DNA of 64,000 nt from Diphasiastrum complanatum (taxonomy: Eukaryota > Streptophyta > Lycopodiopsida > Lycopodiales > Lycopodiaceae), in the NCBI GenBank assembly GCA_029204225.1, contig CM055096.1, positions 75,117,521 through 75,181,520 of the forward strand, read 5' to 3'. Of the stretch, positions 1 through 64,000 are shown piece after piece. The notes beneath the pieces were generated by a model. The model made no database searches and had not been told where the DNA came from. It was given only the letters and a program-made list of their open reading frames with translations. The translations under genes were made by a program, and so were the position numbers. Each line of letters starts with the position of its first letter. The first letter of the stretch is position 1.

Positions 1-323
1 TGCAAAAATCTTTGAGGGTCCGAACTACCGTCAAACTTTGGTAGATCTAGTTTGGGTGTACGTCTCTCATGATGAGCATTGTGGATAGTAGAGACTCCAT
101 TAGGGTTGGTTCTGGCATGGGATGTTTCAACACCATGAACATGGGTTCTGGCTCGCGAGGACTCGGCTCTATCATGTTCTTGTCCTTCAAATGGGTTTGT
201 GGATGGCTCGTAGGGTTGGGACCGCATTCGGTAGAATCTATGACATCTGATTTGTTCAGCTACAGGGGACCTGATCTCGTATGGATAATCTTCTGGGCTG
301 TCAGGATCTGTAATGTCGGCCAT
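1..323 (-). CDS. 5' end of a Ty3/gypsy-like gag ORF, cut by window edge
   Basis: Reading the minus strand from an ATG at 323-321 gives an uninterrupted frame of about 107 codons to the left edge. It begins MADITDPDSPEDYPYE, is rich in charged and polar residues (several Arg-Ala-Arg-Thr-like stretches), and ends with PKLDLPKFDGSSDPQRFL. That ending is the kind of motif that opens the capsid-like part of many plant gypsy Gag proteins (K-hydrophobic-PxFDG-x-DP). An open frame with such an end is unlikely by chance, but the capsid body lies outside the window. The identification as gag is therefore inference from the last 20 residues. The overlapping plus-strand frame at 69-419 looks like a shadow. 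Confidence 0.55.
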   Translation of the reverse strand, partial: MADITDPDSPEDYPYEIRSPVAEQIRCHRFYRMRSQPYEPSTNPFEGQEHDRAESSRARTHVHGVETSHARTNPNGVSTIHNAHHERRTPKLDLPKFDGSSDPQRFL

Positions 324-559
324 TGGGTATTGTTGTGTCTTTTTTGTGTTGGGTCTGTGTTTCTGGTGTTTTTGGATTTTTTTAGGGTTTTTGGTGTTTT
401 TGGATTTTTAGGGTGTTGAAGGAAGTGAAGGTGGAGACTCAGTATAAAAAGAGCTTTCTATTGGTATGAGTATTGTTTTTTTTTTTTCTTTCTTCAGGCT
501 CAAAGGTGTTGCGAAGATGGTGGTTCGGTTGAAATGGCAATCAAAGGTGTTGATCAAAA

Positions 560-1190
560 GTTATGGTCCGGTCGAGATGGGTGTTAATTGCTCCGGTCGA
601 GCTTTGACCTTATTGCTTCGGTTGAGATCTGATTGAATCCCTCCGATGGAGATTTGATCGCTGCCTTCGGCTCCGGTTGAGATTTGAGTGGGCGCTTCAC
701 ACCGGTCGAGATCACTTTGGCTTCGGTCGAGATCTGAATGGGCACTTCGACTTTGGTCGAGATCTGAGCGAGCACTTCGACTTCGGTCGAGATCTGAGTG
801 GGCACTTCGGCTGAGATTTCAGCGAACACTTCGGTTGAGACTTCAGCGAACGCTTCGGTCGAGATTCCAGCAGACACTTCGGTCGAGACTTCAGCAGACG
901 CTTCGGTCGAGATTTCAGGGAGCACTTCGGTTGAGACCTCAGCGAACACTTCGGCTGAGATTCCAGCGTGAGCTTCGGTTGAGATTTTACTGAGAGCTCC
1001 GGTTGAGATTTTACTGAGAGCTCCGATTGAGATGTGAGTGTGAGCTCCGGTTGAGATTTTATTTTTTTATTTTCTTGATGCACCTGCGTTGTGTCGGTCA
1101 AGATGGTAAGAGAGAGAGGCTCGGCTGAGATGGAAGAGAAGGTGTTCGGTTGAGACGTGAGACAGGGTGCTAGGCTGAGATGGTGACGGA
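560..1190. repeat. Degenerate minisatellite, 24-30 bp period
   Basis: A core of the form cttcggtYgagatttcag-cgaaca recurs about 20 times with period 24 bp in the middle (about 780-1000) and 30 bp in the first part (about 680-780). Because both periods are multiples of three, long frames stay open on both strands (minus 584-949 and 712-1101; plus 688-993). They encode only eight-residue periodic peptides such as STEVSAEI. I treat these frames as a product of the repeat, not as genes. The array lies upstream of the gag-like start at 323 in the minus direction, so it could be the leader of that element. Confidence 0.8.
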
Positions 1191-2814
1191 GGGAGGTGGA
1201 GACGATGGGTAAGCTATGTGTAGAGGATCATGTAGAAGGAGCTGAGGATGTATGCAGGGCGTGGGGATGGTGTGTGCAGCTTATTCTGAGATATGAACGG
1301 ATCTGGAGACATTTCAGATTGCGTGCATGGGTCCGATCAAAGATAGTCTTGCAGCATATGTCGTTTCAGAATGTGAGTCATGCAAGCGGCAATGGGTCAA
1401 ATGTTGACAGATCCCCTGCTCCAGAGGACCTGTTGTTTACTTTTTTGCTTCTTGCTTACAAAATCGTTTCTACCTGTTATCAGGCTTCATGACAGTCGTT
1501 AGATGGTTTCTTGATTGATTTTACGATGCCAACTCAGGCAGAAAGAAACAAAGTTTCGTTGTAGTATGTTTCTTTTGTCCTGCTTGTCAGAGGACAAACA
1601 GATCAACATGCAAACCAATGAACGTTCTACAGATTCTACAGCTACCTACTCTTAAAACGAACTGAAATCAGAGCCTACACTACATTAACATTGAGCTACC
1701 TTGCATAACTTGACAAAAACAAGAAACAAAGCTAAACTACAACATGTTAGAAGTCCAAGAATCAAGAAACCAACCAGTCTATTGATTCTTGGACATTCCA
1801 AGAACATCAAGAACTGGATTGTACAGAGATATGCAAGAATCACACCACAGATCCAACCTATTTAGTTTACTTGAATGCTGGCTCCTACATTAATCCACAA
1901 GAAAACAAGAAATCTAATCCACAACTAGGAAAGCAAGAAAACTAATCCACTCTAAATCCACAACCACACACAATATGAATGAAAGGGCATGATCATAGGG
2001 GCATCACTCAAGAAAACCATCATGATCAAGGAGCTTAGTGTAGCATCAAACTCATGGAAAATCTTCTTATTAAGCATGGAGTAGATACAATGCAAAAAAG
2101 CTCCTCCTCACAAAGAGGGAGTCTCTTAAATAAGCAAGAGAGCTCCTTAGGTGGCATCCTAGTGGAATTTCCACATTTCACTTACATGTGGAATAATGCT
2201 CTCCACTAGAGGTCACCATCAAAAGGTGGCTCACTCTACTTTCTTTAAGAGGGGTCTACTTGCATTTATTGCATTTGCTTAAAAATACTAGTTCCTACAT
2301 GGTCATTCCATCTTCCGAGATTCACCATGAGGCTTACGCAGTTCTTACTTGTCTTTCCTAGCTAGTATTTCTCGGCTCTCAGTCTTCATTAGTCTCGTCT
2401 TCTCAGATATCTCCTCGGTCTAAGGTGAGAGGTGCTCTTGAGTTGCTCTGTCCGAGTATCTTGGGGATTCGTCAGAACCAGCAAACATGACCTTTGATCG
2501 AGCTAGAGGTCATGACCCAAATACCTATGCCTAATCATTCTTCTGATTTGTACAAGTCATGAGCAGATTGAGGCCCAACGTCATGATGACTTTTGTCTAG
2601 TTTCACATTGCTTAGTAAAACAAGCTACTTTATGGCATGAATTAACTAATGCAAATAGGCCTACTACTCACATGTGGAAACATGCTCCACACATGTGTGA
2701 TTTATATATGTACCAAGCTAGATTTTGCATGATTTTCGCACTGCGTAGGGCCTTGATCTTTTGACTTGTTTGAGTTTCAAATAGATGCCTTAATTGTTGG
2801 AAGTGTAAATATGC
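1191..2814. other. No recognisable gene
   Basis: AT-rich sequence with only short open frames. The plus-strand frame at 1196-1492 (98 codons) has no motif I recognise. Around 2150-2240 there are short inverted segments (tggaatttccaca / tgtggaataa). The right part probably belongs to the copia remnant that starts near 2815. Confidence 0.5.
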
Positions 2815-4016
2815 ATCACCAGTTGGCAAGAAACCCATTGGTTGCAAATGGGTATACAGGACTAAGTACCATGCAGATGGAAGTATAGCAAAGTACAAGG
2901 CAAGATTGGCGATCAAAGGGTATGCACAAAGTTAAGGCATCGACTATGAGGAGACCTTTGTGTCGGTATGTAAGTGGAATACTCTACGTCTACTTGTTGC
3001 CTTAGCTTCACATTTGGTTTGGCCTTTGTATCAGATGGATGTGAAATCTGCTTTTCTAAATGGTGAGTTAGAGGAAGAGGTGTTCATGGATCAACCTGAA
3101 GGCTTTGTAGCAAAGGGACAAGAAAATAAAGTTTGTCACTTGAAGAAAGCACCTTATGGTCTTAAATAGGCACCACGTGCGTGGTATAGCAAGATTGATG
3201 CCTACTTTCGTTCAAAGGGGATCGTGAGAACACACTTTGATCCAAATCTATATGTCTTATGCTTTGATGGTATGGTTGCTTTGATTGCTCTTTATGTTGA
3301 TGACTTTTTACGGGAAATAATCAAGAGATGATACATATGATCAAGAAAGATCTCATGGAACAATTCGAGATGAGAGATCTTAGCCTAATGCATTATTGCC
3401 TTGGAGTAGAAGTGTGGCAAAAAGGACACGAAGTGGGTTTAACACAAGTGAAGTATGTCAAAGAGTTGTTGCACAGGTTTAGGTTGCAAGATTGCAAACC
3501 AGTGAATACTCCTATTGAACCAAGAAGCATGATGGGTTACCTGAGTTGTGTGGCTATGTGGATGCGGATTGGGGAGGTGACTATGATGATTGTAGATCTC
3601 CCACAGGGTATGTATTCCAATTTTGTGGTAGTTGCTTTTCCTGGTCTAGTAAGAAGCAAAGTACAATTGCTCTTTCCACCACAGAAGCAGAGTATAAGAC
3701 AATGTGTAGTGCAGCACAAAAAGCTATATGGTTGAGACAAATCTTGGAAGAAGTTGGCATGAAGCAGAAAAATCCCACGACATTACATAGCGACAGTCAG
3801 AGTGGCATTCAGCTAGCAAAGAATCCAGTGTTCCATGCGAGAACTAAACACATTGAGATTCAGTATCACTTTATACGTGAGAGGCTGTTGAGTCATGAAA
3901 TTCATGTTGTTCATTGTAGCACAGAAGAACAACTAGCTGATATTTTCACTAAGCCACTTGTTGGAGAAAAGTTTGATAAGTTTAGATCAAAGCTTTTTGT
4001 ACTTAAAGTTTGTTAA
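2815..4016 (+). pseudogene. Ty1/copia reverse transcriptase-RNase H remnant
   Basis: The left part reads like the start of a copia RT (GCKWVYRTKYHADGSIAKYKA), then a TAA stop near 2933, then QMDVKSAFLNGELEEEVFMDQPEGF and APYGLK followed by a stop at about 3168. A YVDD active-site tetrad is readable at about 3294-3305, followed by a frameshift. After PVNTPIEP near 3520 about 100 residues are missing, and the frame resumes with the RNase H: GYVDADWGGD, STTEAEY, and the copia C-terminal ADIFTKPL. The last frame (3546-4016) is open for 156 codons. Several stops, at least two frameshifts and an internal deletion make it non-functional. The order RT then RNase H, with no integrase after it, places it in Ty1/copia. 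Confidence 0.9.
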
Positions 4017-4061
4017 CTTTAAAGCTATGTATATGACTATATAAAAAGTAGACTCTACTTT

Positions 4062-4390
4062 AAGGGAGAGAGTTAGAATTAAAGTAGAATCACTGTGCTA
4101 CTGTACTGTGGGTCCTATCAGTTGATAAGGTTTAGTTAGCCTCACCACGAGGCAAGTCGACGGGACACGCGTCCCGCCAATGGCAACCTGGGTCATGCAT
4201 GGGTTGCCTGAGTGAACAACTATATATACAGTGTAATTTCCTTTTGAGAAATACAGTTGCTATGTGAGCTTGCTGTGGAGAGTGTTTTTCTGTCTGTGTT
4301 ACTGTGTAGCATGATCTGTGTTCCTGTGCAAAGCAGTATACTTTCTAAGGTAGTTTAGTTGGAAGAGTTATAATGGCCATTACATTTGGT
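4062..4390 (+). repeat. Probable 3' LTR of the copia remnant
   Basis: Right after the RNase H stop comes a purine-rich stretch, taagggagagag (about 4061-4072), suitable as a polypurine tract. It is followed by sequence with a tatatata box at about 4220 and no coding potential. No second copy is present in the window, so the 3' boundary (about 4390) is a guess. Confidence 0.45.
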
Positions 4391-4599
4391 TGTCTCTTTT
4401 GTGTCATCAACATCAATGTCTATGTTTTATCTATATTTTTAGCATTGTTCTTTTGCACTCAAAACTTAATTTACAAGATTTCGATTTTTGTGATCACCCA
4501 AAGTGTAATTGTAAGTTGAACAGTATAAAATCCTCACAACAGGATTCTAGCCTAAGCATACCATACAAAGCAACAACACATGGGAACCGGTGGAGGTTA

Positions 4600-5018
4600 A
4601 ACCAACCCAACCAAACCTAGATCGTACGGATCTAGCCCCCAAGCTATGGATCAATCAGAGTCATGGAAAGAGGAGTCACACCAGCAGCATGTAGCTACTC
4701 ATCACAAATCAAGCATACACTAGTGAGAGACCAGCAGGTATACTTATACCCTCCAAGGCCCATGCACCACTAGTAGTGCATTGTGACACCTCACTAGACA
4801 CCTCTACAACCTATCTGGGCCACATCATCCAGTTCCCTAATGACTTACTGATAGACCCATACCAACTCCACCACCATGTGTTTAGGCCTACAACCATTAA
4901 TTATGACCATATACACATAAGGGACCCAATTCCCTTATAGTCACAATTAACTTATGGGTTGTTGGTCTACCGGTACCTAGCATGGACACGCTACCCGAGA
5001 CCAGTCATGGGCATGACA
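4600..5018 (-). repeat. 3' LTR of a Ty3/gypsy element (start defined, end not)
   Basis: On the minus strand the chromodomain-like ORF stops at about 5046 and is followed by a strong polypurine tract (aaggggggggaa, 5019-5030). Directly after it comes TGTCATGCCCATGACTGG, starting at 5018, a typical TG LTR start. A TATA-like ggtataagtata lies near 4740-4750. The far end of the LTR was not found. Confidence 0.6.
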
Positions 5019-5045
5019 TTCCCCCCCCTTATTCAAGTTTTGTCC

Positions 5046-5512
5046 TCAGAACTTAAAACTGGGAAAGTTCCTCCTTAAGCTTCCTTCTTGTTCCCAAGAA
5101 TCATCATCGTCTGTACATCCCCTCCATCGCACTAGATGCTCGGTAACTATACGATTTCTCAATTGTTTAGTTCTTGTATCCAAGATCTTTTCGGGTTCAA
5201 GACGAGATACACCTGATGATTCATCCAACAGGTCCAACTGATCTCCAGATCCAAGAATCTCTCCTTCACGTAGACTCTTTTTGAGACGACTAACGTGAAA
5301 TATGGGATGCACTTGCAATCCATCCGGTAGTTTCAATTGGTAAGCTAAGGATCCGATCTTTTTCAAGATCTTAAACGGTCCTCTATATCTAGGGGACAAC
5401 TTATAATGCTTGTCGGTACGCATTACACTTGAATCCTTTGAGATTCTCAAATATACCCAATCCCCCACTTGGAAGTCTCTCGGTGATCTTTTCAGATTTT
5501 CATAATGTCTGG
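5046..5512 (-). pseudogene. Ty3/gypsy integrase C-terminus with chromodomain-like tail
   Basis: The minus frame is open from about 5512 (HYENLKRSPRDFQVGDWVYL) through KLSPRYRGPFKILKKIG and LQVHPIFHVSRLK. These are the GPF/Y and HPVFHVSxLK signatures of gypsy integrase C-termini. It continues to a region with EHLVRWRGCTDDDDSWEQE, which matches the core of a chromodomain (VKW-G---SWE). This suggests a chromovirus-type element, whose tail may direct insertion into heterochromatin. Everything upstream (gag, PR, RT, RNase H, integrase core) is absent, and unrelated sequence begins at about 5515. It is a 5'-truncated remnant next to its LTR. Confidence 0.85.
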
Positions 5513-5609
5513 GCGTACATCAATATTTTTTATATTCTATTTTCTTCTCATCCTAATTGCCAAAATCCAGTCTTTTGGCATGATGGTCACTCATTTGCTC
5601 TTATTGTCA

Positions 5610-5790
5610 CAATGGAGTATAATTGATCTGATCTGTTGAAATTTTAGATCCCGGAGTAATCTGAGCCAAATAATTTCCTTGACTATAGAGGTAGCTGCAA
5701 CATATTCAGACTTTGTAGAGGACAATGAAATGCATTTATGCTTTCGACTGTTCCTTGAAATGGGTCCTCCATGAGTAGTTGGAACACCCT
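5610..5790 (-). pseudogene. Ty1/copia RNase H fragment
   Basis: The minus strand encodes a short stretch with the copia RNase H signature SRNSRKHKCISLSSTKSEYVAA, then EIIWLRLLRDL and ILHCDN. Only about 60 residues are recognisable, with no catalytic domain around them. It sits between the gypsy fragment and a GT/GA microsatellite and is clearly a truncated piece of another element. Confidence 0.75.
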
Positions 5791-5917
5791 TACAAGCCTC
5801 CAGCATCAACTTCACCAGATGCTCATTCAAAGAGCGATTGATCAAACTAGAGACTGCTATCAGCTACACAACAACAACAACATCTGCAGGCTTTGACTGA
5901 TCTGCTGCGCAACTTGT

Positions 5918-7439
<1,522 letters not shown>

Positions 7440-7955
7440 ACTCCTATATGTTTATTCCGGTAAAGACCACCGCGAAGGCTTCTGATTTAGCTCAGATATT
7501 TGTAGAGCGTCTGTTTAGGCTTTACGGATTACCGAGTGATATTGTGAGCGATCGTGATCCGAAGTCCACCGGTCACTTTTGGTCGGTCGTATTCGCTAAA
7601 CTAGAGACAACACTGAGGTTGGGTTCTTCTGATCATCCTAAGACGGATGGACAGACAGAAAGAACAAATCAGACGATGGAACAAATTCTTTGAGCATATG
7701 TTTTCAGATGGCAATCTGATTGGGAAAAGTACCTTCCATTGATCGAGTTTGCCTATAATAGTAGTAAGCATTCGGCTACTGGTTATAGCTCATTTATGCT
7801 TATGTACGATTTTGAGCCTAGGTAACCCATCGCGGTTGAGACTCGGTCGATCAAGTTTAAGAAAGTAGCGGATTTCCTACATGATATGCATGAAATGCTA
7901 CATATTGCACATGAAAATGTCCAGAGTGCCCAGGATAGATTTTGCCCTCCTATTT
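7440..7955 (+). pseudogene. Ty3/gypsy integrase core fragment
   Basis: The frame from 7448 reads AQIFVERLFRLYGLPSDIVSDRDPKSTGHFW, the second catalytic Asp region of retroviral-type integrase. It goes on through SDHPKTDGQTERTNQTMEQIL to a stop at 7691-7693, then in the same frame through WEKYLPLIEFAYNSSKHSATG to another stop near 7823. The DDE signature is partly visible: the Asp of SDRDP and the Glu of GQTERTN. RT and RNase H are missing upstream. The reading ends in unrelated repeat sequence at about 7950. Confidence 0.85.
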
Positions 7956-7969
7956 GGTCAAAGGGCCGA

Positions 7970-8285
7970 GGTTCATGCTCCTACATGATCACGCAAGAGC
8001 GCGGAATTTGGTCATTCCAAACCATTATAGACACCAATTAATTGGTCCTGCATGATTATGCAAGAGTGCAACTTCGGGCCTTGACCAAATAGGAGGATCA
8101 AATTTCGCGCTCCTACGTGATCATGCAAGTGTGCAAAATCGGGTGATCCTAAACCATTATAGACACCAATTTTGCACTCTTGCATGATCATGTAGGAGCA
8201 CAAAAATGGGTCTTCCCATGATGTCAGAGATCCATTTTTTGCGCTCCTGTGTAATCACGTAGGAGCACAAACATGGGTCTTCTTG
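7970..8285. repeat. Cluster of ~30 bp palindromic units in alternating orientation
   Basis: The unit gctcctacatgatcatgcaa (plus gagtgcaaaa) occurs about five times in 310 bp: near 7976-8005, 8047-8072, 8111-8139, 8173-8203 (inverted) and 8235-8268. Each unit is itself nearly palindromic around atgatcatg. A spacer with accattatagacaccaatt appears twice (about 8020-8040 and 8154-8172). Confidence 0.75.
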
Positions 8286-8482
8286 GACTTCTAACATGCT
8301 GTAGTTTATGTGGTCCAATAGGAATTTGAGGTGTGCTTGAATATAGTCCAATAGAATTAAGAGGTGCATGGATCAATGGTCCAATAGGATTAAGAGGTGG
8401 CAAAGTGTGATCCAATCATAGTTAAGCATAGTGGTAGCTCGTGGATCTACTAGTATCATTGTACTCCTCATTTGGACCTAAT

Positions 8483-8791
8483 TGATTTTGAGATTAAGTG
8501 GATTTTGAGTGTCATTGAATTTCTAGCTTTCTCTCTCTACCCGAGAGCTTATGATGGTTTTTCTCTCTCTACCTGAGGAGAGCAGCTTGTTTTTACTTAG
8601 AATACTTTTGTAACACTTCCCACACGTGTGAGTGAGAGTTGGAAGTGATTGAATGCATGTAGTAGTGTGTTTTTGCCATAGAATCAAAGATAGATCTTGA
8701 ATCTCAATCTAGTCTTGATCTTGGTGCATCTACACACCTTAGGAGATCACAAGTACATGTAGTGGACAATCCACACGTGTGAAATTCAACA
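8483..8791 (+). repeat. 5' LTR of the copia element
   Basis: It starts tgattttgag and ends attcaaca, followed directly by the primer-binding site. It contains two copies of the palindrome CACACGTGTG (8621-8630 and 8772-8781) and CT-rich runs. It is about 98% identical to 11216-11525. Confidence 0.9.
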
Positions 8792-8803
8792 TGGTATCAG
8801 AGC
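8792..8803 (+). other. Primer-binding site (initiator tRNA-Met)
   Basis: TGGTATCAGAGC directly follows the 5' LTR. It is the standard plant copia primer site, complementary to the 3' end of initiator tRNA-Met. Confidence 0.9.
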
Positions 8804-9547
8804 CTACCTAAGGTTACCATGCATTTTGATCCATTTAAGTGAAAACTATTCATCAATCTTGAGCTAGAAATTGTCAAGGTCCATTTTCCTAGCATCATGT
8901 TCAATTTTGGATCAAAAGAGATCAAAAGGACATTGATTGGGTCTGACCTGGTACTGTACGGAATCAGGTGCTCAGACACGTGTGAGGAACATCCAATTTC
9001 AGTTTGGAAGTTCTCTCTCATGCTTGATCCATTTATCTTGCTTGATAGCTTGTTTTGAAGCTATTATTGTGTAGTTTCTGATGCAATCAGTTTGATTTCA
9101 TTTGGTTGAGCCAATCAAAAGTTATAAGCTTTTGAAGAGGGTTAGGTAGGGCACCTAGAACTGGGTGGACACATTTGGTTTGGTCAAGAGATTTCTTGTT
9201 TGATCCAAAATCACAGTTGAATGCTTACCAATCTCATCTAGATGTGATCGAGGCACTATTTTGAGATCTTAGCCATTTTGTTTCATGCAATATCATTGTA
9301 TTTGAGTCAAATTTGGTTTCTTAGTGTATTTCACACGTGCTAAGATTGTTTGATCCTAACTTTGCCCATACTCCATCATTTGATGTGAAGTAGATCTAGT
9401 TTTGGAGAGATTGAGATAGCTAGTGAGAATCATCTCACAGTTTGTTACAAGATCTTGCATAGGAGATGGTAGCACACCATTATTGGATCCTATAGTGAGA
9501 GAGAAGCAACATTTTTTGTTCATCAATTTTATTTATCTTTACTTTAC

Positions 9548-10836
9548 ATGACTTCAATGAGTTCATACTTGTTGCAATCAAGTGAGAGATTGTCTACTTC
9601 CGGTTATTCAATATGGAAGTTGAGGATGGAGTCCATCTTGATACTCCAAGATGTGATGGACATTGTACTTGGGATTGAGGAGGAGTCTCAAGTCCTTCAA
9701 GAAGTACAAAAATACAAGAAGAGAGCTATGATGGCTCTCCACTACATTAAGATGAATGTCTCTAATGAGATATTGAGGGAGATTGGTGATTGTTCTACAT
9801 CCAAGGAAGCTTGGGATTGTCTCAAGTCCATCTACGAGGCTAAGAACACCTCTAGGCTCCTCACTCTTAGAAATCAAATCTTCCAAAGTAGTCAAAAGAG
9901 TGATGAGAGTGCATCTAGTTATGTTTTGAGAGTCAAGGATATTCATGTATTGGTGACTCAAATCAAAGTGAGCTAGTCCAAGTCATTCTCAATGGCTTGA
10001 GAGATGAATATGACAACCTTGTCCAATCCTATGCCATTAAGGATGAGCTACCAAGTTTGGAGGCCCTTCAAAGTGTGCTTATTTCTGAAGAATCAAGACA
10101 AGAGTACAAACTCTTGAGGATGGACAAGCTATCACTCAATCATGATGATGGCAAAGTTCTATTTGCCAAGCACAAAGAGAGGAGTAAGAAGCAACACCAT
10201 CACTTCTCTAATGACAAAGCTAAAGACCAAGATGAAGAGGAGGAGGAGGATACCTCTCATGCTTCTACTTCAAATCTCAAGAAGAAGAAGGTCAAGTGCT
10301 TTTATTGTGGCAAGAAAGGCCATTATGCCTCCAATTGCTTCAAGAAGAAGAATCAACTCAATCAAGCCAACATCACCAATGAGAAAGAAGACTATATTGC
10401 AAGTGATGGAGAAGGCTCTCTTATGGCATCAAGCTTCTCATCTTCCACCTTCAACAAGGATGACTCATGGTATATTGATAGTGGAGCATCTTCACATATG
10501 TGTGGCTCCAAGCACTTTTTTTCATCTATTTTGCCTTATGATGGAGTTAAGAAGACCATATACTTTGCAAGTAAGCATGAGTGCAATATTGAAGGAGTAG
10601 GGATTATTCCCTTGAAGCTTGCATCTTCTAAAGATCTCTTTCTCAACAATGTTCTTTTTGTCCCAAAGCTTACAAAGAACATCTTAAGTGTTGGCCAACT
10701 TCTTGATAGTGGCTTTGATGTCAATTTAAATATTGACAATTGTGTGATCAAGAAGGATGGTGAGATCCTTGCATATGGATCAAGATTTGAAGGCATCTAC
10801 AAATTGGATCCAAGTGAGATGCAAACTCTCTTGATG
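9548..10836 (+). pseudogene. Copia gag-protease with one frameshift
   Basis: The ATG at 9548 opens a Gag of the plant copia (UBN2) type, with SGYSIWKLRMESILILQD, SKEAWDCLKSIYE and TLRNQIFQ. Near 9968 a 1-2 nt slip ends the frame at a TAG, and the reading resumes in another frame (ELVQVILNGLRDEYDNL). The nucleocapsid zinc knuckle CFYCGKKGHYASNC (CX2CX4HX4C) lies at about 10298-10340, and the aspartic protease site WYIDSGASSHMC at about 10468-10503. After the protease, coding similarity stops near 10836. Gag packages the RNA; the protease cleaves the polyprotein. The slip at 9968 would separate Gag from the protease. Confidence 0.9.
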
Positions 10837-10844
10837 TTTTTTAT

Positions 10845-11215
10845 ATGTCCAATATTTCAGAGGATGATCACACAAGATGCACGTATCTTCTCTCTTCAAG
10901 TATTATGGTGTATGATTATTCCTTATTATTCAAAGCATATGTTGAGAAGAAATTCTCATTGAAGATCAAAGCTTTGAGGAGTATTGGAGCTCTTGAAGGA
11001 ATAGCACCATATGAAGTTTTATTCAAGATGAAGCCTAAGGTTGATCACCTTAGTGAACTTGGTAGTGCTTGCTTTGAACATATTCCCTTGGAAATAAGAA
11101 GGAAGGATGATCCAAGCTCATGGATCATGATTGGATACTCATCCATCAAGGAGGCCTTTAGTGTCTTTACACTCTCTATTTCAAAAGTGATTGTGAATAG
11201 AGATGTCACATTGCA

Positions 11216-11224
<9 letters not shown>
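10845..11224 (+). pseudogene. Integrase C-terminal remnant
   Basis: A frame ending just inside the 3' LTR carries IAPYEVLFKMKPKVDHLSEL, SWIMIGYSSIKEAF and VIVNRDVTLHEF. These correspond to the TPYE-W, F-GY- and SRDV-F motifs that end copia integrases. The catalytic core, RT and RNase H are missing. The last codons and the stop are supplied by the 3' LTR itself. Confidence 0.75.
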
Positions 11225-13139
<1,915 letters not shown>

Positions 13140-15503
13140 CCAACAGTATCTCCCAACAAAACTGGTGGCGGTCCCATGACACCTCGCGAGATTATTCATT
13201 TTGGGCTTTGATTAGCCTCGCGTAGAAACTTTTATTAAATGATGTTGCACTTTCTCCATGAAGTCGAGTCGGGCAGTGTTGAAATCCAAAGTGTGCAGCA
13301 AAAAGCACTTATGCACTCCAGTGATCCACTTTGACGTTGTCCAAGCTGAAATCTTGAATTCCAAGAGCCACCCATCATCACGACACAAAAGTACAATCTT
13401 GCTAAAGGCAGTTGATCTTTAACGTTGTCGGACACCATTGGTGTATTTGGATCGAATGTCAACATAGGAAGACAATCATCCCATCGAGTAGCAACAAACG
13501 CCAACATAGTCAAGTCTTTTGCAAAAAGTGTCAATTGCCTAATGGTCAGCTGAGGAGAAAATATGTACTCCCGCTGGTATGCTTGTAGCGCTTTATGAAA
13601 GTCCATTGAAATCGCACCAGTTGAAAGTCTGGTGGATAACTAGCCAATTCGGTGTATGGATTGTGATTTTATCCATGGCCACCCCCAGATCTTTCCACTT
13701 ATTACGACATGGCATCGTCACATAGCACGGATCCACTCGTAGTTGGCAAGGACTTGCAACATAGCTCCTTATAGAATCAAGAGCTTTCTCAAAAACTATA
13801 ACTCTCTAGGCCGGTTGCTCTCCCAAAGTTGGTAGCTTATCAATTTCTTTTTCGGCCTCAATCTCTGAGGTTTTGAGCTTTATGACTCAACCACCACATG
13901 AGGACTCATGCGGGTGTTGCTGCAAAAAACTTTTGATTTTGTCCTCGACGCTGATGGGCCTTCGAAACAACGGCCTGGTCCTTGTGTATGGATCTGTTTG
14001 CATTACTAGTGAAATTGGTAGGACCTCTTCAACCTCTGGCACTCCTCTTTGATTCATTCCTGAATCCATAGTCGCATGCAATTCTGCCTGATCATGTTGT
14101 TGAGACGAGAATTGTGGCATGACCGGAACTTCAAGTTGTGGAATTGACTCTAGAACCTAAGAAGTTGTCTTCTCATAGTCCTTGATGGTCTCTTTGGCCT
14201 TTGCCAACTCTGTCAAGGCCGTGCCTTTGAATTTGTCAAATCGGCTTTGAAATCCTTACAAAGCCACTCGATAGGTTTCAACTTTTTTAAACAAATCACT
14301 AATTTATGTCGATGTGACTGAATGATTAGGAATTTGTGTTTGAAGATACGTATTATGCTCAAGAGTGGTGGCTTCCAATTCACCTTGTCTTGCTCAGCCA
14401 TCTGTAACTATCCTTGTAGCAACACTACTTGCTACTTTGCATCCTGCATAGCTTGATCTACCTGGTCTTGGGCGGCTGTCAATGTAATCTGGAGTTGCGC
14501 CACATAACCCTCTAGTCAATCTGCTATTTGTTGTGTTTTCTTCTTCTCAACTTTAGATTTCTCTTCATGCTGCTTGATGATCTTGAGTTCTCTATCCAGT
14601 TGGATGATCTTTTGAATGATTAAGGTATTTTTAGAATCGAAGTCTGAAATGTGCTTTCTTTTTTTCAATCCAGCATAGAGTGGATCACTTGTGCAAGGTT
14701 TGAAACTCAACCAAGAGCCCAAAGATACGTCTTGTATCTTCAAAAAAGTTGACATGCTCATTGTAGGCACTTATATCGAACGTTTCCAAATCTCTCAAAC
14801 ATTTAGCAAGTGAACCAACTGTGAAATTAGAATCGCCCTTCTATAAGGCCAATCCAAAGTGTCCAAATGCCTTTGGCTCATGCCCATGAGTTAACATTCT
14901 AGTCAATGAGATTGGTAATGAAAAAGCATTTGACGTCGCTTTTCGTTCTTCAAAAATATCTTTTCCTTCGTAGCCATCAGGTACCATGGCGTCGAACTGT
15001 TTCGGAGATTTAACCACATGGACGACCCGAATGGTGTCTGGTGTCTGATCAGCTACAGTATCTTGTTGATCTTTCTGAAAAGTAGAATAAAAAATTGTAG
15101 AACTATCATGGAACTATTCAAATCCTTTTTCAGAGGATTGGGATTCAAAGAGCCCTAGACTGTGGGGCATGACAAAAACTTTTGAAGTCCCAAAATGGTC
15201 AAAATCATCGAACATGTCCATAAAAGCCTGGGTGTTTGGTAAAATAGCTCGAGTTTGTGGGGGTGAGGCATCTTGGGCAACTAGGATTGGAATTGTAGCT
15301 CCAATGGTCACAAACTGACCTTGTGAGGAAGCGAAGGCAAGGGAAGCATCGGTGGATTGGGGGATTGGGAGCTCAGTGCGAATTGGAGCCGGGGGTGGAA
15401 GTGCAGCTGAAGAGGTTTGCCTAGTTCGGTGACGTGACGCGAGAGGCAAGTCAGGTATAACGACTTCATTGCGTACACGATGGCAACTGTTAGAATTAAG
15501 CAA
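13140..15503 (-). pseudogene. Long decayed ORF with coiled coil, function unknown
   Basis: Minus-strand frames at 15503-15114, 14770-14516, 14401-14213, 14120-13887 and 13606-13235 can be read on into one another through isolated stops and at least two frameshifts, as one former protein of roughly 700-780 residues. The first part is Ser/Pro/Ala-rich. The middle (about 14770-14400) is strongly heptad-like and Lys/Glu/Gln-rich, consistent with a coiled coil, for example RELKIIKQHEEKSKVEKKK. The last part has Cys and Trp but no motif I recognise. It lies on the same strand as the gypsy remnant at 17.7-19.9 kb and may be an extra ORF of such an element. I cannot name it. Confidence 0.4.
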
Positions 15504-16345
15504 TTTTCACATGGTTTTTGATGTATTTTGACATCTATGTGGATCCACACGTGTGAGGACCTGTCCACACGTATGAAATGACACTTGTAATATCTAGATC
15601 CATTTTGATTAGCTTTCATTTGAGTCTAATATGACATCTCCTAAATTATAGGAGTTAGGTCCTAGATTGTAGGAATCTAGAAGGTCAACACAAACCACCA
15701 ATGGATGATGTGGCAAACTTGATAGATCTTATCCAAAGTGGATATGGATGAGTACAATGAGCTGTCCCACATGTGCTGGATGCAGCTTAGAGAGAGATTA
15801 TTGTGATTTTGTACTTGATCCATGATGGATCCATTATTGAGCTGATGATGAGAAATCTTGGTTTGCGAAGCAATCTTTGTTTTTTCACTCTCTTTAAGCA
15901 CTTTCTTTGTGGATGAATGCTAAGTAGATGTTTAGTAAGCTATTTCTCTGTTATCAGGCCGTACAGTAGCTGTACTTCACACGTGTGAAGCCGTGGATCA
16001 TCATTTTTTACTGTTCTTGCTTGGAATCACAAAGATTGTCAAGTAGAAGCTAGATTTGGAAGCTAGTCTTGATATAGATCAAGATCCCAAGCTACCAATC
16101 ACTCTTTGTGATCATTTGTAGATCAAATTCAGTCCTTAAACTCTGAGTTTTGACAGCAACGATGTGAGCTTGAGGCTTGGTGAGATGACTCGGCTGGTGC
16201 TTCTTCATAGACAGACAACACCAAATCGGCATTGAATCCACGGATCCTGTACTCCAGATATGAAGCAGATAAGAGAGAGAGAAGAGGGCCAGCTGCAAAT
16301 TGCTACTTGGTATCACCCTTGATAGCCCTCTTCGACTCACCAAAG
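15504..16345 (+). repeat. Member of a dispersed LTR-like family
   Basis: It shares the block ccaatcactctttgtgatc... tttgtagatc..agtccttaaa (about 16097-16142) with 21205-21245 and 49975-50020. It also carries CACACGTGTG-type palindromes at about 15547, 15567 (one change) and 15979. Non-coding and rich in short inverted motifs, it may be a decayed solo LTR. Boundaries are not defined. Confidence 0.4.
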
Positions 16346-16506
16346 ATCATTTTATACTAGTTGTATGGTTCTAATGGGCCAGATCCTAGTTTGTAGTTGG
16401 AGTCTATAATGCGATGGAGGATCTGTGATGAGATGTGTTCCTTCCTGAGGTTGCCAACCATTAGGAAGTTGTTCAGTAGCTGGGACGAGGCGTGAATGAT
16501 GGGATC

Positions 16507-16926
16507 TCAGATGGATTCTAGAAGATACCCGTCATGGGTCCAGAAAAGCTCAACAGTGGTGTCTATGAATGGCTTGATCATGTTCTTTGCATGCTTATGG
16601 TTTGAAGGTGGCTCAGTACCAGATGTGATACCTATGGCAACAAGGGCAGCTTCAGTAATGCGCACCTTGTGTGTAGCAGTCTGGAAAGTGATATAAAATT
16701 TGGATTTGGCCTCGTCCCAAGTACTAAAGGCCATCGTAATGAATTGCATTTTGATTTTTCCAGAAAAGACTCGCTCGTAGACTTCCATTGCTGAAAGCAA
16801 AGGCCCGACAAGAGTCATCCACTGAGTGACCATGCTTGTGCTAGGGAGCATCATGACGTCTGTTGGAGTTGGAACATCATGATGGATGACATAACGTGGA
16901 GATTGCAAGGTATCAATAGAAGACAT
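16507..16926 (-). CDS. Unrecognised 139-codon ORF
   Basis: An open minus frame of 139 residues runs from an ATG at 16926 (MSSIDTLQSPRYVIHH). It contains WDEAKSKFYITFQTATHKV and ends LLESI. I recognise no domain. It lies between the decayed ORF at 13.1-15.5 kb and the gypsy remnant, on the same strand, so it is probably another piece of repeat-derived coding sequence rather than a host gene. There is no splice or promoter evidence. Confidence 0.25.
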   Translation of the reverse strand: MSSIDTLQSPRYVIHHDVPTPTDVMMLPSTSMVTQWMTLVGPLLSAMEVYERVFSGKIKMQFITMAFSTWDEAKSKFYITFQTATHKVRITEAALVAIGITSGTEPPSNHKHAKNMIKPFIDTTVELFWTHDGYLLESI

Positions 16927-16929
16927 GAT

Positions 16930-17755
16930 GACAGAAAGGTAAAGACTGAAAGTAAGGTGCAGGAGTGTATCAGATAATTGTAGAAAAGTTTTAGAAAGTT
17001 TTGGTCACAAAAAAAAAGTTTCAAGAGCTCCGCTAGCAACAGTGAGAAATGAATCGAATTCAGCTTTCTTATAGGTGAATTTGGAGGGTCCATTAGACAA
17101 AGTACTAGTTTGGCTGACCAATTCTAGACAAAAATTTGTAGGCATGCTCAATACTGTGAAATTAGCTTCCAAAAATCTCAGCGAAGGTTCTTGACCCAAA
17201 TAGCAGTCTGGCGAATGTTCTGAAGATCTGGCGAAGGTTTGACATTCGCCTAAGAACATCCTTTGCCTAGGTGCTTAATAAATGCAAATTTTTAGCATCT
17301 GAACCTTTGACCAACCTAGCTTGACATTTTGAATCCATCTGGCATGTTGGCGAAGGTTCATAAGGTCTGTAATGTACTCAACGAACATTCCCAAAATGGA
17401 AAAATGTTGACCATTCACCTAAGGTCAACTCAATGTGGGTACATCTGAGGTGGATCTTGCCTCTGAAAACTCGACGAATGTTTTCTATAACTATATGTAC
17501 AAAATATGACCCAAAAAGTGGTTTTCCAAGTCATTTTTCATAAAGATCTAATTCCTGAAAATACTTTCCTTCAACTTTTCTTGATCTGATGACATTTTAT
17601 TTTTGCTCGTCAGTCTTTTGATTCATTTTTTTATTTTCATTTTTTTTTCTTTTTATTTTTTAAGTTTTTTTGCTATTTTCTCAAAAAAGAAAATCAACCA
17701 AGTAGTGAAAAACAAAGAAATTGTAAAACAATAAAACTAAAATCATAGTGTCGGA
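16930..17755. other. No recognisable gene
   Basis: AT-rich, with the words gcgaaggttc / gcgaatgttc repeated loosely between 17210 and 17480 and a T-rich run at about 17590-17670. Small open frames are not convincing. Confidence 0.5.
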
Positions 17756-19860
17756 TCATGCTGGCTGAACAACTCCTTTAGAAATCCATATTTGACACTT
17801 TTCTAGATTTAAGGGAATTTGATACTTGTGACAATGTTCAAATACTTTTTCCAAACGATCCAAATGGTCTGTATCCACACTATGGACTCCAAGATCATCC
17901 AAGTAGATTTCAAGGAATTTCTGCAAATAGTCTTTAAAGGCAAACTGCATGACTCTTTGAAATGAACTAGGTGCATTACAAAGTCCAAACAACATAACTT
18001 TATAAGCATAAGTTTCTCACTCTATTGCAAAAGATTTTTTATGACGATATGCAGGTGAGATCTTGACTTGGTTGTAACCACTAAATCCATCCAAAAAACT
18101 ATATGCTTCCACTCTAGCAAGACGGTCCAATATGCTTTTAGTATAGGGTAACATATAGTGATCTTTTCACGTCACTTTGTTCAAAGCTTTGAGATTCATG
18201 CAAATTCTCATCTTCCCATTCTTCTTAGAAAGGACAACAATTGGCGAAACCCATTCTGTATGTTCAATTTCGTAATTAAAGTCAACTTCAAGTAGTCTTT
18301 GTAGCTCTTTCTTTATAAGTTCAATAAAGTTTGGATTACAGTGATAAAATTTTGTGACCTTTGGAACTGCATCAAGCATTAAGAGTATTATATGCTCAAT
18401 AACCCAGGCAGGAATTCCTTTGAGATCCTTGTATGTCCAAGCAAAATAATCTTGGTAGCTGATCAATAATTTTCTTAATGCTTGAAGTTGTTCAATAGTA
18501 AGTTGTGCTCCAACTTGAACAATTTTCTCTGGCTCTCTGGTTCAGCAAGATGCATTGGCTAAGTCCTAGCTAGTCCATCGTAAACCTCATTTGATTCTGT
18601 TACTTTCTCGTCTGGTTCACCATGAGCCTTGGGCAACATAATCACAGCATCATCTAAAGTATAGCGTCTAGCATATCAAGTTGGACTTCTTCTGATTGTT
18701 CTTTCTTGGCAAGAATCAATTGTGGAGGCGATGACTTTCTAGAAGATGTGCTCTTCTCTGAAGGTGATGACTTCCTTGATGATGATTTCTTGCGAGAAGT
18801 CTGATTTGAAAAATCATTTTTGATCTTTCTCTTTCTTTTATACACCCCTTATGCGGTAGGTATATCTGTAGTTGGTGCAGATTCAGCAGGTATTGGATCA
18901 ACTAGATCCTCCTTATATTTTCGAGCTCTGGTAACAACCATCAAAGGTACAGTTGGTTCAGATTGAACTACTGGCCTTTTTTTTATCGTAATCATATTCA
19001 CAAGAGCAGTAATTGGTTATGGTTGGCTCTTGCAGGACATTCTTTATAACAGTGTCCATAACCACATTCTCTACAAAATGGTATAAACTTCTCTTTGTTT
19101 GGACATTCAGCAACTCTATGGTTCTCTCTGCATGCAAAACATCCAAATGGTGCTCTGGACCATTGTCTTGTTGCTTGTTGTTGCGTAGCAACATAGATAG
19201 CATACTGCTCTGAAGGAACACTCTCGTGATCATTGCTATAGTTCCATTGCTCATTACTAGGATAAGGTTCTGGTTCCATTGGATTTGCAGGAGGAGCACT
19301 CTGTCCCGTTGGAGCTGGCAAAGCTAGTCATTCTAGAAATCCAAGGGAAAAATTGAAAGGCTTCCCATCAGGACCCTTTGAATAAGTAGGTTCTCGATAC
19401 TGAAGCTTAGCATACCTTTGCTGGATAATTTGAGGATTGAAAGAACAAAAGGTTGTTTCATGTCCCACAGAGTTACACAGATGACAAATAGTATTCGTCA
19501 TTTGTTGTTTCAATGTTGGACACTCATTCATAGTGTGATTGCCTACAAAAATTGAGCACCAGACATTTTTCTGGCGAGGAAAAGTCTTTGCAACTTTTCA
19601 AGTTTTTTGTTCGCTTTACCATGTAATTCTTCCAAGGCTTTAATTTTTTCATCAAGTTGAGACTGCATCTGCTGCTTTTGACCAAGTTTCTCGAACTCAT
19701 CGATCATCCTCTCTACATTAGCATTGATATTTGTTGATGCAATGGTGGTGGATGTTGTCGTGGTTTGCCCTGCCATATAAGGCAACATTCCAACATTTGG
19801 TTCGTCATCTAAATCTTCATCCTCCTCATGAATTACATCGTCCATAGTACTTTGTATTGG
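17756..19860 (-). pseudogene. Ty3/gypsy gag to RT remnant
   Basis: Read right to left. 19845-19543 is an acidic then coiled-coil segment. 19531-19328 holds a zinc knuckle, CHLCNSVGHETTFC. 19321-18998 holds two more Cys/His boxes (CFACRENHRVAEC and CRECGYGHCYKEC). 18845-18654 is Ser/Lys-rich. 18466-18167 is the RT entry, with WVSPIVVLSKKNGKMRICMN and LKALNKVT. A TGA follows, then FLDGFSGYNQVKISPAYR, a second TGA, and MLFGLCNAPSSFQRVM and IYLDDLGVHS with the active-site (Y)LDD. Reading ends near 17756, with RNase H and integrase absent. Three knuckles in one Gag is unusual. The two TGA codons lie in otherwise conserved RT sequence, so the copy is dead. Confidence 0.85.
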
Positions 19861-20560
19861 AGCGTATTCATTATGGCGTTTTAGCTCATGTCTAATCCTT
19901 TTAGGTAGAACTGTGAACCAATTAAGAGTAAATTGGTTGTTTGATCAAATGAGTGCTCTTGGATTTTGGAAGAGCAAGAATAAGTTAATCACTCATTGTT
20001 TTGAAAAATGTGTTTTTTTCTTTTGGAGAGGCAAATTGTAAGCTTCTTATGAGAATAAGTGAAACGTCCTTGAAGGAAACTTATATCCATAAGCAAGTAT
20101 GTAGCCTCATGAAGTTCAAGATCACTTGTAATTACAAGATTAGAAAAATCATGCTTACTTTTGATGGTTTGTGGACTAGTCATTTTAGCATGATAAATCT
20201 TGGTAACAGTCTCAAGTATATGTTTTGTGATCTTGATGAATGTGATTTTCACAAGACATGGAGACATCATATTTTCTTCAAAGAGAAGCATCAAGATCAA
20301 GGAGGAGCAAGTTTCAAGTTCTTGCATTATCACTCAACATGGAAGAAATCAAGTGCAAAGGTGCAAGGAAGAATCAAGACTCTTCAATTCATCTTGGAGG
20401 AGATCAAGATCAAAGAAGCTCTATCTTGGATATGGTGATAGATCATGTCATCAACTTTAGGGGATCATTAGTCATCTTCTAAACCTGAATATGATTCATT
20501 TATGATGTTAAGATCAGTTCTTAGAATTGTATATAGATACATTATTGTTTCCAAGGCTAG
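19861..20560 (+). other. Unrecognised region with a 145-codon frame
   Basis: A plus frame at 20001-20438 is open for 145 codons but shows no known motif; overlapping frames are open too. The sequence is rich in gatcaagatcaa and similar words. It ends just before a purine tract (gaggaggag, about 20563-20571) that leads into an LTR-like segment, so it may be the 3' interior of a decayed LTR element. Confidence 0.3.
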
Positions 20561-20571
20561 ATTTGAGGAGG

Positions 20572-21400
20572 AGTGTGAAAAAATAGCCTATTTTGGCAAA
20601 TCTAGCCATGTAGAACTTTGTAAATATTTTGTATAATTGGGTTCCACACATGGAAGGCCAAGATGCCACATGGCAACCCACTCCTAATGTAGGTTAGGTC
20701 AAGTCAAGAGAGTTGGTCATGTCTATTTGGTAGTCATCCCTACTTTATAGGACCTACACCTAAGTTTAAGGTGAAAATTTGACCAACTAGCTACCTACCA
20801 AGCATAACTCTAGGATCTAGGCTAGGGTTTCAGTTTAGGGCAAGAAGAGTGAGTTAACTTCCTTATTACATGATGAAAATCCACCTAACTTGAAGAAAGA
20901 ACTCGAATTTGCTATGTATTCCAAGCTCTCATAGTGAGAAGATAGAAAATTTTTGGAGCTCATTGGCAATCTCAAGCTAATTAACTATGTACATTGAGTT
21001 TTTGTGATCCAAATGAAAACAAATCAATTTCTACTTGTTTCTCAAGTTGAGGGCTGTACTACAGCCTGTAGTACACACGTGTGGGCTCAGATTTCAATGT
21101 TGATCAATGCTTTTGATTGTTAATGCTTGTTGTTTGTCAAATTGCCAATCTAGATCAACTTTTTGATGACTAGTTTTTTGATAGATTGTTAGCAAGCATC
21201 CAATCACTCTTGTGGATCTTTTGTAGATCCATTTATGGTCCTAAAGTATAGTACTTTCATAGTACACAAAGTACACACGTGTGAAAGGACTCTATGTGAC
21301 CTCCAAAAAACTAGATTTGAACAAGATTAAAAACACTAGAAAGATCTTTGAAGATTCACAAACTCTAGAATCACACCACACCAAAATCAAGTTAATTGCA
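20572..21400 (+). repeat. LTR-like segment after a polypurine tract
   Basis: It begins TGTGAAAAAATAGCC directly after gaggaggag. About 20810-21250 is related to 49640-50030: shared words include ttattacatg, cacctaacttga, gagctcattggcaatctcaag and ttgagtttttgtga. CACACGTGTG palindromes occur at about 21073 and 21274. The 3' end was not determined. Confidence 0.5.
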
Positions 21401-21759
21401 AATCGGACCTTGCTTTGATCATCATGGTTCCACCTCTAAATCCTATTGGACCTCTTAAAATTCATCAAACAAAAGTATTACACTTGTCTACACTCTAATT
21501 GGCACAAGTTTGGCCTCCTACTCTATTTTGGCTCAATAGTGGCATTACAAGTGGAAATGGATAATTTGCCATCTATGCCAAATTTGACCCTATCAACATC
21601 CTACACCTAAATGCTTGACTATGAAATTCTATGAGACCCCTATATCAAACATTTTTATTCACTTTACAATTCTCCACACGTGGGAACATCCTCCACACAT
21701 GTGAGATTCACTTACAAACTTCTATATGAAAAATACCAAGCTAGATTTTTGCCAATTTC

Positions 21760-25349
<3,590 letters not shown>

Positions 25350-25916
25350 AAAAGCCGAAAAGTGCCTTACACTGAAGGCAGAGAAGAAGGCGAAGGTGTT
25401 TTAGATTACAGGCAGCAAAGAAGGTGAAAAAGGAGAACGTGCCTTAAAAATGATTTCTAAGGCATTCTGGCCATCTAACCAGTGTGTCGCATTTTTCGCT
25501 AGTGCGAAAAGTCGAAGGAGACGAAAAAAGCAAAGGTGCCTCAAGAATGGTTTCTAAGGCATTCTGGCCACTTGGCCAGTGTGTCGCATTTTTCACTAAG
25601 GCGAAAAAATGAAGGTGCCTTAAGAATGGTTTCTAAGGCATTCTGGCCACTTGGCCAATGTGCCACATTTTTCGCTAAGGCGGAAAAAGCGAAGGTGCCT
25701 TAAGAATGGTTTCTAAGGAATTCTGGCCACTTGGCTAGTGTGTCGTATTTTTGGCTAAGGCAAAAAGCGAAGGTGCCTTAAGAATGGTTTCTAAGGCATA
25801 AGGAAAAAACTTTAAAAGGGAAAAAATGTGAAGGTCCGAAATCATGTTCTCGGCCTTCCATTTTCAAGATGCTCATTACTTGACAATTTTTAAGGCTGAG
25901 CATAAGAAATCTAACA
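25350..25916 (-). repeat. Truncated 3' LTR (U3 only)
   Basis: It matches 29403-29975 in order and orientation, including about 4.5 copies of the ~79 bp tandem unit (25438-25800). It begins TGTTAG next to the polypurine tract and breaks off at about 25350, where the match to the 5' LTR ends. Confidence 0.8.
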
Positions 25917-26038
25917 CTCTTCCTTAATGAGGATCTTGAAAAACATATCGTTAAATCTGAGATGAAGCTTCTTTTGATAGAGCTAACATGCATTTTGAAT
26001 CCTTCAATAAATTCAGATTATTACTAAATAGTAACATA

Positions 26039-28680
26039 TCAATCTACATGAAAGGTGATGATTATGAAGGGATTTGACGCAGACTGAAAATAAAAATTTG
26101 GGTTTGTCGAGTTTGGAATAAAACCATTCTCGTTAAAAGATGCATTGATCTTCTTTTGATCAGCGTCAGGTGTTGACATTGCCTCTGAAACAACGTTTGA
26201 TTTCTGCACAAAGTAGCAAGCCGGATCATTCATAACTTGGGATGGAGGTTGTCTTGATTGGTTCAATCTTCTGGTTTGAACTGCAATCCTCTGATGCGAT
26301 TTGTTTTGATGAGGGATTGCCTCGTTGTCAAAGTCAGTGTCAGTGTCAATCTTTTGATCAGTCCTGAGTCATTCATAGCTGTTGGTGTCGATTCTAGGAT
26401 CCGAATTCGAAGTAGCTTTCCCCTTGTGGTCGATAAACTGATCTTCCACAAAAATGACATTTCTGCTCATGAAGGTCTCCTGAGATTCCAGATTGAAGAG
26501 CTTGTATGTCTGATGGTCTGAGGAATAGCCGATGAAGATTGACCTTTTGCTGGTGTTGTCCAGCTTCCCACTTAGATCACCAGGGATCTGTGCGTAGGCT
26601 ATGCATCCAAACACTTGAATATTTGTGAGTGATGGCTTTGATCCTATCCACACCTCATAAGGTGTCTTGCCATTCAGAGCCTCTGAGATGGATTGATTTT
26701 GAAGGTAGGCTTCTATAGTAACCGCTTCTGTCCAGAATTTATTTGGAAGAGAGGCATGGGCCAGCATGCTCTTTGCACTTGCGATGAGTGACTGATTCTT
26801 CCTTTGAGCTACACCATTGGACTGAGGTGAGTAGCTGGTTGAATGTTGTTGTAAATGTATCCGATTGGCCTTGCAGAAAGCTTTAAACTCGGTGGAGATA
26901 AATACTCCCCCTGCATCAGAGCGTAGAGCTTTGATTCTTCTCTCAGTTGTTTTTTTTTTTATGATGTCTTGAACTGCATGAAGAACTTGAGAATCTCGGA
27001 TTTGTTCTTCAAGAAATATGTTGCAGTCCTCCGAGAGAAGTCATCAATGATAGTCAACAAGTAGACAGCTCCCCCTGTGGAAATAGTTTGCATAGGACCA
27101 CAAATGTCCATGTGTACAAGATCTAACGAACCTTTAGAAGAACGAACTGAATTGGAAGCGGCTGGAGTTCTAGCATGCTTGCTGGAAATACAGCTTTCAC
27201 ATGAAAAATTTGATTTGTTAATAAAGGGTAGATCTCGTACTAAATTCTTTTTTGACATTTGTTGAATACAACTAGAATTTAAATGGCCTAATCTGAAATG
27301 CCAAAGCATCTCAGTTGATTCAGAAGTTGAAGTGAAAAGAGCTTGACTACTTATAGAATAGGAGTGATTGATTTTGTACAAATTTTCACACCTTCTACTG
27401 AAATTGATAACTTTCCTAGATTCATCAAAAATAGTGCAGCCCTGTCTATCGAATTCGACCTTCTGGCCCAAATCTGTGATTCTACTATCTGAGAGCAGGT
27501 TTTTAGTCAAATTTGGAATGTGAAGAACATTGGACAAGAACATTACTTCACCTTTCTAGAATTTGACTTTGATTGTTCCTACATTCTCGATAGTATGAGT
27601 CGAGTTGTCTCCAAGTTGCACAACTGTTTGTAGTCATGGAATGAAAGTGAAAGTCCTTCTCCCTCAAAAACAGGGTAACTAGTCGCGATAGTGAGTCATG
27701 TGTTGTGATGCACCTGAGTCTAAATACCAGGAATCGATATCCTGTTGTTCTTCGACTTTGGTCAAGAAGGCAGCTTCATCTTCCTCATGTTGCTAGATCG
27801 AGTGACTAGTGGAAGTAGCATTTGCTTGTTGTTGGAACTGTTGTCTCCTTTCGTTGTTGTATTGCAGCATTCTATAATCCTTAATAAGGTGACCAGTACT
27901 CTTATAGTATTTACAGAATAGATTCTGTCTTGGATGGAAGGGTGAAGACTCTGAAGTTGATGGTGAGTTTGATACAGGTCGTTGCATGTTGCTCTTGTTG
28001 TCAGGATAGTCTGATTGTGTAGATCTCTTGGATCTAAACTTCTAATTTTTTGAATACAGAGCTTGAGGATCTGATCCTGAGCCTGAGGAGGAGGCTGATC
28101 TTCTAATCTCCTCTTGTAGGAGCAGCGAGATTACTCTTGATAGAGTGAGTTGCTCTTGGGTAGAAATTGCCATTACCCAATTTTCGTAGGCTTCAAGTAG
28201 ACTCGATAATATAGTCATGAGTGCATTGGAATCTTCTATGACTGAGCCAATTGCAGTCATCTGCTCCATAAGATTTTTGATTGTGTTGAGGTGGCTCGAA
28301 ACACTATATGCATCAAACATTCTGAGGGTGAAGAATTTTTTCCTCAAATGAAACTTGGATGTAACGTTTCTAATGTCGTAGAGAGTTGCTAGGATGTCCC
28401 ATGCATTCTTAGTTGTCTGAGCAGCACGTATGTGGTTGATCTAAGTATCCTTGATGTTGAGGGTGATCATGGCAAATGCTTTGCCATCTCTCAGTCTCCA
28501 CTTGGTGATGATGACTGCATCACCTTCTGGTTTGAGCTATGTGCCATCAATGATGTCCCATAGTCCTTTGGCTAAAAGTATAACCTTCATCTTGAATTTC
28601 CAGAGATGGTAGTTATCTCCATCGAGTTTGTCAATGATGATAAACTAGATGATGGATCCATTCTGGTTGAGCGAGTTCAT
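26039..28680 (-). pseudogene. Copia gag-PR-IN-(RT) remnant
   Basis: Gag starts at ATG 28680 and soon meets a stop. A UBN2-type body follows (28600-28042, with AWDILATLYDI and MTILSSLLEAYENW). The zinc knuckle at about 27920 reads CKYYKSTGHLIKDY, where two of the expected Cys are Tyr. Protease site WYLDSGASQHMTH lies at about 27697-27735. Integrase (27543-26959 and 26950-26369) shows the HHCC-type region (LWHFRLGH and CESCISSKHAR), LDLVHMDICGPM, and a frameshift at a T-run near 26950. It continues to TPYEVWIGSKPSLTN and SRNVIFVEDQF. RT survives only as PNFYFQ and IIITFHVD (about 26090-26039). It is a dead copy related to the copia piece at 62.7-64.0 kb. Confidence 0.9.
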
Positions 28681-28792
28681 TGGTAAAAACAACGACTGTC
28701 GGATTACTGTTGGCTGCGCATTTGCTAGAAAGATGTCTTGATAGAAACAAGACTGATAATCCGCAGTAGAAATGCAGACTACTGAAATGCCC

Positions 28793-28804
28793 GCTCTGAT
28801 ACCA
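28793..28804 (-). other. Primer-binding site (initiator tRNA-Met)
   Basis: Minus-strand TGGTATCAGAGC, about 110 nt upstream of the gag ATG, marks the inner edge of the 5' LTR. Confidence 0.85.
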
Positions 28805-29975
28805 CGTCGTAGAAATCTCGTGTGGGCCTGAGCAGCAGTAGAAGCTCAAGGATTGAGCGTGGCATGTAGGAATGGACACACAACAGTTAGCAGTAGAATT
28901 ATTCAAGTAGAAGAATTCATACAGAATGCGCAAATGAACGATGCAATAGTGAGACAAAAATTGCACTCTGATAAATATCAACAGTGAGTACAATAGCTTG
29001 AAGTAATAACTTTAGCAATAACGCCGGCTACAGATAAAAACTCTGATTGAAAGAGAAATTCAATTAACTCAAATTAACTCTTACATAGTTTGAATCAGCT
29101 AATATATAGATTTACAAGTGTCGAGGAACAAAATAACTTACAAGCCTTTAATGCTATTTATGTCAGTCTTTGCATATGTACAAAGTTGGAACCACCAACC
29201 GCCTTTGAGATATTTGGTTGTCCAGCTGTTTTAGGGTTGCTGATAAGTTGGCGACATCGGTGAGCCAATGTAGCAAAACATGAAAAAGCCGAAAAACTCG
29301 AAGGTGCCCTTAGACTGAAGGTTTGCAACTCCTGAAGGTGTCCTTACACTAAAGGTATGTAAATCCCTAAGGCGTCCTTAGATTCAAGACATCAAAGAAG
29401 ACGAAAAAGACGAAAAGTGCCTTACACTGAAGGCAGAGAAGAAGGCGAGGGTGTTTTAGATTACAGGCAGCGAAAAAGGTGAAAAAGGAGAACGTGCCTT
29501 AAAAATGATTTCTAAGGCATTCTGGCCATCTGGCGAATGTGTCGCATTTTTTCGCTAGTGCAAAATGGCGAAGGAGGTGAAAAAAGCAAAGGTGCCTCAA
29601 GAATGGTTTCTAAGGCATTCTGGCCACTTGGCCAGTGTGTCACATTTTTCGCTAAGGCGAAAAAGTGAAGGTGCCTTAAGAATGATTTCTAAGGCATTCT
29701 GGCCACTTGGCCAATGTGTCGCATTTTTCGGAAAGGCGGAAAAAGGGAAGGTGCCTTGAGAATGGTTTCTAAGGCATTCTGGCCACTTGGCCAGTGTGTC
29801 GCATTTTTCGCTAAGGCAAAAAGCGAAGGTGCCTTAAGAATGGTTTCTAAGGCATAAGGAAAAAACTTTAAAAGGGAAAAAATGTGAAGGTCCAAAATCA
29901 TGTTCTCTGCCTTCCGTTTTCAAGAAGATGCTCATTACTTGACGATTTTTAAGACTGAGCATAAGAAATCTAACA
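28805..29975 (-). repeat. 5' LTR with internal ~79 bp tandem repeat
   Basis: On the minus strand it starts TGTTAGATTT at 29975. Between about 29860 and 29490 lie about 4.5 copies of a ~79 bp unit (aaggtgccttaagaatggtt, then tctaaggcattctggccact and so on). A TATA stretch (ctatatatta) is near 29101-29110. The end next to the primer site is ctacgacg rather than a clean CA. Confidence 0.8.
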
Positions 29976-30435
29976 TATTTAATCAATAGTTGTGCACTAT
30001 GGCGCTTATTAGCCTAAGGCCCCAATGTTGGACTCACACACGCAAGATGCCAAACGGTCACCTAAATCTAATATTTCTGACTCTCTACTTCATTTATGTA
30101 GTGTTTGGGCTTATTGCAGGAGCTTCTTGCCATATTTTAAAATATTCCATGTCATTCCCAGAATCGGAAAACATATGCCAATATGTCTTAAGGTCAATAA
30201 CTGTACTTGAATAGGTATTTTAAACAATTGTCAAATATCAACTTGAGGCCAAATTGGAGTACATTCCATTAGTTAGACCAAATGTCAATTTGTGAGAGCA
30301 CATTTGAACCTATATCTGATGATGACTCCTCAACTATAAGTCATACTATTGATCACCCCAAGAGCTACCCTAGGTGTGCATTATGGTTCTCAATTAGATA
30401 CCATGTTGTGGAGCACGACATTAGCAACTATAGAT
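29976..30435. other. No recognisable gene
   Basis: Spacer between two LTR elements with short frames only. It ends in tagat (30431-30435), the left target-site copy of the next element. Confidence 0.5.
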
Positions 30436-30755
30436 TGTTGGAAATAATATTGGGTAATGCCACTTTGTTGGCTATTACTGGACATACTTGAAATGTACTC
30501 ATTAATGTAAATGTGGTTAAGGCCCAATGTGTCTCTAAATGGAGTAAATTACTTTAGGGCCCTTCGAATGTGAATGGGGCTAATGCTAAGAGGTTATTTG
30601 TGAGGAGGCATAACCTCCTCCTCCTCTCTCTCATGTTGAGTTCATTCTCTCTTTCATTGTATGGTGCAAGCTTATTGAATACAAGCATATTGTTCTCTCT
30701 CCATCTCTCTTGTATAATATGGCTTGAATCTCTGCTGCATGCTCTGATTTCAACA
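30436..30755 (+). repeat. 5' LTR (320 bp)
   Basis: Starts TGTTGGAAATAATATTGGG and ends GATTTCAACA. Contains a short inverted segment gaggaggcataacctcctcc and CT-rich runs. Confidence 0.93.
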
Positions 30756-30767
30756 TGGTATCAGAGC
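30756..30767 (+). other. Primer-binding site (initiator tRNA-Met)
   Basis: TGGTATCAGAGC directly follows the LTR end. Confidence 0.92.
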
Positions 30768-31379
30768 AGGGAATGGCTGACCCCTGAAGATCCAGACATG
30801 CAGTTTGATTCTTAAGTTTTGCATTTTTTTGCTGAGATATTTTCAGAATGTAGGAGTTTTATGTTCTGTTAGTTCTGTTTTAAGCAAAATGAATAAAAGA
30901 GAGAGAAGCATTTGTGTGCTTGTTGGTTTATTGTGAGAGAAATGCACAACACAAGAAAAGTTAATTTTGAAGGCAGTTGATCCATCTCGTTGGAAGAACA
31001 CCGATTAGCCACTGTCAGCAGTGATGCATTTATTCCGAAGAAACTATGAAGGTTCAATGAAGGCTGTTGCTAAACAACTGTTCCGAAATGGCTATTTCTG
31101 AAGAAGGCTTGTTGTTTCAACATTGTGATGATTGCACAAGAATGTGTACATTGAACTAGGATCCTCTTTGGCAAGACAATGTGTTAAGTCAAGAGTGTAA
31201 AACGAGGAGTTTTCGCAGGTTGTCTCAAGCTGCCTTCTTGGATCAGGCTGCTCCTGCCGACGTGAAATCAGTTTTTAAATTTTTACAAAGGAAATGGTGA
31301 TGCCTCACAGAACGTAATCTGTGGGGCAAATTTTAATTTGACAAAAAAAAAATTGACAATTTTTTCTTTTACAGGCATT

Positions 31380-31930
31380 TTCCGAACACCGGAAGGTGCA
31401 CGTAAAAAAATTTACGTTTTTTACATGCACTTTCCGCCCGGAAGGTGCGTGCAAAAAAAAAATTACGTCAAAAAAAAAAATGTAAAAACGGAATTCACAG
31501 AAGGGAAGGGCCGGCTCCTCGGCCCTTCTGCCCCGGAAGAGTGTGCGCCTGAGGGCGGAGTCCGGAAGGTGCATGTAAAAAAATTTACGTTTTTTACATG
31601 CGCCTTCCGCTCGAAAGGTGCTTGCAAAAACAAATTTACGTTAAAAAAAAAATGTAAAAACGGAATTCACGGAAGGGAAGGGCCGGCTCCTCGGCCCTTC
31701 CGCCCCGGAAGAGTGTGCGCCTGAGGGCGGAGTCCGAAAGGTGCACGTAAAAAAATTTACGTTTTTTACATGCACCTTCCGCCCAAAAGGTGTGTGCAAA
31801 AAAAAAATTACGTCAAAAAAAAAATGTAAAAATGAAATTCACGGAAGGGAAGGGCCAGCTCCTCGGCCCTTCCGCCCACGGAGGACCGTGCGCCCTCGGG
31901 CCTCCGCCCTCAGGCGCACACTCTTGGGGC
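31380..31930. repeat. 173 bp tandem repeat, about three copies
   Basis: Units start at about 31391, 31564 and 31736 with ggaaggtgcacgtaaaaaaa. Each unit has an inverted core (gtaaaaaaatttacgttttttac), an AT-rich linker and a GC-rich hairpin-like part (gaagggaagggccggctcct then cggcccttccgcc). Frames open across it on both strands are repeat artefacts. Confidence 0.9.
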
Positions 31931-31995
31931 CCCCCCACCCCCGCACCCGGGCCGTGAAGCATGCCTGATCGACTGAGTTGTTGAAATCTTGAATG

Positions 31996-32035
31996 CTTCT
32001 TGGTTTGTAAGGGGAGGCTCGAACTTGAGACCAAA
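31996..32035 (-). mobile_element. tRNA-related retroposon, 5'-truncated (40 bp)
   Basis: The insertion starts cttcttggtttgtaagggga on the plus strand. It is flanked by perfect 13 bp duplications, gaaatcttgaatg, at 31983-31995 and 32036-32048. On the minus strand it contains the B-box-like part (AAGTTCGAGCCTCC) and the AAGAAG end, but lacks the A box. Confidence 0.8.
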
Positions 32036-32744
32036 GAAATCTTGAATGAAGGAATGCAGTCCCGAAAGGAAGTGGAATTGAGCAAGATCTGGCCAGGCCG
32101 TTGTATGAAGGGCACTTGTTTGTCTCGACATTGTGCATTCAGTCCTGAAGAATGATGGTTGTTGGAGCCTAATCTGAAGTTCTGCCATCTGCAGGCCTGA
32201 CACGTTGGAAATACTGTGGAAAGAGGGATGACAAATTCAAGTGAGGTCGCGATCCAATACAGAGATGGCGCAATCCAGATCCGTGCAGAACGCGTGGAAG
32301 GAAGTCCGTTGGCTGGGTGAGAGTGACAGGACCGTGCAAGATTGAGGGTGCCCCAGAAGAAACTTACAATGGTGGACAGGCAGTTTTTTGAAAATATGAT
32401 GTCTGTCGCTGCTGGAGCTCGCTGTATCTTTCTTTGAAAAGTTCGTATGAAGGATAAGCAATCATCCTGTTGCTGTAGAAAAGCGTGAAGGACCAACGAT
32501 CTCTCAGGTTCTGCCAGAAATGCGTGTAGATGACAGATGTTGAGCGCAGCAAACAACCTGTTTCTGTTGTAAAAGTGTCTGAAGCCCGCTGGTTCTTTTG
32601 AAGCCGTTCAGGAGAGATTAAGTGCAGATTTGAACAGCCGTGAGGAACGCTCGATGCAGATTTTGGCTTTTGGCTTGGATAGAGAAGGCCCAAGGCCCCA
32701 ATCTCTGTGTGAAGAATGCATAGGGCTAGGCTCTAGCAATAGTG

Positions 32745-32877
32745 CTTCTTAATTTTCAATGGGAGTCTCGAACTTGCCAAAAAAAACTTTGGATGGCAAC
32801 CTAACCAACAAAGCCAATCCTATTGGGTCTCTCTAGCAACTTTGGATGGCAACGTAACCAACAAAGCCAATCCTATT
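32745..32877 (-). mobile_element. tRNA-related retroposon with internal duplication (133 bp)
   Basis: Starts cttcttaattttcaatggga on the plus strand and is flanked by perfect 13 bp duplications, tctagcaatagtg, at 32732-32744 and 32878-32890. The first ~82 bp align along their length to the 84 bp copy at 51958. The block caactttggatggcaac and what follows it is then repeated once. Confidence 0.8.
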
Positions 32878-32890
32878 TCTAGCAATAGTG

Positions 32891-33861
32891 AGACGTAGAT
32901 TTTTCAAACATTTTTCAACCTTGGTGACCTACATGATTGAGGTTGAAGTTGAAAGTTTAACATGCCATTTGTCAAACTAAGTGAAGTGTTGTACTCTTGA
33001 AGGTTTTTTAAGCAAACTTGAAGTGCTCCTTAAAGGGCAAATAAATAAATATGGTCAAGGTTCTTGTTCTTCGATGTATACTTCAAACTTCTGTAGAAAT
33101 GTTGAAGTCCATTTCGTTTTCAAGCTATTAGAAGAAGACAGAACTTGAAAGTTCAAGATGTCTTGACAATCACAAAACTTATGCTATGAAGTTTTGATGT
33201 GATGCTTGAATCTGAAGTTTTGAAGCTCACTGTTGAAAAGAGGTGGAGTTTTTCAAACTTTAGGAAAATGGTATTTTCTGAAGTTCCAAAGTTCGCAGAA
33301 CCTTGAACATTGACAAGCTTTAATTTGAAGTTTGATGCTTTAATCTGTAAAAGAAATGTGCCCTAAGCCTGATTTGAAAGATTTGAAGGTCTGTTAAATG
33401 AAGAAAGTCTTGTCAAAGTGAAACTTTCGGATTGAAAGGCTGTGAAAGATCAGCCCTAAACAGAGAATGTGCAAAACTTGAAAGGTGAAGTTTGTACTTT
33501 CTGCTTTTATTTACTGAAAGATGACAAACCAGTACTGAAAGATGACAGAATTTTAGAATTAATTTTTTTGTGTCATATATTGTTGTGAAGTTCTTACCTT
33601 GCAGAACATCCTTCAACCTTACAATGTGAACTGCTCCAGCTTTGCAATGAAGTTTCAGCCCCTCAGATTATGTCGGAGTAGTCGAAGAATTGATTTTCTA
33701 TGCTATGTTACTAAAGAACAATTTATTTTTAAGGCAGAATATTTTTTTGGAGGTGTCATAATGCAAGATAGATTTTCATGGTAGGACATTGGTTGTTGTC
33801 ATTGTATGGAAGATGTAAGGCATGATGTAAAAGCTTCAACAAAGCTGACCTGAAGGCAGGG
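32891..33861. other. Interior of the LARD-like element, no gene
   Basis: AT-rich and rich in words like gaagttttgaa and cttgaaagttc. No coding motif on either strand. The minus-strand 247-codon frame at 32556-31813, further left, has random-looking composition and overlaps the tandem repeat. Confidence 0.6.
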
Positions 33862-34181
33862 TGTTGGAAATAATATTGGGTAATGCCACTTTGTTGGCTA
33901 TTAATGGACATACTTGAAATGTACTCATTAATGTAAATGTGATTAAGGCCCAATGTGTCTCTAAATGGAGTAAGTTACTTTAGGGCCCTTCTAATGTGAA
34001 TGGGGCTAATGTTAAGAGGTTATTTGTGAGGAGGCATAACCTCCTCCTCCTCTCTCTCATGTTGAGTTCATTCTCTCTTTCATTGTATGGTGCAAGCTTA
34101 TTGAATACAAGCATATTGTTCTCTCTCCATCTCTCTTGTGTAATATGGCTTGAATCTCTGCTGCATGCTCTGATTTCAACA
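33862..34181 (+). repeat. 3' LTR (320 bp)
   Basis: Six substitutions relative to 30436-30755, no indels. Followed by cagat, the probable target duplication. Confidence 0.93.
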
Positions 34182-35094
34182 CAGATTGCCTAGCAACGCA
34201 CAAGTGTCATAGGAGGATTATGATTTAGGTCCAAGTACATTGCCAACTCGAAGAATCACCTTGGACACGCACACTATTTATGGAGTGAATACGATGCATG
34301 GTAGTCAACACAACCAATTATCGGATCTATTTCAAGATGAACTAGTACCATAACAATATGCCTTATCTTATAAAGAGGAAGTTAAATTGAAAAATTAGCA
34401 AATCTTCCAAATGCTATGGAATACAGTGGATACCAAATCAGCCTCCTCATAAGCCTCTGCATGTCTCTAAGACACTACTACCAAAGACGCTTGCATTGAT
34501 GAAAAATCATATAATTATAGTGGATTTTGGGCACTTGGCCACCCATGCATACCACTTTTTTAACTAAAAATGATAGGGAAGAGGATGCATGTATGAAGAA
34601 AGTGCATATCCCCATACATTTGCACATTATGTGCATTGAGGGGTGGGCCCCAAAAAGATTTCCCACCTTCTCTCTCCCACCCACTAAATTCAAATATCTT
34701 TTTCTAAATTCAAATATTTGAAGTTTGAAATTAAGGTTTTATTTTATTCACACACTTCAAGGTGCTTTAAACTTTAGCCAATAATCTTCATTACATGGCT
34801 TTCTTATTTATTTTGAATTACCAAAGAAATCTCTTGACTAGCTTAAACTGCTGTTTTTTTTTTCAATCCCGCAAATCCCTATCTTGGCCCCTTTTCAGGA
34901 ATAATTACCCACAAGCCCAAACTCACTAGCTTTAACTCCTGAATCGTTACCCACAGGCTTTTATCCATGGGCCGAAAAATGCACGGTTGAAAAAAACAGA
35001 AGAGGATGGAGTGAGGAGAGCAAAAGAGACAATAAAAAGAGAAAAATAAGGGGGGAGGAGGGATTTGGAACATACGTGCATGTGTGTGTACATA
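34182..35094. other. No recognisable gene
   Basis: AT-rich spacer. Frames at 34478-34721 overlap on both strands and show no motif. Confidence 0.5.
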
Positions 35095-35230
35095 CTGTGT
35101 GTGTGTGTGTGTGCGCGCACGCGTGCGTTCGTTGTGTGTGTGTGTGTGTGTGTGTGTGTGTCTGAGCTTTTCTCTGACACATCGATTGCGTGTGCGCATG
35201 TGCACGCGCGTGCACACACACACATACACA
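35095..35230. repeat. GT/GC-alternating tract
   Basis: (GT)n with gcgcgcacgcgtgcg inserts at about 35113-35130 and an inverted acacacaca run at about 35213-35230. Alternating purine-pyrimidine over about 130 bp. Confidence 0.9.
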
Positions 35231-35585
35231 CATATCTATAAAGTATAAAACTATTTTAGAGAGAGAATGTGTGTTTTGCTGTAAAAAAATGTCACATTGT
35301 GCCGCCAAAAATGTCACGCTCTGCCTGCAAAAAATGTTACCAATTTGCAAAGAGAAAAGCTAAAAAAATGTTTGAAAAAAAATGTATATAGATTCTTTCC
35401 TTGGTTTAAAAATGCATGTGTGCACTAACTACTTGTCATCCTTCATGATGACAAATCTGTGCCCGTCTCATACCCTTCTCACCCCTCTCTCCCCCTCACT
35501 TTGATTATGACCATCCATTATGGCTATTAGAGACTCTCTCCTATACCCTACTTTCTCTCTTTCACCCAATTTAAATTTTTCCATC

Positions 35586-35596
<11 letters not shown>

Positions 35597-35642
<46 letters not shown>
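35597..35642. repeat. (CT)n microsatellite
   Basis: About 23 CT units. Confidence 0.97.
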
Positions 35643-35643
<1 letters not shown>

Positions 35644-35659
35644 CAGGTGCTTTGGGGAT

Positions 35660-36335
35660 GGGGATTTCCGAATTTTTTTTGACCCAAAGATCAAAATCCA
35701 GAATCAAAATTTTTCGATACCGGATCGACTCAAAAAACTGTAATTTTTTGATACCCAAAATTAGAATTTTACAATACGGGATCGACTCAAAAAATTTGTA
35801 AGTTTTCGATACCCAAAATAAAAAAATTTCGATATGGGATTGACTCGGAAAATTCGTAATTTTTCAATATCCAAAATCAAAATTTTTTGATACCCAAAAT
35901 AAAAAAATTTCGATATGGGATCGACTCAGAAATTGCGACTTTGTATGTTTTTCAATACAATGTAAATTTCGATACTATCAGTTAGAAATTCGACCCAGTG
36001 GTAACAGTCCGCCTGCTTGTACATTCAAAGTCGATCGTAATAAATGTAGCAGATCGTTGGCCGTCCATTGCCCCTCAATCCCTTCCTCGAAAAATGCGAC
36101 ACCGCCCTCCAATTTTAGGCAGAAATCAAAAATTTTCGATACGAGATCGACTCAAAAAGTTTGTAAATTTTTGGTACCTAAAATTAGAATTTTTTGATAC
36201 CCAAAATCAGAATTTTTCAATAGCCAAAATTCGCAATTTTTCGAAATAAAAAATGAATTTTTCGATACAGAATCGACTCGAAAAATTTGAAATTTTTCAA
36301 TACCCAAAATCAGATTTTTTTTATACCCAAAATCA
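35660..36335. repeat. Degenerate repeat array: 'gatcgactcaaaaaattcgtaa' family
   Basis: The words cgatacccaaaat, gggatcgactca(g/a)aaaattt and gtaatttttcgata recur many times in about 680 bp with irregular 30-70 bp spacing. The whole block is AT-rich and non-coding. Confidence 0.75.
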
Positions 36336-36413
36336 GATGTCCACCCGCCGTACTTCGACCACGTAGATACACACATACATCGACCACCCGTCAACAACGA
36401 GCACTCTTTACTA

Positions 36414-36414
<1 letters not shown>

Positions 36415-36505
<91 letters not shown>
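36415..36505. repeat. (TG)n(TA)n(CA)n compound microsatellite
   Basis: A short TG run, about 22 TA units, then about 18 CA units; the flanking TG and CA runs are inversely related, so the tract can fold back on itself. Confidence 0.95.
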
Positions 36506-36507
<2 letters not shown>

Positions 36508-36640
36508 CAGATCTATACATGGGATGATGCCCCACCAAGCATCAATAGATGATGAAGCTAAATGTCATTATAAAGTTACAAATGGCTTGTACTTTGTGGA
36601 AAAACACAACTTCGAGCAACCTACATGGTTTTTTGATGAT

Positions 36641-36747
36641 TGTTAGCATGGCACAGTCCAATGCTCACAAATCTTAGAAATACTTGCAACTGTTTGAGTG
36701 TAGTACAAATCATAGTGTTTATCTGATTCTTTACATGGTATCAGAGC
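36641..36747 (+). repeat. Orphan LTR end with tRNA-Met primer site
   Basis: TGGTATCAGAGC at 36736-36747 follows ttctttaca, an LTR-like end. The nearest TG start candidate is TGTTAGCATGG at 36641, which would give an LTR of only about 95 bp. No partner LTR was found, so the left boundary is uncertain. Confidence 0.5.
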
Positions 36748-37261
36748 CCGATAGTCCTGCGTGCCTGATCAGTGAATATAGCTTGTCACAGGCTCCACAA
36801 TGAAGTGAGAAAGTCCTTTACAGGAGGTGAAAGCTTGGAGAGACAAAAATTGGAAGAAATCATTCCTTGGAGTATTTTAACAGCAGGTGACAGTGATTAG
36901 ATATACAATTTGACAGACTTTACATTTGGCTTGGTGGTTCTTTAACCCGTATTCCCTCTAATTAAAGCAATCGATAACTATATATAAAATGAACCAAGCC
37001 AAAACACAAACATGTTTGAGGAGAGATTGAAGGAGGCATACTTCATGTGACCTCAATTATCGAGTTGATCTTTCTATTTCCTTTGGAAACTAAAGAATGT
37101 GAAGTAACATGATCATGAAGCTACATCTCTCGAGTCGAAGACATCCTTCTCACATTATTGTTCTCAAGAGATTGACATGCTTCCATGGCCCAAAAAAATT
37201 GCAAATTTTAATGATTTGAGTCAGCCAGGTATTTAAGGCCCCCAATGTGCTTGGACGCCAA

Positions 37262-40200
37262 TCAGCACAGATACTTTGCAAGCCAAGGGACCTCTTTGTT
37301 GTCCTTCAATGCAAAGGAAACATCTTCACTGAAAAAACCATGTGTGTCAATACCAGGCAGATCCAACAAGAAAGCAAGCTCGTGACAAGCTACAGTCAGA
37401 ACGAGCTCAGACAGTCACCAGGCCAATAAGCTTAAAATAGCAAATCCTCAGCGTTCATGCAACAACAGATGTCTCAGTGAATACCTGGGAAAGTTAAGTT
37501 GTAATTTTTGGAGTCTATGTTGGGAACCCTGCTCAGACAACAGGAGCCGACATGCACCAAGCCTGCACCTGCATTAGCAATAAACATACACTAAGATATT
37601 TCTAACGTGAGCTACAGCAGGAACTCACAAACTATATTCTCAACACAAGGTCTTTCGTACCCGATTGCTAGAAGAGTGTCCCAATTGGGACATTGTTCAT
37701 TGTTGGTTGAACACAACAATGAATGAGCTATGGCAACCTGGTTGAAAACAAAACTTTCATCGATTAGTTCACTAGCATCATACTGACAAACCCACATTAC
37801 ACTCCAGAAACAATGAACTGATAACTGTGATTACTACCCTCTAGAAATACTACCTTCTCAAACGATGTCTCAGCCATTCCAGTTCTGTTCTGCTCATGAA
37901 GAATGGCCAAAAGGAAAATTTTTGCTTGCTTTGAAGACTGTTTCATGATCTGCAAATAGACAATTCCAATACATAGCAACAATATGAAAATTTAAAAAGG
38001 GAAGATGTCATCGCAAAGGACAAATGGGTTTAGCAAACTAAATTTAGCTTTCGGTTGTCCCAACTTGAGTGGTCTCATGCAATAAGCAACCATTTGAATG
38101 CTAACAGATGGCAATAAATGGTCACAATTGAAGTTTCCTAGCCCACCTGCATGTGAGGTGCTTGAAACATCTCAAGAATTGCAGCCTCCACATCTGCCAT
38201 ACCTATAAGCTTCCCACTAGCTCCAAGTCCTGCTTCAGCAATTATATTCACTTTAAACGTAATCAATAGTACCTTGTCTGTCTTCTTTATGATGATTATT
38301 CTGCAGATTATGCATAACATGAGCACGCTTGTCACCAACATGTACTACACTTCAAGGAGAGCTGCAAGACTACAGATCTTAGAAAATCTTATTGAGTCAG
38401 GTGTACGTTTCCTGGTAGGTTTCAGAATCGGCCAATTCTGAACCAGATCAATTGGCGGTTCAATCGTTCAGATTTGGCCTCTGCCAATTTGACTGTAAAG
38501 AAACAGCCTATTTAACAAAACGCCAAAGAAAATGCTTATAATGCTGGGAAAATTAGATATAAAGTAAGTTTTTATTTGACGTCAACAAATGTTTAGTGAT
38601 TGTTGCAGGCGAAAAGGATTCAGGGGTTAGTGTTCAGAAATCTGGTTTATAGAAAACCCGGGGCCCAATCCTTGGGGTTCCAATCACATGAATCAGTTCA
38701 AAATTTGAATAAATTTAATTCCAGGCCAATTGTCATTAAGTGAAACACGAACCAGGTGATACAGTAACCTTTAGCATGCCGACAGCCTTTAATTGTTGTG
38801 GAAGAAAGATCACTAAGCCGCTGTTCTGCAAGCTCGACAGCTCTTCTGCAAAGTTCCAACGCTCTGCGTGCATCGCCTGATACAGCAGCAACCTTTCAAA
38901 GTAGAGATATAACCAAGAAACTTGTTAGATATTTAAAATTTAAGATCAGCATTTGGATTCCACCTAAGTTGAAGTCACAGCGCTAAGAGCCTAGTCCAAG
39001 CACATAAGTACTTTCCATACTGGTACAGGTATCCCTCTTAACACAGATATTAGTTGAAAATGAAGACAATTATCAAAAGCAAGCATAAATTAAACATATA
39101 ATTCAGCCCACACCTTGCGAGACGCAAACTCAACAGATAACTTATCAAAGGCCTGTATGCCACACAGTCGAGAATGGATAATTTCCTGCAGTTGGTGGTG
39201 AGTATAGGGACTGAATGAGATCCTCTGCAGTCCCATTCGACTGGCTATACGGGGAAGGAGACGCTCTGGTAGGTCAATTGTATTGGCTATACCTGTTGAA
39301 ATGAGTACAGCACCGCTTTAGAGACTATGTTTGGTGACTGAAGTACTGGATGAATGAGAATTTGCCTGAGATAATTGAGTCTCAAAAGATTGATGTACCT
39401 ATGACAATCAAACGAGAATGAGCACGAGTTGGCCAGTCAAAGATATTGTACAGCACCTGCAAGCAAGGTCTGGAGTAAGAGACCATTCGTGTGAAAGATA
39501 GTATACATAATTGAATGCTACAATCAGAACATAAACTCAGTAAAATAAAAATCCAAATCTTGAATCAAAAAGATTCTCAAAGGTTCAAAAATCAAAACTT
39601 TTTACTATGATTGAAACGTTACCCAGAGGAATTCATTACACAGATGAACCATGGGGATCAAAATTGCCATTATCTCTCTTTTCCATGTCCATTTGGTCCA
39701 AGATATGAGAAGCTAAAGAACGATATACAATGAATTGGTGGGTATGAATCTATGTAATTGGATATTCATGTGTCAGCAGCCTTTAAGTCCTGCCCCAAGA
39801 ATGTTGACAAATCTTGAACCGAAAATAGGAATGATCAACTGTTATCTTCCAACATGAACATTTCGGACGCTTCACATGCTCATCAATAATGTACTCTAGA
39901 CGTCTATGTTTCCATGTCTCTTACATGGATAGGAGATCTGTTGCCTTGAGGATAAGGGAGGTACAGGCGACCATTGGCAGTGACACAATCACTGATGGCC
40001 ATAATTTTATCAGTCACACCTCTTTCTCTAGACAAAATCCTGCCTCAAATTTGGGAAAATCTCATTGCAGCAGGGAAACTTTTGAAAGTTTTCAACACGA
40101 TTCAATCAAAAGTTCAACATGTTTCAAAATCTTTTGGGTTTTTTCTTGTCTTGACCCATAGACATGTCAAATTAAGGGGTAGGGGGGTTAAATATAGGAA

Positions 40201-43200
40201 GAGAACGTGAAAGCATAATTCTATTCGATATACTCTTAGTAAAAGAAGCCAGATTCTTTCAATCAAATATAATTATGATCCATACATAACTCGTAAACAC
40301 AAAATCCCGTCTTTTAAAAAACAGGGCCCAATGATCCTGTTGGCCACTTCGAGGGCAAAAGGGACAAAAACAAACTGGTAACAGACATTTCAAATGCATT
40401 TGAAACGTCCATTTCAAGTGAGTCCCAAGAAACAATTGAAGCAGTTTTATTGCCACTATGCAGAGGATGATGGGTAAATGGTCACCAGGATCAATTGTCA
40501 AAATTGTTGGCAACTACAACTCACACTGAGATGGTAGACATGCAGCTCCACCAGCTTCAATCGACATATGCCCCATGTCAAGAACACATTGGACATCTAA
40601 GAAATTAAGGACCCTGCTCCACTTGGGGTCATAAAGATGGGATTTCTTTTTTCCAAAATTTGCTCACAAGGCATACAATGATGTACTTGATTCAAATGGA
40701 ACATGTAGTCACTCAAAACTTGTCTCAAAGGCTCATGAGGATTATTTTGTTAAGAAAGTTGAATATGAAGTGACATAGCCCTTCTCATCAGAATTCTCCA
40801 TGATGGCACTTGATTAGAAGATGATTATGACACATGCAATCTCAAGTGGTTTTGTGTGTATTTCCAGGGTCCTAGTCTTGCTTTTCAGCTAGACAAATTT
40901 AGCCCTTGATATAATGGTTATTGTTGATTTTGGGTTTAGGCTTATGTGTTAGAGACGCACATCAAACTCCAAGATGATGGAAAACTACTCGGTACGTACT
41001 CGTTTAATCTTATGTAACTGTTTGGTACATAAGATCAAAAAAGTTATCTATGTTTGATACTAAATATTAGCAAGCGCAAATTTTGCAACGTGCAAACAGC
41101 CTTAACTCACATGCCTTCACAATCGCACAGTTGGGCTCAGTCAGTATGTAAGAGAAGGAAAACTCATCACAAAGTTCAAATCTAACAGGGAAATAAAGGC
41201 CAATCAAATCAAATAAGTGAATGACTGCAATTAACATTGAAATTTCCCTGCCCAAGTTAACCAGAAAATGTACCGACTGGTTCCGGGTGACAAGAAGATC
41301 AAGTTCGTCAACGAGAAGTATGCATGGTCTGCCATCAACACTGCTAGAGGATACAATTTGAGAAAACCTCTTATCCAGCTTTTGTAGAGCTTTTTTCCAT
41401 CCTATGTGCTCACCTGTGAGTGCTTCGTGAATCATCTGCATCAAATGTGTGTGGTAAAAATACGAACACGCTCTCAGGAAATGAGTGATAACACAGATCT
41501 CTTCTTGACATTGAACAGCAGTGCTGCCTATAATGCTTACTGTGTATGTGTGCTCTGGAGAGATAAGTCGCAGACCATTGATTTCAATAAACCTATAGGG
41601 CTGCAGCTCACCGTCTTCAACCCTTTTGTGCAATCCTCTCAAAACTTCTAGCACCGTTGCTGTCTGCTCAAAGTACAATAGAGTGGTGGTAACCAGCACA
41701 AAGTATGCACTCAAAGAATAACAGTCAACAAGAAGCAATTTATCTTCTTCATCAAAACTGCAGCAATTGGGGAGCGACAAGAAAAAAAAATGAAATAGAT
41801 TAGAACAGGCACGTACCTTGCCAGTGCCAGGGACACCACTTATGTAAAGACATCTACCCAGGCACTGTGTTCCTGCAGCAACAGCATCATCCAGAAACGA
41901 TCTGATTTCTTTCCTTTCCCTGCATATGCATGTTATCATCAAGAAGTAGAACCCTGGGCACATAACATGAAACCCAAAAAAGTGGCAACACCTGGAGCAT
42001 GCACTGACTCGCAGACATGGCTTAGAATGCTAGTGAAGCATACGTTTCTCTGCAAGGCAAGGAGCCTGGGATTGAGGAGAGCAATAAGGCATGTTTTGCT
42101 TTCTCAAATTCGGTCTGTGATCGTCTCACATCACTAGGGATACTTTTAGCCCACAGTCCCTCTAAACCTCCTATTCGACTGTGACTATTCTGCAGCCACC
42201 AAAGTTATGTGGTGTGTCAATCATAGAATTCAAAGACTCTCAAATTTGTTGAAAAATTGCAAAAAAGTGACGACAATGCAGCTGGATAACTCAACCCAAA
42301 TCGATAAAAAAAACAAGTAGTGATCTTGTAAACAGGTTCATTTCTAGTGATATTCATCCACATTTTGGAGGATAAAAGAAGGCTTACTGCATGTTTTGCA
42401 GCAATGCTGTACTTTTTCCTCCTTATAGGCACTTCTTTAATCACTTTTTTTTGCTTCTTATGCTTTCTATACGTAGAACTTTTTACTTCGTGTTCTTCAG
42501 TGTTATCACCGGACCAATCACCTTCACTATTCCCCTGCCATTTCCAGAAAGTAATGGCCAATCAGATTCTTTAAACCTGAATGAACAAGGTGCCATAGCT
42601 TGTCAGACATGTGGATCATGTTACAGGTTTGGGACAAGTATCATCCATAACATCATAATTGCATTTTTTCAAGTTTTATGGTCAAAACAAAAGGCAGAGC
42701 ACTACGAACATCGTTTGAAAGAGCCAAATCATTTTGATCAATATTTGCGATACGCCTAAATGTATGCCACTGCGCATCATACTCGTACTCGCAAAAAAAC
42801 ACATCGTCACCCTCGTTGCTGGCCTTTTGAAAGGCTCCTGGTTCCATAACATAGCAATGTCGCAAAATCGATTCCATCTGTGTCAACAAGTAGATCCATC
42901 TGATTAAAAGCATTTTGGTCTAGTCTTCGGACAACTTTTTCAGCAACAAGAATGTCAATTCTGTTTTCCCGTAAATAACCTCACCGAAATTTCGGTTACT
43001 TCTGGAAATAAACTGGAGAAAATGAGATCATCCTATTCTTATTTCATCATGTTACTTTTGTAAAAGACTGTTGTACATTTGCCATACCTCATTGGTATCT
43101 ATGTGATTGGTACGAAAGACTTCTCTTCTCCCATTATGTGGTTGCCTACCCATGGCTGTTTCTTCAGGAATAATGTACCAGGGACCCTCAAACCAGTACG

Positions 43201-44123
43201 ACGAATCTGGTTCTTTCCATAACCTGCAAATACGCTTGCAATAGAACTAAGTCTTAAGATAGCCCTATACAAACTATCAAATGTTAAAAACTAGCATAAC
43301 TTACTAGGATGAAGTGACAGATGCACATCAATTGAAATCGAATAAAAAAATATTCAAATAAGAATATATTAAGTAGTTACTGCTTGATTCAACTCACAGA
43401 AATTTGAATCGATTCAATCTTTTTTTCAAATTAAAATTGCTTGATTTCAAAAGTTTGAAGATTTTTTTTTTTGAAAAGAGAAACCATGAAATTTCAAGAA
43501 AAAGGTGGGAACTTTGGAGGAAAAGAAACATGTTAGAATCTGAAATTGAATTCATTAGAAAACCTTCACATCACAACTCTTTGCTTTTATAGGATTCAAA
43601 TACGGCCGAGGATTAAAAGACAAAGGAAACAATAAAAGCTGGCAAGATGTCCTGTAACACCCATGTACAGGAACAGGAGCAAAACCACTTTTTTTTACTG
43701 AAAAAAAATCCAATTTCATTAAAATAGTCATGCTTACCGATCAATCCGAGCGGCCCAGAGCTCACTTGCTAGAAGCCTCTCTCGTGCCGTTCTATGCCTT
43801 TTAATAGACCTCCTGGTGGGCCTTTTTCGCTTGTTTCGACCTTCACCTTCTTCACAGTACAAGCATGCCCAATCCCCAGCAGGAACTGCTTTCAGAGGAG
43901 GATCCAAACATTTAAGATGGAACCCACCTAGGCAAATGTCACATTCTATCATTGTGCCACCCCCTGCTCTTCTACATACAACACAATCCTCAACCTCCTC
44001 ATCAGACTCCTCTTTACCTGCATCTATTCTTTTCAAGTAGACATCATCCCCAACCTTAAATTCAACTCCATCTAATCTAACCCTGCCAAAGTACTGCCTT
44101 TTACGCTTTTGGGAGCCCCTCAT
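37262..44123 (-). CDS. ORC1: Origin recognition complex subunit 1, multi-exon
   Basis: ORC1 is the ATPase that nucleates the origin recognition complex on nuclear DNA before replication. Exons (minus): 44123-43738, 43223-43088, 42877 to about 42700 (donor unclear), 42534-42388, 42189-42044, 41919-41817, 41663-41541, 41435-41274, 39456-39399, 39292-39114, 38892-38769, 38250-38147, 37949-37854, 37737-37661, 37568-37485, 37328-37262. All defined introns are GT-AG and phases agree. The first exon carries a PHD finger (CVVCRRAGGGTMIECDIC, then HLKC and CLYC), followed by BAH pieces (YWFEGPWYIIPEET; DDVFFCEYEYDAQW). Walker A GVPGTGK is split at 41817/41663; Walker B is ILLVDELDLL. The C-terminus ends VPWLAKYLC. 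Without the unclear exon the model is 664 codons, so about 720 residues. Plant ORC1 proteins usually have a longer N-terminus, so an upstream exon may be missing. An in-frame stop is reached if the donor at 37485 is not used. Confidence 0.93.
39457..41273 (-). other. Large ORC1 intron (1.8 kb)
   Basis: It separates the Walker B exon (ending NQS plus a phase-0 boundary) from the exon starting VLYNIFDWP. Short frames inside, such as 39889-40161, have no motif. I see no repeat or nested gene in it. Confidence 0.7.
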
Positions 44124-44835
44124 CTTAGTGGCACTGCACACCTTTTGGCCCAGCTAGAGACTTAACAAGACCCACATCACCAAGTCTGATGCAAACAAGA
44201 AAACGAAGTTTCCAGATTTTCCCACATTTTCGTCGCCAGCAGTTATAAATTCTTACTTTATGATTTTCAAACTTGGCACTGACTGAAAAATAAATGGAGC
44301 TGTACATTAAAATACAAAAAAATAATCTCTATGTGATTGGAAGCAACAAGAAATGCATACAGTTTAGATATCAGAATCCAAGAAAAAAGGCATAAAGCAA
44401 TGCATGGAGAAGTCTAAAACCCAAATGGATATAAGGGAATCCCTATTATTCAAGGGGGGTAACAGGAATAAGACTAGCAATGCAAGAAAATGCGGAATAA
44501 TAAACTGAGGTCGCTGCTCCAGAGTCCAGACTAGTATTGTTGCCACGAGCATAAAATACCTGCTTTTTTCATCCTCAGCTGGAATGTTGGAGCATCCTTA
44601 CTTCTAGCGTAAGTGTATCTTAGACCTTAGATCTTAAACCCTAAACAGAAAGAAAGGCAATCATAGTAAAGCCTAAAATCTGAAACCTTTAAGAAAGAAA
44701 GGCAATAGTACTAAAACCCTCAATCCTAAACCTTTAACTTTTAGACCCTAAGCCCTAAACCTTGATTTTTTACACCTTAATTTTAAACCCTGAACCTTTC
44801 ATTCAAGTGTTATTACTAGATTGCACAAATGTGTT
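44124..44835. promoter_or_regulatory. ORC1 5' flank with telo-box-like cluster
   Basis: About 510 bp upstream of the ATG lies aaaccctaaac (44636-44646). More ccctaaac and cctaaacc words follow between 44700 and 44790. AAACCCTAA is the plant telo-box, known from promoters of genes active in cycling cells. Whether it acts here is inference, and the cluster could also be a degenerate telomere-like repeat. Confidence 0.4.
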
Positions 44836-44839
44836 GTTG

Positions 44840-45490
44840 GAAAAGGGCATGCCGGTAATAAAGTAATAGCATCCACTAAGAGATCTAGTTTGCATTGGTC
44901 CACATAGATCAGTGTGGACAAGATCTAGAATGCCACTAGCTCTCCTTGCTCCACTTTTGGGAAACCTCTCTCTATGTTATTTTCCCAAAATGCAACCTTC
45001 ACAGATTTTTCCTTCAAAAGAAATATCAGGCAATCCAATAACTAGATTACCTCTTTTGAGAATCTGTAAACTTTGAGCACTAATATGACCAAATCATTGA
45101 TGTCAAAGATCACTGAGTAAAAGATCTTGCATTCAATTTGTAGAGTCGATTCTCGTTGACTCTAGCTCCTATAGCAATCACTTTGTAGTGATTCTTGATG
45201 TCCTTGACAAGACATTTGTCGCTATCAAACTCAACCGTGAGTTGTTGATTAGCAGTCGTCCCAACTGATAGTACATTATTAGCCAAACCAGGTACATATT
45301 GCACATTGTGTATCCGCTTTATCATCCCGCTAGCTACCTTCACTAGTACCACTCCAAATCCTTTCACAGATAGCAATTGGCCATCAGCTTGTCCAACTTC
45401 ATCACCATTGTGGATTTCCTTGAATTCCAAAAAACACTCCTTCCTCGAAGTCATGTGCTTGGACGCTCCACTGTCGATGTATCGGCTTTG
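44840..45490 (-). pseudogene. Ty1/copia protease-integrase start fragment
   Basis: On the minus strand the copia protease site RYIDSGASKHMTSRKECF lies at about 45485-45432. It is followed by VQYVPGLANNVLSVG and, after a stop, the pre-integrase zinc region (FGHISAQSLQIL and CEGCILGK). Then come LDLVHTDLCGPMQTRS, which contains the first catalytic Asp, and CYYFI near 44850. The Gag side and the rest of integrase are missing. The right edge lies about 90 bp from a large palindrome. Confidence 0.85.
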
Positions 45491-45578
45491 TCACTTGTCA
45501 TTAGCATTGCTTTCACATGTCCACTGGTCGCGCGTTTCGGGTAGTAGCACTAGTGTTTCGGTTCGTTGTAATGAACAA

Positions 45579-46822
45579 GAAAGGCCGGGGTAGCATCAGA
45601 CATATTGAAAATCTGTTGAGTTGGGAGATCTTTACAATACTTCCAAGTTTTGTGTCAAAAGTGCCATTTGTGAGAGAGTTTTGCCAAGAAATCTCTCATT
45701 TGTTTGTTTGCGGACACACTAGACTGTGTTTAGTATTACCATTCATAGTTATGAGGCATTTAGGAACTAAAAGACTATGATTTCATTGAGTTTTAGCCTA
45801 CTTTTGTGATTTTGTGTGAAACTTGTGCAAGCAAGTAGGATAGGTCTAGAAAACTCAGTATTCTCCATCATTTGCAGTGAGGGTAGAGTTGGGAGATAGC
45901 CAACTGCAAGGAGAGTTGGATTAGTAGCTCATTTCATAAAAAATCACAAATTTTGGTGGAAATTTGAGTGAAAAACAAATTTTTTTGGCTGGGAAAACAA
46001 TGTTTTGCAGGTTTGCTGGCTATATTCTATTGCTGAAAAGGTGCTGAACAAGTCTGAAACGTGGCACACAAGCCCGAAACGCCACCAAAAGGGTCCGAAA
46101 CACCACAGAAGGGCCCGAAACGTCTAAAGTCTGCCCCCGAAACGCTGATCAAGTGACCCGAAACACCAGTCCTACACCAGTCCACCAGTCCTCCCCTCGT
46201 GTGTTTCGGGTTGTAGGACTGGTGTTTCGGGTCAGGTTTTCGGATCACTTGATCAGCGTTTCGGGGCAGACTTTAGACGTTTTGGGCCCTTCTGTGGTGT
46301 TTCGGACCCTTTTGGTGGTGTTTCGGGCCTGTGTGCCATGTTTCAGACCTGTTTAGCACCTTTTCAGCAATACAATATAGCTAGCAAACCTACAAAACAT
46401 TGTTTTTCCAGCTAAAAAAATTTGTTTTTCACTCAAATTTCCACCAAAATCCGTGATTTTTTATGGAATGAGCTACTAATCCAACTCTCCTTGCAGTTGG
46501 CTATCTCCCAACTCTACCCTCACTGCAAATGATGGAGAATACTGAGTTTTTTAGACCTATCCTACTTGCTTGCACAAGTTTCACACAAAATCACAAAAGT
46601 AGGCTAAAACTCAATGAAATCATAGTCTTTTAGTTCCTAAATGCCTCATAACTATGAATGGTAGTACTAAACACAGTCTAGTGTGTCCGCAAACAAACAA
46701 ATGAGAGATTTCTTGGCAAAACTCTCTCACAAATGGCACTTTTGACACAAAACTTGGAAGTATTGTAAAAATCTCTCAACTCAATAGATTTTCAATCTGT
46801 CTGATGCTACTCTGGCCTTTCT
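45579..46822. repeat. Long inverted repeat, about 600 bp arms
   Basis: The left arm (about 45579-46180) is the reverse complement of the right arm (about 46210-46822) at roughly 95%, with a loop of a few tens of bases near 46195. The outer ends read agaaaggccggggtagcatc and, on the other strand, agaaaggccagagtagcatc. The inner 150 bp of each arm contains the motif ccgaaacRcc about seven times. Transcribed, it would form a very long hairpin. The shape fits a foldback element. No coding frame of substance is inside. Confidence 0.9.
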
Positions 46823-49432
46823 AATGCCTCCGGGACTGTGTCTTCATTTCTCACGGCTATTCCAGCTTTGGACCAATTCATCTATTAGAACTGCACATAA
46901 CTGTCAAGTGGGTTGATTCTCAAACTAAACCTTTAACCCTAAACCCTTATTCCCAGCAAAGATCACTAGAGTTTTGTTGATGTTATGTATGAAATCAAAA
47001 CACTTATTATTTTCTAGTACTCTTAACATCATTTGACATTAAAAAAAACTGGCCAGGAAGAAGATTTATTATATTGACAAATTGTTTCTTTGGCTCAATT
47101 ATTTTGAAATCGCAGGATCTGCCAAATAATATCTGTTTACTTCTATGTATTAACATGGCACCGATTATTGTTGGCAAGCTATGCAAATTGTCAATCGATT
47201 GCCAGATATCCGACTTTGCAATGAATTAATTTGCAAATCCAAGGTCTCTTTGCCTTCATAAATCTCTGATTCATTTGCATACTCGTAGATAAAGGCGAAC
47301 TCAGATTACTTGATCGCCCTTGAAACAAAAAATTGAACAGAACATCTGAAGATTAAACAGATTCCAAGAGCTTATAGACAGTTATTGAAACTGTCCAAGG
47401 CTATAGAGAAGTGTTTCCTGGCACTTCAGAATTAGAGTATTCTAAACAGAATGAATCAGCGGTCAGCTGGTTTGGGCTTGGCCCCGGTCGATTTGACATG
47501 TTAATCATATTAAAAACATTCAATCATCATCTCTGTTTCGCTCATTAGGATGTTGTGTGACATTTAACTAGCATTTAGGCACTGTAGAAGTATCTAGGTT
47601 ATCAGTTAGCATTCTCAATCGAACCATCAAATTAAGGTTACTACTTCAATTTCAACGTAGAACTTAAATAGAAATCTAGAGCTCTCTGTTCATTTGAAAA
47701 TTGGTCATGATCGTTACTTTATGCTAGTGGATGCCTTTGGCTTTTTGAGAGGCTTTTTCCTTTATAAGTGAAAAATGTCACTCTCACCTTTATGTGCAAC
47801 ATAATTTACACCTTTTTCTTTCAACTTTTCATTGTATTAAAATGTTACATCATACTGAAATGTCCTCTGGAAAATGATTAACTCGGTGTTCAAGAGATCG
47901 GTATTACTATTTCTTTTCGATTTTGGATCTCTGTACTTCATATGAAAATGTTATGCTCCAATTTGTCCCTTTTCTTATACTCCCTCATAAGAGTTGGAAT
48001 TAAGATGTATGCTAATCAAAGCCTTCAAAAACTAAACGAAATGCTCTCAAAGAAACATGCTATGAATTATTTGAGAGTGGTTGAACATCAGATTCTCAAA
48101 ATTTGTGAATTGCCTTACCACATATTCTTTGAACTTTGAAGACAAAGTACACATGAGAAGTACCTGAGACGCAAATTGGCAAACTGACAAATGGGCAACT
48201 TAGGAAAGTTGAAAAAAGGACAAGTGCCTCTCCAACCATCCTTTAAGCAGAAGTAAAAATATTACATGCCATAGGGCCACCAAGTCCAATTTTAGGGGCC
48301 ACATGTCTATCTAGGGATTGCTCTAAGAAAAGACACTTTTAAAGGACATAGTTGCCTTTGGCCAGCTCGTGCCTCCACCACTCGAGTGCCCGAGTCCTAG
48401 ATTATATGCGGCAATGGCCCTCCCGATGGCCATTACCCGGTACATAATCGGCTAGTGATGGTAATTAGAGGCTTTTGCCAAGGATTTGCATGTGAATTCA
48501 TTAGTAAGAGAATGTGGTGGGAAGATGAATATCTTTGTGTCTGTGAAGGAAGGCCATTCTTCTGTGTGAGAATTTTGGATGTTGTCGTTGCTATTATGAG
48601 CAGGCTATGCAATGATGTCGAGTGGGCTGTTGTTGCTAATCGATCTTTCTGAATTGGAGAAATGGATCTCACCCTCTCTCCGTCGGCTGTGTGTGTATTA
48701 CTTTGATGGTTGTTGATGTTGTAGAAGCCATTCCCTATATTGTTTAAAATACTTATTGATAATCTCTAGCTCTCTCCGGTCACACTCTATGTCTCAAGAG
48801 TTGACTACCAATATAAGATTGTAGTGGATAGGCTCATATTTGCTCAACACAAGTTCGTTCATGTTCCGTCTCAGACACAGAAAGCCAACTCCAAGGTACT
48901 ACGGTCCATTGAGCAGAAGCTTGCTCATAACACTTACTTCAGCTACCTGCTACTATCGAGCATGTGTCTTTTTAAGTGTTAGCTTTTTGGGATAGTCGAG
49001 GATCTTGCCACATAGATTTAGTTGTTCAAGAGTTGTTGCCATTCCTATCACGTGTTTTCTATTTGGGAGCACGGTGTGATAAAATTGACTTTTTTTTAGC
49101 AATTTGACCATTTCCCAACAACCTGATTTCCTTTCCCTCCTTTGGTACTGCTACAATCTATCACCCTTACCATGTTACTCAACCTCCAGACCCGTGGAGT
49201 TTGGTTCATCACACCACCTTTAATTCACATTAGGACAGTTGAAAGTCTAGTCTCGTCACGGTTTGTACAAATGGATATAAGGCGACGTCCCTTGTCAAAG
49301 ATTCGATGACTGGACGATGATGAATGTCAATCCACACAGCTATCAGACATGATGGAGCAACCGTATTTCTCCCATGCACCTCTCAACTGGAAAAGGTCCT
49401 CTATGAGTGTCTCCACTCGTGAAAGATGGTGC

Positions 49433-49434
<2 letters not shown>
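46823..49434. other. No recognisable gene
   Basis: AT-rich intergenic DNA. The 65-codon plus frame at 47942-48139 and the overlapping frames at 48433-48672 have no motif. Confidence 0.5.

Positions 49435-49514
<80 letters not shown>
49435..49514. repeat. (GA)n microsatellite
   Basis: About 40 GA units followed by a short G-rich run (gggcgggggggg). Confidence 0.97.
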
Positions 49515-49520
<6 letters not shown>

Positions 49521-49589
49521 GCGGGGGGGGTAGGTGTTATCACACGTTGTAGCTGCGATTGTTCGGTCATGATTCCTATATTATAGGAC

Positions 49590-50040
49590 CAAATTTCTCA
49601 AATCATGGAGGTGGCCATCAAATTGGAAAAATTCTAGGATTAGGTGAGATTTACATATTAGGGCAAGAAAGGTCAATCAATCTCTTTATTACATGTTGGA
49701 TTTTCACCTAACTTGAGAGGAGAAGAGCCCTATTGTACATACAATCTATCATCCCATTGTGAGGAGATAAAATTTCTGGAGCACATTGGCAATCTCAAGT
49801 TTCCTACACATTTGTCTTGAGTTTTTGTGAATGCCTTGCTATCAAAACTTGATTACAATTAATCTCAGCGTTTGATCATTGCTTTTGGTTGTTCTTGCTT
49901 GTGAAATCCTAAATTGATGATATTCTAGATCAAGATTTTGTGACTAGTTTTGCAATAAATAGATGCATCAAGTAATCAGTCACTCTTGGAGTCTTGTGTA
50001 GGCTCATTTATGGTCCTTAGTACTGTACTTCTAACAATTT
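49590..50040 (+). repeat. Member of the dispersed LTR-like family
   Basis: Related to 20810-21250: attacatgttgga, cacctaacttgaga, gagcacattggcaatctcaag, ttgagtttttgtga, and at the end cactcttggagtcttgtgta then tttatggtcctta. Boundaries unknown. Confidence 0.5.
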
Positions 50041-50985
50041 ACATATTGTTAGTACTTTCAAATATATAGTTCTCAAATGATAGTTTGTAAGCATGCATAT
50101 TTTTTCAAATGAAGCTCAAACCCAATTTGAGTTGGTGGTAGAGGCCAAATGCAAGCCCCCAAAAACACACTATTAGGTTTGACAATGCTTAGCCTCCAAT
50201 TGGAGGTTAAAAAGAATCATGTTGACAAAAAACTAGCTCATGCTAGCATTTAGTTTCATGTTCTTTTTCATAGTCATCAAACAAAAATTTCAAAACAAGA
50301 CATGTACTATAGTGACCTTTTCAACAAGAAGAATGGACATAATTTTGTGAATCCACAAATGTATAATTAATATACTTGTTGCAAAGGTAAAAAGACACTA
50401 AAATTTTTTTTTCAAGCCTAGTGAAGGGTGTTGAGGCATAATCTTCTTTTAAGGCATAACTTTTCATGTGATATGTATGTTTTATGTACAGGGGAAGCCC
50501 CCCTCCCGTCTTGGGGCCTTTCCCTGCATAACGACTGTTAGAGGTTTTTTTTTAAATAAACTTTTATATTTTTTGAAAATTTAAGGCTAGGACGTACGCA
50601 TTTTCAAAAATAGCAATATGGACCTCATTGCCTTCTAAAATAGTAAATCTCAAATATATGCTCATGTCTAATTTTTCTAAAAATAGCAATAGATACTTTA
50701 TGTGGCTTTTCAAAAATAATAACTATACCTTACAAATTTGTAAGGTGCTTATGTGACTTTCCAAACTCATCTACTATCGTTTTGTATTTGAGAATGGTCT
50801 TTCTAGGGCCCATTACAGATGTTAAGGCCAACATGTAACTTTCAAAATTACTCAAATCACCCATAAAGGTTAGTGAAAATATTGTTTACTTTCATAAAAG
50901 TTGAGTGAAAATATTCGTGAATCTTACTTAAAAAACACATAAGATTTTTTCTAATTTTATGAATTGAATAATTAATCCAACAACT
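50041..50985. other. No recognisable gene
   Basis: AT-rich, with an isolated GC-rich hairpin-like piece at about 50494-50532 (ggggaagccccc, then ttggggcctttcccc-like). Confidence 0.5.
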
Positions 50986-51236
50986 CAACTCAATTGCTAA
51001 TCATTCAGAAATCTCAAATGCCTAGTTGCAGAATTCGTTTTTGAGTATTAAAAGAATTAACAAATAAGAAAGAAAAAAAATGATGAAACTTACATTAAGT
51101 GTGACACCAATTACTCAAGTCAATTGCTAATCATTCAAAAATCTCAAATGTCTAGTTGCCGAATTCATTTTTGAGTATTAAAAGAATTAACAAAAAAAAA
51201 AAAGATGAAACTTATATTAAGTGTGACATCTCATGG
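50986..51236. repeat. Direct duplication of about 125 bp
   Basis: caattgctaatcattcagaa and about 100 following bases (50991-51116) are repeated at 51122-51236 with about 10 changes. Confidence 0.9.
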
Positions 51237-51740
51237 GGCCTTCCTTGCAGGTCGGGCCCCAAGGCAATGGCCCTCCCTGCAAGGAAGGCCCTCGTCAGGG
51301 CCTTCCACAGTACAAAAAGAGGGCTCCACATAATTGTAGCACCCTGGCGTGTCAGGGTGCGCCAGCCAGGGGCTGGCCAAAAAGGTGCATGGGGGCGCCA
51401 TGGCGCTAGGGCGGTCGCGCCAGGGGGCAGGCAGCACCCAAGTGGAGTCGGGCAGGGGCACCGGCACCAGGTGGGTGGCGCCGGTGCGCCAGGTGGGTGG
51501 CGCCGGGCAGGCCCAGGTGGCGCCGGGAACCGGGCAGGTGGCACTTGGCAGCTTCACACCCACCTGCACACATGTGAGTAAGCAGGTGGGTTCAGTTATA
51601 TGTAGGTACTGGTTTATCTCAGAGATTTGCTTATGGGATAAACCCTGGTGCCCGACACGTGGCACCAGGGCAACCAGTTTAAAAGGAAAAAAAAACCCTC
51701 CCTGCCTGGCCCACCCTGACGCGTGCACAGGGTGCTAAAA
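51237..51740. repeat. GC-rich island, probably LTR- or repeat-derived
   Basis: An abrupt change to very GC-rich sequence with short direct and inverted repeats (ggtgggtggcgcc twice; ggccttccttgcag and its inverse ctgcaaggaaggcc). Frames are open on both strands only because stops are rare at this composition. A tgtgac start next to the preceding duplication would suit a gypsy LTR, but no partner exists here. Confidence 0.5.
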
Positions 51741-51772
51741 ATAAGAGGAGGCCAAAAAGAGATTGTTGTATC

Positions 51773-51858
51773 ATAGTTTTGATTCTAGAGATGAATTTGC
51801 ATATGGGTCCTACCAATAGTTTTGATTCTAGAGATGAATTTGCATATGGGTCCTACCA
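51773..51858. repeat. 43 bp tandem duplication
   Basis: atagttttgattctagagat and the rest of a 43 bp unit ending in cctacca occur twice in a row. Confidence 0.92.
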
Positions 51859-51957
51859 TCTCGTGGATTCAGCTTCTTCTTGCAACTTCTTGCAAGTAGG
51901 TATAGGATTGTGACTTAGGGATTAGGGTTTAGGGTTTATGTAGTGATGGTGAAAATG

Positions 51958-52041
51958 CTTCTTGGTTTCCAAGGGGAGGCTCGAACCTGGGACCAAAGAA
52001 ACTTTGGATGCCAAGCCAACCAACTGAGCCAACCCCGTTGG
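51958..52041 (-). mobile_element. tRNA-related retroposon, longest clean copy (84 bp)
   Basis: Flanked by perfect 18 bp target duplications, gtagtgatggtgaaaatg, at 51940-51957 and 52042-52059. The minus strand has a perfect pol III A box, TGGCTCAGTTGG (52031-52020), and a B box core, GTTCGAGCC (51986-51978), about 35 bp apart; it ends CCAAGAAG. The acceptor and T stems do not pair, so it is not an intact tRNA gene. The structure fits a very short tRNA-derived SINE. Confidence 0.82.
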
Positions 52042-52335
52042 GTAGTGATGGTGAAAATGAGAGAGTAACACAATGAGTAGCATGACTTAACTCAGTAAAG
52101 CATTTTTAGTTCTTATATTAAAAGCTACAACATCCAAGATGTCCGACATACAAGGCGTGCAATATATCAGATGGCACATGAAAGCTGTCTGTTGATACCA
52201 TCAAGATCAAGTGGATTTATTGTGGTAACTTACTGTCTATGGCATGTTCCTCAGCCAATAAAATCATAAAATATGTCTTTCACAAGTAAAGTTGTTGGAC
52301 GTGATGTGCTGCTTGACGTAAGCGTATATATGCAG

Positions 52336-55300
52336 CTATGATCTTTGTTCTGGATCTGTTGCAGCTTGATCAGGCACAGTCTTCTTGTACTTGTAGTTAT
52401 GACTAAAGGCGAGGTATGAGACAAAGTTCAAAGAACCGAGAATCATTAACATCCAGAAGAAGTAGTCCAAATGCCCATTGTTTAGCCTATTTGATATCCA
52501 ACCTGAATTAGTCCCATGTCTTGTAATGGCTGTGACTACGATGATCAGGAAACTGCTTAGATAACCCCCCACTGAATATGCAGTGAGCTGAAGGCTGGTT
52601 GAAATCCCTCGGATGCCTTCGGGGGCCTGATCATAGAAGAATTCAAACTGCGCAGCATCTGTAAAAGCCTCTGATGCACCCACCAGCAAATACTGAGGAA
52701 CAAGCCAGAACATACTCAATGGAACTTTAGAAGTTGGGTTGTTATGAAGCCGGTGATTGTTGGCTATCCGAACTAGGTTTATTTCTACCAATGCAGCACT
52801 TAACATAGCAAACACGATAAGGACCAAGCCTACACCAATTCTTTGAAGCATTGTCAATCCTCGAGGATGTCCTGTAAAACGGCGAACAAATGGTACGAGG
52901 ACGCTCTCGTAAGTAAAAGTACAAACACAAACCGCTAGGATCTGGAATATACTCATTGATGCCGGTGGAACTAGGAACTTGTTCAAACGGTTGTCCATTG
53001 TAGCAGCCTGTTCCACGAACAGACTTAGTATCTGTACATCCAGTGTGCTGTAGATGACTATGCTTAACCATATAGGAGCGACTTGGAACAAGAATTTAGC
53101 TTCCTCAACTTGTGTTACAGTGCAAAGCTTCCAAGGATTTCTTTGGCTTTCGTTGACCTCTTCAGGAGAACTTATCACAGCCGCTGCTTTGTCCAGAAAC
53201 CTGCATCGATCAAAGGGTCAATGAGCTAACCCGCAAGCAAAGTGACAATTAAACTTAAAACTCTTGACTTCACGATGAGTTTTTGACTGAAAAGGATTAT
53301 TTTCTACTAGGCATTAAGTATTCTTGATAGACAGTAAAACTACCGTATCAATTACTGGTGCCAGGGTTTGTAAATGAAACTAAAACTTTTTTCCGTTGTT
53401 TTGGCTTGCTTCTTACTGTGATTTCTATTTCATTGTAGAAAACAAATCTAAAGGGGCCCGTTTTCATCATATACAGTCCTTATTCCTTAAACAACTCTGG
53501 AATCTATCTCTCCATGTACAAACCCACATCTGAAAATCCATGTTCTGAGACTCATGAGTACAAAGCTGAATTGAACAGGTTTGACCTGAATTGGTTACTG
53601 TGGACTAGCTTCCGAATCCCTTCTTTCTCGACAGGAGCTTCGTACAGATGATTATCTGGAGCAGATACTTTGATGCGCCACTTTCGGGCAGCGGCTACCC
53701 ATACTTGAGCTATCCGAGCGAGTGGATTACTCCGAGGCTTCTGGAAGCGATAATAAGGCGTGCCAGAGATGTAGACCAGAAGAGCAAACGCAACGAAACC
53801 TACTGAAATAGCATAGCCCAATTTATAGCTTATGTTTTCTTCTATGTAAATGATTATGCTATTTCCGATCAATCCTCCGCTGCTAATTGCAACGTACAAC
53901 ATGCTAAAATATAAACTTTTTTGATTGACCTCAACTGGATGCCCTTCGTCATATTGATCCGCTCCAAATGATATTAAGCATGGAAGAAACGAACCAAATC
54001 CAACTCCGACAATATACAAGCCCAAATAAAAGACGTTTAGTCTTCTACCAGTTGTTTCTGTACATCCTACAGAACTTCCTGTGCATTTGTGGGGCTCCAA
54101 TGAGGGCAAAGCTGTTGTAGTTATTATAAGCAGCAAACCCTGTTAAATAAAACGCGCAACAGTAAGTCGAATATCTCCTTTCCTTGTGGAATCAAATTAA
54201 TTATCTCAAGCTCTCAACATCCACAAGCTTTTAGGAAGCATAGGCAAGTGCATCTTGGGGAATTTTCAATGAAATTATTCCTTTTACTTTGAAAGAATGA
54301 AACTACGTCAGTGTTAGATTCAACAGACTCAGCAGACTGGGAAGCGGGCAGCAAGCAACATGCGTACACTGCTGAATTCTACATTAAAAGACTATTTTAG
54401 ATAGTCAAGAAACATATTTACATGTCAAGAAATATACAGAGAGAACAGAGAAAAACACAGATTATCATAAGCTCGTTACAATATTGTATTAACCCAGAAA
54501 CGTTTACGTCTACTGGATTATTATTTGCCCAGAGGATCACCGAGATTGCTACAGGTGGTGCGGATTGGTGCACAAAGCCGTTTAGACAGCTAACATTAAA
54601 TTGACTTTATGTTCTTCTGGACTATGTCTCAAAACCCCTTTCACGTAGTTTCACCTACGTGCAGTCTCTGCATCTTCACACACCATATGTGTTTCTGTAG
54701 TCTGTGCAACTATACATGGAGTATAATTGGGAATTCTACTTTATTTGACATCTACAAGAAGCAGGTATAGAAAAACTCCTTTCATGTTTAGCCTGAATGC
54801 TCTAATTTGAAGAAATATAGTTCTCTTTGCACTCCTTTATGTCCATCAAAAGGTTTTTGAGAAGATTTCTTGTCTTCATAATCAAATTCTCATGCGTAAG
54901 ATCACCGGTTAATGACCATTTAATCGAAGAGTGGATTGGTGGGAAGTATCTCGTGAGGACATTCTTCTTCTTTAAGCTGATTTTCCTTCGCGGATTCTGC
55001 TTGACTGCAGGTCTTCTCCCTCTAAACTCCCAGGGTCCAGTTTTGATCCTTTTGTGCAATAATCACACTTCCCTTCTATTGCGCTTCCTGAAGACTTACT
55101 TGATTCCATCACGCTTCTAATTGTAAGTTAGTGATGTGGGCCCATAATCATTGTTGATCTATGTGCCGCAAATGATTCAACAGACTGGGCAACGGGCAAC
55201 GGACAGCAAGCAAGATGTGTACATAGCTGATTTTTACATTAGAAGACTAATGTACATAATAAGAAACATATTTACATATCACGAAATAGAGAAGAACAAA

Positions 55301-56313
55301 GATAGCTCGTGACATTGTACTAACAAAAAAACCCGTACATCAACTAAGCTCTGTTTTTACATTGACCCTCCCGGCGTGTGCAGGCTTTATAGCCGGGGGC
55401 CAAGCAAGGTGCCAAGAAGAAGATCACCCGGATTGCTACAGGTGGTGCGGATTGGTGAATGCAACAAATACAAAGCTATTTGGCTTTGACACCAAGAATC
55501 AGAGTCGCAGATCTCTCGTTGGCATACAAGAAGAACGTAGTACTGTAAGGTGCAGTTAGGCGTGTATCATAAAGTGGAAAGGACGTCACCAACTCTTCTA
55601 ATCACGATAATGTTTACTCTCCAGCAGAAACTGTAGGAAAATTCGTATATTTATTCAAGACAAACTTGGCCTTTGGCTTAATCTGATTCTTAGATTTTTA
55701 CTTACAATTATGTGAATTATCATAGACCCCAGACAAGTCCAGTATCGTCCCAAGTACGAATCCGCAACAATTGCTCCAAGGAGAGAGAATATAGTGGTAG
55801 ATGCAATCCAGTTGCTGACATCAGACGCTGCTTTTGAGTTGTTTATATGTAGTTTTCTTGTTAGATAAAGAACAAGACTATAGGTGACACCATCATATGC
55901 CACTCTTATTAAAAATATGCAGCCTGCACGAGACGAAAATAATATCAGCATGTTATCGTGCCATGGTAAATGCAGTTCAACAATAAATCAGAAATACTGT
56001 TAGGTGCTTCTTCCTACAATAACAATTACGAATCAGCTTCCACGTTTAGAAGCATCGTGTCAGAAGAGGGAGCATGCACCGTGAATATTGTTGTTTTCGA
56101 AAATCTACGTTTTCTGCTAATTCTTTCATTTGCAGCTCACTACGACGGACAGTGCTAAAAGAATATACCAAGAGTGAAAGCAAGACTCCTATGGCCCCCA
56201 ACTCGGGAAATGACTGCTGGCTTTCCACGTAAATCAACAGAACCATCAGTTGTGTTGTCCGCCTTCTGTGCTTCCTGCATGCCACAAAATTGATCGGTCA
56301 TCTGGATAGACAT
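52336..56313 (-). CDS. NRT1/PTR family (NPF) transporter, four exons
   Basis: NPF proteins are 12-helix plasma- or vacuolar-membrane carriers for nitrate, peptides, hormones or metabolites. Exons (minus): 56313-56169, 55923-55706, 54139-53586, 53200-52336. They sum to 1782 nt with matching phases, so 593 residues, the usual family length. The ATG follows gaggaaa. Visible features: DGSVDLRGKPA near residue 24; TM1 starting GCIFLIRVAYDGVTY (49-63); IVADSYLGRYWT (about 100); FLPCLISFGADQYDE; RFLDKAA (about 305-311) after the central loop; and PQYLLVGASEAFTDAAQFEF then FYDQAPEG in the C-terminal half. The proton-coupling ExxER motif expected at TM1 is absent (see findings). Substrate cannot be inferred. 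Confidence 0.93.
54317..55465. repeat. Direct duplication inside NPF intron 2
   Basis: 54317-54572 and 55174-55465 share gattcaacagact, gcagcaagcaa, aagaaacatatttacat, agctcgt-aca-attgta and gattgctacaggtggtgcgg in the same order. The copies are well diverged. Both fall in the intron between exons 2 and 3. Confidence 0.75.
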
Positions 56314-56499
56314 TTTCCTCTTTTCCAGGCTTGGACTCTCGATCCTTGCCCTGGAGACAGGTTGTAGTACAAGTGTTGGAAATGCTTGTTCTCAGGAGTC
56401 GGCCATAAATAGTAAAAGGCTGCCTCCTGGTCCTGAATACTAGAAACTACGAATTCATAACTGTACGAACAAGAACGAGAGGAGATTAGAACACTAGAA

Positions 56500-56506
56500 T
56501 TATATA
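56500..56506 (-). promoter_or_regulatory. Candidate TATA box of the NPF gene
   Basis: Minus-strand TATATAA about 190 bp upstream of the ATG, just downstream of a CT tract. Position fits a core promoter with a leader of about 150 nt; no experimental support. Confidence 0.4.
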
Positions 56507-56528
56507 TCAACGAGTGCAGGGGGCCGGA

Positions 56529-56532
<4 letters not shown>

Positions 56533-56584
<52 letters not shown>
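56533..56584. repeat. (GA)n microsatellite in the NPF promoter region
   Basis: About 26 GA units, about 220 bp upstream of the ATG (a CT tract on the coding strand). Confidence 0.95.
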
Positions 56585-56586
<2 letters not shown>

Positions 56587-59500
56587 TGGAAAGCAATTGA
56601 TTATAGATTTATTCAAATGTAACGGAGCTAGCAGCCTACAGGCATTTTGCATAGGAAGATTCAGGGATGCTCATTGCTGTGCATGCAACGGTATGGTGCA
56701 GGATAACCGGAACAGTGGAGGTGCCGTGTACGGCATTCAGAACCCAGCTAATTCCTACTGATCCCTTCCCAGACTAGACTTGCTACACCAATTATTGATG
56801 ATGCATTATTGTTGCCAATATATTCGACATGAGCGAGGAAAACGTGAAAGATGAAACCCAGATAATAAAAAACGTGAAATATTTTGTGATACCTATGAGT
56901 GAGCCAGTCTCTGTAAAAGCTTATAACAAAAGAATCAATTCTTGGTATCATAATTCATGTCAGTCAAGACACACTCCCTTGGCAGTGGTGAGTGAACTGT
57001 GGTATGTCACCCGTCCGGGTCTGAGACGCACAATCTACAGACTACAGTGTAGACAAGTTACTAGACAACCACCCACCACTGCCATATTGAGAGACAGCTA
57101 CATCAGACATCTAAGGAGCTGGAGAACACTACATTGTGAGTATGGGGAGGAGTGTCTAAGCTCAGCTGATTGCCTGCTGCAGCTGACTTTCAGAGAAACT
57201 CCCATAACCCATATGTTTTCAGGCCTATAACATAGATGTTACAGGCTACCCTTCCTCATTGTTACCTTTATATTTGTGAATCTGTTGTAAATGTTACAAA
57301 CATTTTAATCGTTGCTATTTATCAAAGGACAAATTATGTCATGTTTTGTGTTAACATAGAAGATGAATGGATGGGTTGGGGAGGCATGCATCTCCATCTG
57401 CCACACACTGTAGCAGGCCACTTTTTAGCAATGGATCATGGATTCATGGCCATGGCATTGGGCAATGAGAGTCAATGCTCTTAGAATATCGACAAATACA
57501 AAAAGGCTGACTGTCAGAATTCACATTGTAAAATTTTTATGGTTTAAAATGAGCTCCCTTTCTTATTTTTTTTTAGATTTTAAGGTTTTTATTCTAGACT
57601 TTTACCTAGTCTACAAACATTCTCTAGCTTTTTAATAAGGATGGGTTTGACAATTTGTTAGGAACAAAGGTGTAGGAACAATAGATTGTCTGTTGTCTTA
57701 TGTGCTAAGACAACACCTGCACTATCATGGCACCTACAAGAGTTCCGTTGCACAATAAACCTAATGTGACAAACCTAACGTAGCAAAGCGGGAAGGCATG
57801 TGTCACATGCATTTTAAACCTTTCTCAGCGCATTACAACTGATTTGTTGCCATGCCTGTTGGGGGTGGTTTCAGACTACTAGCAAGTCCCTTTGCCTAGC
57901 CCTTTCACTTGCCACCCATTTTTTGAATCTTGGCAAGTGAGTTGACGGGCAATTGACCACCCCATTTCATGTTTGGTTGATAAGTGTTAAATGAAGGGCT
58001 ACAATATGATTGGCCCATTTGAATCTTGACATATAATTGGTTCATTTTATTTAAGGTCTTGTGTTTTAAAATGCAAGTATGCAACTTTTTATGTTAAAAG
58101 GTTGAAGGGTACTCTTAAGTTTTTTTTTCAAGCAATCACCTTTCAACTGGAAAGGTGAAATGCATTTCATTTAAAAGAATATTTGTAGTGAAGGGTTAAA
58201 AGAACTTCAAAGTGCAAGCCAACATGCCAGGGGACATTGGCTGGCCCAAAAATTGGATTTGACTTGCCCCTATGTGAAAGTGGGTCTCTGTCATGACATG
58301 CCACCTAGTGGCAAGTGGATATTAATGTGAAAGGGTGGGAGTCCCATTTTTTCTCCCATTTTATATGGTCTCAGTCTCACCTACCAATGGCAGATGCTTC
58401 ATGTAGATTGTTAAAGTAGCTGTGGAGTTTACAAGGCCAAGTCACTTTGAAAATATATATTTTAATTTTATCCTTGAAACAAGTCATATTTAACCACTCC
58501 TATAACCCTAAACCCCGACATGAATATGAAGTGGACACTTGAATCACCAAATTTTCTTGAAGATCTTTAGACAGAAAAAAAAGAGTATTACTTCGAAGTT
58601 GGAAAGCTTGATGGATGGGTCAAGTCTCATGTGGGTCCCTTGGATTCAGTGCCCAGTTTTTCTGGACTGCACGGTTTCGTTTCTGTGATTTTAAAAAAGC
58701 TGAAAAGACGAGTCTCTAGAGTCTAGATGATGGATGCTGAGAAAGACGAGTCTGTAGATGATGGATGGTGCGTTGCACCTGCCAGAGTGTAGAGCCTGCG
58801 CAATCTGGCTTGCACGATAACTTACAAGCAACCATCACCCGTGCCCTGCGATGACCCCACTGAGATAGATGCCTCAAGCTAGGGCCGTGTTTTGACGGCG
58901 GGCAAGTATTTATTACCTCGGTAAAAGGAGGAGGGACTTTTGATTCCTGGATCACAAGCATAAAATGGAAGTGATGTCAAATACTAATTTGAATTGAAAG
59001 AGGGAAGGGCAGTAGCCCGAGGCAAAAGGCCCTTTTTATGGCGAAAGGGTCGAGGAGGTGGACCAATGGTCGGAAAATCGGCATACTCTAGGAATAGAAC
59101 CAGCAAAAATTTTCAAAAATCTATTTTAGAGTTATAATGTAGGATGTTGACTTCTCAAAAATCGATAAAATTTTCATTTTATAGGAAATTTTATGTTTAG
59201 TAAAATATTTGTAAGATTCTAAACTGATGGCTTTTGTTCTAAACTGTTGGCTTTTGAATATAATATAGGATGCATGTAGATCATTATAATACTTCAAGGA
59301 ACCACGTAAAATTTTGAAATGAGAAAGTTCTACCTTGCAGGTGCTCGACCTTATATAAGAACGTTGCTCGACCTTTTGCACAGTTGTTATATAAGCCTAT
59401 TGGTACATGGCTAATTTTTGACACTATAACACATTGTACGATGCAAATAATTGTTGGAACGAGCTAAGTTGATGCCCAAGAAAAACAATTAGATGCAACG

Positions 59501-60919
59501 ATCTTTGAAATTTATGAAAAAAAATTAATATGACGAATACAATTTAGTAGATCAAAAATCAATTGATGCGAGCTACTATAATAAACGACAATCTTTGATA
59601 GTTGGAAAATTTTAGAATGCAACATTTTTTAGTTGAAGGTTTTAGAAGGCATTATTTTTCGAAAGCTGACATCCATTGAAAGATGTAGGATATTAAAGGG
59701 AAACTTGAGGGAGGTTTCCTGAGCACTGAGGTGGACCTTCCCCAACGTGAAAACTAGTTTTTTACTTGTTTTTAACCTTCTTTTTGTTGTACACTTTTAT
59801 TTACATGCACCTTTGGGACGGAAGGTGCACAATTCAAGAAGTAAAAAATTTTATATGCACCTTTTGACGGAAGGTGTATTTAGGCACACAAATTCCACGC
59901 AGAGAGGCATCTCTCTTTTCTATGCTATAATGTTTGGAAAGAAAGCTTTTTTAGGGAAATTGAAAATTCAAATGCATTTCTATGAAAAGACAAGCACTAG
60001 AAGCTGCTTAAGCGACATGGCCCTGCCTTATTGAAAGCACATTTTAAAGAACTTTGTAGCCTTGCACAAATAAGAAAATGATTAGCCAATTTTATTTGTG
60101 GTAAAAATTACGAGCATTCAAGTGATTGAAAAAAAATGAAATTGTTAAGACATATGATTATGCTATGTAACTCATTCATAATAAAATTGATTTACACAAA
60201 AGAAATAATTTATAACTATGACTAAAGTCTAGAGTTTTAAATCACCCAAAACCATTTTGAAATTGAGATTCCATTAGTAAAAGGTCATGAAATTATAAAC
60301 ACTAATGGAGATGGGGATTTTTACGAAACACAAAAAGTTATCTTTGTTTAAATATGTTGAGAATTTAGTGTAAAGAATTCATAGCTATTTATTGTTATAT
60401 TAACCATGTATTAGTACAAGTTGGTACATAACAAAGACAAGCTAAAATAATGACACATGACTTATTTGTACCTACCAAATGCACATGACTTATTTGTACC
60501 TACCAAATGTAGGTGGAACCAACTTCCCTCATATTAGTACAAGCATAAATCTTAATCAACTTTGTGGTCATTGATTTTGAAATGACTTTAAAAGACAGTT
60601 CTGTAGTAAAACTTGATTTGAAAGTGCCTTGTTGGAACTTGGAATTTGTTAGGCTTCGAGTCTCCAATATGTCTCTTTACATGCATTAAGTCAATAGAAT
60701 CCAGGTGCCAATACGTTGTTGTGTCACATCTTCTCAATAATTCTTTACTTTATTAGCGTTGCTAAGGATTAAAAACTTGACCTAGTCTACTTCCTTATAA
60801 AACTAAACTTCTCACCATTATAATAATGAGAAATACTCACTAATAAGAGCATTCTTGTGTGCAAAGGGAGATAAAAGAGACTCCAATGTTGGTCTCAAAG
60901 GACCCAAACCTTTTGAACA
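56585..60919. other. No recognisable gene
   Basis: The 133-codon plus frame at 56829-57230 has no domain I recognise, no visible splice context, and overlaps the likely NPF upstream region. 59795-59880 contains tgcacctt...aaggtgca words related to the 31.4-31.9 kb tandem repeat. 60452-60509 is a ~30 bp direct duplication (acatgacttatttgtaccta). Confidence 0.5.
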
Positions 60920-60920
60920 G

Positions 60921-61078
60921 TTTTTTTTTTGGCTTAAATAGTTTTGTAAAAAATAATGTTATGCAAGTCCTTGGGCCGAACTGTCTGTTCCCACACGAGG
61001 AATCAAACCTGGGTTGAAACATGAAAGCAAAAAATAAAATCACCATTTCCAAAATTGTGTGAGCATCATTGTCCATGG
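60921..61078 (-). mobile_element. Possible second, longer tRNA-derived SINE
   Basis: On the minus strand a segment starting near 61078 (cccatggacaatgatgctca) contains a B-box-like GGTTTGATTCC (61009-60999, one change from GGTTCGANTCC). It continues through gttcggcccaaggacttgca and ends in a run of ten A at 60930-60921. Pol III box plus A tail suggests a SINE. No clear target duplication was found and the A box is weak. Confidence 0.4.
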
Positions 61079-62659
61079 GTAATAAAGTACAATACTAACT
61101 GACAAAAGTGTGATTAGAGTTGTAGGTACTCTTACAAATTTTGCCATATTTAATGAGCACCCCAAATTTCAACATGAACTTTTATAACTGCATTCTATTA
61201 TTTAATGCTTGTAAATTCCTCAAGCACATGTTTGATGTGGTGTTGTATGGTGTTTGGTGTGGGTTTGCCCACCCAAGTTTGGACTTGCCCATGGATGGGT
61301 GGATGCATAGGAGAAAAATTTTACCAAACAAAAATCGGCCAGAGCATGGTGTGGTGGTGTATGGTGCTTGTTGTGGGAACCCAAATTAGTTATCACATAA
61401 AGAATCACATCTAGTCTAAGATTTGGAGCCTCTGGGCTAGCCTCTAACTTTGACATAGCACATGCTTGAGCTGAGCACACACAAGGCCCATACTTCTATT
61501 CATTAATTAAAGGCACCAACATATGTTGGTCAATCTCCAAATAGTGAAAAATTTACATTTTGTCCAACATTAAATTAACATAAATGCAATGTACATGTTG
61601 GTCTATTCTATAATATTGTGCATTCAAACTACATTTATGAAATACTCTTTGCGAGGAATGCCATTCTAGGTATATTTTAAAACAAGTATTAAGATCCCAT
61701 AGTTCTACTCTCTAAACAAGGTACAAAGGTTCCCATCCAATGTGTTCAAAAGATGAAAATCTGCATTTTTTTTGTCATATATAAGACAACAAATCCAACA
61801 GTTTTCATAAAGCTTGATAGGTAAATATAAACCCATTTAGCTAAGCATCAACATGTATTTAAACAAAAACAAATATTTGCTTAGTTAGATTGGTTGGACT
61901 ATCACGTTGTAAAAGTAATCATTATGATATCATCACATACTTGAATGATTGATTGCTACATTATTGGCCTCATCAATAGTGATAATCTTGCACTAGAGCC
62001 AAACCAAAAGCTACCACCAACTTCTACATAATTTTTAGTTCCTTCTTCAAAAAGCTTTTAATTGGATAAAAACGCAACAAATTTACTTCTCCTCAAGCTC
62101 ACACAAACTATAGAAGCCTTTGAACAGATCTTCATGGTTGATTCTAGTAGAAGATGATTTTCTAGTTACAACTTCTACGATATTGTCCAAAATCCACAAA
62201 AGAACTCTCGATTCACTGAAGAAACTTAAGGTCTCTACCCACAAAGCATTGCTAGCTTATGAACTGCAAACCACCACTACTACATTCGCATCACATATAA
62301 ATAGCTGAGATAACAAAGGCCGAAAACCTGCAAACCGCAACAAACTACCAACCGCAAACCGCAACGTTTGGGTAATGAATGAAGACGACTGAAAGAAACT
62401 GTAGGTTAGCACTTGTGGTCTACAAGTGAAGACCGAAGCTCAACCAATGACAACTTAGTCTACAGATGCAAAGGCAGCTGCGAAGTTGGCACGTCTTCAC
62501 GACTCAAGATCAATGAAGTACCAGTAGGACAGAAGAACTCCATGGATGAAGGAGACAACAAAGTGAAAGCCATTGGTAGTGGGTTAAGCAGTTCTTGTAA
62601 TCATTAATAAAATTAAAGACCACTTCCTTCCCCTTCTATATATGGAGGATGAATGGGAG
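61079..62659. other. No recognisable gene
   Basis: AT-rich. Plus frames such as 62120-62308 have no motif. 62320-62365 has a small repeat of aaaccgcaac. Confidence 0.5.
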
Positions 62660-64000
62660 AGGGATGGTTAGATGCTTAGCCGAGAGGAAGAATCGTACCT
62701 TGGTCGAGTCCGCTAAATGTATGCTGGCACACTCATCTTTACCAAAAGCTTCTGGGCTGAACCTGTCTCCACTGCAGCTTACATCCAAAACAGATGTTCG
62801 ACCAAGGCCCTCTCAAGCAAAACACCCCATGAGGTGTGGACAGGCTCAAAGCCTTCATTGACGAACCTTCGAGTATTCAGATGCATCGCCTATGTGCAGA
62901 CTCCAAAGGAGACAAGGAAGAAAGTTGATTTCCAAGGTCACAATCTTTGTCGGATACACTTCATTTGACAACACCTACAAGTTGTACGACCCTGATATAC
63001 AACAGACTTTGTTCAATAGGGATACAATCTTTATCAAGGATCAGTTCGTTGACCTCAAAGGCAAGGACAAAGTTCCAAGTGAACCTTCAATGCCTGCCTC
63101 AGACACAACAATACGAGCTTCTGGCTCAAGCGTGCAAATAGTCAAGACAACGATTCAGACGAAGATATTGCTGCTATTCAGCAATGACAAATCCAAGGAT
63201 TGAATCATCAACGATACTTCCTCCAAGAAGACTTCGATCTCTGGAGAGAAGCAATGGGCAAAGAGTATTCCTCTCTGATCAAGAAGCAGACATGGTCACT
63301 AGTCAAAGCTCCCGTTGGCTGCAATCTCATTGATTGCAAATGGGTCTTTAAGATCAAATATAATGCCAATGGAGCGATTTATCGAAGGAAGGCAAGACTA
63401 GTAGCACGAGGATTCGCTCAGATCTCTAACATTGACTACAACAAGACTTTTAGTCTAGTAGTCAAGCATTCATCAATCCGAGCTCTCCTATCATATGCTG
63501 CATCAACCGACCTTGAAGTACATCAACTCGATGCACCGACAGTTATCTGAATGGAGTCATTGAAGAAGACGTCTATATGCTATAGCCTAAAGGATACATC
63601 CATGAAGGTATGAAAAATCATGTCTACAAATTCCACAAAGCACTTTATGGCTTGGAGCAGTCAGCCAGAGCTTGGTTCCAGAGGATCAACACATTCCTCA
63701 TCCGAGAAGGCTTTCAACCAAGCATGGCCGACAATAATGTCTACTTCAAGTTAGTGCAACAATCCTTTATAATTATCACCTTGTATGTAGATGACACTTC
63801 GCTTTTCAGCAAATATATCAATCTGGTGAAGGATGCTAAACAAATGTTGTCTTCTGAGTTTGACATGATTGATATGGGTGAAGCTCACTTTTGTTTGGGC
63901 ATTCAAATCCACAGAGACAGAGCGAGACGACTGATTTATATTACTCAACAAAGGTATCTTTACAATGTTCTTATCGGATTGCATAAAAGCTCATAATAAT
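62660..64000 (+). pseudogene. Ty1/copia integrase-RT remnant, cut by window edge
   Basis: The integrase end is readable in three frames: RKNRTLVESAKCML, TPHEVWTGSKPSLTN, then GYTSFDNTYKLYDP and NRDTIFIKDQFVDLKGK. RT starts at 63200 (FDLWREAMGKEYSSLIKKQTWSL; NLIDCKWVFKIKYNANG) and loses frame at about 63540. A TAG stands in place of Gln near 63583. It resumes from 63610 with KFHKALYGLEQSARAWFQR and the YVDD active site (about 63787). The last frame meets a stop at 63994-63996. The sequence is closely related to the copia element at 25.4-30.0 kb (compare TPYEVWIGSKPSLTN there) but lies on the opposite strand. Confidence 0.9.

Follow-up and report, generated by a model that had tools for sequence, protein, structure and literature searches.

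The window, by which we mean the whole stretch of 64,000 nucleotides from Diphasiastrum complanatum that was analysed, contains three short insertions (e1, e2 and e3), two of which lie within an LTR element in which no coding domain was recognised (Table 1). When recomputed on the window sequence, the intervals given by the first-pass annotation (31996-32035, 32745-32877 and 51958-52041), the CTTCTT start of all three insertions on the plus strand and the perfect direct repeats of 13, 13 and 18 bp that bound them were confirmed, as was the 5' truncation of one copy, e1, which consists of the last 40 bp of the element. CTTCTT occurs 88 times on the two strands of the window, and exactly these three occurrences are abutted by a repeat of at least 13 bp within 400 bp; with shuffled flanks, repeats of this length appeared in 0 of 4400 trials and repeats of at least 10 bp in four. 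Pairwise identities among the three insertions amount to 66/83, 36/40 and 31/37 aligned bases. For the 84-bp copy e3, a length of 85 bp (CCCAACGGGG...AAGAAG) is the better reading, with one C common to element and target.

Table 1. Coordinates of the insertions, their parts and their surroundings in the window.
Feature	Position	Strand	Remarks
e3, full SINE copy, subtype S1, 85 bp	51958..52042	-	base 52042 common to target copy
pol III A box TGGCTCAGTTGG of e3	52020..52031	-	match to consensus
pol III B box GGTTCGAGCC of e3	51978..51987	-	match to consensus
e3 downstream target copy	51940..51957	-	CATTTTCACCATCACTAC on minus strand
e3 upstream target copy	52042..52059	-	
T at -17, C at -18 of e3 nick	52076..52077	-	
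full copy within 133-bp insertion e2	32745..32827	-	nearest to subtype S5; internal eight-T run
e2 joint	32828..32839	-	4 extra bases + TTGCTAGA (8 bases of e2's own target duplication)
e2 second element 5' half, 38 bp	32840..32877	-	ends where full copy's T run starts
e2 downstream target copy	32732..32744	-	CACTATTGCTAGA
e2 upstream target copy	32878..32890	-	
TT at -17/-18 of e2 nick	32907..32908	-	
e1, 5'-truncated copy	31996..32035	-	last 40 bp
e1 downstream target copy	31983..31995	-	CATTCAAGATTTC
e1 upstream target copy	32036..32048	-	10/13 bases match element stretch lost from e1
TT at -17/-18 of e1 nick	32065..32066	-	
LTR element hosting e1 and e2	30436..34181	+	LTRs 30436-30755 and 33862-34181, 314/320 identical

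The perfect A box that had been placed in the longest copy is actually found in the 84-bp copy e3, as TGGCTCAGTTGG; the 133-bp e2 carries TGGCTTTGTTGG at this position, with one mismatch, and e1 has no A box. Both boxes of e3 were assigned by what we take to be the pol III consensus sequences. They lie 32 bp apart in S1 and e3, within the expected spacing of about 30-40 bp, and such a pair occurs once in the window but also in six of 100 shuffled windows. ARAGORN found no tRNA in the window, and Rfam gave no tRNA match (E up to 10) for the 201-bp segments that contain the 84-bp copy and the 133-bp copy. Thus, of the claim that the insertions are tRNA-related, the promoter boxes stand and a cloverleaf is not supported; only the A and B boxes would point to a tRNA ancestry. 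A 19-mer of the element had three matches in a bacterial collection, none at tRNA genes, and none in a viral collection, and a literature text search for six stretches of the element returned no matches. RNA folding gave z = -1.8 for e3 and nothing for e2 and e1, and a structure consensus from two sequences is too thin for use. A candidate 3' hairpin (TTGGAAACCAA in e3, TTGAAAATTAA in e2) was dropped because it is broken in e1.

The 133-bp insertion e2 is composite: it comprises an 83-bp full copy and a second 5' half of 38 bp, and the two are joined by TCTC and TCTAGCAA, a piece of e2's own target duplication. In e1, the match between the upstream target copy and the lost stretch of the element is one that only 25 of 63,987 13-mers reach.

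On three contigs of the genome we found at least 40 full-length copies that are 100% identical to e3 over 84 bp. These copies of the query subtype (S1) are the best-scored on the three contigs and hence a non-random sample, 40 of 933 first-look candidates having been scored; an evenly spaced genome sample of 200 kb gave two diverged matches. Exact target duplications of at least 9 bp flank 36 of the 40 identical copies, 35 of them being 13-19 bp long. Among the remaining four, L056 and L057 have duplications of 16 and 15 bp that contain one mismatch. The S1 locus L004 has none in register; of the 13 S5 loci, three (L068, L074 and L075) have no clear duplication. Solo duplications (n = 28) range from 14 to 17 bp, a variable length as expected of a SINE, and many dispersed non-coding copies were found, as is also expected. 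The 3' end of the fetched copies is AAGAAG or a close variant, never poly-A, and several subtypes (S1-S5) could be distinguished. Accordingly, the duplications and common end that the first-pass annotation had anticipated for copies elsewhere in the genome are borne out. Since the flanks of the 40 identical copies differ, the copies do not belong to a single longer repeat; two S5 places with common flanks are the exception. One insertion, L029, lies in a repeat with two diverged relatives that span the site without the insertion. Rows for L028 (the same array as L027), L065 (with the flanks of L064), three distant partial matches of L017 and one opposite-strand match in L031 were dropped. The three insertions in the window are probably best explained, taken as a whole, as members of a very short (~85 bp), multi-copy and recently active plant SINE family. 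A MITE was rejected, as the ends CCCAACGGGG and AACCAAGAAG are not terminal inverted repeats and the length of the duplication varies.

The target sites follow a sharp, bipartite rule, TT-N16-Y^CATT, that is, TT, 16 bases and Y^CATT. Among 34 sites (41 minus seven that are directly preceded by AAGAAG), T is found at -17 in 32, CA in 33, and C as the first base of the duplication in 33; 14 held-out sites have T at -17 in 12 cases and CAT in all 14. The nick preference at which the first-pass annotation had hinted is therefore real and stronger than suggested; the two-part form of the rule and the arrays described below go beyond it. On the opposite strand the nick reads (A/T)ATG^R. At the junction past a resident element, CATT is kept and the rest of the rule is broken (CC at -18/-17, G at -1). 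We also considered whether CATT stems from base-pairing between the primer and an RNA that ends in U: an RNA ending in CAUU pairs over four bases, wobble included, at three of three sites, as would four of the 256 possible 4-mers, and this contribution is inseparable from a preference of the nuclease.

Among the 39 S1 loci, 10 are head-to-tail arrays in which copies of the target sequence serve as spacers, as are 3 of the 13 distinct S5 loci; the S1 number comes from inspection, the automatic count having given nine copies in arrays and the list of loci with at least two members showing 11, L017 included. Array neighbours are often of different subtypes, and several match their own subtype exactly (S1 and S2 in L011, S1 and S3 in L015, S2 and S1 in L031, S4 and S1 in L055), although the array members compared with S2-S4 had also served to define these subtypes; L020 includes two S4-like neighbours. 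Nine arrays could be scored for the ends of their target copies, and in eight of them the left-flank and spacer copies end at one common base. Their lengths are 15, 15 and 15 bp (one mismatch) in L011, 14 and 14 in L015, four times 15 in L020, 16 and 16 in L023, 9 and 9 in L025, 14, 14 and 14 in L027, 19 and 19 in L031, and 14 and 14 in L060. Independent draws from the solo duplications (n = 28) never made all eight arrays uniform in 200,000 trials, a test from which L022, L055, one foreign spacer of L027 and one L027 spacer lacking CA were left out. The exception is L022, whose target copies end at 11, 11, 13, 13 and 13. The agreement between the two target copies of L025 extends beyond their agreement with the right flank, and the foreign spacer of L027 calls for an additional event, for example a dimer RNA made by read-through. 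The 133-bp insertion e2 looks like an interrupted array.

In the mechanism that we propose, RNA polymerase III would transcribe the element from its internal boxes, and a LINE protein would read TT about 17 bases upstream, nick the opposite strand after (A/T)ATG and reverse-transcribe the SINE RNA starting at AAGAAG. To form an array, the enzyme, on reaching the 5' end of the RNA, would switch to the overhang of the other strand at its free 3' end, copy this overhang as far as CATT, and then switch again, to the 3' end of a further SINE RNA, so that repeated jumps would produce chains of alternating elements and target copies in one event. Insertion e2 may be such a chain with only eight overhang bases copied, its second RNA being a 5' half stopped at the T run, and e1 a plain 5'-truncated insertion in which the overhang paired with the cDNA. 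We favour, with rather better than even confidence, the origin of the arrays by jumping of reverse transcriptase between SINE RNAs and target overhang within one insertion event. Our confidence is just above even that a plant LINE-type enzyme alternates between these templates in a single insertion and that the arrays are frozen intermediates, showing that cleavage of the other strand had taken place, and that its overhang was available for copying, while first-strand synthesis was still under way. To our knowledge, the timing and manner of second-strand cutting and joining in target-primed insertion are poorly known; if the one-step reading holds, the arrays record this stage in genomic DNA, in copies enough for measurement.

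A possible but doubtful alternative is stepwise growth, in which a new element inserts at the regenerated site to the left of the resident one and its cDNA end joins the resident's start by homology, giving a constant spacer length; equal spacers are thus expected here as well. The left target copy of the arrays does keep its upstream signal and Y^CATT intact, and the leftmost member of L011, L015 and L023 is S1, the subtype with at least 40 identical copies. However, the newest element should stand leftmost, and in L025 and L060 it is the right member that is exact S1 while the left members have seven and nine differences from every defined subtype, although these could be undefined subtypes. 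Nor does stepwise growth fit the partial target copy between the half and full copies of e2. An origin of the arrays from a single insertion by tandem duplication or conversion at the DNA level is improbable: the half and full copies of e2 differ in one of 38 bases and share a change from S5 (AATAGG), which fits two RNAs of one source equally well, but many arrays bring together different and partly exact subtypes, which simple tandem duplication leaves unexplained. Tailless tRNA retropseudogenes moved by chance by an L1-type enzyme are a highly improbable source of the elements: mammalian examples, as portrayed in parts of PMC5322556, are likewise short, without poly-A and equipped with A and B boxes and target duplications, but they are 3'-truncated at loops, whereas the present element has one common 3' end with small variants, at least 40 identical copies, a nick other than TTTT/AA and no tRNA model match.

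Like the tRNA-derived plant SINEs (the Au, p-SINE, TS, ZmSINE and SB families tabulated in PMC3747384), the element is non-coding, has internal A and B boxes and target duplications, and is present in many copies. In contrast to them, it is 85 bp long with only 14 bp from B box to AAGAAG, and illustrates how modest the requirements of a SINE are. The same tables give (A)n, (T)n and (TTG)n as plant and (ATT)n and (CTTT)n as algal 3' ends, without AAG, and TT-N16-Y^CATT is absent from the target rules in the literature examined. SINE-Finder requires 20-500 bp between B box and tail (PMC8825457), a range outside which the present family falls, so similar families may have been overlooked. The SINE-derived satellites of reptiles also carry SINE sequence in tandem but, in the relevant passages of PMC10702118, amplify parts of SINEs, whereas here mostly whole elements alternate with target-site copies.

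The target rule differs from those of both L1 and RTE. RTE-clade LINEs and their SINEs share with it a split signal of upstream T bases and a preferred first base of the duplication, yet in their Tn-TA insertion signature, as summarised in portions of PMC13295347, the T stretch lies about 10 bases upstream and duplications start with T or A; with T at -17/-18 and a first base C in 33/34, an RTE-mobilised SINE was rejected. Mammalian SINEs mobilised by L1 prefer a TTTT/AA nick and have poly-A or 3'-truncated ends (parts of PMC2912911 and PMC5322556); target-primed insertion and 5' truncation with microhomology are common to them, the tailless retropseudogenes and the present element, whose (A/T)ATG^R nick and AAGAAG end speak against such a SINE.

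The TT-N16-Y^CATT rule provides a fingerprint by which the partner LINE could be recognised. In the window, a scan for catalytic boxes yielded copia- and gypsy-like contexts (in our reading) and chance matches, and no LINE-like context. Scanning the examined genomic DNA for insertions that obey the rule gave 28 pairs, of which 14 end like the SINE family; the other 14 are no excess over the 11-16 found with wrong gaps. The target signal may also, to a modest extent, supply the pol III stop: TTTT occurs within 10 bases past the last member in 9 of 52 cases, compared with about 6% for YCAT sites in the background (p = 0.005), and the TTTT in the downstream target copy of e3 could act as such a stop directly past the element.

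The three short insertions e1, e2 and e3 (coordinates in the table) begin with CTTCTT on the plus strand and are bounded by perfect direct repeats, exactly as described in the first-pass annotation. Among the 88 CTTCTT sites on both strands of the window, they are the only ones bounded by repeats of at least 13 bp within 400 bp, and a shuffled-flank control for abutting 13-bp repeats scored 0 of 4400. The reported perfect A box is present, but in the 84-bp copy e3 rather than in the longest insertion. The latter, e2, comprises a full copy and a second 5' half that ends where the T run begins, with part of its own target duplication between them (TTGCTAGA, the final eight of the 13 target bases). 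In the truncated e1, 10 of the 13 bases of the target overhang agree with the part of the element that was lost. A profile built from the three insertions produced four matches in the window at E < 1 (e1, e3 and the two parts of e2) and detected no further family copy there. All three target duplications are perfect despite 10-20% divergence of the element sequences, a pattern that fits recent activity of several source lineages better than a single old burst.

Searching the genome with e3 yielded at least 50 matches, including at least 40 full-length copies with 100% identity; as only the best 40 of 933 first-look candidates were scored, this copy count is a lower bound. Among the matches listed, the 40 identical copies are all on contigs C1-C3, and all were examined, representing 39 distinct loci (two copies share an array). 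The expected target duplications accompany these copies, being exact at 9 bp or more in 36 of the 40 (13-19 bp in 35 of these); the duplications at loci L056 and L057 each contain one mismatch, the 13-bp repeat at L004 is offset, and no exact duplication accompanies one L027 copy, which is located after a spacer lacking CA. CAT follows the AAGAAG end in 38 of 40 copies; the remaining two have CACT or TATT there. Joined flanks of 45 loci were compared with 362 kb of DNA, and at L029 the site is spanned without the element by two relatives of the host repeat (79% and 75% identity across the joined flanks). Taken as copies of a SINE family inserted by target-primed reverse transcription, these elements leave us in very little doubt.

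An evenly spaced sample of contig C1 (twenty 10-kb stretches, 200 kb including 7,298 N) contained two matches, which are diverged and lie within a single stretch. Compared with this sample, the window is thus rich in the family; estimated very roughly from these two matches, the genome total would be thousands to tens of thousands. Locus L017 carries three partial copies of the element 3' half, spaced 210 and 158 bp apart; a longer tandem repeat may have captured this sequence. In the search with e2, no relative among the best 40 of 352 candidates, besides e2 itself, was closer than 88%. Fourteen of the 39 other places were examined, leaving 13 loci after removal of a duplicated one; these resemble one another and were grouped as subtype S5. 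The S5 insertion and its 60-bp flanks are identical in the duplicated pair, L064 and L065, which lie about 7.6 Mb apart on contig C16; the host is duplicated or mobile sequence.

The hinted nick preference proved to be part of a longer target rule, derived from e1, e2, e3 and 31 loci of subtype S1 (the e3 type) whose left target copy could be located and is not directly preceded by AAGAAG. At these 34 sites, the duplication starts with C (33), A (34), T (32) and T (27), the preceding base is T (25) or C (9), and T occupies position -17 in 32 sites and position -18 in 26. A held-out set combined S5 loci with outermost left flanks from other arrays, 14 of 20 sites being scorable: positions -17 and -18 were each T in 12 (p = 2.5e-5 for either, against 0.30) and both T in 10, while a pyrimidine at -1 and CAT were found in all 14. 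From these counts, it is close to certain that the enzyme reads TT-N16-Y^CATT. Insertions of RTE LINEs and SINEs are reported to show a run of T some ten bases upstream, and their duplications begin with T or A (PMC13295347), whereas the L1 cut site is TTTT/AA (PMC2912911); neither rule fits this family.

Arrays, in which head-to-tail elements are separated by target copies, occupy 10 of the 39 S1 loci (L011, L015, L020, L022, L023, L025, L027, L031, L055 and L060) and 3 of the 13 S5 loci (L069, L076 and L077), each with two to five members visible where flank length allowed. Their members suggest at least four subtypes, S1-S4. Neighbours often belong to different subtypes, several matching theirs exactly, a comparison that is not independent of the definition of S2-S4 from the array members themselves. 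In 8 of 9 scorable arrays, all target copies share one end point, L022 being the exception; when lengths were drawn at random from 28 solo insertions, all eight arrays were uniform in 0 of 200,000 trials. Two L027 spacers, one foreign and one lacking CA, were left out of this test. The foreign spacer, CATTATTTTAGGCTA, would fit the insertion of a two-element read-through RNA in one piece.

This anatomy is observed; the following steps are proposed. Having finished one SINE RNA, the enzyme would jump to the 3' end of the overhang, copy it as far as CATT and begin the next RNA. The joint in e2 would represent an interrupted case, and in e1 the overhang may have annealed to the cDNA. Separate arrival of the members would predict a second cut as variable as in solo copies, unless homology with the resident element guided the joining of each new cDNA. 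On the right side of a resident element, CATT is retained but the remainder of the rule is broken (CC at -18/-17, G at -1). Formation of arrays in one event, which accounts for both the uniform target copies and this broken rule, is the reading we moderately favour.

The literature compared included PMC5322556, PMC2912911, PMC8825457, PMC11490119, PMC13295347 and PMC10702118. The AAG end is absent from the plant SINE and LINE 3'-end tables of PMC3747384. Among the papers listed, from mostly non-subscription literature, we found no SINE of this type and no SINE arrays spaced by target copies. A structural SINE finder, as described in PMC8825457, requires 20-500 bp between B box and tail, whereas the element has 14 bp. 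As far as the literature was searched, the family is new, and neither the target rule nor mixed-subtype arrays were found described.

The window (contig C5:75117521-75181520 of the 1,744,706,496-bp assembly) contains plant DNA, including snoR28, ORC1-like and PTR2-family genes and copia and gypsy pieces. The PHD part of the ORC1-like gene has a solved ORC1B chain as its best match. The snoR28 gene lies between AAA-type and ORC1-like coding stretches on the same strand as both, and is therefore probably in an intron. Insertion e3 lies about 300 bp past the end of the PTR2-domain reading frame, on the same strand. No coding domain was recognised in the LTR element hosting e1 and e2, which has a TGGTATCAGAGC primer site and is flanked by TAGAT and CAGAT. 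The large palindrome is a foldback element.

Features of the window and of two genome loci
Feature	Location	Strand	Remarks
e1	window 31996-32035	-	40 bp, 5'-truncated
e2	window 32745-32877	-	133 bp
e3	window 51958-52042	-	S1; better read as 85 bp
LTR element	window 30436-34181		LTRs 314/320 identical
172-bp tandem repeat	window 31389-31894		within LTR element
snoR28 snoRNA gene	window 42740-42817
Palindrome	window 45578-46822		93% self-complementary over whole length
Two 574-bp direct repeats	window 25347-29975		94% identical, around copia-type coding pieces; each contains a tandem array of ~80-bp units
Partial copies	L017 1911-2402
Five-member array	L027 1100-1584
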